From positions 1 through 64,000 of the forward strand of contig JAHFCU010000008.1 in the NCBI GenBank assembly GCA_023249305.1: a DNA stretch of 64,000 nucleotides. The letters are read 5' to 3'. The notes under the pieces were generated by a model, which was given only the letters and a program-made list of their open reading frames with translations, ran no database searches and was not told where the DNA came from. Position 1 is the first letter of the stretch. The number at the start of each line of letters is the position of its first letter. The stretch comes from Gemmatimonadota bacterium. GTDB taxonomy: Bacteria; Gemmatimonadota; Gemmatimonadetes; Gemmatimonadales; Gemmatimonadaceae. Made by a program: the position numbers and the translations under genes. Below are positions 1-64,000 of the stretch, piece after piece.

Positions 1-1
1 C

Positions 2-274
2 CTCGAACGGCTTGCCGACGCCGGGGGCGGCGACGCGGCGACGCGCCGCACGCTCGAGCGGTTGATTCGAGAGGGCGACGATTTCGCCGCCGGGTTCGAC
101 CGCATGGCGTCGGAGCCGGAAGCGGACGGCACGACGTATGTGACGGAGTTCGTCGTCGAGGCGTCGTGGCGCAGTAGCGGCAAGGACATGGGCGCGCTGT
201 TCGACGTGCGTCTGCGCCTCGCACGCCAGGGCGAGGCGTGGATGCCGGCGGCGTACAGCGTCAGGGCGAGATAG
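2..274 (+). CDS. C-terminal part of a hypothetical protein (5' end outside window)
   Basis: Frame open from base 2 to TAG at 272-274; no recognisable family. Confidence 0.5.
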   Translation, partial: LERLADAGGGDAATRRTLERLIREGDDFAAGFDRMASEPEADGTTYVTEFVVEASWRSSGKDMGALFDVRLRLARQGEAWMPAAYSVRAR

Positions 275-280
275 GCTGAC

Positions 281-421
281 GCAGAGCACAACAGAAGGCA
301 ACAGAGGACGACAGAAAACAACAGTCGAGGACGGAATTGATCAGAGGGGAGCGGCAACGAACGCCGCGCCCCTCTGTTTCACTCTGTTGTTCTCTGTCGT
401 CCTCTGTTGTCCTCTGTTGTC
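281..421. repeat. Inverted decamer array (family A, copy 1) with inner hairpin
   Basis: Left arm CACAACAGAAGGCAACAGAGGACGACAGAAAACAACAG; right arm reverse-complements to GACAACAGAGGACAACAGAGGACGACAGAGAACAACAGAG; inner CAGAGGGG...CCCCTCTG. Confidence 0.85.
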
Positions 422-423
422 TT

Positions 424-3135
424 CTAACTCGCCAGATTGCGCAGCACATACTGCAGGATCCCGCCATGCCGGTAGTAATTCATCTCCTCCGGCGTATCAA
501 TGCGGCTCCGCACTTGGAACGTCTTCGTGGCGCCAGCGGCGCCCACGGCCTTCACCGTGAGCGTTGCGCGCGGCGTCATCGCGTCACTCATGCCCTCGAT
601 GGTGATCGCTTCAAAGCCGGTGAGGCCGAGCGACTGGCGCGTGTCGCCGTTGACGAACTCGAGCGGCAGCACTCCCATGCCCACGAGATTCGAGCGGTGA
701 ATGCGCTCGAACGACTCGGCGATGACGGCGCGCACGCCCAGCAGCATCGTTCCCTTCGCTGCCCAGTCGCGCGACGACCCAGTGCCGTATTCCTTACCGG
801 CGATGACGACCAGCGGCGTGCCGGCTTTCTTGTACGCCTCGCTCGCCTCGAAGAAACTCGTCGGCTCCGCGTCAGGCGCCGTCCGCGTCCACCATCCTTC
901 CATGCCCGGCGTCAGTTCGTTCTTGAGGCGGATGTTCGCGAACGTGCCGCGCATCATCACCTCGTGGTTGCCGCGCCGTGCGCCGTACGAGTTGAAGTCT
1001 TTCTTCTCGACGCCGAGCGACTTGAGCCAGACGCCCGCTGGCGACTTCTCGGCGATGGAACCGGCCGGCGAAATGTGATCGGTGGTGATGGAGTCGGCGA
1101 ACATGCCGAGCACGCGCGCGCCGCTGATCGGCTGCACGCCCGGCGGCGTCTTCGTCATTCCCGCGAAGTACGGCGGGTGCTTGACGTACGTGCTCTTGTC
1201 ATCCCACGCGTATCGGTCGCCCGTCGGCACAGGGATGGCCTTCCACTGCGCGTCCCCGCCGAACACGTCGGCGTACTGTTTCACGAAGTACTCGCGCTTC
1301 ACGCTCGACAGCACGACGTCCTCGACTTCCTTCGGTGTCGGCCAGATCTCGCGCAAGAAGACCTCTACCCCCTCCCCGTTCCTGCCAATCGGCTCGCTCT
1401 CAAAGTCAATATCCACGCGCCCAGCGAGCGCGTACGCGACGACGAGTGGCGGTGAGGCGAGGTAGTTGAAGCGCGTCTGCGGATTCACGCGCCCCTCGAA
1501 GTTGCGATTGCCGCTCAACACCGCGGCCACCGTCAGCTTGCCGTCGTCAATCCCTTTGCTGATCGCCTCTGGCAGCGGCCCCGAGTTGCCGATGCACGTC
1601 GTGCAGCCATAGCCGGCAATCTGGAAGCCGAGCGCGTCGAGGGCCGGCTGCACTCCCGCCTTCTCGAAGTAGTCCTTCGCGACCTTCGAGCCGGGTGCGA
1701 GCGAGGTCTTCACCCACGGTTTGCTGGTGAGCCCCTGCGCGACGGCCTTCTGCGCCACAAGGCCGGCGGCGAGCATGACACTCGGGTTCGATGTGTTCGT
1801 GCAGCTTGTGATCGCCGCGATCACGACCGCGCCGTCGGTGAGGTCAAACTCCTTGCCGCGATGCGCCAGATGCTGCCGCGTCGAGACGGGCGCGGGCTGG
1901 TTCTTCTTGGCCGCGGCCTCCGCCCGCTGCTCGAGATGCGCCTTGAGCGACGCGCCGTAGGCGGCCTTCATCTGCGTCAACGGGATGCGATCCTGCGGCC
2001 GCTTCGGGCCCGCGAGCGACGGCACCACCGTCGAAAGGTCGAGCGCGAGTGTGTCGCTGTACACGGGATCGGGCGATCCCGCCTCGCGGAACAGCCCCTG
2101 CGCCTTGCAGTACGCCTCGACGAGCTTTACGTGATGCTCGTCGCGCCCGGAGAGGCGCAGGTACTTGAGCGTCTCATCGTCCACGGGGAAGAAGCCCATC
2201 GTCGCGCCGTACTCGGGAGACATGTTGGCAATCGTCGCGCGGTCAGCGAGTGACAACCCCGCCAGCCCGTCGCCGAAGTACTCGACGAATTTCCCGACAA
2301 CCTTCTTCTTCCGCAGCATCTCCGTGCAGGTGAGCACGAGGTCGGTCGCCGTCGCGCCGGCCGGCAGCTTGCCCGTGAGCTTGAACCCGATCACTTCGGG
2401 AATCAGCATCGACACGGGCTGGCCGAGCATCGCCGCCTCGGCTTCGATGCCACCCACGCCCCAGCCGAGTACGCCGAGGCCGTTGATCATCGTCGTGTGC
2501 GAGTCGGTGCCGACGAGCGAGTCACAATACGCCTCGCCCGTCTCCTTGTTCACGAAGACGACCTGCCCCAGGTACTCCAGGTTCACCTGATGGCAGATGC
2601 CGGTGCCCGGCGGCACGGCGCGAAAGTTCTTCAACGCCGTTTGGCCCCAGCGCAGGAACTGGTAGCGCTCGCGGTTGCGCTCGTACTCGAGGTTCACGTT
2701 GATCATGAACGCCGCGTCGGTGCCGTACTCGTCAATCTGCACCGAGTGGTCAATGACGAGGTCCACCGGCTGCAGTGGATTGATCTTGCGCGCGTCTCCG
2801 CCAAGGGTGGCGAGCGCGTCGCGCATCGCGGCGAGGTCCACCACGCAGGGAACGCCCGTGAAGTCCTGCAGCAACACGCGGCTCGTGCGGAAGGCGATTT
2901 CCTTGTCCACCGGCGTCTGCACGTTCCACGTCGCGAGCGTCTCGACGTCCGCCTTCTTCACGAAGGCTCCGTCCTCGTTGCGCAGCAGGTTCTCGAGGAG
3001 AACCTTGAGCGAGAAGGGCAGGGTGCGCGCGGTGCTGCCGGGCAGTCCCCCGACGGCGTCGAGCCGATAGTAGGTGTACGACTTGCCGTCGACAGTGAGC
3101 GTCGTGCGGCTTCCAAAGCTGTTGGAGGTTGCCAT
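424..3135 (-). CDS. acnA: Aconitate hydratase
   Basis: 903 aa; [58 protein letters not shown]. Confidence 0.97.
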
Positions 3136-3279
3136 GGCCGTGTGGTCTAGTCGCCCGCTGAATCAGGTGCGGGGCGGGGTGATGGCCTAAGCCACTGGAC
3201 GCCGGAGGAAACGCGGCGGCCAGGCTACATCAATTATAGCGGACGGACGCTCCGCGGCGAGGGGAGCGACGCGAGCGCG

Positions 3280-4395
3280 CTAATCGCCGAGGACCTTGAA
3301 CTCCATCGTGCGGTGCCGCTGCCCGTCGCCGTCAATCACCTCGACGTTGATCGCCTGCACGGGGCACTCCTGCACAAACGCGCCGTCGGCGCGCGACCAC
3401 TCGAGCGTGCCGCCCACGGCCGTGGCCTTGCCGTCGGCGTCCATCTGCATCACGTCGGGCGCGAGGACTGCGCACATCCCGCAGCCCGTGCACCGCGCGC
3501 GGTCCACCGACACCTCGACACGGCGCCGCGGAAAGACGCCGCCCGAGGCATACAGTGTGTCGCCCACGCCATCGAGCACTTCGCAGGCGGCGGCGTAGCC
3601 GGCGTCCATCATCGCGCGGGTGTGCGCGAAGCTGAACCAGTTGAACTTCCACACGGCCGGTCGCACAAGAAGGAGCGGCGGCCCGCTCCACGTGGCGAGT
3701 TGCATCTGCTGCAACGAGCGCATCATCAGCTGCGCCGAGCGCATGAAGATGGACGCGAACCCTTTCTCGCGCACGCGGCGCGCCGCCGCGAGGCTGGTGC
3801 TCCCGACGTCCACGGCGATCACCGCATCGACGTTGCGTGATGCTGCGAGTGCGGGCGTGTTCTCCATCACGCCGCCGTCCACGCACGTGCGCCCATGAAT
3901 CACGCGCGGCGGGAAGAAGCCGGGCAGCGCACACGAGGCATACACCGCGTCAGCCACGCGTGCGTCCTGCAGTCCGGGCAACCCCCACACGACCTGCGAT
4001 CCGCGCTCAAGGTCCACGGTATTCACGAGCAGGGAGATCGAGAGGTCGCGAAACGTGCCCTCTGGCGACAGGCTGTCCACGATGGCCTGCAGCGGCTGCT
4101 CGAGATAGAGCGACGTGGCGAGCATCCGCTTCACCACCATGCCCATGTGGTCAATGCGGAACAGGTCGGGCTTCCGCAGCGACAGCGCGCGTGCTTCCAT
4201 CTGCTTGATGGTCAGGCCGCGCACGTACGCCGCGGCGATCAGCGCGCCGATGCTCGTGCCGGCGATGACCGTGGGGCGAATGCCGCGCTCTTCGAGCGCG
4301 CGCAGCACGCCGATGTGCGCGAAACCCTTCAGTCCGCCGCCGCCGAGGACGAGCGCGACGCGCGGCGGGATACCGGTCGCCGGTGGTCCTGTCAC
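3280..4395 (-). CDS. Patatin-like phospholipase with C-terminal 4Fe-4S ferredoxin domain
   Basis: GGGGLKGFAHIGVL, GTSIGAL and DGG patatin motifs; C-terminal CTGCGMC...ECPVQAI. Confidence 0.9.
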   Translation of the reverse strand: MTGPPATGIPPRVALVLGGGGLKGFAHIGVLRALEERGIRPTVIAGTSIGALIAAAYVRGLTIKQMEARALSLRKPDLFRIDHMGMVVKRMLATSLYLEQPLQAIVDSLSPEGTFRDLSISLLVNTVDLERGSQVVWGLPGLQDARVADAVYASCALPGFFPPRVIHGRTCVDGGVMENTPALAASRNVDAVIAVDVGSTSLAAARRVREKGFASIFMRSAQLMMRSLQQMQLATWSGPPLLLVRPAVWKFNWFSFAHTRAMMDAGYAAACEVLDGVGDTLYASGGVFPRRRVEVSVDRARCTGCGMCAVLAPDVMQMDADGKATAVGGTLEWSRADGAFVQECPVQAINVEVIDGDGQRHRTMEFKVLGD

Positions 4396-4432
4396 GGCGT
4401 GCGGCGGCTGAGGTGCGGCGTGTACGGAGCGG

Positions 4433-4774
4433 CTACTGCAGGAACTGGTAGAGTCCCCAGAGGAAGACCACCGCGCCGCTGACGCTGATCAGCGTGCCGG
4501 CGCTGCCGCCGACCACGGCGCCGGTGAGCATGGCGGCGCCCCCGACGATCATCATCGCCCGGTTCTGCTTGGTGTCCTGGCGGAACGGCACGGGTGTCGG
4601 CACTGGCGCGGGCGCGTTGAGTGTATTGCGCACCCCAACCGTCATGTTGGCGAGCACGGGCGCAGCCGACACGCGCATCGTCGGCGCGCCCTGCGCGAGT
4701 GCAAACGCGGGCAACGATGCCGCAACGATCGCGGCGAAAAGGGCGAAGCGAAGGATCTTCATCATGTGCTCCAT
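4433..4774 (-). CDS. Small secreted/membrane protein with signal peptide
   Basis: Signal peptide FALFAAIVAASLPAFALA|QGAP; C-terminal hydrophobic segments. Confidence 0.6.
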   Translation of the reverse strand: MEHMMKILRFALFAAIVAASLPAFALAQGAPTMRVSAAPVLANMTVGVRNTLNAPAPVPTPVPFRQDTKQNRAMMIVGGAAMLTGAVVGGSAGTLISVSGAVVFLWGLYQFLQ

Positions 4775-4862
4775 GAAGCGGGGTGCAGGTGTATCGGTCC
4801 TTCGGTAGCTTTACCGACGATACATCATCGCCGTTCCCTTTGTCACCCCACGGGCCCTCCAG

Positions 4863-6179
4863 ATGAGCGTTGCACCCCACTCTTCGCCCACCCTCGACGC
4901 TGACCGCGGCCTCACGCGCGCCATCGGTGTCTGGGGCCTCGCCGCCGCCGTGTTCAACACCACGGTCGGAGGCGGGATCTTCCGGCTCCCCGGTTCGGTC
5001 ACGGGGCTGATCGGCCCGTCGGCGCCGCTGGTCTACGTGATTTGCGCGCTAGCCATGGGGCTCGTCGTCCTCTGCTTCGCCGAGGCGGGAAGCCGCGTGT
5101 CGATGACGGGTGGCCCGTACGCCTACGTCGAGCTGGTCTTCGGCCCATACGCGGGCTTCATGAGTGGCGTCCTCCTCTGGCTGCTCGGCACGACCGCCAT
5201 GGCGTCGGTGTCGAGCGCCTACGCGGGCTTCATCGGCACGCTCATTCCCGCCCTCGGCCAGCCAGTGCCGCGCGCGCTCGTGCTCGCCGTCAGCTTCACC
5301 TTTCTGGCCGCCGTCAACGTGCGCGGCGTCAAACAAGGTACACGGCTTATCGCCGTGGTGAGCATCGCCAAGCTGCTGCCGCTCCTCACGCTCGTCGCCG
5401 TCGGCGCCGTGGCCATCGCGCCCGCGCATCTCGTGGTCGAGAGCATGCCCGCGGCCAGTTCGTTCGCGCGGACTTCCATCGTGCTCATCTTCGCCTTCAC
5501 AGGTGTCGAGAGTGCGCTCGTGCCGTCCGGCGAAATGAAAGAGCCCTCGCGCACGGTGCCGCGCGCGCTGGCCATCGCGATGATCGGCGTCACCGCTCTC
5601 TACATCTCCATCCAGTTGGTCGCGCAGGGTGTGCTCGGCGTCGAGGAACTCGCCGCTGCGAAAGCGGCGCCGCTCGCCGCCGTCGCCGACCGGCTGATGG
5701 GATCGCCCGGCCGGCTCCTGCTCCTCATCGGCGCCGCGGTCTCGACGTTCGGCTATATGTCGGGCATGACGCTGGCCATGCCGCGCGCGCTTTTCGCGTT
5801 CGGGCGCGACGGCTTCCTCCCGCGCCAAATGGCCGCGGTCCACTCGGCCTTCCATACGCCGTGGCTCGCCATCGTCCTGCAGTCGGCCGTCGTCTGCGTG
5901 CTCGCGGTCGTCAACGAGTTCGAGGCGCTGGCGGTGCTCGCCAACCTGTCGGCGCTGCTGCTCTACTTTGTCTGCGCCGTCGCTGCGTGGGAGCTGCGCC
6001 GCCGCGGCGTGCAGAACGAGGGCACGACGCCGTTTAACCTGCCGCTCGGCCCGACTGTTCACGTGCTCACGTGCGTCGTCATCGCGTGGCTGCTGACGAG
6101 CATCACGGCCGCCGAGTGGCGCTCGGTGGGCACGGTGCTCGTGGTCGCGACTGTCCTGTTCTTCTTCCGGCGCAAATGA
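4863..6179 (+). CDS. APC-family amino acid permease
   Basis: Polytopic; TTVGGGIFRLPGSV near N-terminus typical of APC transporters. Confidence 0.9.
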   Translation: MSVAPHSSPTLDADRGLTRAIGVWGLAAAVFNTTVGGGIFRLPGSVTGLIGPSAPLVYVICALAMGLVVLCFAEAGSRVSMTGGPYAYVELVFGPYAGFMSGVLLWLLGTTAMASVSSAYAGFIGTLIPALGQPVPRALVLAVSFTFLAAVNVRGVKQGTRLIAVVSIAKLLPLLTLVAVGAVAIAPAHLVVESMPAASSFARTSIVLIFAFTGVESALVPSGEMKEPSRTVPRALAIAMIGVTALYISIQLVAQGVLGVEELAAAKAAPLAAVADRLMGSPGRLLLLIGAAVSTFGYMSGMTLAMPRALFAFGRDGFLPRQMAAVHSAFHTPWLAIVLQSAVVCVLAVVNEFEALAVLANLSALLLYFVCAVAAWELRRRGVQNEGTTPFNLPLGPTVHVLTCVVIAWLLTSITAAEWRSVGTVLVVATVLFFFRRK

Positions 6180-7372
6180 GCGACGTCGATCCGCTGCTCG
6201 CTTTTCGCGCCGAGTTCCCGATCCTCGAACGCTGCTGCTATCTGGTGAGCAACTCGCTGGGGGCGATGCCGCGCGCCGTCCCCGATCGCCTCGCTGAGTA
6301 CGTGGACGCTTGGAGCGAGCGCGGCGTGCGTGCGTGGGCCGAGGGCTGGTGGGAGATGCCGGTCACTGTGGGGAACGAAATGGCGCCGCTGATCGGCGCG
6401 TACCCCGGCGAAGTCGCGATGGTTCCCACTGTCACCCTCGCGCAGGTGGCGGTGCTTTCGGCGCTCGACTATCCGCGCGAGCGCGGCACGGTGGTGATGA
6501 CCGCACTCGATTTTCCGTCGGTGCGCTATGCCATCGAACAGATGGCGCCACGGCTCGGCGCGCGGGTGGAGGTCGTGCCCAGCGACGACGGGATCACCAT
6601 CGATGGCGACCGGTTGTGCGCGGCCATCACGGAGCGCACGCGGCTCGTGGCCATCTCGCACGTGCTCTTTCGCTCCGCGTCCATTCTCGATGTGCAGCGC
6701 ATTTGCTCCCACGCGCACGCGATGGGCGCGCTGGTATCGCTCGACGGATACCATGCTGTGGGCGTGATGCCGGTGGATGTCCGCGCGATCGGCTGTGATT
6801 TCTACAGCGCCGGTGTGTTGAAGTGGCTCTGCGGCGGGCCCGGCGGTTCGTTCCTGTGGGCATCGCCCGCAATGAGCGCGGCGCACACGCCGGCGCTTAC
6901 CGGGTGGCAGGCGCACGCGCGTCCGTTCGCGTTCGCCGACCAGATGGACTACGCCGCCGGCGCGTGGCGTTGGCTCGGCGGCACACCGGTGGTGCCGGCG
7001 CTCTACGCCAACCTCGAAGGCCCGCGATTGCTGGGGCGCGCCGGCATGCAGGCGGTGCGCGCCAAGTCGGTGCGCCAGACGTCGCAGCTGATCGCGCTCG
7101 CCGACGCGCGCGGCTACCCCGTGTCAGCACCGCGTGACGCCCCCCAGCGCGGCGGCACGGTCGCCTGCGACGTGCCGCACGCGGCCGAGGTCGCGCGCAC
7201 CCTGCTCGCGCGCGACGTCGTGATTGACTACCGGCCGGGCGCCGGCATTCGCGTCGCTCCGCATTTCTACACCAGCAATGCGGAAGTGGAGCGTGCCGTC
7301 GGCGAGATTGATGACATCCTGCGCACCGGCGCGTGGCGCGCGTTCGAGGGCGTGCGGTCCACCGTCATCTAG
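6176..7372 (+). CDS. Kynureninase-like PLP-dependent class V aminotransferase
   Basis: ATGA overlap with upstream permease; NSLGAMP, DGYHAVG, SAGVLKWLCGGPGGSFLW. Confidence 0.8.
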   Translation: MSDVDPLLAFRAEFPILERCCYLVSNSLGAMPRAVPDRLAEYVDAWSERGVRAWAEGWWEMPVTVGNEMAPLIGAYPGEVAMVPTVTLAQVAVLSALDYPRERGTVVMTALDFPSVRYAIEQMAPRLGARVEVVPSDDGITIDGDRLCAAITERTRLVAISHVLFRSASILDVQRICSHAHAMGALVSLDGYHAVGVMPVDVRAIGCDFYSAGVLKWLCGGPGGSFLWASPAMSAAHTPALTGWQAHARPFAFADQMDYAAGAWRWLGGTPVVPALYANLEGPRLLGRAGMQAVRAKSVRQTSQLIALADARGYPVSAPRDAPQRGGTVACDVPHAAEVARTLLARDVVIDYRPGAGIRVAPHFYTSNAEVERAVGEIDDILRTGAWRAFEGVRSTVI

Positions 7373-7386
7373 CGATACCGCGGCGG

Positions 7387-7415
7387 TTGCGGCCCCCTCG
7401 CGGCGCCGATAGCTT
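7387..7415 (+). promoter_or_regulatory. Promoter TTGCGG-N17-TAGCTT, apparently leaderless
   Basis: -10 box ends 6 nt before ATG at 7422. Confidence 0.5.
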
Positions 7416-7421
7416 CGCCGC

Positions 7422-7649
7422 ATGCCAACTCCCCCACGCAAGCTGCGCAAGCAGTACGTCAACGCCGAGTATCCCAAGCTCGTGCTGCGGTTCGAGGACG
7501 GCCACGAGATTCGCATCGTCAAGGGCACCGGCAAGACCTTCGACTGCTGGTCCGGCGAGTCCATCAAGCTGCTGGCCGTCATCGATCCCGAGGAGCGCGA
7601 ACGGACGCACGTCGGCACGAAGAAGGCCGATGAGTTCGATGATGCCTGA
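7422..7649 (+). CDS. Small conserved-looking protein (75 aa)
   Basis: Complete ORF just after promoter-like sequence; ordered composition. Confidence 0.6.
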   Translation: MPTPPRKLRKQYVNAEYPKLVLRFEDGHEIRIVKGTGKTFDCWSGESIKLLAVIDPEERERTHVGTKKADEFDDA

Positions 7650-8544
7650 GCGCGCGATGCGCTTTCGTTCGGCAGCACTGGTCCTTGCGCTGCTCGGCGC
7701 CTCAGGCGCGCGCGCCGTCGCGCAGAACACGACGGTGGTGGCAACGCTGCAGCAAAGACTGCGCGAGATCGCCGATGCCCACCACGGCGTCGTCGGCTAC
7801 AGTATCACCAACCTGGTCACAGGCGAGCACCTCGAGCGTCACGGCAACGAGACGTTTTCCACGGCGTCGTTGATCAAGGTGCCGGTGCTCGTCGCGCTCT
7901 TCGATCTTGCGGAGAAGAAGCAGTTGTCGCTCGACGATCCGGTGGTGCTCACTGAGATCGACAAAGTCGGCGGCACCGGGCAGCTGCGCGGCCTGCACAC
8001 GCCGCTCACCCTGCACCTGTGGGACGCCGCGTGGCTGATGTCCGTGCTCAGCGACAACACGGCGACGAACTTGATCCTCGACCGCATCAAGATCCGCCGC
8101 GTCTGGCAGAAGATGGAAGCGCTGGGCCTGCCGCACACGAAAGTGTTCTCCGCCTCCATGATTCGCATTGCCAGCGTCGCCCCCGACAGTTCGGCAAAGT
8201 ATGGCCTCGGCGTGACGACTCCTAACGAGATGGCGCAGCTCTTCGAGTTGCTGGTGCAGGGCAAGGCCGTGAGCCCGGCGGCCGACTCGACCATGCTGTG
8301 GATCCTGCAACACAATGACGACGACACCAAGCTGGCGCGCTTCACCTACGGCGTGACGCTGGCGCACAAAACTGGCCAGACCGAAGCGGTGCGCACGGAC
8401 TGCGGTGTCTTCCACTTGCCTGCACCGGTGATCACCTGCGTGCTCACCAAGGACAACGCCGACAAACGCTACGCCGCGGACAGCGAGGGAAACGCGGTCA
8501 TTGGACGCATCGGAGAGGCCGTCGTGAAAGCGTGGAAGCCCTGA
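7642..8544 (+). CDS. Class A beta-lactamase-like serine hydrolase
   Basis: STASLIK (SxxK), SDNTATN (SDN), HKTG (KTG); signal peptide ARAVA|QNTT; start approximate. Confidence 0.85.
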   Translation: MPERAMRFRSAALVLALLGASGARAVAQNTTVVATLQQRLREIADAHHGVVGYSITNLVTGEHLERHGNETFSTASLIKVPVLVALFDLAEKKQLSLDDPVVLTEIDKVGGTGQLRGLHTPLTLHLWDAAWLMSVLSDNTATNLILDRIKIRRVWQKMEALGLPHTKVFSASMIRIASVAPDSSAKYGLGVTTPNEMAQLFELLVQGKAVSPAADSTMLWILQHNDDDTKLARFTYGVTLAHKTGQTEAVRTDCGVFHLPAPVITCVLTKDNADKRYAADSEGNAVIGRIGEAVVKAWKP

Positions 8545-9467
8545 CGGGCCACGTGGACGACCAACCCCGCGTTGTGCACTGGTCTCCTGGCCTCGCGGCG
8601 CAGCGCCGCGATCGCGCGATTGTCGCCCTCGAGAGTTCGGTGTTCGCGCAAGGTCTGCCGGTTCCCGCGAACCGCGAAGCCCACCGCCGCATGTGCGAAG
8701 CGGTGCTCGCCCACCACGCAGCCCCTGCCGTGCTCGCTGTCCTGCGCGGCGTGCCAACGATCGGCCTCGAAGGCGACGACCTCGAGCGTTTTCTCCGGCG
8801 CGACGGCGTCACCAAGGTCTCGGCGCGCGATTTGGGCTGGGCTGCCGCGCGCGCCCTCGACGGTGCCACCACAGTGGCGGCATCGCTCGCGCTCTGCACT
8901 GCTTCCGGCCTCGACGTCTTCGCGACGGGTGGCATCGGCGGCGTCCACCGCGAGCCACCGTACGACGAGTCGGCCGACCTGCTCGAGCTCGCGCGCTCAC
9001 CGGTCATCGCCGTGTGCGCAGGCGCGAAGTCCGTCCTCAATCTGGCGGCGACGCTCGAACGGCTCGAGAGCTACGGAGTTGCGGTCATCGGCTTCGGCAC
9101 TGACGAGTTCCCGGGCTTCTTCGCGCGCCACACCCGGCTCGCCGTGACGGCATCCACCGATGATCCGGCGGTCATCGCGCAGGCCTTCCGAACGCACCGT
9201 GACTTGGGACGGCCCGGCGCCATGCTCGTCGTACAGCCCCCGCCGGCGGATACGGCGCTTGACGCGCAGCTCGTCGAGGATGCCGTACGGCGTGCGCTCG
9301 GTGAGGCGCGGGACGCGGGGGTCAAGGGCGGCGCGGTGACGCCGTTTCTGCTGGCTGCCGTCGACCGCGAGACGCGCGGCGCATCGCTCCAGGCCAACCT
9401 CGCCCTGCTCGAGGCCAATGCCGCGCTGGCCGCTCGCATTGCCGTAGCCTTGCGCGAAGCCGGATGA
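8532..9467 (+). CDS. psuG: Pseudouridine-5'-phosphate glycosidase
   Basis: IVALESSVFAQGLPVPANREAHRR, FATGGIGGVHRE, KGGAVTPFLL. Confidence 0.93.
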   Translation: MEALTGHVDDQPRVVHWSPGLAAQRRDRAIVALESSVFAQGLPVPANREAHRRMCEAVLAHHAAPAVLAVLRGVPTIGLEGDDLERFLRRDGVTKVSARDLGWAAARALDGATTVAASLALCTASGLDVFATGGIGGVHREPPYDESADLLELARSPVIAVCAGAKSVLNLAATLERLESYGVAVIGFGTDEFPGFFARHTRLAVTASTDDPAVIAQAFRTHRDLGRPGAMLVVQPPPADTALDAQLVEDAVRRALGEARDAGVKGGAVTPFLLAAVDRETRGASLQANLALLEANAALAARIAVALREAG

Positions 9468-9486
9468 CGCCGCCGGCCACCCCCCG

Positions 9487-9516
9487 TTGAATGCGCTGCG
9501 CACGCCCGTTTACCTT
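9487..9516 (+). promoter_or_regulatory. Promoter TTGAAT-N18-TACCTT
   Basis: Upstream of TPR gene, which has AGGAGGT Shine-Dalgarno and ATG 9555. Confidence 0.5.
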
Positions 9517-9554
9517 GCGGTCAACCCTCAACGTCGCAGGAGGTCAGTCGAACG

Positions 9555-10667
9555 ATGTCGTCTTCGTTCCTGAGTTCCGAAGAGTACGACGAAAGAGCGC
9601 ATCAGCAGTACAACGAGGGAAACTTCGATGGCGCCCTCGCCACGCTGCATGAAGGGCTGGCCCTCTACCCGAATGCCGTGGAGCTTCACGTCGGGGTAGG
9701 CTACGCCCGGCTCGCGCGCGACGAGTACGCATGGGCGCGCCGCAGTTTTGAAGAGGCGCTAGTCCTCGACCCGGAGCACGAAGACGGCCTCGCCGGCCTT
9801 GGCGAGACGCTGCTGCGCTTCGGCCACGTGGACGCCGCCAAGCGGGTCTTCGCGCGCGTCCGCGCGCTGGGTTACGAGGACGACATCGAGCTCATGCAGC
9901 AGATTGGGCGCGCGCTGTTCCGCGAGGACGAGTTCACCGAGGCGCTCGAGTTCTTCGAGGTGGCGGTTCGCCAGACACCCGACAACGCGGAAGCCGTGGC
10001 GCTCGTCGGTTACACGCACCATCGCCTCGGCCAGGACGATGCGGCCGTGGACGCGCTGCGACGCGCCCTCAAGATCGACCCGGGCTTCGCCGAAGCGCGC
10101 ATCTACCTCGGCAACCTGCTCTATGACCGCGGGGACCTCGAGGCCGCGCTGTATCAGCTCGACCAGACGCAGCCTGAGGATCACTGGGACGAACTCGGCA
10201 TCTGGCGCCTGATTGAACTGCGCAAGTCGCACTTGCGACTGCCCGACGGCGACTCGTCGTTCGAGCCGTGGGAGGCACGCCTCGCCGAACTCGCGCCGGT
10301 CATTGATCCGACGGACGAGATGCTCAATGACCTCGAGACACGGTTCAACGAGCAGGACGCGCAGGAAATGCGCGAGCAGTTGGAACTCTTCAGCACGCTC
10401 CTCACCCAGCTCGCTGGAGATCGCGAGCCTGAGGCAGCGCATCGCGTCGTCGGCAACGACGAGCGCAGCTACGACGGCACGTGGGACGAAATCGTCGAAC
10501 AGATGCGCGCCGCCACCGCGAGTGCCGCCCAGCGCACCATGCAGGAGTTCATGCAGAGCGAGGCGCGCCGCGGCTTCGCACTCACGGGCATGCTCATTCC
10601 CGCCGCCGACGCCGAGAGCTTCCTGCGCGGCTGCGCCGACGCCGGCCTCCTGCGCATCGTCCACTGA
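9555..10667 (+). CDS. Tetratricopeptide repeat protein
   Basis: Multiple TPR-like units (ALVLDPEHEDGLAGLGETLLRFG; ALKIDPGFAEARIYLGNLLYDRGDLEAA). Confidence 0.85.
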   Translation: MSSSFLSSEEYDERAHQQYNEGNFDGALATLHEGLALYPNAVELHVGVGYARLARDEYAWARRSFEEALVLDPEHEDGLAGLGETLLRFGHVDAAKRVFARVRALGYEDDIELMQQIGRALFREDEFTEALEFFEVAVRQTPDNAEAVALVGYTHHRLGQDDAAVDALRRALKIDPGFAEARIYLGNLLYDRGDLEAALYQLDQTQPEDHWDELGIWRLIELRKSHLRLPDGDSSFEPWEARLAELAPVIDPTDEMLNDLETRFNEQDAQEMREQLELFSTLLTQLAGDREPEAAHRVVGNDERSYDGTWDEIVEQMRAATASAAQRTMQEFMQSEARRGFALTGMLIPAADAESFLRGCADAGLLRIVH

Positions 10668-10708
10668 GCGCGACAGCCCTGCTCGACACGGCGCTGGCGC
10701 CGGGGCGG

Positions 10709-13300
10709 GTGCATCGCCACCGGCTCGCCAATGGCCTCACCGTTGTCGTCGCCTCCGACGACCGAGTCCCCGTCGTCGCCATCGTCACGTGGGTCTCGGC
10801 GGGCTACTTCGACGAGCCCGACGACAGGGTAGGCGTCGCGCACGTGCTCGAACACATGTACTTCAAGGGCACGCCCTCGCGCGGCGTGGGCGAGATCGCC
10901 CGCCAGACCAAGGCCCGGGGCGGCTATCTGAACGCCGGGACGATCTACGACCACACGAGCTACTACACGGTGCTGCCCGCGTCGGGATTCGCCGCGGGGC
11001 TTGAGATCCAGGCGGACGCATACGCCAACTCCCTCATTGAATCGGAGGAGCTCGCTCGCGAAATCGAGGTGATCGTCGAAGAGGCCAAGCGCAAGGCCGA
11101 CAGCCCGCATGCGCTCGCCACCGAGACGCTGTTCGAGTTGTTGCACGACCGGCATCGCATGCGCCGTTGGCGCATCGGGCGCGAACCGGGGCTCCGCGCC
11201 CTCACACGCGACCACGTGCACGGCTTCTATCGCGCGTACTATCGACCGTCCAACACGGTGCTCGCGATCGCGGGCGACGTGAATGCCGACGAGGCGCTGC
11301 GCCTCGCGGAGCGATTGTACGGTGGCCTGCCGGATGGCCAAGTGCCGCGCGACCGCGGCCCGTCAGAGCCGCCGCGGCGTGACTTTCGGCTCCGCGAGTG
11401 GATGGGGGACATCACGCGCGCGGAGCTCGCGATCGGCTGGCGCACGCCGGCCATCACGCACCCCGACGCACCGCGGCTCGACGTCGTTGCCAGCGTGCTC
11501 GCCGCAGGCCGGTCGTCGCGACTGTATCGCGCCGTGCGCGACCGCCAGCTCGCGTCGTCCATCTCGGCGTACCAGTACACCCCAGTGGACCTCGGCGTTT
11601 TCGTCGTGCATGCCACCGTGCGCGCGGAGCAGGCACTCGCTTGCGCTGGCGCCGCCTGGGACCAGCTCTCCCGCGTTCGCACGGGCGATGTCACCGAGGA
11701 CGAACTCGCGCGCGTCCGGCGGGTGCACGAAGCACAGTGGCTGCGACGTCTCGAAACCATGGAGGGCAGGGCCAACCATCTCGCGGCGTGGGAAGCGATG
11801 GGCAACTGGCAGCGGGGTCATGCGTACTTCGAGGCGATGCAGCGCACGACGGTGCAGGATCTGGCCAGTGCCACCCAGCGCTCACTCGATCCCGACACGG
11901 CGGCCGTGGTCATCTATCAGCCGAACGGCACGGCAGCGATCGCCTCGAGTGCCGGCGCACTGCGCACGGCGCTTGACGCGGCATCACCCGCGCCGCTCGC
12001 GGCGAGTGCGGCGGTGCCCGCCGCGGGCGTCGCCCGCACACGCGTCGCAGCCGAGGCCGAAATCGCCGGCGTGCGCATCTATCGCACGGGCTCCGGCGTT
12101 CCGGTCCTCGTGAAGCGGACGCCGCGTGCGCCCATCGCGTACGCCGGCGTCTTTGTGCGCGCGGGCACTGACGTCGAGGCGCCGGCACAGTTGGGCGTCT
12201 CGACGTTGACGACGCGCGTCTCGCTGAAGGGGACGCACACGCGCGACGCGGCCCACATCGCCGAGGAAGGCGAGCGCCTCGGCGCGTCGCTCACCGCCGG
12301 CGCCGGCGCCGAGCTGATGCACTGGACGGTGTCGGTGCCGGTCGCCCAGCTCGAGGGCGCGCTCGCCTTGATGGGCGACGTTGTGCAGACGCCGACGATG
12401 CCCGACGACGCTGTGGCGAGCGAGTGCTCGGTGGCGCTCGCGCAGCTCGCACAACTGCGCGACGACATGTACCGCTACCCGCTGCATCTCGCCGCGCGTG
12501 CGGCATGGGGCGCACACCCGTACGCGCGAACGTCGCTGGGCACGGAGCCCACGCTCGCGGCGCTGACCAGCGACGACCTGCGTGCGTGGCACCGCAACGC
12601 CGTGGCCACGGGCGAGCAGGCGATCGTCGTGGTCGGCGATGCCGATCCCGACGCGCTCGCCGGCATGGCGGCCGGCGCCTTCGCGTCGCTCGTGAAGGCT
12701 CCGCACCGCCTCATCGCTCCTCCCGACTGGCCGAACCGCATCGTCTGCGATGTAGAGCGAAGGGACAAGGCGCAGACCGCGTTCGCGCTGGCCTTCCCCT
12801 GCCCGGCGCGCAATGATCCGCGTCGCTACGCCGCGGCCCTCCTCGGCGGCGTTGCCAGTGGGCTCGGCGGACGGTTCTTTGAAGCGCTGCGCGACAAGCA
12901 GTCGCTGGCCTACACGGTCATCGCGTCTCCCGTCGTGCGACCGCTCGCTGGGCTGTTCGTGACCTACATCGCGACGTCGCCGGAGAAGGAGGACGACGCC
13001 CGCCGCAGCCTGCTCACCGAAATCGAGAAGCTGCGCGCGGCGCCGGTCATGGAAGAGGAACTGCACCGCGCGCGGACGTACGCGCTGGGCACGTGGGCCA
13101 TCCGCCAGGAGAGCGGCGGCGCCGTCATGGGCGATATTGCCGACGCCTGGCTGTTCGGCTCGCTCGAAGAACTTGCCGACTTCGAGCAACAGATGCGCGC
13201 GATCACGTCCGCCGACCTACGCGCGGTGGCCGTCAGGTATCTCGATCCCGCGCGTCGCGTCGAGGGCGCGGTGCGCGGCGAGGCCGGACGAACGGTCTAG
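10709..13300 (+). CDS. M16 (insulinase/pitrilysin) metallopeptidase, two-domain
   Basis: HVLEHMYFKGT (HxxEH) with EEAKRK; no upstream ATG before the TPR stop, so GTG 10709 or an alternative start near 10664. Confidence 0.85.
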   Translation: MHRHRLANGLTVVVASDDRVPVVAIVTWVSAGYFDEPDDRVGVAHVLEHMYFKGTPSRGVGEIARQTKARGGYLNAGTIYDHTSYYTVLPASGFAAGLEIQADAYANSLIESEELAREIEVIVEEAKRKADSPHALATETLFELLHDRHRMRRWRIGREPGLRALTRDHVHGFYRAYYRPSNTVLAIAGDVNADEALRLAERLYGGLPDGQVPRDRGPSEPPRRDFRLREWMGDITRAELAIGWRTPAITHPDAPRLDVVASVLAAGRSSRLYRAVRDRQLASSISAYQYTPVDLGVFVVHATVRAEQALACAGAAWDQLSRVRTGDVTEDELARVRRVHEAQWLRRLETMEGRANHLAAWEAMGNWQRGHAYFEAMQRTTVQDLASATQRSLDPDTAAVVIYQPNGTAAIASSAGALRTALDAASPAPLAASAAVPAAGVARTRVAAEAEIAGVRIYRTGSGVPVLVKRTPRAPIAYAGVFVRAGTDVEAPAQLGVSTLTTRVSLKGTHTRDAAHIAEEGERLGASLTAGAGAELMHWTVSVPVAQLEGALALMGDVVQTPTMPDDAVASECSVALAQLAQLRDDMYRYPLHLAARAAWGAHPYARTSLGTEPTLAALTSDDLRAWHRNAVATGEQAIVVVGDADPDALAGMAAGAFASLVKAPHRLIAPPDWPNRIVCDVERRDKAQTAFALAFPCPARNDPRRYAAALLGGVASGLGGRFFEALRDKQSLAYTVIASPVVRPLAGLFVTYIATSPEKEDDARRSLLTEIEKLRAAPVMEEELHRARTYALGTWAIRQESGGAVMGDIADAWLFGSLEELADFEQQMRAITSADLRAVAVRYLDPARRVEGAVRGEAGRTV

Positions 13301-13356
13301 CGCGAGTCGCACGGTGCGAAAGTCGCCACGCGCCACGCGTCACGCCCGACGCGCGA

Positions 13357-14088
13357 TTACCGATGCGTGCTCGGCAGGAACCCAAGGGCCCGATTGAGCC
13401 AGCGAACGAACGGCACCATGGCCGTGAAGTCCTTCATCACGGTCGTAGCGACCTTGGAGGACAGCGCGTCCGCGTCGGAGAGCGCGCGCGACGCGGTGAA
13501 CGAGTTGAAGCGCAGCCAGCGCTCCGCCGGGTGGCCGGCCGCATAGCCGCGCGGCAAGCGCTTGAGCAGCACACCCGGATCGTCCTCGGTCAGTCCGCCG
13601 AATCGTCGCGTGAACGACCGCGCGAGCACGACTGACTCCCACGCATCCGGATCGTCGGCAATCGCATCGCGCACGAGCCGGAGCTTCGGGCGCGGCGGCA
13701 TCCAGAGCCCGGCGGCAACCAGCGACGCGCCGGGTTCAAGGTGGAAATAGAATCCTGCGCCGCCGTCAACGGTTTGTCCGACGCCGCGCCCCGGCGCGCG
13801 ATGGAAGATCCAGAATGCCGCGTGAGATTTGTACGGCGACTTGTCCTTCGAGAAGCGAATGTCACGATGAATGCGGAAGAGCGATGCCTTGGGATCGCCC
13901 ACGAACTCGGGGGCGACCGTCGCAAACCGCACGTCGAGCTCCTCGACAAACGCCTTGAGCGGTGCCTTCACTTCGTGTTCGTAAGTGGCGCGATTCACTT
14001 CGAACCAGTCGCGGCGGTTGTTCTTCTTGAGCGCGCGCAGGAAGGTAAGTGCGGCCGGACGGAAGCCGGAGAAGGGACGCGTGATCAT
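13357..14088 (-). CDS. DUF2461/TIGR02453 family protein
   Basis: FLRALKKNNRRDWFEVNRATYE; FRIHRDIRFSKDKSPYKSH. Confidence 0.9.
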   Translation of the reverse strand: MITRPFSGFRPAALTFLRALKKNNRRDWFEVNRATYEHEVKAPLKAFVEELDVRFATVAPEFVGDPKASLFRIHRDIRFSKDKSPYKSHAAFWIFHRAPGRGVGQTVDGGAGFYFHLEPGASLVAAGLWMPPRPKLRLVRDAIADDPDAWESVVLARSFTRRFGGLTEDDPGVLLKRLPRGYAAGHPAERWLRFNSFTASRALSDADALSSKVATTVMKDFTAMVPFVRWLNRALGFLPSTHR

Positions 14089-15674
14089 CGCGGTGGTGGT
14101 GGGAGGGTCGTCGTTGGCGAGCGCACGCTGCGAACTGCGGAATCTGAGGCTATCGCCGCCGTGTCGGGAATTGTCGTCGCTGGAGTTAGGTCGCGTTGGA
14201 CGCGCAGAGCGGCCGCAACGTCGGCAAGGGCGCGGCGCGCTCGGCCCGACGCGGTGCGCAGCCCGGCCGCCGCCGTGATGTCCGAGGCGTCGCCGGCGAT
14301 GACACCGCGCACCCATGGGCGTGCGGCGCTCCAGGCAAGCGCGTGGCGCACGAGCTGCTGCTGCACTACCTCGCCCATGACGATCGGGGCGGTCGGCACG
14401 CCGACGATCCACACATCCGGCATGACGCGCGCGAGCGACGCCCACCGCGCCACCGCGTTCAACGCGGCCACGAATGCTCTTGGCTCCGCCGCACCGTCGT
14501 GCGTTGCGAGCGCCACCGCATCCACACGAGAACCGCCGGCCATCACCCAGTCGGCGAGCGCGCTATCGGCCGGTGAACTCGCGTCCGTGGCGAGCGCGAC
14601 GGTCACGTCCCGGTCCACGCGGCGCGCAGTCGCCGCGGCGCGCTCGTAGTACGCCCGCCATCCGTCAGCCCCGGGCGCGCCGGGGCCCGTCGTCACGCGC
14701 TCTGCCGGGAGGAGCACGTCGGGTCGCAGCCGGCGAACGATGCGTTCAATCAGCGCCTGGCGCGCTCGCGCTGTCGCGCCCTCGCCGGGTGTGATGCGAC
14801 CGCCGAGCGTCAGCGTCACGACAAGCAGGAGCGAGTCGCGCCGCGGCTCGATGCTCCGGGCGACGGAGTCGAGCACGCCCGCCGTCACGGCGGGCGGATC
14901 AAGTTCCACGTGCAGTGCCGTCACGCCGAGCGAGTCGGCGAGCGCCATGTCGTGACGCGCGGTGGCCGACGACGGCGGGCCGGCGAGCGTTCCAAAGACG
15001 CGCACGCCGATCGCCAACTCACCGCGCGCGCTTGCGTCGCTGGAACCAACATCGAGAGCACGTGTGCTGCTCAGCGTATCGAATGCACGCGGCAACGCGA
15101 GGGCCGTGCACACGACAACGAGCGCACAGCCGCTGGCAAGCAGTGCGCGCGCCACGCGCGTGATGCGCGCTCGCGCCGGCGCGGCGCTCGCGAGCGCGGG
15201 CATGAATAGTGCCGCGCCCCAGGGAAAGACTACGTCTCCCAGTCCTGCCGTCGCGAGCGACGATACGGCCACACCCGGCGCGAGCGCCCATACGGGCAGC
15301 GCGCCGCCCACGCTCACGATCCACCGGGTGGCCGCCACCCACGCGACGAGAAGGTTGAACACTGCGATCAACAGTGTGCTGGCGCGGCTGGCGCGGCTGA
15401 TCACGAACGCCCACAGCGCCTGCAGGGCGATGCTCGCGGTCACGAGAGGCCAGAGCCAGGCCAGCGGGCCGAGCACGCGCGCGCCCGGCGCCGTCGGCGC
15501 GAGCAGGCCGATGACGAGCGCCGGCAAGAACAGGAACGCGCCGAGTCCCGACAAAACCCTGAAGCCCTTGCTCGTCTCCGGCAGGTCGGACAGCCGCAGG
15601 CCGAGCGAGAAGTTCCAGATGAGGAGCGCGACGGCGCCCGCGCCGAGCGCTGCGGGAAGGCTCCAGGCTGGCAT
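14085..15674 (-). CDS. Polytopic membrane protein with large C-terminal soluble domain
   Basis: Several N-terminal TM segments, then an alpha/beta (possibly glycosidase-like TIM barrel) region; overlaps next gene by 4 bp. Confidence 0.7.
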   Translation of the reverse strand: MPAWSLPAALGAGAVALLIWNFSLGLRLSDLPETSKGFRVLSGLGAFLFLPALVIGLLAPTAPGARVLGPLAWLWPLVTASIALQALWAFVISRASRASTLLIAVFNLLVAWVAATRWIVSVGGALPVWALAPGVAVSSLATAGLGDVVFPWGAALFMPALASAAPARARITRVARALLASGCALVVVCTALALPRAFDTLSSTRALDVGSSDASARGELAIGVRVFGTLAGPPSSATARHDMALADSLGVTALHVELDPPAVTAGVLDSVARSIEPRRDSLLLVVTLTLGGRITPGEGATARARQALIERIVRRLRPDVLLPAERVTTGPGAPGADGWRAYYERAAATARRVDRDVTVALATDASSPADSALADWVMAGGSRVDAVALATHDGAAEPRAFVAALNAVARWASLARVMPDVWIVGVPTAPIVMGEVVQQQLVRHALAWSAARPWVRGVIAGDASDITAAAGLRTASGRARRALADVAAALRVQRDLTPATTIPDTAAIASDSAVRSVRSPTTTLPPPPR

Positions 15675-15702
15675 GGTCAGGCCGCGCGGCGCCGAACGAC
15701 CT

Positions 15703-16056
15703 TCAGCCGCGATCGCTGTGGGTCGCGCGCGTCGCTCGCAGGTTCAGTCGCCGCGTCACCACGTCAATGGCCTTGCGCGCGTCCTTGGCAGCGCTCACAA
15801 GCAGATCAACCGCAAGCACACCTTCGTCCGGCACGGTGTGCAGTGCGACGTGGCCGAGGTCGAGCAGCAGGATGATCACCAGGCCGCCGCGCGGCAGCAG
15901 ACGCACGATCGGCGGCTCCACCGCCGTAAGACCGGCGGCGCCCGCTGCCGCGATGAGCAGCCCCGACAGCGAGGCCTGATCGCGCAGCAACGAGCCCGCG
16001 ACGCCGCGGAAGTCCGCGGCATCGTGTGTCATCAGCGCCGGCACATGATCGCGCAT
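15703..16056 (-). CDS. S-adenosylmethionine decarboxylase-like protein, catalytic residues absent
   Basis: GLVIILLLDLGHVALHTVPDEGVLAVDLLVSAAKDARKAI aligns by eye to AdoMetDC [25 protein letters not shown]. Confidence 0.7.
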   Translation of the reverse strand: MRDHVPALMTHDAADFRGVAGSLLRDQASLSGLLIAAAGAAGLTAVEPPIVRLLPRGGLVIILLLDLGHVALHTVPDEGVLAVDLLVSAAKDARKAIDVVTRRLNLRATRATHSDRG

Positions 16057-16058
16057 GG

Positions 16059-17441
16059 CTAGGGAGCAGGTGGCGGGGCCGGCGGCGCGGCCGCCGGGGC
16101 GCGCGGCGGCGCTCCCGTGGAGGCGACCGTGGTGAGTGAACGGTGGCCGTCGGCGCTGACCGAGCGCACCGCCGCCCACCCGTCGTCAAGTTGCTCGTCG
16201 AGCAGGTAACTGTTCACAGTGCCTGCGTCGTATACCTTCGTCCACGTTGGTGAAGTCGTAGCCCGGAACAGCACTTCGTAACGTGCCGCGCCGGGTGCCG
16301 ACTTCCAGCTCACCGTCCACTTCTGCCCGCCCGAGGCGCGGTCGCGGCGCGCGACAACGCTGTCCACCGGCGGCGGGGCAGATCCAAGCGATGCAACCGT
16401 CGCGAGGTTGAGCCGCGTGACACCGGCGACATACGGGAAGTTGACCCCCGTGAGGTCGTCGGTGGGCAGATGCTGCCGCTTGGTGTCCTCGAGTCGCTCG
16501 GTGAATCGAAGCGCCGGATCCCCAAGCCGATGGAACGGTGAGTGGTCGCCGCCGCGGCCGATGCGGTCGAGGCGGAAGGTGGGCCGCACCTCGAGGCGCG
16601 GCGTGTAGAGCGCACCGATGCCCCACACGTAACGCGACAGCTCGCCGCTGCGCGATGGCACGGAATCCACGGCGTACGTTCGCACGCTCGTCGAATCCAC
16701 GCGGCCGTCGTCGGCCATGACGTTGCCGATGATGTCATCGGTGAAGGCCGCGACGACGGTCTTCTGCTCATCGTGCAGCCGCCGTGCGAGTCCGGTGGCG
16801 CCAAGCAGGCCCTGCTCTTCCGCGGCGACCACTGCGAAGACGATCGTCGCGTCGAAGCCCTTGGGGAACCGTTTCGACATGACGCGCGCCAGCTCGACCA
16901 CGGCCGACGCCCCTGATCCGTCGTCGTCGGCGCCCGGCGCGTCGCTCGTGGCGTCAGCCGCATCGGTGGAGCAGATGCACGAGTCGTAGTGCCCGCTGAT
17001 CACCACGACGCGCGACGTGTCGCGCCCCGGCAGCCACGCAAGGACGTTCACCACGCGCGCCATCGGGCGGTCGCGGAAGCGCGCGATCTGCACGTCGTGC
17101 GGATCGTACTCAACGCGCAGGCATCCACCGCAGTCGCGGCTATAGGCTCGCAGTTCGCGATACAGGAACCGGCGTGCCGCGCCAATGCCGCGCGCATCGG
17201 ACGCCGTGTCGCTCAGCGTGTGCCGGGTACCGAACGCCACCAGCGTGCTGTCGGTGACGCGGATGCGCGCCGGCGACACATCGGCGAGCGCCGCCGCGAT
17301 GCGCGCGTCGCGCGCGAGCCCCATCGCCACGTCCGGCGCGGGGGCCAACGGAGCCGCAGCGCGCGCCGTCGCGGCCGGGCGGCGCTGGGCCAGCGCACTC
17401 GAGGCGGCCAGCAGGGCGGGGAGCAGGTGAAGAAGGCGCAT
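16059..17441 (-). CDS. M28 family metallopeptidase, secreted
   Basis: SGHYDS, GADDDGSGAS, AAEEQGLLGA; signal peptide AASSALA|QRRP. Confidence 0.9.
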   Translation of the reverse strand: MRLLHLLPALLAASSALAQRRPAATARAAAPLAPAPDVAMGLARDARIAAALADVSPARIRVTDSTLVAFGTRHTLSDTASDARGIGAARRFLYRELRAYSRDCGGCLRVEYDPHDVQIARFRDRPMARVVNVLAWLPGRDTSRVVVISGHYDSCICSTDAADATSDAPGADDDGSGASAVVELARVMSKRFPKGFDATIVFAVVAAEEQGLLGATGLARRLHDEQKTVVAAFTDDIIGNVMADDGRVDSTSVRTYAVDSVPSRSGELSRYVWGIGALYTPRLEVRPTFRLDRIGRGGDHSPFHRLGDPALRFTERLEDTKRQHLPTDDLTGVNFPYVAGVTRLNLATVASLGSAPPPVDSVVARRDRASGGQKWTVSWKSAPGAARYEVLFRATTSPTWTKVYDAGTVNSYLLDEQLDDGWAAVRSVSADGHRSLTTVASTGAPPRAPAAAPPAPPPAP

Positions 17442-17450
17442 GGGCGTTTC

Positions 17451-17597
17451 CACAGAGTACAACGGAAGGGAACGGAGAACAACAGAGTACCAGAGCTTAC
17501 GACAGAGTACGACGCAGGGGCGAACCCCGTTGGCCCGCCCCCCTGTCGTTGACTGTTGTGCTCTGTTGTTCTCTGTTGTTCTCTGTCGTGCTCTGCC
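17451..17597. repeat. Inverted decamer array (family A, copy 2) with inner hairpin
   Basis: Left TACAACGGAA GGGAACGGAG AACAACAGAG TACCAGAGCT TACGACAGAG TACGACGCAG; right (rc) CACGACAGAG AACAACAGAG AACAACAGAG CACAACAGTC AACGACAGGG; inner GGGGCG...CGCCCC. Confidence 0.85.
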
Positions 17598-17598
17598 G

Positions 17599-18063
17599 CT
17601 AGAACATCGACATCGCCAGGAAGCTCCGCAGGCTGTCGTTCGTCGACCGGAGGCGCGATGACAGCAGGCGCGTGCACGACCAGAGCACCTTGTACGCCAG
17701 TTCGCGGTTGAAGTCGAGCAACAGCTCGAAGTCGCTGCGTGAGATCGACAGCAGCTTGCACCCGCCGTTCGAGATCGCGTCGGTGGAACGCTCGCTGCGG
17801 TCAAACACGGCCATCTCGCCGAACAGCGCCCCCTTCTTGAGCACGGCGAGCGCCTCCTCGCCGCTCCCTGGGATCATGCGGCTGATGCGCACCTCGCCCT
17901 CAACGACGAGGTACAGCCGGTTGCCCGGTTCGCCTTCCTTGAACACGTACTCGCCGCTTACGAACTCCTGCGTGCGGCATACTTCCGAGACGCGGGCAAG
18001 TTCCCCCTCATCGAGGTCCTGGAAGATGGCGACGCCCTTTAACAGTTCGGTGTAATCAGCCAT
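17599..18063 (-). CDS. Cyclic nucleotide-binding domain protein
   Basis: FKEGEPGNRLYLVVEGEVRI; GALFGEMAVFDRSERSTDA. Confidence 0.92.
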   Translation of the reverse strand: MADYTELLKGVAIFQDLDEGELARVSEVCRTQEFVSGEYVFKEGEPGNRLYLVVEGEVRISRMIPGSGEEALAVLKKGALFGEMAVFDRSERSTDAISNGGCKLLSISRSDFELLLDFNRELAYKVLWSCTRLLSSRLRSTNDSLRSFLAMSMF

Positions 18064-18158
18064 CGCGCCCTCTGTGGGTGACACGGGGATCTGGGGCCAA
18101 GCTACCCGCCGCCCGCGGTGCTGGCAAGCATTTGCCGAGGCGGGTTATGTTGCGCCCC

Positions 18159-18686
18159 ATGGAGCGCGACACCCTCGCCACGCTGCCGAACGCCATTTCG
18201 CTCTCCCGCCTGTTCCTGGCGGCGCTCTTTCCGGCCGTCCATGATCACGACGTCCGACTGCTCATCCTCGCCGCGGTCGGCCTGACCGACTTTCTCGATG
18301 GCTGGCTGGCCCGCCGCCGGCACCAGTTCAGCCGAATGGGCGCGCTCATTGACCCCTTCGCCGATCGCATCTTCATTCTGGTAGCCATTTGCACGCTCCT
18401 GCTTGAGGGCGATGTGACCACCGTGCAGTACTTCGTATTCATCCTGCGCGACATCGCCACGGCGGCCGCCTTCGTTGTGGCCAAGAGCGTCGCCTCGCTC
18501 CGCTCGGCAACCTTCAAGGCGCGGTTCTCGGGCAAGCTCGCCACCGTCCTGCAGCTCGTCGCGTTGCCGGCCATCGTCATTGATGCACGGGCGACCGCGT
18601 GGGCCGTTAGCGTTGTTGGCGCGGCGGCTGTCGTCTCCATCGCCGATTACTCCATCGCTCTGTGGCGCGCGCGGGAGCGCGCCTAA
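18159..18686 (+). CDS. CDP-alcohol phosphatidyltransferase
   Basis: DFLDGWLARRRHQFSRMGALIDPFADR matches DG-x2-AR-x8-G-x3-D-x3-D. Confidence 0.93.
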   Translation: MERDTLATLPNAISLSRLFLAALFPAVHDHDVRLLILAAVGLTDFLDGWLARRRHQFSRMGALIDPFADRIFILVAICTLLLEGDVTTVQYFVFILRDIATAAAFVVAKSVASLRSATFKARFSGKLATVLQLVALPAIVIDARATAWAVSVVGAAAVVSIADYSIALWRARERA

Positions 18687-18687
18687 A

Positions 18688-19179
18688 GTGCGCACGCCCG
18701 GCCTGCGGGGCCTGACTCTCACAATCCTGCTTGGCGCGGCGGAATCGCTCCCCGCGCAATCGTTCACGTTCCGGCCGTTCATGCAGGCCGAGTTGCGCGC
18801 TGAAGTCAGTGTGGCGCACCGTGCGGCGGCGATTGCGATGGCAGGCGCGAACGTTCCGCTCGGCTATTACGTCCGCGCCGGCTTCGCTGCCGGGCTCGGC
18901 GTGGCTGACATGCCTGACGGCGCGGCCCTCTCGACACGCGCTGATGCCGCCCTCCGATTCCTGCTCGACCCGTTCGCCGACCATGCGTGGGGACCGTACG
19001 CCGGCGGCGGTCTCACGGTGCGGCGCGACGGCGACGCGCGCGCGCGCGCCGGCGTGTTGTTCATCGTCGGCGTCGAAGGGCGTCGCTCCGGTCGCTGGAC
19101 GCCGGCCGTCGAAGCGGCGCTCGGTGAAGGTGCGCGCCTCGCGGTCGTGCTCAGGAGGTCGCGCGCGAACGGCCGCTGA
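18688..19179 (+). CDS. Secreted/outer-membrane hypothetical protein
   Basis: GTG start; signal peptide ILLGAAESLPA|QSFTF; beta-barrel-like composition. Confidence 0.6.
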   Translation: MRTPGLRGLTLTILLGAAESLPAQSFTFRPFMQAELRAEVSVAHRAAAIAMAGANVPLGYYVRAGFAAGLGVADMPDGAALSTRADAALRFLLDPFADHAWGPYAGGGLTVRRDGDARARAGVLFIVGVEGRRSGRWTPAVEAALGEGARLAVVLRRSRANGR

Positions 19180-19233
19180 TGACGGAGTTCGGAGTTCATC
19201 TTGTTCGTTTGTCACTCCGCCCCCCAACGCAAA

Positions 19234-19260
19234 ACGCCCCGTCGCGTCGCGACGGGGCGT
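19234..19260 (-). terminator. Intrinsic terminator hairpin
   Basis: ACGCCCCGTCGC-gtc-GCGACGGGGCGT perfect 12-bp stem; followed by TTTT on the minus strand. Confidence 0.85.
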
Positions 19261-19286
19261 CGGCCTTCTGGAAGTTGCGGTGTGAC

Positions 19287-19574
19287 CTACGCTGTGGCGA
19301 CTACGTCGTTGCTCGCCGTTGCCGAAGTGCCCGACCGGGGCGGCTGAGCGAAACGTTCACCGAGGGTCCGGAGCTCGGCGATTTCCACCGCCGACAACTC
19401 GAAGAACCGCTCCGCAAAGTACTGCATCGTTTCGTCAAACCACTCCCGCTGGTGCTCCGGGTCGCACCCAACTACGCCGCAGCTGATGATGTGCTGGAAC
19501 AACTCATTGCGCGCCTGATCCTTCGGCGACGGTTCGCTGCCTGGCCTGCGATTCCTCTGTCGACCCTTATTCAT
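19287..19574 (-). CDS. Small protein (95 aa), family unknown
   Basis: Low-bias composition, CGVVGC motif, own downstream terminator. Confidence 0.65.
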   Translation of the reverse strand: MNKGRQRNRRPGSEPSPKDQARNELFQHIISCGVVGCDPEHQREWFDETMQYFAERFFELSAVEIAELRTLGERFAQPPRSGTSATASNDVVATA

Positions 19575-19668
19575 CTCGTCGGAAAAGTAGTGAGAATTGC
19601 GTGAATGAAAACTAAGCGACGCCTGCCTCGTTTCCTAGCCTACAGAACGCAGATCACCAGTCTTTCGT

Positions 19669-20553
19669 TTATGGCTGGTGCGCGCGCTCTCCGAGCGCGC
19701 GCGGGGCGTCTGCGTCGTGCAGCGGCGCGGCCCACTCAGCGAGCAGTGCAGCGAGTGCGTCGGGCGCGTCCTCGGGGATCAGTCGTCCCGCCATCGGTAC
19801 CGTGCGGAGCTCCGCACCGCAGATGGCGGTGGCGAGGCGCGTCGCATCCGCGGCCGTGCACCACGCGTCGTGCGCGCCGCGCAGCACCAGCGTTCGCGCG
19901 GTGACTCGTCCGAGGTCGACCTCATCCAGATCGCTGTCGGTCACCGCGTTTGCGAGTCCCTGCAGGTGACGCACGCCGTCGGCGCCGACGTACGGTGCGG
20001 CGTAGCGCGCCACCAGCTTCGCGGGCATCGCCTCGAGCGTGGCGACGCCGCGCGTCAGCAAGGGACCAAGCCAGGCGGACGCGCCGAGCATGCTTCGCGT
20101 GGCTTCGAGCAAGTGGACAGCGGTCAGTCGCCCAAACTCGGCCAAGTCCTTGCTGCGCGCGTGTCCCGGCGCTGGCGGGCTGATCAACACGACGCCGTGC
20201 ACGCGCGCAGGCCTCGTGGCCGCGATGCGTAACGCCACGGCCGCGCCCAGATCCATACCGACCAGTGTGGCGCGGCCGATCCGCAGCGACGTCATCGCCT
20301 GTTCCACCGCTAGTGCCTGCGCCGCGAGGCCAAACGCACCCTCGACCGGCCGGTCCGACTCGCCGTGTCCAAGCAGGTCAAGCGCCCACGCCGTCACCCG
20401 GCCCAACGGCAACGCCGGCGAGACGCGCCGCCAGAGAAACGAGGACGTCCCGAACCCATGCAGCAGCACCAGTGCATGGTCGCCGAATCCGAACCGCTCG
20501 GCATGCAGCTCGCCAACGCCGACGGGAATGCGGATGTGGTCGAAGCGAGTCAA
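19669..20553 (-). CDS. Alpha/beta hydrolase
   Basis: LLHGFGTSSFLWRRVSPAL; LVGMDLGAAVALRIA; DAPDALAALLAEW. Confidence 0.9.
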   Translation of the reverse strand: MTRFDHIRIPVGVGELHAERFGFGDHALVLLHGFGTSSFLWRRVSPALPLGRVTAWALDLLGHGESDRPVEGAFGLAAQALAVEQAMTSLRIGRATLVGMDLGAAVALRIAATRPARVHGVVLISPPAPGHARSKDLAEFGRLTAVHLLEATRSMLGASAWLGPLLTRGVATLEAMPAKLVARYAAPYVGADGVRHLQGLANAVTDSDLDEVDLGRVTARTLVLRGAHDAWCTAADATRLATAICGAELRTVPMAGRLIPEDAPDALAALLAEWAAPLHDADAPRALGERAHQP

Positions 20554-20564
20554 GGGACAGACGG

Positions 20565-20745
20565 TAGACGGTAGATAGTAGAAGGTAGCTGCTCGCGGCT
20601 CAAACTACCTGCGACGGGGTATCAATGCAGCATTCGCGCAGAAACGACCTGCAGGCGTCCGCCGTCTACCGTCCGCCGTCTACCGTCCGCCGTATACCGT
20701 CCGCCGTCTACCGTCTACCGTCTACCATCTGCCGTCTGCCGTCTT
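20565..20745. repeat. Inverted heptamer array (family B)
   Basis: About 12 right-arm heptamers GTCCGCC/GTCTACC (20654-20743) and short left arm GACGGTAGACGGTAGATAGTAGAAGGTAG. Confidence 0.85.
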
Positions 20746-20773
20746 GAGCCCGTCCCCCCGCGCCCAGTAGCTT
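20744..20773 (+). promoter_or_regulatory. Promoter TTGAGC-N18-TAGCTT
   Basis: Immediately after heptamer array, upstream of DsbA-like gene. Confidence 0.5.
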
Positions 20774-20804
20774 TCGGCAACCTCCAATCCGACGAGCCTC
20801 CCAC

Positions 20805-21518
20805 GTGGCCAACCGAAACGCGCGCGCGTCCCAAAAGCAGTTCACCTTTCTGCTCATCGCCGTCGGCGTCATTGGCGCCGGCGCGCTCGGCTGGGTCACG
20901 ACGCGCCCGAAGGGAGGCGGCCAGGCAATTGATCCGAACATGCCGCTCGGCACCGCGCAGGGGTTCATGTACGGATCGCCCGACGCACCCGTGAAGATCA
21001 TCGAGTTCGCCGACTTCGAGTGCCCGGCCTGTGGCCAGTTTGCCACGCTGACCGAGCCGGACGTGCGCGAGCGTCTGGTGAAGACCGGAGTCGCGTCAAT
21101 CGAGTTCTTCGTCTTCCCGCTGCCGATGCATAAGAACACGTGGTCGGCGTCGAACGCCGCGTACTGCGCCAACGAGCAAGGGAAGTTCTGGGAAATGCAC
21201 GACCGCCTGTTCTACACGCAGGACCTCTGGAATGGTGAAGCGACGTCAAGCCCCGACAAGAAGATGAAGGGCTACGCGGCGGACATCGGGCTTGATGCCG
21301 GCAAGTTCGACGCGTGCTTCGACAGCCAGAAACACTACCCGAACATCAAGGCCAGTGGCGCGGAGGCGGAGAAGCGTCTGGTCACCGAGACGCCATCGTT
21401 CATCATCGGCGGGAAGTTGTATGCCGGGAGCCTTCCGTACGACCAGATCAAGAAGCTCGTCGATTCCGCACTCGCCAAGGTGCCAAAGGCCGACACGGGC
21501 AAGAAGGGCGCCAAGTGA
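20805..21518 (+). CDS. DsbA-like thioredoxin-fold protein, membrane-anchored
   Basis: GTG start; N-terminal TM; IIEFADFECPACGQFA (CPAC). Confidence 0.93.
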   Translation: MANRNARASQKQFTFLLIAVGVIGAGALGWVTTRPKGGGQAIDPNMPLGTAQGFMYGSPDAPVKIIEFADFECPACGQFATLTEPDVRERLVKTGVASIEFFVFPLPMHKNTWSASNAAYCANEQGKFWEMHDRLFYTQDLWNGEATSSPDKKMKGYAADIGLDAGKFDACFDSQKHYPNIKASGAEAEKRLVTETPSFIIGGKLYAGSLPYDQIKKLVDSALAKVPKADTGKKGAK

Positions 21519-21955
21519 CGCGACGCATGATCCTCGCCGTGCTGAGCCTCGTCGGGCTCTACGTGGCGATGTACCTGTGGTTGTACAAGCTCGGCATCGT
21601 CGGCACGCTCAGCTGCAAGATCGGGAGCTGCGAGAAGGTCAACACCAGCCCGTACGCCATCCTGTTCGGCGTGCCCATCGCCTTCTGGGGCGTGCTGTAC
21701 TACGTGGGCCTCTTCACCGCGGCCCTCCTCAGCACGACGGATCGGTTCGGCAACGACCGGCGCATGGCTCCGGCCTTGGTGGCGCTTACCGGCTGGGGCG
21801 TGCTCTTCAGCGCCTACCTCACCTACCTTGAACTCGCGGTCATCCACGCCATCTGCCAGTGGTGCGTGGTGAGCGCCATTCTCGTGGTCGTGATGTTTGC
21901 GCTGGCGGTGGTGGAACTCCGGGCCGGCCGCGCAGGGCGAACTACGCCCGCCTAA
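21515..21955 (+). CDS. Vitamin K epoxide reductase (VKOR) family protein
   Basis: GTG start overlapping upstream stop; CKIGSCEKVNTSPYA...CQWC. Confidence 0.9.
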   Translation: MTRRMILAVLSLVGLYVAMYLWLYKLGIVGTLSCKIGSCEKVNTSPYAILFGVPIAFWGVLYYVGLFTAALLSTTDRFGNDRRMAPALVALTGWGVLFSAYLTYLELAVIHAICQWCVVSAILVVVMFALAVVELRAGRAGRTTPA

Positions 21956-22304
21956 TCTCGCCGCGCTTCGCCTCTGAAGCTTCGCTCAACCGCAGCCGCG
22001 GCCGAAGTTCTTCGCCCTGTTCCTCGCGCCGTGCAGGCAGGAGTTCGCGGCCGAGCACCACGAGAACGCGCGTCACCACCACCGAGGCGAGCGGCTCCGG
22101 CACCGACATCTCGCGGATGTAGGTGTCAATGGCGCGGTCAAACGGCAGTTCTTCCGCCAGAGCGTCAACAAACGTCAGCGCGTTCTCGACGTGCGTGCGC
22201 ACGAGCGCCTCTTCCGCGCGCGCCTGCGCGAGCCGCATGCGCCGCTCGGCGCTCGCCGGCAGCTTGCGGGGGAACAGCGATTCGGGAAGGACGTTCTCTA
22301 GCAC
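21942..22304 (-). CDS. Hypothetical protein (120 aa)
   Basis: Complete ORF filling the gap between VKOR and kinase genes. Confidence 0.55.
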   Translation of the reverse strand: MLENVLPESLFPRKLPASAERRMRLAQARAEEALVRTHVENALTFVDALAEELPFDRAIDTYIREMSVPEPLASVVVTRVLVVLGRELLPARREEQGEELRPRLRLSEASEAKRGEIRRA

Positions 22305-22334
22305 GATGGAATTACGACCAAAGGGGGCGAGAGG

Positions 22335-23318
22335 TTACGCGCGGCGCGTGAAGGCCAGCGCTATCGCGGCCGCGGTGGAGACGACCGCCAGCGCCCACGG
22401 CAGCCACCACGGCATCCGCTGCAGCAGGCTGCGCAGGGATCCGTTCCCGCCAGATGAGGCCGGCCGCAAAGCACGCACGATGTCCGCGGCCCGCTGTGGA
22501 CGATGGTCAGGCGACTTCTCGAGGCACTTCATCACGAGCTTCAACAGTACTGCGGGCGCGTCGGGGCGCCGCCTGCCGATGGGCTCCGGCGCTTCCTTCG
22601 CGTGCGCGATCATCACCTGCTGGGGCGACTTGCCGCGGAACGGCGGATGCCCGGTGAGCATCTCGTACGCCACGCACCCTACGCTGTAAATGTCGGCGCG
22701 ATGATCGAGCGTCGGGTCGCCCGCCGCCTGCTCGGGCGCGATGTACGTCGGCGTGCCCAGGCTCGTCCCCTGCAGGGTGAGCCGCGGCGGCGTGGAGGCG
22801 CTGACGCCGCTCGCGGCGGTCGCGTTGCTCACCGCCTTGGCGATGCCGAAATCGAGCACGACCGCCTGCCCGTGGAAGAACATCACGTTCTCGGGCTTGA
22901 TGTCGCGGTGCACCACGCCCTCGGTGTGTGCGAAGTCCAGCGCCCCCGCGATCTCGAGCAGGATCTGCGAGATGCGGTCAATGCTCATCGGCCGCTCGCG
23001 CGACATCAGCTCGCGCAGCGACTCGCCCTCGACGAAGGGCATCGAATAGAAGAGCTTGCCGTCTACGGCCCCGGCGTGCAGCAACGGCACGATGTGCGGA
23101 TGCTGCAGTCGCGCCGCCAGCGCGATCTCGCGCTTGAACCGCTCGGCGCTCAGCGTCGCCGCCAGCTCCGGATCCAGCACCTTGAGCACGACCTTTCGGT
23201 TGAGCGACCTCTCGACGGCGAGGAACACGCGCGACATGCCGCCGCGCGGCAGCTCGTCCTCGAGGACGTAGTCCGCCGCGAGGCTCTGTTGCAGTTCGTC
23301 GCGCAAGTCAGACGTCAT
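22335..23318 (-). CDS. Ser/Thr protein kinase with C-terminal TM
   Basis: VVHRDIKPENVMF, VLDFGIAKA, GTPTYIAPEQ; C-terminal hydrophobic helix. Confidence 0.96.
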   Translation of the reverse strand: MTSDLRDELQQSLAADYVLEDELPRGGMSRVFLAVERSLNRKVVLKVLDPELAATLSAERFKREIALAARLQHPHIVPLLHAGAVDGKLFYSMPFVEGESLRELMSRERPMSIDRISQILLEIAGALDFAHTEGVVHRDIKPENVMFFHGQAVVLDFGIAKAVSNATAASGVSASTPPRLTLQGTSLGTPTYIAPEQAAGDPTLDHRADIYSVGCVAYEMLTGHPPFRGKSPQQVMIAHAKEAPEPIGRRRPDAPAVLLKLVMKCLEKSPDHRPQRAADIVRALRPASSGGNGSLRSLLQRMPWWLPWALAVVSTAAAIALAFTRRA

Positions 23319-23365
23319 CACACCCCTCGCCTTGGGAGCACCGGCGCCGTGGCCGGCGCCATCGT

Positions 23366-23421
23366 CCATCACAATCCGGAATCAGGATCCTGTATCGCAA
23401 TCCGAGTTCCAAGTCCTCAAT
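23366..23421. repeat. Single-arm word array (family C)
   Basis: ATCCGGA ATCAGGA TCCTGTA TCGCAAT CCGAGTT CCAAGTC CTCAATC. Confidence 0.6.
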
Positions 23422-25385
23422 CAGCTTTCGTCCGCTTCGTACTGGTCCTTAAGAGATGCCACGACACTCGGATCCGCCAGCGTCGTCGTATCGCCGAGCG
23501 TGCGGCCCTCGGCGATGTCGCGCAGCAGCCGGCGCATAATCTTGCCCGAGCGCGTCTTCGGAAGGTCGGCGCTGAAGAGGATGTCGTCCGGCCGCGCGAT
23601 GGCGCCGATCTTCTCGGCCACGAATTCGCGCAGTTCGTCGCGCAGCGCCGGACTCTGATGGAAGCCGTCGCGCAGTGTGACGAATGCCGCGATGGACTGC
23701 CCCTTCATCTCGTGCGTCTTGCCCACCACGGCCGCCTCGGCGACGGCTTGGTGCTCAACCAACGCGCTCTCCACCTCCATGGTGCCGATGCGGTGGCCCG
23801 CGACGTTCAGCACGTCGTCCACACGCCCCATGATCCAATAGAAGCCGTCCTCGTCGCGCTTGGCGCCGTCGCCCGGGAAGTAGAGATCGGGGCGGCCCGC
23901 CCATTTGGTGAAGTACGTTTCCACGTAACGCGCGTCGTCGCCCCAGATCGTGCGGAGCATGGACGGCCAAGGCTTGGTGAGGGCGAGCAGACCGCCGCCC
24001 ACCGGAATCTCGTTGCCCTTTGAATCGAGCAGTGCCGCGTGATAGCCGGGCAACGGCTGCGTCGCGCTTCCCGGCTTGGTCGCCGTCAATCCCGGCAGCG
24101 GCGAGATGACGATCGCGCCGGTTTCCGTCTGCCACCACGTGTCCACGATGGGGCAACGGAGGCCGCCGATCACCTTATGGTACCAGATCCAGGCCTCTGG
24201 GTTGATCGGCTCGCCAACGGTGCCGAGCAGACGCAGGCGCGAGAGATCGTGCCGCGCGGGATGCTGTTCGCCCCACTTCATGAAGGCGCGAATCGCCGTC
24301 GGCGCCGTGTAGAAAACCGAGACGCCGTACTTCTCGCAGATCTCCCAGAAACGATTGCGCTCCGGCCAGTCGGGTGCGCCCTCGTACATCACGCATGTGG
24401 TGCCGTTGGCCAGCGGGCCGTACACCAGGTACGAATGACCCGTGATCCAGCCGACGTCAGCCGTGCACCAGAACACATCGTCTTCCTTGAGGTCGAAGAC
24501 ATATTTTGTGGTGGCCGTCACGCCCGTGAGATAGCCGCCGGTGGTGTGCACGATGCCCTTCGGCTTGCCGGTCGTTCCCGACGTGTAGAGGATGAACAGC
24601 ACATCCTCGGCGTCCATCGCCTCGGGGGCGCAGTCGGCTTTGGCCGCCTGCATGAGACGGTGCCACCAGTGGTCGCGTCCCTCCTTCATTTGCGCGAAGG
24701 ACTCGTCGCCCATGCCACCCGGGCGGCGCTGCACGACGATGACGTGCTTCACGCACGGCGCGCCTTCGAGCGCCTTGTCGGTGTTCCGCTTCAGCGGCGA
24801 CACCTGGCCGCGGCGGTAGCCGCCATCCGCGGTGATCAGCACCTTCGCCTGGGCGTCGTTCATCCGGTCGCGCAGCGACTCGGGAGAGAAGCCGCCGAAG
24901 ACCACGCTGTGGATCGCGCCGATGCGCGCGCAGGCGAGCATCGCGATCGCCGCTTCAGGGATCATCGGCAGGTAGATGCCCACACGGTTCCCGCGCTTGA
25001 CGCCGAGCGACTTGAGCACGTTGGCGAACTTCTGGACTTCGCGGTACAAGTCCCAGTAGGTGAGCACGCGCGAGTCACCCGGCTCGCCCTCCCACACAAT
25101 CGCCGCCTTGTTGCGGTGCGCGCCGCGCACGTGGCGGTCAATGCAGTTCACCGAGACGTTCAGCCGGCCGCCGTGGAACCACTTCGCGTGCGGTGGCGTC
25201 CAGTCAAGCACGTCGGTAAACGGCACCATCCATTCCAGCTCGAGCGCGTGCCGCGCCCAGAACGCTTCAAAGTCAAGCGCAGACTCGGCGTGCAATGACG
25301 TGTCCTTCACCACCGCCTGATGACGGAAGTGTTCCGAGGGCGGGAAGGAACGGTTCTCGGTGAGCAGCGTGTCGAGATCGGACAT
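23421..25385 (-). CDS. acs: Acetyl-CoA synthetase
   Basis: [43 protein letters not shown]. Confidence 0.97.
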
Positions 25386-25676
25386 AAGTGTGCGGCGGGG
25401 AATGGCGGGAGGCCGCCGTTGGCTGGGGCCAAGGACGGCATTCAATGAATGCGACAGACGATAGCCGGGGCGAGGGTCGTGGGCAACGTGCTTCGGCGCG
25501 TTCCACGCACGCCGTTTGCGCTGTGACGATTCGGATTCGCGTCGTGACTATAAGCGAAAATGACGGTGTTCGGCGAGCTGCCTCGCGAAGCGCGGGAAGC
25601 GCCACGGGAAGACGCCATCACGATGTGATAATCGCGTAAATGACAGCATAGCAATGTGTTATCGCACTGCTAGTTC

Positions 25677-25692
25677 TGGCACGTTTCTCGCA
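25677..25692 (+). promoter_or_regulatory. Candidate sigma-54 promoter
   Basis: TGGCACGTTTCTCGCA vs TGGCACG-N4-TTGCA; GG-to-GC spacing correct; one core mismatch. Confidence 0.65.
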
Positions 25693-25721
25693 GTACAAGG
25701 GTGCACCAACTGAATGCTGCA

Positions 25722-25806
25722 TCACCCGACAAGAGCACACCCGTTGTGAGACGGGGCCGCAAAACCAGGAATCTCAGACGAGCGAGACGGTCCGGTTGCC
25801 GAAGGT
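25722..25806 (+). ncRNA. Candidate c-di-GMP-I (GEMM) riboswitch
   Basis: GAGCACACCCGTT-GTGA-GACGGGGCCGCAAAACC...GAGACGGTCCGGTTGCCGA; GNRA-capped stem, CGCAAA core, GGTTGCCGA 3' end. Confidence 0.72.
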
Positions 25807-25885
25807 GGCGAGGTCCGATGAAGACCGAGCAGGCGACTGGAGGGAAGAGCGGAAGGCGATGGTCGGACGCAGCGAGGAGGTCACC

Positions 25886-26197
25886 ATGTATCCGCCAATG
25901 CAACCAGATCAGGTCGTCCTGCAGGCCCCCGAACGTCTCGTGTCGGAGCACAGGCTTGACTTCCGGCGTGACGCGCTTGAACGGCTGATGAAGGCTGCTG
26001 CTGAAGGCGCGCAGCGTATCACGATCGACCTGCGCGACACGCGCGAGGTGGACGCGAGCGGCCTAGGCGTGCTCGTGCTTCTGCAGAAGCGCGCGCGGGA
26101 GAGTTTCCTCAGCACGCGCCTGACGCATACGCCTCCCACGGTGCGCCACCTCCTGCACCTCACGCAGCTCGAAGGCCTCTTCGAGTTCGAGGACTGA
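25886..26197 (+). CDS. STAS-domain protein (anti-sigma factor antagonist-like)
   Basis: ITIDLRDTREVDASGLGVLVLLQKRA; SD GAGGAGG before ATG 25886. Confidence 0.88.
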   Translation: MYPPMQPDQVVLQAPERLVSEHRLDFRRDALERLMKAAAEGAQRITIDLRDTREVDASGLGVLVLLQKRARESFLSTRLTHTPPTVRHLLHLTQLEGLFEFED

Positions 26198-26212
26198 TCC
26201 ACGCGGTGCGAT

Positions 26213-26239
26213 CCTCGCGGCGCGATCGGCGCCGCGAGG
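26213..26239. terminator. Strong hairpin CCTCGCGGCGC/GCGCCGCGAGG
   Basis: Perfect 11-bp stem after STAS gene, no T-run. Confidence 0.55.
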
Positions 26240-26291
26240 TTCGCTCTGAAGCGCGCGGATCCAGCGCGCGCGCGACGAGCGGCGTTATTCT

Positions 26292-26330
26292 ACCGGATCC
26301 GGCCACTTCGGCCGGGTCCGGTTCTCCTTT
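26292..26330 (+). terminator. Terminator-like hairpin before ggt
   Basis: ACCGGATCCGGCC-acttc-GGCCGGGTCCGGT then TCTCCTTTCC. Confidence 0.6.
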
Positions 26331-26342
26331 CCCGCCCTTGCC

Positions 26343-28121
26343 ATGACGACCTCTTCTCGCCTCCGCTCACGCGCCGCCGTGCTGGGCGCCCTCGTCCTCG
26401 GGGCCTGCGGGCTGCAGCCTCCGGCCGCCTCACCGCCGCCGATGTACGCCAAGCGCGCGGAGTCAACGCGCGGCATGGTGACCGCGTCGCATGCCGCCGC
26501 CGCGGCGGCCGGGGCGACGATACTCCGCGAGGGCGGCAACGCGATTGACGCCGCGGTGGCCACAGCTTTCGCGCTGGCGGTCGTGGATCCATCACAGACC
26601 GGGCTCGGCGCGGGCGGCGGGTTGCTCGTCTGGCACCACGACGCCAAGCGCGCCGATGCGCTCGACTTCTATGCGCGCACGGGCGCCGACTCCAACTGGG
26701 CGCGCGCGGACACTGCCTCCATGCGCCGGCCGATCAACGGCCGCGCCGCGGGCATTCCGGGCGCGGTCGCTGGCCTGCTTGAAGCACACGGCAGGTGGGG
26801 CAAGCTGCCGCTGCCTCAGGTGATGGCGCCGGCGATCGCGCTGGCGCGCGACGGCTTCATCGTATCGCCGCTGCTGGCGCGGACCTCCGAAAGCTCCCGC
26901 GCCAAGCTCACCGCCGACAGCGCAGCGGCCGCGCTTTTCTTGCCGGGTGGCGTTGCGCTGCGGCCCGGCGACCGGCTCGTGCAATCGCAGCTGGCGCAGA
27001 CGCTGGAGACGATCGCACGCGGCGGACGGGCCGCGTTCTACGAAGGCGAGCTCGCCGAGAAGGCCGTGGCGAAGATGCGGGCGACGGGGAGTCCGGTCAC
27101 CGTGGCGGACTTCAAGGACTATCCCGTCGCGGTGACGCGGCCGTTGTGCACGCCATGGCTTGAGTACACGCTGCTGTCGGCTGGGCCGCCACTCGGCGGC
27201 GCCACGCCACTCGCCGCGCTCAACCTGCTTGCCGCGTCGAACGCGGCGGCACTCGGTTCCCCGACGACGCAGGGCGCGGCCGCCGTGCAGATTGTCGGTG
27301 CAATTCGCGTGGCGGAGAGTGACGTCGGACGCTTCCGCGGCGATCCCGCGTACTTCGGTGTGCCGGCGCGTGGACTCACCAGTCCATCGTTCGCCGCTAA
27401 GCGCGCGGGCGCCATCGCCGCGCTCGACGGCGGCAACGCACCCGCAGCGGGTGATCCGTGGCCCGACGATGCGATCGCGCCGACTGGTGCCTGCGCCGCG
27501 CTCGACGGCTGGGGGGCGAGCCAGCTCGGCGCTGAGAAGGCGTCGGCGCCCCGTGGACCAAGACCCAACGGTGACGATGACGCGTGGGCGGGGTCGAACA
27601 CGACGCACTTCAGTGTCGTGGACGGCGAGCGCAATGCGGTGGCGATGACGTTCACGGTGGGGGTGCTGTTCGGGTCGGGCGTGTATGTGAACGGCTACTT
27701 CCTCAACTCCGGCGGCTCGAACTTCGACAACGCAACCCGCGGGACGAACCGGTATGCCAGCTCCACGATCAATCCAACGATCATCCTGAAGGGCAATGAT
27801 GTTCGTATGGTGGTCGGCGCCGCGGGCTCGCAGTACATCCCGACGTCCACGACGCAGGTGACGTTCCGCCATCTCGCGTTGGGCGAGGATCCGTGGCTCG
27901 CGATCGCGTCGCCACGGCTGCAACCGGCGCAAGGTCGCACCGTCGAGGTGGAGGCTGGCTTTGCCCCCGAAGTCTATGCCATGCTGCGCGCTAAAGGTTA
28001 CTTCCCGCTCTCGCGCGTCGGCGACATCATGTTCGGCGGCGTGCACGCCATCGCGGTCATGAAGGGGAAGCTCATCGGCGTGGCGGATCCGCGGCGGGAC
28101 GGAGCAGCCATTGGATACTGA
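26343..28121 (+). CDS. ggt: Gamma-glutamyltransferase, lipoprotein
   Basis: Lipobox LGAC; REGGNAIDAAVATAFALAVVDPSQTGLGAGG; SNTTHFSVVD. Confidence 0.94.
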   Translation: MTTSSRLRSRAAVLGALVLGACGLQPPAASPPPMYAKRAESTRGMVTASHAAAAAAGATILREGGNAIDAAVATAFALAVVDPSQTGLGAGGGLLVWHHDAKRADALDFYARTGADSNWARADTASMRRPINGRAAGIPGAVAGLLEAHGRWGKLPLPQVMAPAIALARDGFIVSPLLARTSESSRAKLTADSAAAALFLPGGVALRPGDRLVQSQLAQTLETIARGGRAAFYEGELAEKAVAKMRATGSPVTVADFKDYPVAVTRPLCTPWLEYTLLSAGPPLGGATPLAALNLLAASNAAALGSPTTQGAAAVQIVGAIRVAESDVGRFRGDPAYFGVPARGLTSPSFAAKRAGAIAALDGGNAPAAGDPWPDDAIAPTGACAALDGWGASQLGAEKASAPRGPRPNGDDDAWAGSNTTHFSVVDGERNAVAMTFTVGVLFGSGVYVNGYFLNSGGSNFDNATRGTNRYASSTINPTIILKGNDVRMVVGAAGSQYIPTSTTQVTFRHLALGEDPWLAIASPRLQPAQGRTVEVEAGFAPEVYAMLRAKGYFPLSRVGDIMFGGVHAIAVMKGKLIGVADPRRDGAAIGY

Positions 28122-28261
28122 TTGAGGATTTGGACTCAGGATCGCGAAAGAGGATCGCGACTAGCGAACGAGAATGGCGATTGGGCTGACGCGGGCCAAT
28201 CGCGATACGTAATCCGCGATCGGAATCCGAAATCAAAATCCTGAGTCCAGATCAATAATCG
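28122..28261. repeat. Large inverted word array (family C) with inner hairpin
   Basis: GGACTCAGGAT (left) / ATCCTGAGTCC (right) perfect; inner GCGATTGG...CCAATCGC. Confidence 0.85.
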
Positions 28262-28966
28262 TTACGGCTGCGCCCCAATCGCGCCGTGATCCACGGGCTC
28301 CGGCTCGTCCGTGGCCAGCAACTTCTCATAAATGAGTGCCGCGAGGATCCCGCCCGTGATCGGCGCGAGCCAGTAGATCCCCTGCGCCTCGAAGATGCCG
28401 CTCGCGAAGGCCGGCCCGAACGACCGTGCCGGGTTCACCGAGGCGCCGGTCAGGTTCCCAAACGCGAGGATGTCGCAGGCGAGGGCGAGGCCGATGCCGA
28501 ACCCGCCGATGCGTGGCGCGCGATGGTGCACCGCAGTGCCGAACACGGCCCAGACGAGGAACATCGTCCCCGCCATCTCGAGCAGAAACGCCTGGCCGGA
28601 GGTCACGTCGAGCGACACCGACTGGCCGCCGCCGCGCGTCGCCGCGAAAAGCGCGGCGGGGAACGTGGCCTTGAGTGTGAGGGCCGCCGCGGTCGCGCCC
28701 GCCACCTGCGCCACCACATAGAGACCCGCCATCATCGGCTCGATGCGGCGCACCACGAGCAGCCCAATGGTGACCGCGGGATTGAAGTGCGCGCCGATGT
28801 TCATGAAGGCCGACACGAAGACCGACAGCACGAGGCCGTGGGCCAGCGCGACGGCAACGAGGTTCCCACCGCCTTGGCTGGCCTGCATGATGGCCGCGCT
28901 GCCCACAAACGTCAGCGCGAAGGTGCCGATGAACTCAGACAGGAAGTGGCGGACGGAATCGCGCAT
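28262..28966 (-). CDS. Aquaporin / MIP family channel
   Basis: NPA boxes: HFNPAVT and SVNPARSFGPA. Confidence 0.94.
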   Translation of the reverse strand: MRDSVRHFLSEFIGTFALTFVGSAAIMQASQGGGNLVAVALAHGLVLSVFVSAFMNIGAHFNPAVTIGLLVVRRIEPMMAGLYVVAQVAGATAAALTLKATFPAALFAATRGGGQSVSLDVTSGQAFLLEMAGTMFLVWAVFGTAVHHRAPRIGGFGIGLALACDILAFGNLTGASVNPARSFGPAFASGIFEAQGIYWLAPITGGILAALIYEKLLATDEPEPVDHGAIGAQP

Positions 28967-29063
28967 GGCATGGTCCCGGGAAAGGTCGTGTGACGAACAG
29001 ACGACGCAGCGAAACTAGGCCGCGCGATTCCACCCGGCCACCCCCGTAGACGGCCGCGGGCCG

Positions 29064-29555
29064 TCAGCGGTCCACGTCGGGCGCGAAGCGGCCGTACTGG
29101 CGAAGCGCATAAACGAGCGGCTCGTCGCCGTGAACCTGCGCGCTCAGCACTTCGCCGACAATGATCACGTGATCGCCGCTCACGTGCTCCGCCACACGCC
29201 GGCACACGAGGTGCGCAACGGCTCCATCAACAAGCGCGGGCCCCTCGGCCGCATGCGTAATGGCCACGCCTTCAAACCGCTCAACTGCCTGATCGGCGAA
29301 CCGCACGGACAACTCCGCCTGCCCCACGGCGAGAATGCTCACGCCAATCGTGTCAGCACCACGCAGGCGCGGCAACACCGTCGCCGCGCGGTCCACGCAG
29401 GCGAGCACCAGCGGCGGATCAATCGAGAGCGAGCAGAACGCGCTCACCGTCATGCCGTAGTCGGCGCCGTCGGTCCCGCGCGCCGAGACTACGGTCACGC
29501 CGGAGGCGAATCGCGCGAGTGCCGCGCGGAAGTCGTCGCGCCCGATGCCGTTCAC
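29064..29555 (-). CDS. Flavin reductase-like domain protein
   Basis: FASGVTVVSARGTDGADYGMTVSAFCSLSIDPPLVLACVD. Confidence 0.93.
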   Translation of the reverse strand: MNGIGRDDFRAALARFASGVTVVSARGTDGADYGMTVSAFCSLSIDPPLVLACVDRAATVLPRLRGADTIGVSILAVGQAELSVRFADQAVERFEGVAITHAAEGPALVDGAVAHLVCRRVAEHVSGDHVIIVGEVLSAQVHGDEPLVYALRQYGRFAPDVDR

Positions 29556-30439
29556 GGCTGCCAGAAGGTGACGGCCGCGAGGCCGCCCACGGCCGTCGCG
29601 ATCAGGTTCACGGTGTCATTGGTCACCCAGCGCACGCCCTTGCGATGCCGGCTGCGATACCCGCACGTGTGCACGCGCCGCTCCGTCCACGCCTCGCAGA
29701 TGTCGCACCACCGCTGCGACTGCACGCCGGCGCCAAGCAGGGAATCAGCGAGCACGCCGGCCAGCCCACCGACGAACACCGCCTCGAGTCGTGGCACATC
29801 AAACGGTACGGTGAACGAGACGACGGCGCAGAGCGCCATGACGAACGCGCCGACCACCGCCGCGGCTGTGCCGTACACGCTCACCGCACCCGACGTCCCC
29901 GGCGTGACGGAGCGCCCGGTCAGAAGCGAGCGCGACGACGACGCCAGGGCCATGCCGATCTCGGTGGCCCAGGTGTCCGCCATCGCCGTGGCGAGCGCGC
30001 CAAACGCGAAGAGTCCCGCGTGCCACGAACCGACCAGCGCCCAGCCGAGCGCCGCACCGGCGAACAGTCCGCCATTGGCGAGCACCTGCCACGCGTCGCG
30101 CGCACGCGTCTCCGGCAAAACCGAACGCGATCGCTGCCGCTTGTCGCCGGCGCGCCAGTTGCCGAGGAACACCGAGCTGTAGAAGAACAGGGCGAGCGAC
30201 ACACCCCATGGAATGCCGCCGATGACGGCGGCCGTCCCGACGCCGAACGCCGCGTACTCTCCGCCGAGCGTCAACCGGCCGCGACGCGCGGCGGCGCCGG
30301 CCGCGATGCCCGCAAGGGTGCCGCCGACGAGCATGCGAGGGATGATGTCAACGAGCACGGGGCGGCGCGAGATCCGGAAGAGAGGCCTGCGGATATTCTG
30401 CGGCGCGAACGGCGCGCGCAAGGCACTCGACGAACGCAT
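29552..30439 (-). CDS. DUF92 family membrane protein
   Basis: ATAMADTWATEIG; GGLAGVLADSLLGA; 4-bp overlap with upstream gene. Confidence 0.9.
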   Translation of the reverse strand: MRSSSALRAPFAPQNIRRPLFRISRRPVLVDIIPRMLVGGTLAGIAAGAAARRGRLTLGGEYAAFGVGTAAVIGGIPWGVSLALFFYSSVFLGNWRAGDKRQRSRSVLPETRARDAWQVLANGGLFAGAALGWALVGSWHAGLFAFGALATAMADTWATEIGMALASSSRSLLTGRSVTPGTSGAVSVYGTAAAVVGAFVMALCAVVSFTVPFDVPRLEAVFVGGLAGVLADSLLGAGVQSQRWCDICEAWTERRVHTCGYRSRHRKGVRWVTNDTVNLIATAVGGLAAVTFWQP

Positions 30440-30448
30440 CGTGTCGCT

Positions 30449-30478
30449 TGTTCAGCCCTGCAGTCGCGGGTTACCTTG
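30449..30478 (+). promoter_or_regulatory. Promoter TTGTTC-N18-TACCTT, apparently leaderless
   Basis: -10 box ends 8 nt before ATG at 30487. Confidence 0.5.
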
Positions 30479-30486
30479 CGACACCG

Positions 30487-31116
30487 ATGCCCGGACCTGT
30501 TGATCCCCTCATTCCGTTGAGCCTTCTCGAGGCGGTCCGCACGGTGGACCTGCCCGACAACGACTTCGAGGCGGAATTTGTGCACGAGCTGCGGAACAAG
30601 CGGCTCGGACTGTCCGACACCGTCTTCACGCAGATCAGGCGTTTCACCGAGGCGGTGCGGCGCAAGCAGCGCACCGACTACACCGAGGCGACCGGCATCG
30701 CACGCCTCATCGGGCGCCGCCCCGACGCCGAGGCGGTCTTTCGCGAAGCGGGACGCAACTTCGCGCGGCAGGTCTACGGCACCATCTCGCCGGTGAGCCG
30801 CAGGCTCATGCACTCGCTTCCCGCGCTGCTCACTCGCCCCCTCGCGCTCCGCCACGTGCGGCGCGTTGCGCGGCGCTACATGCAGGGATCCGCCCGCCGT
30901 ATGGGCGGAAGCATCATCTTAGTAGTGTCTGATTCGGTGACCCGAGACGCCGCGCCCAAGCTTGCGGGCTGCGCCTACTATGAGTCGGCGCTGCGCGAGC
31001 TCATCCAACTGATGGTCGGCGGAGTGGGCGCCGTTGACCATGTGCGCTGCGCTACGCGCAGCGAAGGCAGCTGCGAATGGCGCGCCGAGTGGCGCCCGGT
31101 TCGCGGCAAGGGCTGA
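30487..31116 (+). CDS. Hypothetical protein, possibly V4R- or DUF2378-like C-terminus
   Basis: GCAYYESALRELIQLMVGG...C...C region; family assignment tentative. Confidence 0.6.
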   Translation: MPGPVDPLIPLSLLEAVRTVDLPDNDFEAEFVHELRNKRLGLSDTVFTQIRRFTEAVRRKQRTDYTEATGIARLIGRRPDAEAVFREAGRNFARQVYGTISPVSRRLMHSLPALLTRPLALRHVRRVARRYMQGSARRMGGSIILVVSDSVTRDAAPKLAGCAYYESALRELIQLMVGGVGAVDHVRCATRSEGSCEWRAEWRPVRGKG

Positions 31117-31120
31117 TCCC

Positions 31121-32299
31121 ATGCTCAATCCGGCAACTGTCGCATCTCTCCAGGGCGCCATCCGCGAGGCGGGCTATGACGGCTGGCTTCTCTATGACTT
31201 CCGCGGCATCAACGCCGTCGCTAGCGGCCTCGTCGGCATCAAGGGCTTTGTCTCGCGCCGTTGGTTCGTGTGGGTGCCCGTTCAGGGCACGCCCGTGGCC
31301 ATCACCCACGTCATCGAGCAGACGCCGTGGCGTGACTGGCCCTCCGCGTGGGAGAATCGCCAATACAGCGCGTGGCCTATGTTCGAAGCCGAAGTGGCCC
31401 GCTGCGTGAAGGGCAAGCGCATCGTGATGGAGTACTCTCCGGGCGACGCCGTGCCGTACGTGGACTACGTGCCGGCCGGCGTGCTCGAGCTGGTGCGCGC
31501 GGCGGGAGCGACGGTCGAAACCTCCGGCGACCTCGTGACGAGATTCCTCGCCGTGTGGAACGACGAGGAATGCCGCACGCACCGCATTGCCGCCGAGCAA
31601 CTCAAGGAGATCGCGTACACCGCCTTCAAGAAAGCGGGCGCCGCGGCTCGCGCCGGCGCGCCGATCACCGAGTACGCGCTGACCGAGTGGATGCGCGGCG
31701 AGTTCGCGCGGCTCGGCCTCTGGACGGACCACGGCCCCAACGTGTCGGCCACCGAGAACGCGGCCAACCCGCACTACGATCCGTCGCCCGACGCGCCGCG
31801 TCCGCTCAAGGTCGGTGACCTCGTGCTCATTGACCTCTGGGCCAAGGCGCCCGACGGAATGTGGGCCGACCAGACGTACATGGCGAGCATCGGCGAGCCG
31901 AGTGCGAAGGCGGTCGAGGTATGGAACACGGTGCGCGATGCGCGCGACGCGGCCATCAAGTTGTTGCGCGAAAAGCTCGCGGCCGGCGGTCCGGTCCGCG
32001 GCGGCGAGGCGGACGATGCTGCGCGCGCCGTCATCGTGGCGCGCGGCTACGGCCAGTACTTCACGCACCGCACGGGCCACAGCATTGATGCCAGCGGGCT
32101 GCACGGCTCCGGGGCGCACCTCGACAATCTCGAAACGCGCGAGGAGCGCGTGCTCCTCAGCGGCAGCGGCTTCTCCATCGAGCCTGGGATCTACCTTCCC
32201 GGCGAAATCGGCGTACGCACCGAAGTGAACGCGTACGTGGACGGCAAGACGCTCGTCGTCACGCCGGCCGAGCCGCAGATGGAGCTCGTGATCGTCTAG
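31121..32299 (+). CDS. M24 family Xaa-Pro-type aminopeptidase
   Basis: GDLVLIDLWAK, HRTGHSID, FSIEPGIYLPGEIGVRTEVN. Confidence 0.94.
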   Translation: MLNPATVASLQGAIREAGYDGWLLYDFRGINAVASGLVGIKGFVSRRWFVWVPVQGTPVAITHVIEQTPWRDWPSAWENRQYSAWPMFEAEVARCVKGKRIVMEYSPGDAVPYVDYVPAGVLELVRAAGATVETSGDLVTRFLAVWNDEECRTHRIAAEQLKEIAYTAFKKAGAAARAGAPITEYALTEWMRGEFARLGLWTDHGPNVSATENAANPHYDPSPDAPRPLKVGDLVLIDLWAKAPDGMWADQTYMASIGEPSAKAVEVWNTVRDARDAAIKLLREKLAAGGPVRGGEADDAARAVIVARGYGQYFTHRTGHSIDASGLHGSGAHLDNLETREERVLLSGSGFSIEPGIYLPGEIGVRTEVNAYVDGKTLVVTPAEPQMELVIV

Positions 32300-32381
32300 T
32301 CGCAGGAGTGCCCGAACGATTACTTCCGGCGGCGCGCGTGCCCGTGGTGCAGACGGCGCGCGCGCTGCAACTTTGCGGGCC

Positions 32382-33698
32382 ATGCAACTGAAACGTGAGC
32401 TGGGCCTGTTCTCTGCCGCGCTTGTGGTCGTCGGCGGTATCATTGGCTCCGGCATCTTCTTCACACCGGCGGCGACGGCCGCGGCGCTGCCGTCAGCCCC
32501 GTGGGTGCTCTTCGTCTGGGCGCTCGGTGGCCTCGTCGCCCTCGCTGGCGCGCTGACGTACGCCGAACTGGGCGCCATGCTTCCCGAGGCCGGCGGCGCC
32601 TACGTCTATATCCGCGAAGCGTTCGGGCCGCTCCCTGCGTTCCTCTCCGCCTGGATGAACGCGGGCCTCATCTCGAGCGGCGCGATCGCCGCCGTCGCGA
32701 TGGGCTTCGCCGGGTACCTCGCGCGCTTCGTGCCGCTCGGCGCAGTCGGTGGACCCATGGGCGCGGCCGCGATCACCATCGTCGCGCTCGCGGCGACCAA
32801 CGTGCTCGGCATCCGTCCGGGCGTCGCGGTGCAGAACGTGCTCACCATCGCGAAGATCGCCGCGCTCGCCGGACTCGTCGTCGGCGGCCTCGTGGTGGTC
32901 GGCGGCGGCGCGCACGTCGCCGCACCGGCCGCTGCCACGCCCGCCGCACCGTCCCTCGCGCGCGGTTTCGCGGCCGCGTTCGTGGCCGTGCTCTTCACCG
33001 TCGGCGGTTGGCAGCAGATGAACATGATCGCCGGCGAAATCCGCGACCCGGCGCGCAACATCCCCCGCGCGCTCGCCATCGGTATCGGCATCGTGATCGC
33101 CGTCTACCTCGGCGTGACGGGCACGTACCTCGGCGCCCTTGGCCGTGATGGCCTCGCAACGAGCGCCGCCCCCGCCGCCGACACGGCCGCGCGCATCGGT
33201 GGCGCCGCCGCGGCCACCGCCATCACCGTGGCGGCGATGCTCTCGATCCTCGGCTTCGTGAACGTCGCGCTGCTGACCAATGCGCGCGTCGTCTTTGCGC
33301 TCGGCGCCGACGTGCCCGTGCTGCGCGCGGCTGGACGCGTGCATGCACGCTTCGGATCGCCGTGGGTCGCGCTCGTCATGCTCGGCGGCTGGTCGCTCGC
33401 GCTGCTCGTCGTCACGCGCGGGAGCATCGGCACACTGCTGGGCGGCGTCGTCTTCGCCGACTGGATCTTCTTCGCGCTCGGCGCCGCGTCAGTCTTTCGG
33501 CTGCGGGCGCTGCGCCCCGACGCCGCGCGGCCATACAGAGCGCTGGGCTATCCGTGGCTCCCTGCATTCTTCGTCGCGGCGGGCGTCGTGGGCATCGTCA
33601 GCGCGTACGTGAGCGAGCTGCGGATGTCGCTCTTCGGCACCGGGCTGCTGGCGCTCGGCGCACTGCTCTGGCTGGCCGCGCGCGCGAGGGAGCGCTGA
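32382..33698 (+). CDS. APC-family amino acid permease
   Basis: GGIIGSGIFFTP; polytopic. Confidence 0.93.
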   Translation: MQLKRELGLFSAALVVVGGIIGSGIFFTPAATAAALPSAPWVLFVWALGGLVALAGALTYAELGAMLPEAGGAYVYIREAFGPLPAFLSAWMNAGLISSGAIAAVAMGFAGYLARFVPLGAVGGPMGAAAITIVALAATNVLGIRPGVAVQNVLTIAKIAALAGLVVGGLVVVGGGAHVAAPAAATPAAPSLARGFAAAFVAVLFTVGGWQQMNMIAGEIRDPARNIPRALAIGIGIVIAVYLGVTGTYLGALGRDGLATSAAPAADTAARIGGAAAATAITVAAMLSILGFVNVALLTNARVVFALGADVPVLRAAGRVHARFGSPWVALVMLGGWSLALLVVTRGSIGTLLGGVVFADWIFFALGAASVFRLRALRPDAARPYRALGYPWLPAFFVAAGVVGIVSAYVSELRMSLFGTGLLALGALLWLAARARER

Positions 33699-33707
33699 CC
33701 CGCGACG

Positions 33708-34616
<909 letters not shown>

Positions 34617-34623
34617 GCTGCGC

Positions 34624-34908
34624 TCACGGTGTGCTCGTCTGGTTCGCCCGCGCCTTGAGGTCGGCGCGGACTGCGTAATCGCGCGTCGCGTGCCACGTCG
34701 CCGCAAGCACCACTACCAGCGCCACGGCGGGGACGATGGCGTACGCCCATTCGATGCCGCGCCGCGCCCGGTCCGACGCGGCGGCGCGAATGGCCCGCAT
34801 CGTCGAGCGCAGGATCATCACTTGGCTGACGGCCACGAGCGCGACGGCCAGCCAGAAGATGGGAATCAGAGGAAGCGACACGAGTGGAGCGGGGAATGAG
34901 TGGGCCAT
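34624..34908 (-). CDS. Small membrane protein (two TM)
   Basis: 94 aa with two hydrophobic segments upstream of ctaB. Confidence 0.6.
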   Translation of the reverse strand: MAHSFPAPLVSLPLIPIFWLAVALVAVSQVMILRSTMRAIRAAASDRARRGIEWAYAIVPAVALVVVLAATWHATRDYAVRADLKARANQTSTP

Positions 34909-35024
34909 GACGCATGGCGCGCAGGAGAAGAATCGCCCCCCTGACCCTTCAATTCAACAGACGCGGCCCTTCCTCTGTGCATTGCCCTCTCGCGCTGGCG
35001 CGCGGCGACCGCTACACTAGCGCG

Positions 35025-36389
35025 ATGCACGCGACCACGCCCCCCGCCACTTCGCCGGCCCCCACGCTCCAGCGTCGCCTCGGGCTCTGGACCGCCATCG
35101 CGGTCGTCATCGGCTCGACCATCGGCTCTGGCATCTTCCGGTCGCCGGCCGGCATCGCCGACAAGCTGCCCGGCCCGCTACCCATGCTGTCGGTGTGGGT
35201 GGTGGGCGGCATCTTCGCACTCTGCGGGGCGCTGACACTCGCCGAGGTGGCCAGCGCGCTGCCGCAGACCGGCGGCATTTACGTGTTTGTCCGCGACGGA
35301 TGGGGACGGCTGGCAGCGTTCCTGCTCGGCTGGGGTCAGTTGGTGATGATTCGCGCCGCGTCACTGGGAGCGATTGCCATCACGTTCAGCGAGTACTTCC
35401 ACCGGGTGATCGGCATTGATCCTGTCGCCCCCGAGCACATGCTGCAGGTGCGGCTCGGCGCGGCGCTCGCCATTCTGGCGACTGGGACGTTCAACATCAT
35501 GGGCGTCCGACTGGGTACGGCGCTCATCAACCTCACCGTGCTCGCCAAGTACGGCGGGCTCGTTTTCATTGTGATCATCGCGCTCGCCATCGGGCTGCCG
35601 CAGAGCGGCGGGCATTTCACGCCCGCGCTGCCGTCGGGGAGCTTCACAACCACGGCCTTCGGACTCGCGCTCGTCTCCACGCTCTGGGCGTTCGACGGCT
35701 GGGCCGACCTCAGCTATGCGGCGGGCGAGGTACGCGATCCTCAGCGCATCCTGCCACGCGCGCTGATTGGCGGCACCCTGCTCGTGATCGCCATCTATTT
35801 GATGGCGAATGTCGCGTACCTCGCGGTGATGCCCATCGAAGAGATCCGGACGTCGAAGCTGGTTGCCGCCGACGTGGCACAGCGGCTCATCGGGCCTGGG
35901 GGTGTGGTCTTCGTGGCCGTCACCGTGATGCTGTCGACCTTCGGCACGCTCAACGCGTCGCTCTTCACGACGCCGCGCATCTTCTTTGCGATGGCAGACG
36001 ACCGGCTGTTCTTCCCGGCGGTCGCCAAGGTGCATCCCAAGTTCGAGACGCCGTGGGTGGCCATCGCGCTGACGGCCGGCTTGGGAGCCATGTTCGTGCT
36101 GCTGCGCAGTTTCGAGCAGCTAGCCGACGCCTTCGTGACGGCCTTCCTGCCGTTCTACGCACTGGCCGTGGCGTCCATCTTCCGGCTCCGCGGGCGTCCC
36201 GGGTATGCGCCGTCGTTCCGGGTGCCGGGTTATCCCGTGGTGCCGCTGCTCTTCGTGGTCTCGGTGGTCTACCTGCTCGCGAACGGGTTCGTGAACCCTG
36301 AAAGCCGGTGGATGACCGCGTCGGTATTCGGCGTGCTGCTCGCGGGTGTCCCGGTCTACTACCTGACGGTCGGGCGCAAGACTGGGTAG
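35025..36389 (+). CDS. APC-family amino acid permease
   Basis: IGSTIGSGIFRSPAGIAD; polytopic. Confidence 0.93.
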   Translation: MHATTPPATSPAPTLQRRLGLWTAIAVVIGSTIGSGIFRSPAGIADKLPGPLPMLSVWVVGGIFALCGALTLAEVASALPQTGGIYVFVRDGWGRLAAFLLGWGQLVMIRAASLGAIAITFSEYFHRVIGIDPVAPEHMLQVRLGAALAILATGTFNIMGVRLGTALINLTVLAKYGGLVFIVIIALAIGLPQSGGHFTPALPSGSFTTTAFGLALVSTLWAFDGWADLSYAAGEVRDPQRILPRALIGGTLLVIAIYLMANVAYLAVMPIEEIRTSKLVAADVAQRLIGPGGVVFVAVTVMLSTFGTLNASLFTTPRIFFAMADDRLFFPAVAKVHPKFETPWVAIALTAGLGAMFVLLRSFEQLADAFVTAFLPFYALAVASIFRLRGRPGYAPSFRVPGYPVVPLLFVVSVVYLLANGFVNPESRWMTASVFGVLLAGVPVYYLTVGRKTG

Positions 36390-36441
36390 GAGCGGGAGGA
36401 ACCAAACGCAAGCGCCGAATTACCCCAGGAACCGCGGCGGC

Positions 36442-36451
36442 GTCACGTGAC
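36442..36451. promoter_or_regulatory. Palindrome GTCACGTGAC, candidate operator
   Basis: Perfect 10-bp palindrome 20 bp upstream of the -35, plus nearby GTGAC half-site. Confidence 0.45.
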
Positions 36452-36471
36452 CAACAGGTGACTTTTCTACG

Positions 36472-36500
36472 TTGACCGCCTTGCCTGTTCGCTCTAATTT
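36472..36500 (+). promoter_or_regulatory. Promoter TTGACC-N17-TAATTT
   Basis: Hexamers with 17-nt spacing upstream of TonB receptor gene. Confidence 0.6.
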
Positions 36501-36670
36501 AAACGCTTGTCCCCGCCGAGAGCGGCAGGCGCGGCGGCGATGATGTGAAAGCTGCGAACACGCGGTCGGACAGGTTTCGCGTCGTGTTGCGTGGCAGGGT
36601 GCCTCCTCGATACGGCCCTTTATAGATGCGTTCCGGCGGTCCTCCCAACCCCTTCTCGAGAACCTTCAAC

Positions 36671-39600
36671 ATGAAGACCCGCTCGCTGATTCGTGCAGTG
36701 GCAATACTTGCAGCAGCCCTCGCGCCAATCGCGTCGTTGCAAGCGCAGGGCATGACGACCGGCTCCCTCACCGGAACGGTCACGGATGAAGCGGGCGCTC
36801 CGCTCGAGGGCGCGCAGGTGCAGGTGCGCAATGCGCTGACCGGCTACAATGCCGGCACCGTGACGCGCGCCAATGGCCTCTATCGCCTCAATGGCCTCGA
36901 GCCGAACAACGCCTACCGGATCGTCGTCCGCCGCATCGGCTACTCGCCGGTCGCGCGCGAGGCGATCACGATCGCGCTCGGCGAAGCGCGCCGCGAGGAC
37001 TTCAAGCTCTCGCAGGCGGCGACCACCCTCAGCGGCGTGACCATCACGGCCACGTCCTCCAACGCGGTCATCACGCCGTCGAAGGCGGGCACCACGGCGG
37101 CCATCTCGGACTCCGCGCTGCGCCGGCTGCCGACGATCAACCGCAACTTCACGGACTTCGTCTCCCTGGTGCCGCAGATCTCGACGACCACCGGCTACCT
37201 CTCCGGCGGCGGCGTCAACCTCCGTCAGAACGCGATTCAGATTGACGGCGCGGCGTCCAGCGACCTCTTCGGCCTGGGTACGACCGGCCAGCCGGGTGCA
37301 TCGGCGAACGCCAAGTCGATTCCGCTCGACGCCGTCAAGGAGTACCAGGTCATGCTGTCGCCGTTCGACGTGCGCCACGGCAGCTTCGGCGGCGTGCTCA
37401 TCAACGCGGTGACGCGAAGCGGCACGAACGACTACCACGGCAGCTTGTACGGAGACGGCCGCAGCCAGAACATGACGCGCAAGGCGCCCGTCAACAATCC
37501 GTTCAAGACGCGCCACGGCAGCGTGTCCATCGGCGGTCCGATCATCAAGGACAAGCTGTTCTTCTTCTTCAGCGGCGAGCAGCAGATCCTGAACAACCCG
37601 GCGACCGGCTCGTACATCGGCGCGTCGGACCAGTACATCTCGCTGGCGTCCATCGAGGCCGTGAAGCTGGCCGCGCAGAAGTACGGGCTGGCCGACGCCG
37701 GTTCGGGCGAGGCGCTCCCGCGGACGAACCCGAACCTGAACTACTTCGTCCGGCTCGACGCGAATCTGCCCTGGAACACCCGCTTGGTGCTCCGCCACAA
37801 CTTCGCCTCGGCCGACTACACGTCGTTCAGCAGGAGCTTCGCCACGTCCTCGTCGCCGAACTTCAACCTGACGTCGAACAAGTACGCGCTCAGCAACACG
37901 AACAAGAGCTCGGTGATCGAGCTGCTCACCAACATGCCGCGCGGTTCGTACAACGAGTTTCTGGCGAACGTCTCGACGATCAAAGACTTCCGCACGGTGC
38001 CAGTGAAGTTCCCGCAGGTGACGGTGCAGGGTGTCGCCCGCACCGACGTTCCGACGCAGACGACGAACGTCGTCTTCGGCACCGAAGCGTCGTCGCAGGG
38101 CAACTCGCTCGACCAGAAGGTCGTCGAGCTGACGGACAACTTCACTATTCCGCTCGGCTCGCACTCCATCACGGCGGGCGCCAAGATGACCCGCTACAGC
38201 TGGGTCAATCTCTTCGCCCAGAACTCGATGGGCACGTGGACATTCGCCACGCTCGATGACTTCACGAACGGCAAGACCAAGAGCTACGTGGCCAGCGCGC
38301 CGGCGCCGACCGATCCGTACAAGGGTCTCGCGACGGTCAAGACGTTCAACTACACCGCGTACATCGAAGACAAGTGGCAGGTGACGTCGCGCATGCTGCT
38401 GACGCTTGGCGTTCGCTACGACAAGCCGACGTTCGACAACGTGCCGCCGCTGAACCAGGAAGTGCTGACGGACTACGGCCGCGCGACAACCAGCGTGCCG
38501 CACCTGGCGCAGATCTCGCCGCGCTTTGGCTTCAACTGGGACGTGACCGGCGACCAGCGGAACCAGTTGCGTGGCGGCGTCGGCGCGTTCAGCGGTCCGC
38601 CGCCGTACGTGTACCTCTCGAACGCGTTCGGCAACTCGGGCCTCAGCGGCTTCACGGCGCTGTCGTGCACGGGCGCGGCGATCACCAATTCGACGACCTC
38701 ATCGCTCTTGCCGCCCGCCTTCAGCTCCGCGGCCGCGGCCAGCCCGCCGACGTCCTGCATCGCGGGCACGCGTCCGGACGGCACGGTGGCGCCGGCAGCG
38801 ACGATCTCAGGTCCGTCATCCGGCGCGTCGGTGAACACCATTGATCCGACGTTCAAGATGCCCAAGTACCTCAAGGCGACGGTCGGCTTTGATCACCGCA
38901 TGAAGAACGGCATGATCGCGACCATCGAAGGCCTGTGGACGAGCTCGATCAACAACGCGTTCTACCGGAACCTGGCGTTGGGAGCAAGCCCGGTCGCGAA
39001 GGACGCGCACGGCCGCCAGCTCTACGGCATCCTCACGGCGTCGGGCGCCACTGCGACGACCACGGGGCCGCGCACCGTGGTGCTCGACCTCACGAATGCC
39101 AAAGGCGACTACACCTGGAGCGTCACCGCTCAGCTGCAGAAGGCCTTCAGCAAGAACTTCGACGGGTCCATCGCCTACACGCGCCAGCAGTCGTTCGACG
39201 TGGTGGCGGTTACCAGCTCCACCGCCGGTTCGAACTATCGGTACCAGCGTTCCATCAGCGGCCGACTCGACGACAAGACGGTCACGCGCTCGAAGTACGA
39301 CCAGCCGCACCGCTTCGTCGCCACGGGGTCGTGGCGTTCGTCGTGGGGCATGGACGTGGCACTCACGTACACCGGCAACTCCGGCGCGCCGTACGACTAT
39401 ATCTATGGAACGAACGGCGGCACGACGGGCGACTTGAACGGCGACGGCCAGACGCAGAACGACCTGATTTACGTGCCGAAGAACGCCGCCGATCCGACGG
39501 AGATCCTGTTCACCGGCTACAACAGTACGAATGCGACGACGAAGGCAGCATCCGATGCGTCGGCGGCGGCGTTCGAGACGTTCATCAAGAGCATCCCGTG

Positions 39601-40009
39601 CCTGAACGAGGCGCGTGGGACGATCCTCAAGCGGAACGCGTGCCGCAATCCGTTCGCGCACGAGTGGGACCTGTCGATCGGCCAGAACCTCGGCAAGCTC
39701 GGCCTGTCCGACGCGCTGCACGCCCCGGCGCTGAACAACCTGCTCGTCCGCTGGGACGTCATCAACCTCGGCAACTTCATCAAGAAGAGTTGGGGCTGGC
39801 AGAACTTCTCGAGCCAGAGTAGCACCTGCGGCCAGATCTGCAGCGCCACCGTGGCGATCGTGCACACGGGCAACGCCCTGCCGACCGGCACGACCAACAG
39901 CCCGAATGCCATCCCGATCGTGAACTTCAGCCCGACGTACACGGCGTGGGACACGAACAACCTCTCCTCCAACTACCGGATGCAGCTGTCGTTCCGGTAT
40001 AGCTTCTAG
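36671..40009 (+). CDS. TonB-dependent outer-membrane receptor, Oar-like with N-terminal carboxypeptidase-regulatory-like domain
   Basis: Signal peptide PIASLQA|QGMT; GTVTDEAGAPLEGAQVQVRN; barrel ends with F (FRYSF). Confidence 0.93.
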   Translation: MKTRSLIRAVAILAAALAPIASLQAQGMTTGSLTGTVTDEAGAPLEGAQVQVRNALTGYNAGTVTRANGLYRLNGLEPNNAYRIVVRRIGYSPVAREAITIALGEARREDFKLSQAATTLSGVTITATSSNAVITPSKAGTTAAISDSALRRLPTINRNFTDFVSLVPQISTTTGYLSGGGVNLRQNAIQIDGAASSDLFGLGTTGQPGASANAKSIPLDAVKEYQVMLSPFDVRHGSFGGVLINAVTRSGTNDYHGSLYGDGRSQNMTRKAPVNNPFKTRHGSVSIGGPIIKDKLFFFFSGEQQILNNPATGSYIGASDQYISLASIEAVKLAAQKYGLADAGSGEALPRTNPNLNYFVRLDANLPWNTRLVLRHNFASADYTSFSRSFATSSSPNFNLTSNKYALSNTNKSSVIELLTNMPRGSYNEFLANVSTIKDFRTVPVKFPQVTVQGVARTDVPTQTTNVVFGTEASSQGNSLDQKVVELTDNFTIPLGSHSITAGAKMTRYSWVNLFAQNSMGTWTFATLDDFTNGKTKSYVASAPAPTDPYKGLATVKTFNYTAYIEDKWQVTSRMLLTLGVRYDKPTFDNVPPLNQEVLTDYGRATTSVPHLAQISPRFGFNWDVTGDQRNQLRGGVGAFSGPPPYVYLSNAFGNSGLSGFTALSCTGAAITNSTTSSLLPPAFSSAAAASPPTSCIAGTRPDGTVAPAATISGPSSGASVNTIDPTFKMPKYLKATVGFDHRMKNGMIATIEGLWTSSINNAFYRNLALGASPVAKDAHGRQLYGILTASGATATTTGPRTVVLDLTNAKGDYTWSVTAQLQKAFSKNFDGSIAYTRQQSFDVVAVTSSTAGSNYRYQRSISGRLDDKTVTRSKYDQPHRFVATGSWRSSWGMDVALTYTGNSGAPYDYIYGTNGGTTGDLNGDGQTQNDLIYVPKNAADPTEILFTGYNSTNATTKAASDASAAAFETFIKSIPCLNEARGTILKRNACRNPFAHEWDLSIGQNLGKLGLSDALHAPALNNLLVRWDVINLGNFIKKSWGWQNFSSQSSTCGQICSATVAIVHTGNALPTGTTNSPNAIPIVNFSPTYTAWDTNNLSSNYRMQLSFRYSF

Positions 40010-40030
40010 AGCGAACGACGCGAACCAACG

Positions 40031-40066
40031 ATGCGGGGGGCTGGCCAAGTGGCCAGCCCCCCGCAT
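40031..40066. terminator. Perfect 16-bp hairpin between convergent genes
   Basis: ATGCGGGGGGCTGGCC-aagt-GGCCAGCCCCCCGCAT. Confidence 0.8.
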
Positions 40067-40092
40067 CACGTTCCGGGCCGTCGCGCGGGCGC

Positions 40093-41178
40093 CTAGGTGC
40101 GCACTCTCGCCAGCAGCAACAGGCCCAGCGAGCCAAAAACGATTCCCGGAAGCCACGCCGCAAGGTTCGGCGGCACGAGCCCCTTCGATCCGATGGCCTG
40201 CGTGAGTTGCACGAGCATGAGGAAGACGACCGTCGTGACGAGGCTGATGCCGGCGCCGAACGCGGTGCCGCCGCGCTGCGTGCTCGTCGCCAGCGGCGCG
40301 CCAAACAGCATGATGATGAGGCACGTCGCGGGAATCGCGATCTTGAGCATGCGCCCCACCTTGAGCGCCCCCACGTCGCTCCCCGACCGCTCGAGCGCGT
40401 CAATGAACGTCCCGAGCTCAGCGAAGGTCATCTCCTCCGGCACTTTCGAGCTGGCCATCAGCGCCTTGGGATCCTCCGTCATCCGGCGGTCGCGCAGCGA
40501 GTCGAACGCGATACTGATGCTCATCGCGTCGCTGGGCAAGATGTGCATCACGCCGGCCTGCAGCATCCACTGCTTCCGCCGCAGGTCATACTTGCCGGAC
40601 CGTGCGCTCACGAAGTAGGTCGGGTACGTCGCGTCCTTTCCCTTGCGCTCCACCACCACCTGGTTGAGCGTGCGCTGTTCGACGTCGGCCCCCGCAATCG
40701 TGTACACCCGGCCGCCCTCGGCGGCGTACGTGAAGTTGAACCGCGAGGACCGGTTGCTGAACTGCCGTTCCTTGAGGAGCTCGACGCGCCGCGCGTTCGT
40801 GTACGGCGACACCGCGCCGATGCCCAGTCCCGCCACCATCGCGAGCAGGGCGCCGAAGGCCATCGGCATGATGAACCGGTAGAAGCTGATCCCGCTCGCC
40901 TTGGCGGCCGTGATCTCCGAGTGGCGCGTGAAACTGCCTACCGAGAAGACCGTGGCGAACAGCACCGACGCCGGGAGGACGAGGAACATCGTGTCCGGCA
41001 CGCCATACAGGTAGGCGAGCGCGATGCTCTGCGGTGACAGGTTGCGGTTCAAGTACTTGTCGAGCTTTTCCGTGAGGTCGAGGACGATGACCAGCACCGG
41101 AAAACCCAGCGCCGTGCCGGCGAAGATCTTCAGCCACTCGGCGAAGACGTAGCGATCCAGCGGCTTGAGCATCCGCAT
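40093..41178 (-). CDS. lptG: LptF/LptG family permease (LptG position)
   Basis: LDRYVFAEWLKIFAGTALGFPVLVIVLDLTEKLDKY; PASVLFATVFSVGSFTRHSEITAAKASGISFYR. Confidence 0.85.
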   Translation of the reverse strand: MRMLKPLDRYVFAEWLKIFAGTALGFPVLVIVLDLTEKLDKYLNRNLSPQSIALAYLYGVPDTMFLVLPASVLFATVFSVGSFTRHSEITAAKASGISFYRFIMPMAFGALLAMVAGLGIGAVSPYTNARRVELLKERQFSNRSSRFNFTYAAEGGRVYTIAGADVEQRTLNQVVVERKGKDATYPTYFVSARSGKYDLRRKQWMLQAGVMHILPSDAMSISIAFDSLRDRRMTEDPKALMASSKVPEEMTFAELGTFIDALERSGSDVGALKVGRMLKIAIPATCLIIMLFGAPLATSTQRGGTAFGAGISLVTTVVFLMLVQLTQAIGSKGLVPPNLAAWLPGIVFGSLGLLLLARVRT

Positions 41179-42725
41179 CAGCGCCGCCGCCGCACGAGTC
41201 TTAGCACCCGTCGCCGCGCCCGGTATAGAAGTTCGGTCGTTTCACTGCCGCGGTTCGTCGTCCCCTCGCGGCCAAGGCGCACGGTTAGCGCGAGCCCGAT
41301 GCTGCCGAGGATGAAGTTCGGTGCCCACATCCCCCAGAACGGCGTCAGGAAATCGCGGTCGGCCATCGTCTCGCCGACGATCAGTCCCACGTAGTAGAGC
41401 CCGAAGACGGCGAGCGACACGCCGATCGTCATGCCGACGCCGCCGCGCGGAAAGCGCAGCGCGATGGGCGCGCCGAGCAGGACGAACACGAAGCAGGCGA
41501 CGGCGATGGCGAACTTCTTCTCGATCTCCACCGAGTGGCTGTCCACGATGTTCGCCGCATTCAGGAACTCGAGCTTGGTGCTCTCGGCGATCAGCGTGCG
41601 CGAGGCCGACGTTGCGGTGTCCCCTTCGGCGATGAGGCCTGCGGACGGCGGCAAGCTTGCGCGATGGCGCTGCGGTGGCACGGGATCCTGTGTAATGGGC
41701 GCGATGGCCGGCGGTCCACGCGGCGGCGCCGTCGGTCGCTTCGCTTTGTCCTGCGGTAGCATCGCCGCCGCGGCGGTCTTGATGTGGAGCGTCGCCATCA
41801 GCTTGCAATAGGCTGCGCCGAGTCCCGGGCGCAGCACGTCCGGCTGCATCGTGCGCGCCAGCTTGCGGTCGTACTTCCACATGATTTGCCACACGCTGTC
41901 GCGCGTGCGTCCCGCGCGGACCACGCGGTCGTTCAGCTCGCAAATGGTCATCTCGCGGTCGCTCTTGTAGAGGCTATCGGGAGACTCGCTTTCAAACTGG
42001 TTGCCGACGCCGCGCACCTTGATGAAGTCGGTGCGGAAGAAATTGCGCTGGAGCCGCGTCGGCTCCACCACCGAGACCTCCGTCATCGAGCCGCTGTGCA
42101 GCGTCAGCAGCAGGTCCACCTGATCGGACGACAGTTCCAGCAGCCCGCTGTCGGCGTGAATGGTGCGGCGCTTCTGCGGCAGTGAGAGATCGTAGATCGT
42201 GACTTCCCGCATCATGCTCGTCGCGCGGTCAATGCGTCCGGCGCGCAGGTACAGCCGGTTCGGCGACACCTCGTTGATGATCTGCTCCTTGAACGCAACC
42301 GTCGGCTTCTTGCGCGAGATGTCGGTGGTCAGCGTCGCGAGACGGTGGTTGGCGCGCGGCAGCACCTGGTCGTTGAACCAGACCATCAGGAGCGTGAAGC
42401 CGAGCGCGGCGACGAGCACTGGGGCGACCAGGCGGTGCATGGACACGCCGCTCGCCTTGTACGCCGTGATCTCGTTCTCCGACGCGAGCCGGCTGAAGGC
42501 GTGCAGCGTGGCCACGAGGATGGCCATCGGCAGCGTCATCGCGACCGTGAACGGAATCGAGAGCGCGAAGAACTCAATAATCGCCCGCGCCGGGAGCCCC
42601 TTGCCGACGAGGTCGCCGAACTTCTTGGCGATGTAGTTGAGCAGCAGCAGCGACGTGAGCGCGGAGAGCGCGAACACGAGCGGGCCGACGTGCTCCCTCA
42701 GGATGTACTTGGAGGTGATCTTCAA
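41178..42725 (-). CDS. lptF: LptF/LptG family permease (LptF position)
   Basis: ITSKYILREHVGPL; SRLASENEITAYKASGVSMHRLVAPVL; likely TTG start at 42725, upper ORF region overlaps the divergent promoter. Confidence 0.85.
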   Translation of the reverse strand: MKITSKYILREHVGPLVFALSALTSLLLLNYIAKKFGDLVGKGLPARAIIEFFALSIPFTVAMTLPMAILVATLHAFSRLASENEITAYKASGVSMHRLVAPVLVAALGFTLLMVWFNDQVLPRANHRLATLTTDISRKKPTVAFKEQIINEVSPNRLYLRAGRIDRATSMMREVTIYDLSLPQKRRTIHADSGLLELSSDQVDLLLTLHSGSMTEVSVVEPTRLQRNFFRTDFIKVRGVGNQFESESPDSLYKSDREMTICELNDRVVRAGRTRDSVWQIMWKYDRKLARTMQPDVLRPGLGAAYCKLMATLHIKTAAAAMLPQDKAKRPTAPPRGPPAIAPITQDPVPPQRHRASLPPSAGLIAEGDTATSASRTLIAESTKLEFLNAANIVDSHSVEIEKKFAIAVACFVFVLLGAPIALRFPRGGVGMTIGVSLAVFGLYYVGLIVGETMADRDFLTPFWGMWAPNFILGSIGLALTVRLGREGTTNRGSETTELLYRARRRVLRLVRRRR

Positions 42726-42776
42726 CGGATCGGCCCTGGGGCGTGGGAAGGGCAGAACTGCCGGTGACGCCGAGGG

Positions 42777-42804
42777 TTGTAGGGTGTCGGACCGTCCGTA
42801 TATT
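42777..42804 (+). promoter_or_regulatory. Promoter TTGTAG-N16-TATATT
   Basis: Between divergent lptF and sprA-like genes. Confidence 0.45.
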
Positions 42805-42834
42805 CCACTCGCCGACCGCTCAGAAGCAAGGTCT

Positions 42835-45800
42835 ATGGATGCGCGGCCCCCGCGACCCCCGCAGCCGTCGCGGTCCGTGGTGCTGCGTGTCACGTGGTGC
42901 CGTCCCTGCTACCCCGATCTGCCTCATTTGGTGCGCGCTCTCTGCTTCCTCGCCGCCTGCTCGATGGCGTTGCCGCTGGCGGCCCAGTCTCAGGGTGCAC
43001 CGCCGGCGCGTGGCGAGCCGTCCGTTCTGACGCCGTTCCATTTGACGTTCGTGCGCCCGCCCGCGCTTGCCCCGGGGGGCAGCCTCTCGCGCGAGCGGCT
43101 GACGCCCGAGGAGGTGGGTCGTCGCGCGGCCGCAGCCGCGCATGTGCGCGCGCAGCGCACGATTGAGGCGCAGTGGCGCACGTCCATCCAAGCCGCGCTG
43201 CGCGCCGCCCCGGGCCTCCCCGGCGGCGCCGCGGCCGCGCCGCGGATCATCGCGGCGAAAGACTCGTCGCTGCGAGCGCAGGCCGCCGACCTCTTCGGCC
43301 AGTACGCCGACCTCGGCCTCGCCCTCAATGGACGGCTCGAGAGCCGCGTGAACCGCACGAAGAACGAGCGTTGCATCAGCAGCCAGTTCTTCAGCGTCGG
43401 CTGCAAGGGGACGTTCCAACCGATCTTCGATTTCCAGTTCGATGTGCGCACGGGCGGCGTCGTCGCCGACCGCGTCCACCTCAACGTGGACTACGACAGC
43501 AAGCGCGAGTTCGACGCGTCGAACAACATCCAGGTCTACTACCAGGGCAAGAGCGACGAGCTGATTCAGAAGCTCGAGGTCGGCAACGTCACGTTCCAGC
43601 CCCCCGCGAGCCGCTTCATCACCGGTGGCATCCCCAGCGGCAACTACGGCCTGCAGGCCATCGGCCAGATCGGGCCGATGCGATTCCGGACCATCGTGGC
43701 GCAGCAGAAGGGCAATGTCAGCAAGGACCGCGTATTCACGGTCGGCGATCGCACCGTGCAGTCGGTGGACCGCGAGATCGAGGACTATCAGGTCGAGCCG
43801 CGGCGCTTCTTCTTCACCGTGGACCCACACCGCTTCACCGACTTCCCGAACATTGACCTGCTCAACGGGACGCAGCTGCAGCGGCTCGCCGCGTCGCTTC
43901 CAGATTCGGTGCGGCCGTCGCGCATCTACCTCTACCGCCTGCTCATCGGCGGCCAGCCGCCCAACCCGAACGGCCCGCAGTTCAAGCTGATCGGCGATCC
44001 CGCGTCGCGGCGCGGCCAGGTATACGAGCTGCTGCGCGAGAACGTCGACTTCTACACCGACCCGTCGCTGCTCTGGGTCGCACTCGTGCGCCCGCTCAAC
44101 CTCAACAATGAGCGCCTCGTCGTGGCGTACACGGTGCGCCTCAACGGACGCGACACGACCATCGCCGCCACCGGCGGCACGCCCGACTTCGAGTACACCG
44201 ACGGCGACCAGTACGCGAACCTGCTGTGGGATCCGACGGTGCGTCCGACCGACGCGGCGTTCGAGCGCGAGATCCGTGCGATCTACCGCGTCGGTGGCGA
44301 GGACGTGCGTCGCAACACGGTGACCGCGCGCATCGTAACCGGCGCGTCGGGCGACCAGGAAAAGCCGGCCGCCGGCACGGCCGATACGTGGCTGCAGCTC
44401 TTCGGGCTCGCGCAGTCGGGGAACAGCGCGACCTTCGACATCGACAACCGCCTCTTCCCGCGTACGGGCGATCCGAACTACACCGTGGGCGGCGCGGCCG
44501 GCACGAAGATCCTGCGCGATCACTTCCTCGTCTTCCCGTCGCTGCGGCCGTTCTCGCGCACAGGCCTCGCGCAGCCCGCCGGCAACCCGTCGAGCGAGGC
44601 GATCTACACGACGCCGGGCGAGTACCTCTACTCCATCCAGCATCCGCAGTCCACGTACCGCATCCGCCTGCGGTATGACGCAGAAGGAGGCGGCGACGCG
44701 GGCACGCTCGCGCTCGGCGCCGTGCAGGTGCGGCCGAATTCGGAGCGCCTGACGCTTGACGGCCGCGTGCTGCAGCGCGACCTCGACTACAAGGTGGATT
44801 ACGACCTCGGCCGCGTCACGTTCCTGCGCCCCGACACGCTCTTCCCCAGTGCGCGGCAGGTGTCGGTGCGCTACGAGGAGAATCCGCTCTTCGCCGCCGC
44901 GCCGAAGAGCATCCTCGGCTTCGCGTCGCAGTTCCCGCTCGACGTGGGCGAGATCAACGTGATGGCCATCGCGCAGAGCCAGCGGACCACGTTCACGCGC
45001 CCGCCGCTCGGCTACGAACCGCAGTCGTCGCTCATCGCCGGGATCAGTGGCACCTTCGACTTCGACGCCGACCCGCTGACCCGCGCCCTTCAGCGTCTCC
45101 CATTCGTGCACACCACGGCGCCGTCGCGCGTGCACCTCGACGCCGAGGTGGCGACGAGCCGCCCGCAGGCGAACAGTGCGGGGCAGGCGTACCTCGAGAG
45201 CTTCGAGGGGGAGGGTGGAACACTCGTAAACCTCTCGGACCCGGCGTGGCTGAACAGTAGCCAGCCCGCGCTCGGCAAGCTCCTGCCGTCGCGGATCGGT
45301 GGCGCATCGTCGCTTGACCTCTCGCGCGCCGCCACGATCGCGTGGCAGAACAACGGCCTCAGCGCCGCGGGCCAAACCGTCACGTTCACGCTTCAGCAGA
45401 TTGACCCGCTGGTGAACATCATCGGCTCGGGACTGCAGCAGCCCGAGCAGATGCTCTGGCTCACGCTCTATCCGCTCAGCGTGGGCGGCGCGTACAACGA
45501 CGCGACGAAGAAGTACCAGTGGCAGGTGAACAACACCACCCTCGGGCGGCGCTGGCGGTCGGTCCGCACCGTGCTCAACGCGTCAGGCACCGACCTGTCG
45601 CGCATCGAGAACATCCAATTCTGGACGCTTATTGACACCGCAGCCGCACACCGTCAGCGCAATCCCACGCTGGTTTTCGATTTCGGCGACATGTCCGAGA
45701 ACGCCGTCGCCCTTGCTCCCACACGCCTCGTTGTCTCACGCAACGGCGCGACGACCGACACGCTCTACTCGGGCCGCACCATCGTCGGGCTCGACTCGCT

Positions 45801-48800
45801 GCACTCCGAACGCGACGCGTTCTCGCGCTCATTCAACCAGGAGCGAGACGACAAAGGTCTCCCAGGTGACGTGGTGCCGAGCCTTCCATTTACGTCGCCA
45901 GATTCTTCGGGAGTGCTGAGCAACTACGCCATGTGCCAGCGAGGTGACGTGAAGCTCAACCGCCTCGGCGACGCAAAGACCAATTGCACGGTGCGCAACG
46001 GCCGGCTCGACGAGCACGACATTGACCTCGACAACACGCTCAACTTCGTCTCGTCGCAGCGGGAGAGCGAGCGGCTGCTGCGCTACGTCGTGGATCTGGC
46101 GGACTCAAAGGCCTACACGCGCGTCGGCAACTGCGAAGTCACTCAGGTGGACAGCTCTGGCGGCGCAGCCGAGAGCAACACGCTGTGCTGGGTGCTCTTC
46201 CGGCTGCCGTTCAACGCACCCTTCGACACCATCGCCGGCGGGCCCGCCATCCGCCGCGTCCGCGCCCTGCGACTGACGATGATCAGCGGCGCCGGCGCGC
46301 GCGACGACGCATTCACGCAGCTTCCCCTCGCGCAGTTCCGCCTGACCGGCGCGTCGTGGCTCAAGCGGGCGGACCGCACCCTCACCGGCATCGCCGGCGA
46401 CCGCGCCGGACTCGGCGCCGTGCAGGCCTCGACCATCGGCACGATGGACCGCGACTCGACGAGCGGCCTGATCTACGACTCGCCGCCGGGCGTCAGCGAC
46501 GCGCCCGATCAGATCATCACCGGTCTCGAAAACCAGCGCGTCCAGATCAACGAGCGCTCGATGCGCGTCACGGCGCAGCAGCTTGGGCCGTTCCAGCGCG
46601 CCGAGGCGTACCAGCGATTCGCCGAGGGGAGCCGGAACTTCATGCAGTACCGCGAACTGCGCGTATGGGCGCGCGGGCGCGGCAACGGCTGGGGGCAGGA
46701 CGGTGAGGTGAACTTCTTCGTCCGGCTCGGGCGCGACGCCGACAACTTCTATCTCTACCGCACGCCGGTGAGCGCTGGCACAGGGCCGGCAGCCTGGCTC
46801 CCCGAGGTGCGCGTGGACTTCGATAAGTTCTTCGCCCTGCGCGCGCAGTTGCAGAACGCGTTCCTGCAGAACAGTCCTGACTCGCTCGCGTGCCACGGCG
46901 CGGACTCCGTACTGATCGCACGCAGCGGACTCCCGACGGGCGTGAGCGTGCACCGTTATGCGGCCTGCGCCGACGGGTACATGGTGTACACGGTGGACCC
47001 GAACATCAGCGCGCCGAACCTCGCCGCCGTGCAGGACCTCGCGGTCGGCATGATACGCGTGGACTCGGGGGGCAAGAGCCCGTCACGCATCATGCCGGGC
47101 GACACGCTCGAGCTGTGGGTGGATGACATGCGCCTCACGCGCGTGGACAACACGCCGGGTTACGCGGCGCAAGTGGGGCTCAACGTGACGGCGGGCGACA
47201 TCGGCACCTTCCGCGCCGGATTCAGCCACCGCGACGCCAACTTCCGCCAGCTCAACGAGACGCCGTCGTACGTGTCGGACAACCAGTTCGACATCGGCAC
47301 GTCGCTGCGTCTCGACAAGCTGCTTCCGGCGGGGCTCGGCTACGCCATCCCGCTCACGGTCAATCACTCAGCCGGGGCGAACAATCCGCTGTACGTGTCG
47401 CGCTCCGACCTGCGTGGCGACGGTATCCGCGGACTGCGCACGCCGCGCAGCGGCGCGACGAACGTGGGCATGTCGCTGCGCCGCACCGCGCCCCTGCGCG
47501 AAGGATGGCTGGCCGCGATCGTGAACAACCTCGGCGCCTCCGCCAACTACGGCGCGGCCAGCGCGCGCAGCGAATACCAGGACGGCAAGAGCAGCAACTT
47601 CAACGCGGCCGTGGACTACAACCTTGCCTCGCAGGCCAAGCTGCGACCGATGCCGCAGTGGGTGGATAACGTCGTTGGCGTGTTCCCGCTCTGGCTGCAG
47701 AACACCGAGTGGGTGCAAGCGCTGCGCAACGCGCAGCTGCGCCTCAACCCGTCGAGTGTGCGCCTGAGCAGTGCAGTCGCGCGCGCCACGGATCGCCGCA
47801 TGGCGTTCCTCAAACCCGCCGAATCGCTCGCCGACACCGGCCGCCTCGTCACCGGGCAGACGCATGTGTGGCGCAACGCCGCCGGTGTGGAGCTCCAGCC
47901 ATTCGACGCGCTCCGCGCGCGCTGGGATTTCACGTCGCTGCGCGACCTGCGGCAGTACGGCGATTCCTCGCCGACCGCGATCGTCGCCACGAGCGAGCGT
48001 AGCCGCCTGTTCGGGATGGACGTCGGCCTCGAGCGCGAGCGGCAGATGAACGCCGCGATCGGCTTTACGCCGACCATCGCGTTCTGGATGCGTCCGCGGA
48101 TTGACCTCACCAGCGCATACTCGATGCAGCGCGACCCCAACTCGCGCACCCTCGTGCGCGACGCCGACACCACCGGCGGCTACCATCTGCCGCGTCGCGT
48201 CAACAACACGCAGACCATCGCGCTTGGCGCCAGCATTGACCTGCCGTCGGCACTCCGCGTCTACTTCCACGACTCGCTGGTCACACCAATGCTGGTGCAG
48301 GCGCTGCAACCGCTCGACATCCAGGCGAGCCGGTCGCTCGTTTCGGCGTTCGACGGGGCGCCGTTCACGCCGGGGCTTGGATACCAGCTCGGATGGGGCG
48401 GCATTGACCACTTCCGCGCGCAGAACGGGCTCAATGCGACGAGCGCGGGGAGCAATGCGCAGGTTTCGCTCAGCACGGGGATCCGCCTGCCGCTCGGCAT
48501 GGCGCTTGCCACGCGCATGCAGCGCGTCAACTCGCGCAACTGGACGCGACGCTTCGACAACACGCAGACCGTGATTGACGGCGAGCAGCTCACGCTCCCC
48601 GACCTCACGCTTCGCCTCACGCTGCGGCCGCAGCTGGTCAGCCGGTTCATCACGAGCATCGGCGGCAGCGTGCGCTACTTGAACACGCGGCAGTCGAGCG
48701 TCGTGCCCAGCGAGATCGCCGGCGCCGCCGCCGATGTGCGCGTGAGCCGCGTGACGAGCTACCCCGTGAATGGCAGCGTCACGTGGAACGTCGGCACGGG

Positions 48801-49206
48801 CCTCTTGACGTCGTTCGGGCTGGGCGGCACCCACCGCATTGACTCCGTGCCCGGCAGCATCACCGAGTCGCGCTCGCGCGACCTCAACGCCGACCTGTCG
48901 CGCGCCGTGAAGCTGCCGTCCCGGTGGAAACTCAAGAACGATCTCCGCACGCGGTTGAGCTACCAGGCGAGCAGCGCGCAGTCGTGGGTGCAGAACCAGA
49001 ACGCCTCCGGCAAGCGGAGCCGCCTCGCCGACAACGGACGCCAGGCGATCAACGTGAACGCCGATGCCGACGTCGCCGAGAACCTGACGTTCTCGCTCAC
49101 TGGGGCGCGCATCGTCACCTTTGATAACAACCTGAACCGGCGCTTCTCGCAGATCGTCTTCACGGCGGTGTTGCAGGTGTCGTTCTTTGCGGGAGAGATC
49201 AGATGA
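42835..49206 (+). CDS. sprA-like: SprA-like giant cell-surface/outer-membrane protein
   Basis: IQVYYQGKSDELIQKLEVGNVTFQPPASRFITGGIPSGNYGLQAIGQIGPMRFRTIVAQQKG resembles SprA family; about 2,120 aa; signal peptide LPLAA|QSQG. Confidence 0.88.
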   Translation: MDARPPRPPQPSRSVVLRVTWCRPCYPDLPHLVRALCFLAACSMALPLAAQSQGAPPARGEPSVLTPFHLTFVRPPALAPGGSLSRERLTPEEVGRRAAAAAHVRAQRTIEAQWRTSIQAALRAAPGLPGGAAAAPRIIAAKDSSLRAQAADLFGQYADLGLALNGRLESRVNRTKNERCISSQFFSVGCKGTFQPIFDFQFDVRTGGVVADRVHLNVDYDSKREFDASNNIQVYYQGKSDELIQKLEVGNVTFQPPASRFITGGIPSGNYGLQAIGQIGPMRFRTIVAQQKGNVSKDRVFTVGDRTVQSVDREIEDYQVEPRRFFFTVDPHRFTDFPNIDLLNGTQLQRLAASLPDSVRPSRIYLYRLLIGGQPPNPNGPQFKLIGDPASRRGQVYELLRENVDFYTDPSLLWVALVRPLNLNNERLVVAYTVRLNGRDTTIAATGGTPDFEYTDGDQYANLLWDPTVRPTDAAFEREIRAIYRVGGEDVRRNTVTARIVTGASGDQEKPAAGTADTWLQLFGLAQSGNSATFDIDNRLFPRTGDPNYTVGGAAGTKILRDHFLVFPSLRPFSRTGLAQPAGNPSSEAIYTTPGEYLYSIQHPQSTYRIRLRYDAEGGGDAGTLALGAVQVRPNSERLTLDGRVLQRDLDYKVDYDLGRVTFLRPDTLFPSARQVSVRYEENPLFAAAPKSILGFASQFPLDVGEINVMAIAQSQRTTFTRPPLGYEPQSSLIAGISGTFDFDADPLTRALQRLPFVHTTAPSRVHLDAEVATSRPQANSAGQAYLESFEGEGGTLVNLSDPAWLNSSQPALGKLLPSRIGGASSLDLSRAATIAWQNNGLSAAGQTVTFTLQQIDPLVNIIGSGLQQPEQMLWLTLYPLSVGGAYNDATKKYQWQVNNTTLGRRWRSVRTVLNASGTDLSRIENIQFWTLIDTAAAHRQRNPTLVFDFGDMSENAVALAPTRLVVSRNGATTDTLYSGRTIVGLDSLHSERDAFSRSFNQERDDKGLPGDVVPSLPFTSPDSSGVLSNYAMCQRGDVKLNRLGDAKTNCTVRNGRLDEHDIDLDNTLNFVSSQRESERLLRYVVDLADSKAYTRVGNCEVTQVDSSGGAAESNTLCWVLFRLPFNAPFDTIAGGPAIRRVRALRLTMISGAGARDDAFTQLPLAQFRLTGASWLKRADRTLTGIAGDRAGLGAVQASTIGTMDRDSTSGLIYDSPPGVSDAPDQIITGLENQRVQINERSMRVTAQQLGPFQRAEAYQRFAEGSRNFMQYRELRVWARGRGNGWGQDGEVNFFVRLGRDADNFYLYRTPVSAGTGPAAWLPEVRVDFDKFFALRAQLQNAFLQNSPDSLACHGADSVLIARSGLPTGVSVHRYAACADGYMVYTVDPNISAPNLAAVQDLAVGMIRVDSGGKSPSRIMPGDTLELWVDDMRLTRVDNTPGYAAQVGLNVTAGDIGTFRAGFSHRDANFRQLNETPSYVSDNQFDIGTSLRLDKLLPAGLGYAIPLTVNHSAGANNPLYVSRSDLRGDGIRGLRTPRSGATNVGMSLRRTAPLREGWLAAIVNNLGASANYGAASARSEYQDGKSSNFNAAVDYNLASQAKLRPMPQWVDNVVGVFPLWLQNTEWVQALRNAQLRLNPSSVRLSSAVARATDRRMAFLKPAESLADTGRLVTGQTHVWRNAAGVELQPFDALRARWDFTSLRDLRQYGDSSPTAIVATSERSRLFGMDVGLERERQMNAAIGFTPTIAFWMRPRIDLTSAYSMQRDPNSRTLVRDADTTGGYHLPRRVNNTQTIALGASIDLPSALRVYFHDSLVTPMLVQALQPLDIQASRSLVSAFDGAPFTPGLGYQLGWGGIDHFRAQNGLNATSAGSNAQVSLSTGIRLPLGMALATRMQRVNSRNWTRRFDNTQTVIDGEQLTLPDLTLRLTLRPQLVSRFITSIGGSVRYLNTRQSSVVPSEIAGAAADVRVSRVTSYPVNGSVTWNVGTGLLTSFGLGGTHRIDSVPGSITESRSRDLNADLSRAVKLPSRWKLKNDLRTRLSYQASSAQSWVQNQNASGKRSRLADNGRQAINVNADADVAENLTFSLTGARIVTFDNNLNRRFSQIVFTAVLQVSFFAGEIR

Positions 49207-50210
49207 TGGACGGCAGACGACGGATGGGAGATGGGAGATCGGAGATGGCAGATCGCCGGGAGCTCAAACGAGGGCTCAGTGGCGTGGCTCTCGCGCTCGC
49301 CCTCAGCGCAATGCTCACCGCCTGCGCACGGAAGCCCGACGCGCCCCCCGTGCGTCCCATCGTCACCACCGAATTCGATGGCGACGCGGCGCTCAAGTAT
49401 GCGGCGGCGCAGGTGGCATTTGGACCGCGTGTGCCAGGATCCGGCGCGCACCGCAAGGCCGGCGACTGGATCGTCGCGCAGATGAAGGCGCGTGGCGCCA
49501 CGGTCGTGGAGCAGACGTGGATGCACACCGCGCAGAGCGCTCGGAAGCTCCCGCTGCGCAACATCCTCGCGCGTTTCAATCCGCAGGCACGAAACCGCGT
49601 GCTCTATCTCACGCACTGGGACACACGCCCGACCGCCGACATGGAACCTGATCCGGCCGACCAACTCCTGCCGATCGACGGAGCCAACGACGGCGCATCG
49701 GGCGTCGGGCTGTTCGTGGCGCTCGCGGACGCACTGCAGAAGAAGCCGTCGGCCTTCGGCGTGGACCTACTCTTCGTGGACGGCGAGGACTACGGCGAGT
49801 TCGGGCCGCCGTTGGTAGACGTGCTACTCGGCTCGACCTACTTCGCGTCGCACCTGCCGGAGTCTGGCTACAAGCCCGTCTTCGGCATCCTCTTCGATAT
49901 GATCGGCGACGCCGACCTGCGCATTCCACAGGAAATCAACTCGGTGCAAATGGCGCCGGACGTTGTACAGCGCGTCTGGTCGAAGGCGGAAGAAATGGGC
50001 CGCGGCTCGGTGTTCGTCACGCGGGCTGAGCAGCAGATCACGGACGATCACATCCCGCTGCTCAGCGTCGGGCTCAAGGTGATTGACGTGATTGACCTCG
50101 ACTACGGACCGGGAAACTCGTACCACCATTCCCGCCAGGACACGATGGACAAGATCTCGGCGGCGTCGCTGAAGATCGTCGGCGATGTGGCGCTGGCGTT
50201 GCTGCGGTAG
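49203..50210 (+). CDS. M28-fold glutaminyl-peptide cyclotransferase-like lipoprotein
   Basis: Lipobox LTAC; LYLTHWDTRP, GANDGASGVG, LFVDGEDYG, TDDHIPLLSVG (QC-type DDHIPFL motif); true start may be 49245. Confidence 0.85.
   Translation: MMDGRRRMGDGRSEMADRRELKRGLSGVALALALSAMLTACARKPDAPPVRPIVTTEFDGDAALKYAAAQVAFGPRVPGSGAHRKAGDWIVAQMKARGATVVEQTWMHTAQSARKLPLRNILARFNPQARNRVLYLTHWDTRPTADMEPDPADQLLPIDGANDGASGVGLFVALADALQKKPSAFGVDLLFVDGEDYGEFGPPLVDVLLGSTYFASHLPESGYKPVFGILFDMIGDADLRIPQEINSVQMAPDVVQRVWSKAEEMGRGSVFVTRAEQQITDDHIPLLSVGLKVIDVIDLDYGPGNSYHHSRQDTMDKISAASLKIVGDVALALLR
49206..49257. repeat. Heptamer array (family B-like), GGGAGAT units
   Basis: ATGGGAG ATGGGAG ATCGGAG ATGGCAG ATCG overlapping start region of the next gene. 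Confidence 0.7.
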
Positions 50211-50291
50211 GCAGCCGGGTTCTGCGTGCGAACGCCGCGGCGCGCAATGCCGCGGTGACGGGACGGCGAGGCGCGCACGTCAACATGCGGC

Positions 50292-50855
50292 ATGCCGACG
50301 CCAGCTGAACGACAGGCGCTCCTCTTCTTTGCCGCTGTTGCCGCGCTGGGGGTTGGCGTGAACGCGTGGCGCGCGGCGCGCGGCGGCGAACACGTGCTGG
50401 CCGGATCGCCCAGCGATCTCGCGGCGCAAATCGCCCGCGTCGACTCGGCCGTCGCGAGTTCTCCGAGCCGTGAGGCCGGCCGCGCCGCGCTTCGCAAGCG
50501 CAACTCCGACAAGGCGGCCAAGCGGCGAAAGCCGGCGGTTGCAGCGCCGCTGCCGGCTCCGACGCAACTTACCGTCTACCCTCTACCGTCTACCGTCAGC
50601 CGTATCGATCTCGACCTCGCCCCCGCCGCCGCGATCGAGTCGCTGCCGCGGATTGGCCCTGCGCTCGCGGCGCGCATTGTCGCCAACCGCGACTCGTTCG
50701 GCGCGTTCGGGTCGCTCGAAGGACTGCAGCGCGTGCGAGGCATAGGTCCCGCCCTCACGAAGGGGTTGCGCGAACGCGTTGCCTTTTCCGGGATTCCTCG
50801 CGAGGGCGTCCCGACCGCAAAGAGCAAGGCAAGCCGGCGCCCTGCGGCGCCTTGA
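50292..50855 (+). CDS. ComEA-like helix-hairpin-helix protein
   Basis: IDLDLAPAAAIESLPRIGPALAARIVANRDSFGAFGSLEGLQRVRGIGPAL. Confidence 0.88.
   Translation: MPTPAERQALLFFAAVAALGVGVNAWRAARGGEHVLAGSPSDLAAQIARVDSAVASSPSREAGRAALRKRNSDKAAKRRKPAVAAPLPAPTQLTVYPLPSTVSRIDLDLAPAAAIESLPRIGPALAARIVANRDSFGAFGSLEGLQRVRGIGPALTKGLRERVAFSGIPREGVPTAKSKASRRPAAP
50570..50606. repeat. Heptamer array (family B) inside coding sequence
   Basis: ACCGTCT ACCCTCT ACCGTCT ACCGTCA GCCGTAT encodes LTVYPLPSTVSRI linker. Confidence 0.7.
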
Positions 50856-50917
50856 CACCCCCCAGTCCGGGGACGACTTTCACTCATTAGAGGCAGGCCG
50901 AGTCCCCTCGGGACGCG

Positions 50918-50959
50918 GTCTCCTGTCGCCTGTCTCCCGTCTCCCATCTGCCTCTCGGC
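50918..50959. repeat. Heptamer array (family B-like) abutting pilB start
   Basis: GTCTCCT GTCGCCT GTCTCCC GTCTCCC ATCTGCC TCTCGGC directly before ATG 50961. Confidence 0.7.
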
Positions 50960-50960
50960 T

Positions 50961-52790
50961 ATGGCCACTCCCGCCTCATCCGGCTCTGAACGCCTCGGTG
51001 ATCTCCTCCTCAAGGAGGGGCTCATCACGAAGGAGCAATTGGAGAAGGCGCTTGCCGAGCAGAAGCAGAGCGGCACGCGCGTCGGCTACAACCTCGTCAA
51101 GCTCGGCTTCGTCCCCGAACTCGAGATCACGAAGGTACTGGCGAGGCAGCACAAGATGCCGGCCGTGGACCTCTCGAAGTTCGAGGTGGATCCGAAGATC
51201 GTGAAGCTCATCCCCGCCGACGTCGCGGTGAAGCACCTCGTGCTGCCGCTCAAGCGCGACGGGCGCACGCTCACCGTCGCGATGGCCGACCCCACGAACA
51301 TGGGGGTCGTGGACGACCTCAAGTTCATCACGCGGTACGACATCTTCCCCGTGATCGCGGGCGAGTTCACACTCAAGAACGCGATCGAGAAGAACTACGA
51401 GTCAAGCGACGTCCAGATGGGAGCGCTCCTCGAGGAAATCGAGGGGCTTGACGCCGAAGCCGACGTCGAGGTCGTGGAGGACCAGGACGACGACGCGGCC
51501 GCCGGGCAGGCGCAGCTCGTTGACGACGCGCCCGTCGTGAAGCTACTCAACGCCATTCTCACCGACGCGGTGAAGCGGGGCGCCTCGGACATCCATTTCG
51601 AGTGCTTCGAGCACGAGCTGCGCGTGCGCTACCGCATTGACGGCGCGCTCATGGAGATCATGAAGCCGCCCAAGAAGATGCAGGCGGCGCTCATCTCGCG
51701 CTTCAAGATCATGTCGGCGCTCAACATCGCCGAGCGGCGCGTCCCGCAGGACGGGCGCATCAAGCTGAAGATGGGCAAGAAGGTCATTGACTACCGCGTC
51801 TCGACCTTGCCCACGATCTTTGGCGAAAAGGTCGTGCTCCGCATTCTCGACAAGGGCAACCTGACGCTCGACCTCGAGAAGTTTGGCATCGAGCCGCGTG
51901 CCGAGCGCGAGCTGATGGAGGCGGTGAGCAACCCGTACGGCATGGTGTTGGTGACGGGCCCGACGGGCTCGGGCAAGACGACCACGCTGTACTCGGCGCT
52001 GTCGAAGGTGAACAGCATCGACACGAACATCATGACGGCCGAAGACCCGGTGGAGTACAACATCTTCGGCATCAACCAGGTGCTCGTGCGCAACGAGATC
52101 GGGATGACCTTCGCCGCGGCGCTGAAGGCGTTCCTTCGGCAGGACCCGAACATCATCATGGTGGGCGAGATCCGCGACCTCGAGACGGGCGGCATCGCCA
52201 TCAAGGCCGCGCTCACCGGCCACCTCGTGCTCTCGACGCTGCACACGAACTCGGCGCCGGAAACGGTGACGCGCCTGCTCGACATGGGGCTCGAGCCGTT
52301 CAACGTCAGCTCGGCGCTCAACCTGATCCTCGCGCAGCGCCTCGTCCGCCGCATCTGCGGGCAATGCAAAGAGAAGTACATGATCACCGATGAGGAGCTC
52401 TCGACCGCCAAGATCACGCGGAATACGACCTACCGCGAGCTGCGTTTCACTGAAGAGGCGCTGCGCGACGCCGTATCACGCGCGTCCAAGGAAGCGGCGC
52501 CGCTTGTCGCGAACGTCACCCTCGACACCAAGATCGCCGACGTGCCGCTCTGGAAGGGGAAAGGCTGTGACGCCTGCGGTGGCAACGGCCTCAAGGGGCG
52601 CCAGGGACTGTACGAAGTGATGTTCATGACGCCGCGCCTGCGGCGCCTCATCCTGCAGAACGTCGGTGCCGCCGAGATCAAGGAAGGGGGCATCGAGGAC
52701 GGCATGCTCACGCTCCGCATGGACGGCTGGCTGAAGGCCCTGAAGGGCGTGGTCCCGCTCGAACAAGTGCTCCGCGAAACGAGCGCCTGA
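50961..52790 (+). CDS. pilB: Type IV pilus assembly / GspE-family ATPase
   Basis: GPTGSGKTTTLYSAL, AEDPVEYN, GEIRDLETG; CGQCKEKY...CDACGG zinc motif. Confidence 0.95.
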   Translation: MATPASSGSERLGDLLLKEGLITKEQLEKALAEQKQSGTRVGYNLVKLGFVPELEITKVLARQHKMPAVDLSKFEVDPKIVKLIPADVAVKHLVLPLKRDGRTLTVAMADPTNMGVVDDLKFITRYDIFPVIAGEFTLKNAIEKNYESSDVQMGALLEEIEGLDAEADVEVVEDQDDDAAAGQAQLVDDAPVVKLLNAILTDAVKRGASDIHFECFEHELRVRYRIDGALMEIMKPPKKMQAALISRFKIMSALNIAERRVPQDGRIKLKMGKKVIDYRVSTLPTIFGEKVVLRILDKGNLTLDLEKFGIEPRAERELMEAVSNPYGMVLVTGPTGSGKTTTLYSALSKVNSIDTNIMTAEDPVEYNIFGINQVLVRNEIGMTFAAALKAFLRQDPNIIMVGEIRDLETGGIAIKAALTGHLVLSTLHTNSAPETVTRLLDMGLEPFNVSSALNLILAQRLVRRICGQCKEKYMITDEELSTAKITRNTTYRELRFTEEALRDAVSRASKEAAPLVANVTLDTKIADVPLWKGKGCDACGGNGLKGRQGLYEVMFMTPRLRRLILQNVGAAEIKEGGIEDGMLTLRMDGWLKALKGVVPLEQVLRETSA

Positions 52791-52833
52791 CGCACGGCGC
52801 GCGGCGCTCAAACCCAATGACCTGGATCCGTTC

Positions 52834-54024
52834 ATGACTGGTGCACCCCCCACCGCCGCGCCGAGCGCGGCGCCGCAGCAGCAGGGAGTCAACCTTCGCG
52901 TCCTCCTCGAAGAGATGATCGAGCGCGGCGCGTCCGACCTGCACATCACGGCCGGCGAGCGCGCCAAGATGCGCATTGACGGCGAGATCACGAACTCGCG
53001 CATCGAGTATGTGCTCAACCCCAAGGACACGCTGCAGCTCGCCTACTCGGTGCTCACCGAGAACCAGAAGAAGCGCTTCGAGATGGAGGACGAGCTCGAC
53101 TTCTCGTTCGGCATCCAGAATCTGGCGCGCTTCCGCGGCAACGTCTTCAAGCAGCGCGGCTGCGTCTCGATCGTGATGCGGCAGATCCCGTTCTCGATCA
53201 AGACGTTCGACGACCTCCACCTCCCGCCGGTCATCGCCCGTATGGCGGAGAAGCCGCGCGGCCTGGTGCTCGTCACGGGGCCGACGGGCTCGGGCAAGTC
53301 CACCACGCTCGCCGCGATGATCGACAAGATCAACCGTGAGCGGCACGGCCACATCATCACGGTGGAAGACCCGATCGAGTTCATCCACCGCCACCAGGGG
53401 TGCATCGTCAATCAGCGCGAGGTCGGCACCGACACCAAGTCGTTCCAGAACTCGCTCAAGTACGCCCTGCGCCAGGATCCCGACGTCATCCTCATCGGCG
53501 AAATGCGCGACCTCGAGACCATCGCGGCGGCGCTCACCATCGCCGAGACGGGCCACCTCGCGTTCGCCACGCTGCACACCAACTCGGCGGCCGAGGCGAT
53601 CAACCGCATCATCGACGTCTTTCCTAGCCACCAGCAGGCGCAGGTGCGTGCGCAGCTCTCGTTCGTGCTGGAGGGCATCATCACGCAGACGCTGCTACCC
53701 AAGAAGAGCGGCAAGGGGCGGGCGATGGCGGCCGAGATCCTCGTCGTCACGCCGGCCATTCGCGCGATGATCCGCGACGACAAGATCCACCAGATCTACT
53801 CGTCCATGCAGTCGGGCAAGAAGTTCGGCATGCAAACGATGAACGACGCGCTGTATCAACTGTACATGGCGCGCGACGTATCGGAGGAAGAGTGCATTCG
53901 GGTCTCGAGCGACCCGAACGAGTTCCTGCGCCTCATCGGCAAGAGCCCGGTCGAGGGCGACGCCGATCCGAAGGCGGCGTCAGGCAAGCCCGGGGCGTCG
54001 GCCGCCGGCGGGTTGCGCCGGTAA
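52834..54024 (+). CDS. pilT: Type IV pilus retraction ATPase
   Basis: GPTGSGKSTTLAAMID, GEMRDLETI, ATLHTNSAAEAINRIIDVFP. Confidence 0.96.
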   Translation: MTGAPPTAAPSAAPQQQGVNLRVLLEEMIERGASDLHITAGERAKMRIDGEITNSRIEYVLNPKDTLQLAYSVLTENQKKRFEMEDELDFSFGIQNLARFRGNVFKQRGCVSIVMRQIPFSIKTFDDLHLPPVIARMAEKPRGLVLVTGPTGSGKSTTLAAMIDKINRERHGHIITVEDPIEFIHRHQGCIVNQREVGTDTKSFQNSLKYALRQDPDVILIGEMRDLETIAAALTIAETGHLAFATLHTNSAAEAINRIIDVFPSHQQAQVRAQLSFVLEGIITQTLLPKKSGKGRAMAAEILVVTPAIRAMIRDDKIHQIYSSMQSGKKFGMQTMNDALYQLYMARDVSEEECIRVSSDPNEFLRLIGKSPVEGDADPKAASGKPGASAAGGLRR

Positions 54025-54081
54025 CGGCTCGGCCGTCCTTGAGTAGGGCCTTTTCTCTCTCGATCCGCTAACCGGTCGCCC

Positions 54082-55278
54082 ATGCCGTCCTTCCAGTATA
54101 CCGCACGCGATGCCAAGGGTGACCTGAAGACCGGCACCCTCGAAGCCGCGACCAAAGACGACGTGATGACGCAATTGCGCCAGAAGCGCATGAACGTCGT
54201 CAAGGTCGAGGAGCAGGCAAAGGCGAAGCAGAAGACAAGCGGCTCGATCGCGATGCGCGACATCGTGATCTTCACCCGCCAGTTCTCCACGATGATCAAC
54301 TCGGGCCTGCCGCTCGTGCAGGCGCTCGACATCCTCAGCAAGCAGACGGAGAACAAGGCGCTCTCGGCGGTGACGCGGCAGGTCGTGTTCGACGTCGAGT
54401 CCGGCCACACCGTCGCCGACGCGCTGGCCAAGCATCCGAAGGCGTTCAGCGACCTGTACGTGAACATGGTGGCCGCGGGAGAGGCCGGCGGCATTCTCGA
54501 CACCATTCTCATGCGCTTGGCGACGTTCATGGAAAAGAACGACGCCCTCGTGCGCAAGGTGAAGGGCGCGATGATCTACCCTGGCGTCATCATGAGCGTT
54601 GCGGTCATCGCCGTGGTGGTGCTGCTCATCTTCGTGATCCCCGTCTTCCAGGGGATGTTCGCGAGCGTCGGCCTCGCCCTGCCGCTCCCGACGCGCATCG
54701 TGATCGGGATGTCGAACATCCTCAAGGGCTACTGGTGGCTGATCGGCGGTGCCGGATTCGGCGCGTACACCGGCACCCAGCGGTATTACGCCACATCCAG
54801 CGGCCGGCTGGCGCTCGACAAGCTCATGCTGAAGATGCCCGTGCTCGGCGACGTCATCCGCAAGTCGGCGGTGTCGCGCTTCACGCGCACGCTTGGCACG
54901 CTGATCAGCTCGGGCGTGTCTATTCTCGACGGCCTCGAGATCACGGCCAAGACGGCGGGCAACCGCGTCATCCAGGACGCGATCATGCAGTCGCGGACGT
55001 CCATCGCCGGCGGCGACACCATCTCCGCGCCGCTCGCCAAGAGCAACGTCTTCCCGCCGATGGTGATCTCGATGATCGCGGTCGGCGAGCAGACCGGCGG
55101 CCTGGACGAAATGCTCAGCAAGATCGCCGACTTTTATGATGAAGAAGTGGACGCGGCGGTCGGTGCGCTGCTTGCGGCGATGGAACCAATCATGATTGTG
55201 TTCCTCGGCGTGGTCGTCGGCGGCATGGTCGTCGCCTGCTACCTCCCGATCTTCGACATGATCAATGCGGTGCAGTAA
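54082..55278 (+). CDS. pilC: Type IV pilus inner-membrane platform protein
   Basis: FTRQFSTMINSGLPLVQALDIL; VNMVAAGEAGGIL; MISMIAVGEQTGGLDEML. Confidence 0.95.
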   Translation: MPSFQYTARDAKGDLKTGTLEAATKDDVMTQLRQKRMNVVKVEEQAKAKQKTSGSIAMRDIVIFTRQFSTMINSGLPLVQALDILSKQTENKALSAVTRQVVFDVESGHTVADALAKHPKAFSDLYVNMVAAGEAGGILDTILMRLATFMEKNDALVRKVKGAMIYPGVIMSVAVIAVVVLLIFVIPVFQGMFASVGLALPLPTRIVIGMSNILKGYWWLIGGAGFGAYTGTQRYYATSSGRLALDKLMLKMPVLGDVIRKSAVSRFTRTLGTLISSGVSILDGLEITAKTAGNRVIQDAIMQSRTSIAGGDTISAPLAKSNVFPPMVISMIAVGEQTGGLDEMLSKIADFYDEEVDAAVGALLAAMEPIMIVFLGVVVGGMVVACYLPIFDMINAVQ

Positions 55279-55281
55279 CGG

Positions 55282-55348
55282 CGACTGAGGATATGGAATC
55301 CGGATTGCAATTCCGGATCGCGATTGTGGATGCCGATTGACGATCACA
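55282..55348. repeat. Single-arm word array (family C)
   Basis: GACTGAGGATATGGAATCCGGATTGCAATTCCGGATCGCGATTGTGGATGCCGATTGACGATC. Confidence 0.65.
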
Positions 55349-55350
55349 TG

Positions 55351-55386
55351 CGAAGGCCGCCCGCAAGGGCGGCCTTCGTGTTTCTA
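55351..55386 (+). terminator. Intrinsic terminator after pilC
   Basis: CGAAGGCCGCCC-gcaa-GGGCGGCCTTCG then GTGTTTCT. Confidence 0.9.
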
Positions 55387-55406
55387 GCGGCGCGCTTCGC
55401 GCCCCC

Positions 55407-56309
55407 CTACGCGCTTTTCCTAATGAACGTCCCCTGCCGCAGGTCGGTGATGGCTTGGTGCACTTCTTCCTTGGTGTTCATCACAATCGGCCCATACCAC
55501 GCCACCGGTTCCTCAAACGGCTGCCCCGACGCGAGCAGGAAGCGAATCCCCTCGTCGCCGGCCTGAACGACGATCTCGTCGCCGTTGCCGAAGACGACGA
55601 GCGAGCGGTTGCCCGTCGACTCGCGCACGATGCTGTCGTCGGCCTTCTCGGTCAGCACGCCAAACGGCTCGGAGGCGTCGCGGAATGTGCCGCTGCCGGC
55701 AAAGACGTACGCGAACGCGTTGCGCCGCGTGTCAATCTTGATGCGCTTCTTCTTGCCCGGCGGCACGGAGATGTCCACGTAGCTCGGGTCGGCCGCGATC
55801 CCCTCAACCGGGCCGCTCTTCCCCCAGAAGTCGCCGACGATCACGCGCGCCGCCGTGCCATCGTCATCAATGATCGAAGGAATGTCCTTGGCCTGGATGT
55901 CCTGATAGCGAGGCCTCGTCATCTTGAGATGCGCCGGCAGGTTGGCCCAGAGCTGGAACCCGTGCATGCGCCCAGCCGGATCACCCTGCGGCATCTCGTG
56001 GTGCATGATCCCCGAGCCGGCCGTCATCCACTGCACGTCGCCCGCGCCAAGCAGACCCTTGTTGCCGAGCGAATCGGCATGCTCCACCGTGCCGGCCAGC
56101 ACGTACGTGATGGTCTCGATGCCGCGATGCGGGTGCCACGGAAAGCCGGCTTGGTAATCCGTCGGCGTGTCGCCGCGAAAATCGTCGAACAACAGGAACG
56201 GATCAAACTCGGTGGTCTCGCCGAACCCGAAGGCGCGGTGCAGCCGGACGCCGGCCCCTTCCATAGTAGGGCGGGCGCTGATGATGCGATTGACGGGACG
56301 CAATGACAT
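55407..56309 (-). CDS. Pirin family protein
   Basis: FDPFLLFDDFRGDTPTDYQAGFPWHPHRGIETITYVLAGTVEHADSLGNKG. Confidence 0.96.
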   Translation of the reverse strand: MSLRPVNRIISARPTMEGAGVRLHRAFGFGETTEFDPFLLFDDFRGDTPTDYQAGFPWHPHRGIETITYVLAGTVEHADSLGNKGLLGAGDVQWMTAGSGIMHHEMPQGDPAGRMHGFQLWANLPAHLKMTRPRYQDIQAKDIPSIIDDDGTAARVIVGDFWGKSGPVEGIAADPSYVDISVPPGKKKRIKIDTRRNAFAYVFAGSGTFRDASEPFGVLTEKADDSIVRESTGNRSLVVFGNGDEIVVQAGDEGIRFLLASGQPFEEPVAWYGPIVMNTKEEVHQAITDLRQGTFIRKSA

Positions 56310-56351
56310 GGGGGGCTCCGTGGTGCGGTCGCGGGGCGGGACGCCACGCGA

Positions 56352-56369
56352 TATCTTAGTACTAAGATA
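56352..56369. promoter_or_regulatory. 18-bp perfect palindrome overlapping pirin -10
   Basis: TATCTTAGTACTAAGATA; minus strand TTGCGG-N16-TATCTT. Confidence 0.7.
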
Positions 56370-56478
56370 AAACGCTTTTGAAGATCCGCAAGGGCGGCTC
56401 AGCCGGACGTGGTGGCTCCTGCGTCCGCGCCCGCGCGCCGCGACCGGAAGGCGCTGCGGCCGCCCCAAACCCACTGAC

Positions 56479-56540
56479 CTACTACTGGCATAGTTGACAA
56501 ACGGGACGGGTTGCCATACCTTCTACTACGAACATAGTAG
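56479..56540 (+). promoter_or_regulatory. blaI promoter with two BlaI-type operators
   Basis: TTGACA (56494)-N17-TACCTT (56517); CTACTA-N6-TAGTTG (56479-56496) and CTACTA-N6-TAGTAG (56523-56540). Confidence 0.7.
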
Positions 56541-56552
56541 TCAGGAGGCACG

Positions 56553-56933
56553 ATGGACGAACTGACGCTGGGCGAGCGGGAACTCGATATCATGGCCGTG
56601 CTCTGGGAAACCGGCGCCGGAACCGTCGGCGAAGTGCGCGAGCGGCTCCCCGTGCCGCTGGCCTACACCACCGTCCTCACCATCCTCCGCAACCTCGAGG
56701 CGAAGGGCTACCTCAGCCACACGGTGGACGGCCGAGCCCATCGGTACCGGCCGCGTATCGCGCAGCGTGCGGCGCAACGCAGCGCCCTCAAACGGATGCT
56801 CTCGCGCTTCTTCTCAGGCTCGCCAGAATTGCTCCTCGCGCGTCTCGTCGCTGACGGTAACGTCGATGCGCAGGCGCTGCGCGAAATGGCCGAACGTGTG
56901 GCACGCGGCAAGCACAGCCGGAGGACGCGATGA
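56553..56933 (+). CDS. BlaI/MecI-family transcriptional repressor
   Basis: LTLGERELDIMAVLWETGAGTVGEVRERL; AYTTVLTILRNLEAKGYLSH. Confidence 0.95.
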   Translation: MDELTLGERELDIMAVLWETGAGTVGEVRERLPVPLAYTTVLTILRNLEAKGYLSHTVDGRAHRYRPRIAQRAAQRSALKRMLSRFFSGSPELLLARLVADGNVDAQALREMAERVARGKHSRRTR

Positions 56934-58597
56934 TCGCCACCTGGATGGTCGCGTCCATGGCGCTCGCCGCCGCGCTCGGCGCCGCCGCATTGCTGCTCGA
57001 ACGGGCGCTCCGCCTGCTCAGCCGACAGGGACGCGCGCCGTGGACCGTTGCCATCGTCGGTGCGGTCGCGTGGCCGGTGCTCTCCTCCGCGCTTGCGCGG
57101 CCTGACCTGCAGGTCGCCACCGTGCGGGCACTCAACGTCGTCTCACGCGCAACGGTCGCGCTCCCCGAACCTTCGCTCGACACGACGGTGTCGTGGCTCG
57201 CGCGACTGCAAACGCTCGACCAGCCGCTGCTCGTCGCCTGGCTGGTCTTTTCGGCGCTCTTGCTGTTGCGCATGGTCTGGGCGATGGCCGCGCTGCATCG
57301 CGCCGCCCATCGGGCGCCGCTCACGGTGGTTGACGACACCGCGGTGCGCATGACCGCCGACATCGGGCCAGCGGTGTTCGCGCTCTGGAACTCGCACCTC
57401 TTGCTCCCACGCTGGCTCCTGGACCTCGACGAACCGCTGCGCCGCCTGGTGATGGCGCACGAGCGCGAACACGTGCGCGCCCGTGATCCGCAGCTCATTG
57501 TCGCGACGTTCGTCCTTGTCGCGCTCATGCCGTGGAATGCCCCGCTGTGGTGGCTCGCGCGGCGGCTGCGCACCGCCTCGGAACTCGATTGCGACGCCCG
57601 CGTGCTGCGGGCCGGCGCCGACGCCCACACCTACGGCCATCTCCTACTCCTCATCGCCCAGCGGCAGGCAAACGCACGGTTCCTGCCGATGATGGCGGGC
57701 GCTCCATCCACCCTGCACGCAAGGATCATCGCCATGTCAGTTCAGCGTCCACCAAGGCCGGCCCTGCGGGCCGCGTTCCTTTCGGTCGTCGCGCTCGCCC
57801 TGCTCGCACTCGGCGCAAGTCCGGCGCTCGCGCGCCCTCTCGCGAGCGCGCGGCTGGTTCTTCCGTCAATGCTCGCGCCGATACCTCAGGGTGCGCAGCC
57901 GACGAAGGCTCCAGCGACTACGCCGACTGCCGTCCCCACGAAGGCGACAGTGAAAGACGTGCAATATGCGGTGCCTCGGAACGCGACCAAGGACACCGGC
58001 ACCGCGAAAACGGCAAAGCCGGTGGTGACGGTCCTGATCGACAAACAGGTGGTGATGGCGCCAGGCTCGGCCGCGCCGCGCTATCCGGAAATTCTCAAGA
58101 GTGCCGGCATCACCGGCAGCACGCACGTGATGTTCGTCGTCGACACGAACGGGAGCGTTGATGAGAGCACGCTGAAGGTGATCCGGACCGCGCATCCGCT
58201 CTTTGTTGAGGCGGTGAAGGTGGCGCTCCCCGGCCACCGGTTTCATCCTGCACTCGTCGGCAGTCGCCCCGTGAAACAACTCGTGCAGGTGGTCTACCGC
58301 TTCGCGACGGTGAAATTCCCCGCGCTTGACTCCGTGCAGACCGTGAAGAACGTGCCTGCCTTCGAGATCATGATCACCGGCAATGATCAGCAGCAACCCG
58401 CAATCTCCCGGCAGCCACTGGGAATCGCCGCGTCGCTGTACGTCGTTGATGGCATGCGTGTCTCTCGCGACAACGTAATGAAGTTGCCCGCGGAGAGAAT
58501 AGAGAAGGTCGAGGTGCTCAAGGGCGACGCCGCCCGCGCCAAATACGGCGACGACGGCAAGTACGGCGTGATCCTGATCACCACGAAGCCGAGGTAA
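56930..58597 (+). CDS. BlaR1-like M56 metalloprotease with TonB C-terminal and plug-like domains
   Basis: MAHEREHVRARDP (HExxH variant HEREH); PRYPEILKSAGITGSTHVMFVVDTNG; YVVDGMRVSRDNVMKLPAERIEKVEVLKGDAARAKYG. Confidence 0.88.
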   Translation: MIATWMVASMALAAALGAAALLLERALRLLSRQGRAPWTVAIVGAVAWPVLSSALARPDLQVATVRALNVVSRATVALPEPSLDTTVSWLARLQTLDQPLLVAWLVFSALLLLRMVWAMAALHRAAHRAPLTVVDDTAVRMTADIGPAVFALWNSHLLLPRWLLDLDEPLRRLVMAHEREHVRARDPQLIVATFVLVALMPWNAPLWWLARRLRTASELDCDARVLRAGADAHTYGHLLLLIAQRQANARFLPMMAGAPSTLHARIIAMSVQRPPRPALRAAFLSVVALALLALGASPALARPLASARLVLPSMLAPIPQGAQPTKAPATTPTAVPTKATVKDVQYAVPRNATKDTGTAKTAKPVVTVLIDKQVVMAPGSAAPRYPEILKSAGITGSTHVMFVVDTNGSVDESTLKVIRTAHPLFVEAVKVALPGHRFHPALVGSRPVKQLVQVVYRFATVKFPALDSVQTVKNVPAFEIMITGNDQQQPAISRQPLGIAASLYVVDGMRVSRDNVMKLPAERIEKVEVLKGDAARAKYGDDGKYGVILITTKPR

Positions 58598-58608
58598 GAG
58601 CTCGGACG

Positions 58609-58640
58609 GCGGCCCCGGTCGCTGACGAGACCGGGGCCGC
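58609..58640 (+). terminator. Terminator-like hairpin
   Basis: GCGGCCCCGGTC-gctgacga-GACCGGGGCCGC; no T-run. Confidence 0.65.
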
Positions 58641-58739
58641 GCGCGCACTACCAGGCCTGGGTATGAGCGGTGGGCGGATTGCGGAACATCCATTGCTCAC
58701 GTCGCTTACAATTGAGGGATCTCCTCCCCCCGCCTGGCC

Positions 58740-59612
58740 ATGTCCAAAGCAGCCCCCCCAAGCCTCCGCGCCTTCGCCGCCACGCTCAAGGAGCGGCGCG
58801 ACGCCGCCTCGTTCGGCCTCCAGGTCAAGCAGAGCGCACAGCGGTGGGCCGACGACGTGCTCTCCGCGCTCTTTCCGCACTTCTGCGCCAAGACCTACCA
58901 GAGCGCCGGCGAACTCGAATCCGAACTCGTTCGGATGGAAAGCGAACTCGGCCGGATGATCGGACCGCTGCTCACGAGCAGTTCGTCAGTCGCGGAGGCG
59001 GCGAGCCCTCAGGAGAAGGCGCACGCCTTCTTCGAGACGCTCCCCGTCATTCACGCGGCGCTGCTCCTCGACGCCGAGGCGATCAATGCGGGCGACCCGG
59101 CCGCCGAGAGCCTCGATGAGGTGATCCTCGCCTATCCGGGCTTCATGGCGATCGCCATCCATCGGCTGGCGCATGAACTCTATCGCCTGCGGGTGCCGAT
59201 CTTCCCGCGCCTGCTCGGCGAGTATGCCCACCAGGTGACCGGCATAGACATCCACCCCGGCGCGACGATCGGTGCCTCGTTCGCGATTGACCACGGCACC
59301 GGGATCGTCGTCGGCGAGAGCACGATCATCGGCAACAACGTGAAGGTGTATCAGGGCGTCACGCTCGGTGCGCTGAGCGTGACGAAGAGCATGGCCCGTT
59401 CGAAGCGGCATCCCACCATCGAAGACAATGTCGTCATCTACGCGCAGGCGGTCATACTCGGCGGCGATACCGTGGTCGGTCACGACAGCGTCATCGGCGG
59501 CAATGTCTGGCTGACGCATAGTGTGCCGCCGCATTCACTGGTGCAGCACGAAGCCGATGTGACGGTGCGGCCAAAGGACGTGAACGGGACAGATGCCGTC
59601 GGCGCCGTTTAG
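58740..59612 (+). CDS. cysE: Serine O-acetyltransferase
   Basis: ITGIDIHPGATIGASFAIDHGTGIVVGESTIIGNNVKVYQGVTLGA hexapeptide repeats. Confidence 0.93.
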   Translation: MSKAAPPSLRAFAATLKERRDAASFGLQVKQSAQRWADDVLSALFPHFCAKTYQSAGELESELVRMESELGRMIGPLLTSSSSVAEAASPQEKAHAFFETLPVIHAALLLDAEAINAGDPAAESLDEVILAYPGFMAIAIHRLAHELYRLRVPIFPRLLGEYAHQVTGIDIHPGATIGASFAIDHGTGIVVGESTIIGNNVKVYQGVTLGALSVTKSMARSKRHPTIEDNVVIYAQAVILGGDTVVGHDSVIGGNVWLTHSVPPHSLVQHEADVTVRPKDVNGTDAVGAV

Positions 59613-60358
59613 CGTCCACCTGTACGCAAGTAGTCGGCGAAGTCGTTTGGCAGCGTGCTCTCGGTGATAGCGCGCGCGGCCGTCTCGACGTCGTAGGAAA
59701 CCCGCACACTCTCCACGCGCACCTCGCCGTTCGCCGCGACATCGAGCAACACGTAGCCCGCCCGCGGATCGCCATCCTTCGGGCGACCCACGCTCCCGGT
59801 GTTCACGTAGTGAATGCCCCCGACCGTGCGTTGCCACGGGATATGTGTATGGCCAAAACAGGCAATGTCTCCGGCGCGCAAGCCGAGCGCGTCGCCCATC
59901 TTGGCCAGGAACTCGTCACTGCGCTCCTGATGCACGTACACGGTGTTGAGCGCCTGATTGCCGTGGATGAGAGCGACCGTCGGTCCGCTGGCATGGCCGC
60001 CGAGCGGTCGAAGGTCGATGCGAAACGGCAAGCCACCCAGAAACGCTTTCGTCGCGGCCGATGTGTGCTCGAGCGTCCACCCGAACGACAGGTGCGACAG
60101 TTCCTCTTGTTGCGGGTCCTCGTAGCGGCAGCCGCAGTGCTTCGCGTGGGTGGCGACCGTCGAGTCATAGTTGCCGGCCACGCCATGAATGCCCACCGCG
60201 CGAAGCCGCGCCACCGTCTCATCCGGCCACGGCGCATAGCCAACGAGGTCGCCCAAATGGTACGTGGCGTCCGCATCGCGGCGCGCGCTGATATCGGCGA
60301 GCACGGCGTCGAGCGCCGGTAAGTTGGCGTGGATGTCGGAGATCAGTGCGTAGCGCAT
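59609..60358 (-). CDS. Metallophosphoesterase
   Basis: MRYALISDIHANLPALDAVL; YHLGDLVGY; GNYD; FGHTHIP. Confidence 0.93.
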   Translation of the reverse strand: MRYALISDIHANLPALDAVLADISARRDADATYHLGDLVGYAPWPDETVARLRAVGIHGVAGNYDSTVATHAKHCGCRYEDPQQEELSHLSFGWTLEHTSAATKAFLGGLPFRIDLRPLGGHASGPTVALIHGNQALNTVYVHQERSDEFLAKMGDALGLRAGDIACFGHTHIPWQRTVGGIHYVNTGSVGRPKDGDPRAGYVLLDVAANGEVRVESVRVSYDVETAARAITESTLPNDFADYLRTGGR

Positions 60359-60415
60359 GCGCGTGTCGGGGGGCGATGAGTGGGGCGCGGCCGATAACGT
60401 GGCCAATGGTCTGGT

Positions 60416-61507
60416 CTACGGAGCAGTCACCGCCACGGCGCCGTAGAAGCGGCGGCGGAACGCGAGCGCGACATTCACCAGGCCAATCAGCACGGGCACC
60501 TCGACGAGCGGTCCGATGACCGTCGCAAATGCCTGGTCGGAACTGATGCCGAACACCGCCACGGCGACGGCGATCGCCAGCTCAAAGTCATTACTCGCCG
60601 CCGTCAGCGACACGGTCACGTTCTGTTCGTACGAGGCGCCCACGGCGCGCGCCTTGGCGGAGAAGAACGTGATGAAGAACATCGCCACGAAGTACAGCGT
60701 GAGCGGAATCGCCACGCGCAGCACGTCGAACGGGAGTTGCACGATGAGGTTCCCCTTCAGCGAGAACATCACGACGATCGTGAAGAGCAGCGCCACCAGC
60801 GTCATCGGGCTCACGCGCGGAATGAACACGTGGTCGTACCACTTGGCCCCTTTGATGCGCAGAAGCACGAGGCGACTCACGAGCCCGGCGACCAGCGGAA
60901 TGCCGAGGTAGATGCCAACGGTTGTGGCGATCTCGCTCACGGCCACGTGCACGGTGACGCTCGCCATGCCGAAGAGCGGCGGAAGGAACGTCAGGAAGAC
61001 CCAGGCGTACACGCCGTACAGCAGCACCTGGAAGATCGCGTTGAGCGCCACGAGTCCCGCGACGAGATCCTTGTCACCCTTGGCGAGGTCATTCCACACC
61101 AAGACCATCGCGATGCACCGCGCGAGCCCCACCAGGATAAGCCCCTGCGCGTAGCCCGGCAGGTCCGCGAGCAGGAAGATGGCGAGCACGAACATCACGA
61201 GCGGCCCGATGATCCAGTTCTGCAACAGCGACAGCGCGAGAACGCGTCCATTCTGGAACGCAGCGCCCAGTTTCTCGTAGCGCACCTTCGCCAGCGGTGG
61301 ATACATCATCAGCACAAGTCCAATGGCGATCGGGATGTTGGTCGTCCCCATCTGCACGCGTTCGATCCACTGATCCACGCCAGGCAGGGCGTACCCGAGC
61401 GCAACGCCCACCGCCATCGCGAGGAAGATCCACAGGGTGAGCCAGCGGTCGAGCGCCGAGAGCTTCGCGCTGATAGAGTCCGCCGTCGCCGACGTACGTG
61501 CGCTCAC
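60416..61507 (-). CDS. arsB/acr3: ACR3-family arsenite efflux permease
   Basis: [40 protein letters not shown] start. Confidence 0.94.
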
Positions 61508-61547
61508 GAGATGCCCTCGAGCGAGGTCACGCGATACGCACCGTGTG

Positions 61548-62014
61548 TCACGGCAGCGGACGCCGCATGACCGTTGCTGACGCTGGGCACACCGCCTTGA
61601 ACTCGCCCGAGTGCTGCACGTCCTCCGGCACCTCGTCGCGCGCAACCTGCGTGAAGCCGAAGTGCGGGAAGTACTCTTCGGCTGTGGTGGTGAGCAGGTA
61701 AAGGGCGTGAATGCCACGCGCCTCGGCATCCGAGATCACGCGCGCCACGAGCGTGCGGCCGAGCCCCTTCGACCGCCATGCCGGCGCCACCGCGACCGAT
61801 CGCAGCAGCGCATGCTCGGCGCACACCTCAAGGCCCGCGACGCCGACGATCTCGCCAGTAGCCTCCGCCACCACGAAGGAGGGGAGCGCATCGCGCACAC
61901 CGTCGAGCGGCAATGTGCTCTCTGTGAGCAACCGCTCAACCGCGGCAAGATCGGACGGCTGCGCGGCGCGCAGCTGCGCTTCGACTCCGATTGTTGCTCC
62001 ACGCCTGGTCAGCA
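61548..62014 (-). CDS. GNAT acetyltransferase, ArsN-like
   Basis: [51 protein letters not shown]; inside arsenic operon; start approximate. Confidence 0.8.
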
Positions 62015-62031
62015 TACGCGTCACCTCGAGT

Positions 62032-63051
62032 TCAGCAGCACCCCTTTGGCCCGCATCCGCATCCACCGCCGTTCTCTTTCATAGCCGCTCCGAGCGTCGC
62101 CAGCTCGCGCTTCGGCTTGGCCTTACGCTCGGCGGCGGCGGGCGAAGCCGCCGCCGCTCGCGGGGCGCCGCCCGGCTTTGTCGCGCGAACGAAGGCGCTC
62201 ATCACCTTTCCGTCCACCAGATCAACGAGCGCCATGTCGAGTCCGGTGCCCTGAATGAGCGCCGCGGCATCGGCGCGCGTGTATATGCGCGTCGGTTCGA
62301 TGCTCGCGTCGGTGAAGCCCACCTCGGTCAGCAGCGCGATGAACTCCCGCTCCTCGAGCGCGCCCGCCACGCACCCCGTCCACAGCGCCATGTTCTCCTT
62401 CACCACCGCGGGCAGCCCCTCGCGCACCACGACGTCGCTCACCGCGAAACGGCCGCCGGGCTTCAGCACGCGGAATGCGTCCTTCAGCACCGCCCGCTTG
62501 TCTCCTGACAAGTTGATCACGCAGTTGGAGATGATCACGTCCACCGTGTTCGCCGGCAATGGGATGGATTCGATATGGCCTTTGAGAAACTCGACGTTCG
62601 TCGCGCCCGCCTTCGCCTTGTTCTCGAGTGCGAGCGCAAGCATCTCATCGGTCATGTCGAGGCCGTATGCCTTGCCTGTTCGCCCGACGCGCTTGGCCGA
62701 GAGCAGCACGTCAATGCCGCCACCAGAGCCGAGGTCGAGCACCACTTCGCCTTCGGCCAGTTCGGCGAGCGCGGTCGGATTGCCACAGCCGAGCGACGCC
62801 AGCAGCGCCTCGGACGGAATGCCGGCGATTTCACCGGCCTCGTAGAGGTCCGATGTGATCGGATCCCACGACTCACTGGTCGCGCCGCAGCAGCCGCTCG
62901 ATCCGTCCGCGGGGCCGCAGCCGCAGGCGCCTTGCGTGGCGCCATCAGTCACACGTTGCGCCGCGGCGCCGTAGCGCGCGCGCACCGTGTCGCGAATCTC
63001 GTCGAGCGTCATTTGTGACCTTGCCGAGTCTTGTGTTGCGGTAGTGCTCAT
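62032..63051 (-). CDS. arsM: Arsenite methyltransferase
   Basis: VLDLGSGGGIDVLLSAKRVG; IISNCVINLSGDKRAVLKDAFRVLKPGGRFAVSD; Cys-rich tail GCGCGPKGCC. Confidence 0.93.
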   Translation of the reverse strand: MSTTATQDSARSQMTLDEIRDTVRARYGAAAQRVTDGATQGACGCGPADGSSGCCGATSESWDPITSDLYEAGEIAGIPSEALLASLGCGNPTALAELAEGEVVLDLGSGGGIDVLLSAKRVGRTGKAYGLDMTDEMLALALENKAKAGATNVEFLKGHIESIPLPANTVDVIISNCVINLSGDKRAVLKDAFRVLKPGGRFAVSDVVVREGLPAVVKENMALWTGCVAGALEEREFIALLTEVGFTDASIEPTRIYTRADAAALIQGTGLDMALVDLVDGKVMSAFVRATKPGGAPRAAAASPAAAERKAKPKRELATLGAAMKENGGGCGCGPKGCC

Positions 63052-63072
63052 CGCCCCCTCGTGAATCAGGTA

Positions 63073-63088
63073 ATCAAGAAATGTTGAT
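63073..63088. promoter_or_regulatory. ArsR-type operator upstream of arsM
   Basis: ATCAA-gaaatg-TTGAT. Confidence 0.75.
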
Positions 63089-63111
63089 GAGTGGGATACG
63101 CGAACGGCCGG

Positions 63112-63453
63112 TCACCGGCAGCACGATCCCGTCCGGCGGATGGGGAGCACGCCTTTGTGCGGCTGCATTGCCACCGCGAGGTCGTGCACGTCGGCTAGGG
63201 CACCGGGGACGATCTTATAGTACGACCAGCGTCCCTCGCGCCGATCGGTGACGACTCCCGCCTCCTTAAGCACGCGCAAGTGAAACGAGAGCCGAGACTG
63301 CGCCGCACCCAGCTCATCCTGCAGTTCGCACACGCACCGCTCGCGATCGCGCAGCATCTCGAGAATCGCGAGCCGCGTGGCGTCGGAGAGCGCATGAAAG
63401 AGCGATTCGGCGCGTGCGAGGTCAGGAAGGGCAGTGCGGGCGGCGGTGACCAT
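63112..63453 (-). CDS. arsR: ArsR-family metalloregulator
   Basis: ALSDATRLAILEMLRDRERCVCELQDELGAAQSRLSFHLRVLKEAGVV; CVC metal-binding pair. Confidence 0.95.
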   Translation of the reverse strand: MVTAARTALPDLARAESLFHALSDATRLAILEMLRDRERCVCELQDELGAAQSRLSFHLRVLKEAGVVTDRREGRWSYYKIVPGALADVHDLAVAMQPHKGVLPIRRTGSCCR

Positions 63454-63460
63454 GGTTCTC

Positions 63461-63488
63461 AATATATCAAGAAATATTGTTGCGTCAA
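63461..63488 (-). promoter_or_regulatory. arsR promoter with ArsR operator in the spacer
   Basis: Minus strand TTGACG-N16-TATATT; operator ATCAA-gaaata-TTGTT at 63466-63481; -10 ends 7 nt before ATG. Confidence 0.7.
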
Positions 63489-63504
63489 GGTCACCGGCCG
63501 AGGT

Positions 63505-64000
63505 TCAGAACTCCATCGTAATACCCGCGCTGGGCAGCCACCCGAGCAGCAGCTCCGGAGACCGTGTGACGGTGATGCGGTTGTTCGACGCTGAGGTCTT
63601 ATAATGAATGGCCGACGGGTTCTGCGTATCGAAGATGTTGAACACGTCCACAAACATCGTCATCGATCGCCGGCCGATGGTCACTTCGCGCGTCACACGG
63701 GCGTCCATGCGATGGTACCAAGGGAGGCGGTGCGCGCCGAGGTCTGTGACCGGGCCGTACACCGTGAGCACCGTGGGACTCTTGACTCCCTTGGAGTTCT
63801 TGACCGTGTCGAGCACGAACTGCACCGGCGATTCCGGCCACCCACTGTGCGCCTGCGCGGCGACGCTTACGTGCCAGCGCTTCTCCCCGGGGCTCCACGT
63901 GGCGTCGAGGTAGAATGTGTGCGGCTGGTCCCATGGGCGAACGACGTCCGTGACGCCCACGCGGTCGGTCACGCGCGCATGTGCGTAGCTCACCGCCCAG
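63505..64000 (-). CDS. TonB-dependent receptor, C-terminal fragment (continues beyond window)
   Basis: Barrel-like strands, MTMFVDVFNIFDTQNP, terminal GITMEF. Confidence 0.85.
   Translation of the reverse strand, partial: WAVSYAHARVTDRVGVTDVVRPWDQPHTFYLDATWSPGEKRWHVSVAAQAHSGWPESPVQFVLDTVKNSKGVKSPTVLTVYGPVTDLGAHRLPWYHRMDARVTREVTIGRRSMTMFVDVFNIFDTQNPSAIHYKTSASNNRITVTRSPELLLGWLPSAGITMEF

Follow-up and report, generated by a model that had tools for sequence, protein, structure and literature searches.

An A20-type GEMM-I aptamer between a sigma-54-type promoter and a STAS gene in Gemmatimonadaceae

Gemmatimonadota are poorly known bacteria of soil and water. The DNA analyzed here, referred to below as the window, is a stretch of 64,000 nucleotides (64 kb) from a Gemmatimonadota draft genome of 2.5 Mb with a completeness of 78.6%. 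In it, a sigma-54-type promoter, a GEMM-I aptamer, and a gene for a small STAS protein follow one another on the plus strand, next to a divergent acetyl-CoA synthetase-like gene. The features of the locus, with the basis of each assignment, are as follows.

23421 to 25385, minus strand: acetyl-CoA synthetase (acs)-like gene, the divergent neighbor (from the list of open reading frames; named from its sequence)
25616 to 25664, plus strand: upstream activator-like region, an imperfect palindrome (ATCACGATGTGAT) followed by GTAA...GTTA inverted elements (columns invariant in 11 species)
25677 to 25692, plus strand: sigma-54-type −24/−12 promoter, TGGCACGTTTCTCGCA, divided as TGGCACG-TTTC-TCGCA (sequence, spacing, conservation, and the presence of rpoN)
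25703 to 25721, plus strand: predicted +1 and conserved short 5' leader, CAACTGAA-GCTGC (distance from the −12 element; conservation in the genus)
25722 to 25806, plus strand: GEMM-I aptamer, with the Rfam RF01051 match at 25724 to 25803 (cmscan; covariation in 30 orthologues)
25725 to 25728 with 25800 to 25805, plus strand: P1 (model alignment)
25734, plus strand: equivalent of Vc2 position 20, the first ligand-base contact, here A (model alignment, ungapped comparison, and 31 orthologues)
25735 to 25760, plus strand: P2, with its GUGA cap at 25746 to 25749 (model alignment)
About 25763 to 25797, plus strand: P3 (model alignment)
25807 to 25885, plus strand: region from the aptamer to the start codon, the candidate expression platform (minimum-energy fold)
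25874 to 25880, plus strand: Shine-Dalgarno sequence GAGGAGG (sequence; kept in the genus)
25886 to 26197, plus strand: gene for a single-domain, anti-sigma-factor-antagonist-like STAS protein of 103 amino acids (Pfam PF13466 and PF01740)
26292 to 26322, plus strand: terminator-like hairpin after the STAS gene (sequence)

The original prediction had placed a STAS gene at ATG 25886 behind the Shine-Dalgarno sequence GAGGAGG. Both elements are conserved, and the product scored above the cut-offs of two Pfam STAS models (PF13466, 38 bits against 29.2; PF01740, 34.2 bits against 22.6). Its score against the NCBIfam model for anti-sigma factor antagonists, TIGR00377, was below the cut-off (31.5 versus 53.45 bits); the closest solved relative was TM1442 (1sbo), a putative anti-sigma-factor antagonist. 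Within the genus the protein is 78 to 89% identical, and Ser58 of its D-A-S58-G-L-G motif, a candidate phosphorylation site of the D-x-S-G type at the start of the helix, was invariant in 11 species. HATPase_c_2 domains, which would be candidates for an anti-sigma kinase, gave one strong match in one genome (G052) and weaker ones in the draft genome from which the window comes. In 27 of 28 related loci the acs-like gene stands upstream of the STAS gene in divergent orientation; the STAS transcription unit itself is probably monocistronic.

Next, the promoter was examined. The −24/−12 box that had been read at 25677 to 25692 held up: GG (25678 to 25679) and GC (25690 to 25691) are separated by exactly 10 nucleotides (GG-N10-GC), and both dinucleotides were kept in the leaders of all 11 genus genomes, in a conserved TGGCAC...TYGC context. 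The same exact spacing was found in each of the 31 aptamer-bearing leaders, and a TGGCA-type box was present in 66 of the 69 STAS loci examined, a count in which some loci are duplicates of one genome taken from two collections. Judged by distance from the −12 element, transcription would begin near 25703, about 20 nucleotides before the aptamer. The genome encodes rpoN (Sigma54_DBD, 217 bits), on which the promoter would be expected to depend. The upstream activator-like region (UAS) spans about −87 to −39 relative to the predicted +1, and its conserved palindromes lie at the distance expected for an enhancer-binding protein site, which they may constitute. These palindromes, GTCAC-NNN-GTGAY and GTAA...GTTA, are common to leaders with and without an aptamer. 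A composite pattern of the UAS and the −24 element occurred once per genome and always at the STAS locus (11 of 11 genus genomes), with no control matches. A wider sigma-54 regulon was considered and rejected: matches to the bare box did not exceed those of a reversed-pattern control, and the composite matched the STAS locus only. No sigma-54 box was found on the acs side in the 11 genomes.

The leader had been assigned to the GEMM-I class from sequence hallmarks, and comparison of the whole window with Rfam (cmscan) confirmed the assignment. RF01051 (c-di-GMP-I, a member of clan CL00126) matched with 53.1 bits against a gathering cut-off of 35 (E value, 1.5e-7), and this was the sole Rfam match above cut-off in the 64 kb. 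With relaxed thresholds RF03167 (c-di-GMP-I-GGC) gave 53.8 bits, under its cut-off of 59; several orthologues of the aptamer, both A20 and G20, pass that cut-off. P1 to P3 showed standard pairs in 95.3% of the predicted pair cells across 30 orthologous aptamers, compared with 23 to 52% when the partner strand was slid, and the covariation score of 0.113 exceeded those of all 500 shuffles, so that conserved pairing in homologous leaders was borne out as well. An anticipated pairing of the 3' segment with the 5' segment stood in part: CCGAAGG takes part in P1, but GGUU pairs with AACC inside P3. Aptamer positions are given here in Vc2 numbering, which follows the Vc2 sequence combined with the Rfam alignment. 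The equivalents of A47 (25761) and C92 (25799) are both present and were invariant in 30 species, and P2 opens with a G-C pair, as it does in Vc2. The aptamer thus resembles Vc2 of Vibrio cholerae (RF01051) in its three helices, GNRA-capped P2, CGCAAA core, A47 and C92, and location in a gene leader, and differs from it in having A rather than G at position 20 and a STAS gene as its target.

GEMM-I riboswitches are very common in the order, with RF01051 matches in 177 of 251 sampled genomes and up to nine per genome. The STAS-linked aptamers differ from most of these others (L002 to L031), which carry a GAAA tetraloop with a ACGAGGCUA-type P3; the STAS-linked aptamers carry GYGA with CCAGGA...UCCGG. 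Comparison of L002 to L031 with the A20 leaders suggests that tetraloop and receptor change together.

Cyclic di-GMP had been proposed as the ligand. This is not established, since position 20 is A (25734), which the original prediction had missed. Among 31 orthologous aptamers, position 20 was A in 27 and G in three (L130, L131, and L133); the remaining aptamer, L175 (genome G267), has a J1/2 that is shorter by one base, giving either a C or a one-base deletion at this position. A20 occurred on every deep branch of the STAS tree, and the three G20 orthologues formed one nested clade, the aptamers of which are otherwise near-identical to the A20 aptamers. In the rest of the order, G20 was seen in the 30 top-scoring aptamers except the odd L019, in which GGCCA stands in place of GGCAA.

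A20 marks the cGAMP-sensing GEMM-Ib riboswitches, and in Geobacter its replacement by G shifts a riboswitch from cGAMP to c-di-GMP (PMC6456294). The aptamer studied here lacks G20, the hallmark of GEMM-Ia, and has the GEMM-Ib bases A20 and the C92 equivalent, that is, A at the first ligand contact and C at the second; binding of cGAMP at least equal to that of c-di-GMP is therefore to be expected. We consider it somewhat more likely than not that, in vitro, the affinity of the RNA for 3',3'-cGAMP matches or exceeds that for c-di-GMP. The likeness to the Geobacter GEMM-Ib riboswitches (Gs1761, Gmet_0970) extends to A20 and the C at the second ligand contact. The two differ in the first P2 pair, which is C-G (C15-G40) in the Geobacter cGAMP aptamer structure (PMC6274999) and not G-C, in that a Hypr GGDEF enzyme was not found and no terminator was seen in the platform, and in their targets, since here a single gene, neither a cytochrome nor a pilus gene, is served in a member of the phylum Gemmatimonadota.

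The order of promoter, aptamer, and STAS gene, as originally read, was recovered across many species. All three elements occurred together in 11 of 11 sampled genomes of the genus, each with exactly one RF01051 match, and a family-wide STAS profile search added about 20 non-redundant Gemmatimonadaceae orthologues with an aptamer. About 20 other non-redundant orthologues had no aptamer and retained the promoter and the gene; the distance from promoter to STAS start was 195 to 298 nucleotides with an aptamer and usually 50 to 100 without one. When the aptamer state was mapped onto a tree of 51 STAS proteins, which was built from a short alignment and in which many forks are unresolved, it required several changes. 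One aptamer-less member is nested inside the G20 clade and one inside an A20 clade, and aptamer losses are therefore likely. The sigma-54 promoter and the STAS gene thus stay constant, and the aptamer between them is likely a cassette that has been lost repeatedly. A small clade contains both states: L130, L131, and L133 carry the G20 aptamer, and L128 has lost the aptamer and kept the promoter and gene. A contig labeled Chloroflexota (L163) has a Gemmatimonadota-like STAS gene and promoter and is probably misbinned.

The region between the aptamer and the start codon was then considered as an expression platform. No terminator-like site was found between the aptamer and the ATG, and a transcription-terminator platform was therefore dropped; control is thus probably translational. 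The minimum-energy fold computed for the free RNA pairs GUCGG and GCAGC, close to the Shine-Dalgarno sequence, with the 5' strand of P1 and the leader preceding it, the candidate long-range pairs being GUCGG (25862 to 25866) with CCGAC (25726 to 25730) and GCAGC (25869 to 25873) with GCUGC (25716 to 25720). This helix was paired in 96.4% of cells in 11 species, but double (compensatory) changes were absent and shuffled controls were not exceeded; it is a candidate alternative fold. When 31 leaders were modeled, the mean accessibility of the Shine-Dalgarno sequence was 0.35 in the free state and 0.40 in the bound state, compared with a gain of 0.01 in platform-shuffled controls; the gain, a small one, came mainly from the genus itself and a few others and was not consistent across other genera. 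The models lean weakly toward a ligand that switches translation ON. Seven of the 11 genus leaders (L040 and L043 to L048) have a second Shine-Dalgarno sequence and an in-frame ATG 39 nucleotides upstream of the STAS start (CGGAGG...ATGCGG), possibly an alternative start or a decoy; the corresponding stretch of the genome studied here (25840 to 25862) does not have it.

A tie between cyclic dinucleotides and STAS proteins had been called unusual. In part this has precedent: regulation of diguanylate cyclases at the level of the protein is known for HsbA, for BgrV, and for SiaC, which is STAS-like (PMC8457831; PMC5085249). The HsbA-HsbD, BgrV-BgrR, and SiaC-SiaD systems share with this locus a STAS or STAS-like protein in cyclic-dinucleotide signaling; they differ from it in that the STAS protein binds the cyclase, whereas here STAS synthesis would come under a cyclic-dinucleotide riboswitch. 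A riboswitch-controlled partner-switch STAS gene, on the other hand, was not found in the literature searched. In the open-licence literature, which leaves most subscription journals outside, there was no paper on GEMM-I in Gemmatimonadota or on a STAS gene with GEMM-I. Given the known STAS regulators of diguanylate cyclases, feedback of the STAS protein studied here onto messenger synthesis is one possibility by analogy.

These results suggest the following model, which as a whole we think somewhat better supported than not. The dedicated sigma-54 promoter is probably activated from the upstream palindromes by an enhancer-binding protein and would yield a short mRNA consisting of the A20-type GEMM-I leader and one STAS gene. 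Ligand binding would close P1 and refold a stretch of about 80 nucleotides reaching to the Shine-Dalgarno sequence. In the ON direction, closure of P1 would break the pairing of its 5' strand and the leader with GUCGG and GCAGC, and the level of the messenger would set STAS translation. The STAS protein would most likely serve in partner switching in the manner of an anti-sigma antagonist, and its target might be a diguanylate cyclase or a kinase.

The messenger itself was approached from the enzyme side. Hypr GGDEF enzymes have Ser in place of the canonical Asp (PMC6456294; PMC7288161), and Ser at this base-contact position was used as their signature. It was seen in none of the 64 readable GGDEF domains (65 matches) of 11 genus genomes and in none of the 43 GGDEF matches of five relatives, three of which are listed as 100% complete. 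The pooled survey of about 107 domains from 16 genomes turned up one Asn at the Hypr position and a few degenerate domains. All genomes examined carry canonical GGDEF enzymes, and the genome studied here has six GGDEF-domain matches. A SMODS-type CD-NTase occurred in one of 22 genomes (L229, in G146). With that one exception, neither signature was recognized, and Hypr GGDEF and CD-NTase enzymes were set aside as the cGAMP source. The base in the aptamer and the enzyme inventory point in different directions as to the ligand, and cGAMP as the ligand in the cell is rated below cGAMP binding in vitro.

A c-di-GMP riboswitch of the ordinary kind, with A20 lowering affinity to fit a high cellular c-di-GMP level and with no part for cGAMP, would agree with this inventory of canonical GGDEF enzymes, without Hypr enzymes and nearly without CD-NTases. 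It would agree also with the occurrence of G20 in one orthologous clade, and a G20A variant of Vc2 has been solved as a c-di-GMP riboswitch mutant (PDB 3MUM, listed in PMC10671752). However, A20 is retained in most orthologues and on deep branches, against G20 in the order's best-scoring aptamers, and in Geobacter base 20 decides the choice of ligand (PMC6456294). We regard this explanation as a serious contender, though not the one we would expect to prevail.

A cGAMP-specific riboswitch served by a synthase of unrecognized type, and thus a separate cGAMP pathway in Gemmatimonadota, is favored by the retention of A20 together with the C92 and A47 equivalents and by the presence, in every genome of the genus, of one dedicated target only. 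Against it, no candidate synthase was found by the two known signatures in genomes of which several are incomplete drafts, with listed completeness among the relatives reaching 100% (G100 and G001). It is a tentative proposal that we hold to be rather unlikely. The same doubtful standing applies to its extension, in which a single-target cGAMP riboswitch on the sigma-54-driven STAS gene would have reverted from A to G in one sub-clade and switched there to c-di-GMP.

Alternatively, the aptamer may have lost ligand binding and persist only as a structured leader affecting mRNA stability or spacing. It does score below many other aptamers of the order, and it has been lost several times, but the covarying helices and the invariance of the A47 and C92 equivalents in 30 species make this very improbable. 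That promoter and aptamer are both chance resemblances, for which nothing speaks except the risk that attends any reading of patterns, is refuted for practical purposes by the single significant Rfam match in 64 kb, its recurrence at the same place in 11 of 11 genus genomes, and a composite pattern found once per genome.

The reading that we prefer is thus probable translational control of a STAS partner-switch-type protein by an A20 GEMM-I leader transcribed from a sigma-54 promoter. The GEMM-I class itself is known; what is new here is an A20 member that has a single target in the genus and behaves as a loss-prone cassette. The synthesis of a STAS partner-switch-type protein would in this way be placed under a cyclic-dinucleotide riboswitch. 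The natural variants at position 20, lying in orthologous leaders of one gene, make ligand switching and aptamer loss directly amenable to study. If the ligand is cGAMP, signaling of the GEMM-Ib type would extend to a phylum in which neither known synthase signature was found in this survey, and would point to a missing enzyme.

Follow-up and report, generated by a model that had tools for sequence, protein, structure and literature searches.

The exported proteins that begin with Gln in one stretch of Gemmatimonadota DNA, together with an sprA homologue followed by a glutaminyl cyclase (QC)-like gene, raise the question of whether this phylum runs the "Q-rule" of Bacteroidetes, and whether such a rule is tied to type IX secretion. 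Under the Q-rule, cleavage by signal peptidase I (SPI) exposes Gln at the first mature position (+1) and a lipoprotein QC cyclises it to pyroglutamate. The rule is said to occur 'exclusively in the Bacteroidetes' (Szczesniak 2023, PMC10653852), and Gemmatimonadota are unmentioned in the main text of PMC5837995 or PMC10653852. The DNA analysed here (the window; 64,000 nucleotides) comes from contig C62 of a Gemmatimonadota metagenome-assembled genome (MAG), G000 (2.5 Mb, 83 contigs, 78.6% complete), whose nearest named relatives are Gemmatimonadetes/Gemmatimonas MAGs. The initial annotation of the window proposed a Q-rule system, and this reading is supported by +1 Gln enrichment, both in the sampled part of the genome and throughout the main class of the phylum, and by the clustering of the window's QC with other QCs. 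Our sequence evidence supports an extension of the Q-rule, known in Bacteroidota, to a second phylum, Gemmatimonadota.

The M28-fold protein encoded next to sprA is, by sequence, tree, and fold, a type II QC and not an ordinary M28 aminopeptidase, and is presumed to be active. The QC-type motifs and lipobox claimed for it are all found (HWDTRP, DGEDYG, TDDHIPLL and LTA↓C). In the tree, a branch with support of 100/99 separates the window QC, its orthologues, and a Prevotella QC from Gemmatimonadota aminopeptidases. Its best relatives in the PDB are Bacteroidota QCs (3tc8, 6qql, 6qro, 3gux, and 4fuu; E 1e-51 to 1e-60), whereas a plain aminopeptidase reaches just 6e-6 in the same sequence ranking. 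An AlphaFold2 model (pLDDT 89) has BtQC, PgQC, and TfQC as its first fold matches, followed by Planctomycete, Acidobacterial, insect, tick, and human QCs. HWD(T/S)RP and DDHIP are preserved in nearly all QC members, while aminopeptidases from the same phylum carry HxDH and SDH. A lipobox is present in the window QC and almost all relatives read.

Residues expected of a QC active site are conserved. Across an alignment of 25 relatives, H138, D140, D163, E195, D232, D281-D282-H283, and H309 are invariant, and W139 and D196 are nearly so. The zinc-ligand and catalytic residues (D163, D196, H309; E195, D232, D282) are present and aligned with those of Bacteroidota QCs, the equivalences following PMC7948796 and human QC. 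Bacteroidota QCs use Asp as a zinc ligand instead of human Glu202, and the Glu-Asp pair of the window QC (E195-D196) resembles the PgAsp183 ligand (PMC7948796). Compared with PgQC and the Bacteroides thetaiotaomicron QC (6qql, 7d1d), the window QC shows 35-38% identity across the domain, a common fold, and a lipobox, which PgQC also carries (PMC5837995). It differs from Bacteroidota and animal QCs in having His-His (H308-H309) in place of Trp-His: the Trp preceding the zinc-ligand His (HsTrp329) is absent, being His308 in the window QC and His throughout the relatives read. This position lines the active site and is not a defining catalytic one.

Exported proteins of the window consistently place Gln after the predicted SPI site. 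The six cleavage contexts originally listed are each present as quoted, in an open frame, with Gln at +1 (Table 1). The weakest is ESLPA↓QSFT, whose c-region contains Glu. The frame given for the sprA homologue is the longest reading; judging by its signal peptide, translation would begin at a GTG near 42931. Every convincing SPI signal peptide found in the window has +1 Gln; the remaining hydrophobic N-termini resemble membrane anchors, multi-span proteins, or lipoproteins. Gln makes up 2.9% of residues, so six of six would arise by chance with a probability of ~6e-10, although the six were chosen by eye. The second M28 protein of the window, one of these six, is placed with aminopeptidases in the tree, on a long branch. 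Elsewhere (56553-58597), a BlaI-like repressor lies beside a BlaR1-like M56 protein in which a single chain combines a TonB C-terminal domain with a TonB-receptor plug domain.

Table 1. Features of the window in positional order. Arrows mark predicted cleavage sites; the +1 codon encodes the first residue after SPI cleavage.
Feature	Position	Strand	Cleavage context	+1 codon	Evidence and remarks
Small exported protein	4433..4774	-	AFALA↓QGAP	CAG at 4693	No Pfam match
Beta-lactamase-family protein	7333..8544	+	ARAVA↓QNTT	CAG at 7723	PF13354, E 3e-52
M28 aminopeptidase-like protein, not QC	16059..17570	-	SSALA↓QRRP	CAG at 17387	PF04389; weak LapA match
Unknown-family protein	18475..19179	+	ESLPA↓QSFT	CAA at 18757	Weak signal peptide; no Pfam match
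TonB-receptor-like outer-membrane protein	36626..40009	+	ASLQA↓QGMT	CAG at 36746	N-terminal PF13620; PF25183
Two lptG/lptF-like permease genes	40093..42893 (ORFs 40093-41178, 41178-42893)	-			Locus left border; named from sequence reading alone
SprA/Sov homologue (outer-membrane translocon family)	42637..49206	+	LPLAA↓QSQG	CAG at 42985	TIGR04189, 803 bits (cut-off 200)
Type II (M28-fold) QC, predicted lipoprotein	49203..50210	+	LTA↓C		PF04389; lipobox Cys is residue 41
Helix-hairpin-helix (HHH; ComEA-like) protein	50292..50855	+			PF12836; right-hand neighbour of QC
PilB-type ATPase	50961..52790	+			TIGR02538, 696 bits (cut-off 676); locus right border; conserved neighbourhood

The +1 Gln bias extends well beyond the window. 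Enrichment holds in G000 and in the main class, as judged from a genome sample: ~367 kb of G000, counting the window, with 120-200 kb apiece from ten further genomes of the phylum. Prevotella served as the positive control and E. coli and Sinorhizobium meliloti (S. meliloti) pSymB as negative controls. Cleavage sites were called with a home-made predictor, so that the share of +1 Gln is not comparable with the published 71%; this raw share is also diluted by false signal peptides. When a single site was chosen blind to +1, many sites were misplaced in Ala-rich N-termini, and the resulting ~29-44% for G000 is a lower bound. Because single-site choice is unreliable in such N-termini, we adopted a site-free statistic together with a set of proteins chosen by homology. 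The statistic counts, among genes with an n- and h-region, those in which Gln follows at least one cleavage-type site, and compares the count with an expectation from local composition. A DNA pattern combining an NYN run, AXA, and CAR was dropped for excess noise in DNA of 67% GC.

By the site-free statistic, Gln follows a cleavage-type site in 24 of the 47 signal-peptide-like genes sampled in G000, where 6.5 ± 2.3 would be expected. The composition-matched expectation is surpassed in all sampled main-class genomes, including G130 (17/26; 4.2 expected), G075 (9/20; 2.0 expected), and G013 (11/34; 4.5 expected), as well as two genomes with a type I QC, G074 (20/33; 4.2 expected) and G058 (14/25; 4.5 expected). 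Prevotella likewise gives 15 of 40 against 5.5 expected, whereas neither E. coli (5/27; 4.0 expected) nor the GC-rich S. meliloti (2/21; 1.4 expected) shows enrichment. In the cleavage region of G000 proteins, an AXA-type motif precedes 73% of Gln but 14% of the remaining polar residues (OR 16, p 1e-10). The corresponding values for the type II QC group are 65% and 16% (OR 9, p 2e-20), and E. coli shows no significant effect.

The homology-chosen set is the cleaner of the two. These proteins were picked by the PF13620 domain alone, which usually follows a signal peptide, and the signal peptide itself was ignored. An AXA-type site followed by Gln is found in 42 of 43, against 13 expected (18/19 in G000 and 24/24 across three other genomes); the proteins are paralogues and not fully independent, and the genome-wide sample concurs. 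The outlying class f9 (G007) has a weak bias: strict +1 Gln occurs in 2 of 18 and Ala is the commonest residue. A QC homologue is nevertheless present in this class (L180-L189), so that carrying a type II QC is not by itself a sign of a strong Q-rule.

QCs of two unrelated types are spread across the phylum. Of 151 genomes, 108 have a strong type II match and 47 a type I QC (PF05096); 14 genomes have both, 94 type II only, 33 type I only, and 10 neither, so that 141 carry at least one type. The type I enzyme, a beta-propeller QC of plants and bacteria, has an unrelated fold and is located elsewhere in the genome than type II. Several type I QCs are lipoprotein-like, with a lipobox. None was found in G000 itself, an incomplete genome. 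Type I is present in 33 of the 43 genomes without type II, compared with 14 of the 108 with it (p 9e-14 by genome, uncorrected for kinship); counted by genus, the complementarity has p 0.003. Type I QC probably does the job of type II in the Gemmatimonadota lineages that have lost the latter. Bacteroidota are likewise split between type I and type II QCs by clade (PMC5837995).

Ten genomes have neither QC type (G034, G096, G035, G089, G093, G120, G125, G127, G142, and G009; loci L277-L305). Chance loss from MAGs is an unlikely explanation, because two same-genus pairs lack both QCs. A type II profile search of these ten genomes returned weak matches only (best 61 bits), and their readable M28 proteins are aminopeptidase-like. 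In G034, G096, and G125, every exported PF13620 protein has Gln after the cleavage site. We tentatively raise the possibility, itself rather doubtful, that lineages such as g49 and g65 carry a third QC family or another N-terminal cap. If so, a single phylum would hold three or more unrelated enzymes that cyclise exported proteins.

The locus itself is conserved in the order lptG-lptF / sprA - QC - HHH - pilB. As first described, the QC gene lies directly downstream of sprA, and the last codons of sprA overlap the QC start. Conservation of this adjacency is borne out among relatives: the two genes are adjacent and co-directional in all 55 cases where they share a contig (families f1, f2, f3, f4, and f8). 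They sit far apart in family f5, in both genomes where this is visible, and on different contigs in class f9. The lptG/lptF-like genes are conserved upstream of sprA or QC, and the HHH gene is conserved 3' of QC; in lineages that have lost QC, it follows sprA. Either gene can disappear from the block. Genus g4 (L043, L046, L050, and L051) reads lptF / sprA - HHH - pilB, from which type II QC is cleanly absent; a type I QC with a lipobox is encoded at another site in the genome. At seven loci (L024, L029, L063, L067, L068, L070, and L073), sprA alone is gone and lptF / QC - HHH - pilB remains.

We consider it very likely that main-class Gemmatimonadota run a Q-rule. Sec-exported proteins would be cut by SPI between an AXA-type motif and Gln, and a lipid-anchored, periplasm-facing QC (in the window, the type II enzyme) would turn the N-terminal Gln into pyroglutamate. 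The pyroglutamate would most likely shield exported proteins from aminopeptidases, a role proposed from P. gingivalis work (PMC10653852). It is barely conceivable that the bias instead arises artificially, from the GC- and Ala-rich composition of the N-termini and from choosing sites by eye. AXA-type sites are indeed plentiful in Ala-rich N-termini, and the initial six were selected by eye; however, every sampled main-class genome exceeds an expectation matched to its composition while GC-rich S. meliloti does not, Gln at +1 surpasses the remaining polar residues taken together, and the near-uniform PF13620 set was chosen by homology. A real bias might also be a mere site preference of SPI, with the exposed Gln left uncyclised or cyclised spontaneously and the QC otherwise employed, for instance as an aminopeptidase. 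The persistence of +1 Gln in G034, G096, and G125 is in line with this idea, as is the M28 fold, which is common to aminopeptidases. We regard it as unlikely, given that nearly all members of the family carry QC signatures rather than those of aminopeptidases, and that two unrelated QC folds substitute for one another. Mutual replacement of this kind would not be expected unless selection acts on cyclisation itself.

The further proposal that SprA and QC form one type IX-like export system, with pyroglutamate marking SprA cargo, is very improbable. It draws on the same-strand adjacency in all 55 same-contig cases, and on weak matches to PorV and to C-terminal domains (CTDs) in some relatives. 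Against it, each gene has been lost without the other at the same locus, and this double dissociation led us to set a joint function aside; adjacency is also absent in f5 and f9. Furthermore, G130 (100% complete, one contig) has no SprA match yet keeps a strong Q-rule; therefore, the Q-rule does not need SprA. Work on Bacteroidota likewise judged cyclisation not to be tied to type IX secretion system (T9SS) targeting (Bochtler 2018, PMC5837995). The shared pyroglutamate and type IX-like system suggested by the initial annotation is thus unsupported, and the sprA-QC pairing is a conserved neighbourhood with no obligate joint machine.

The sprA gene of the window scores well above the family cut-off of the SprA/Sov translocon, and the rest of the T9SS is candidate only. 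A GldM profile, probing for the GldKLMN/PorKLMN motor, gave zero matches in 31 relatives, and zero in the controls too. CTD cargo and PorV have weak matches in some relatives and none in the incomplete G000. In three contigs of family f3 (G160:C59, G163:C309, and G043:C202), weak type IX sorting-domain and PorV-like matches adjoin. These side-by-side matches hint that Gemmatimonadota may have a pared-down export route made up of SprA, PorV, and CTD.

The predicted Gemmatimonadota system resembles the Bacteroidetes Q-rule (PMC5837995; PMC10653852) in its +1 Gln after SPI cleavage of most exported proteins, its lipoprotein QC, the assortment of QC type by clade, and the independence of cyclisation from type IX secretion. 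Unlike in Bacteroidetes, the QC gene is flanked by sprA on one side and a pilB gene cluster on the other, no QC is recognisable in some lineages, and cyclisation is deduced from genomic data.

A Q-rule in Gemmatimonadota, where two unrelated cyclases stand in for one another as they do in Bacteroidota, would argue for N-terminal capping of envelope proteins as an older or a convergent strategy. The cyclase interchange argues that the target of selection is cyclisation and not a particular enzyme. Lineages with SprA and no type II QC, with QC and no SprA, or with neither QC provide natural experiments in which pyroglutamate would be separable from type IX secretion. The finding also enables correct annotation of an M28 'peptidase' and of signal-peptide cleavage sites in Gemmatimonadota.
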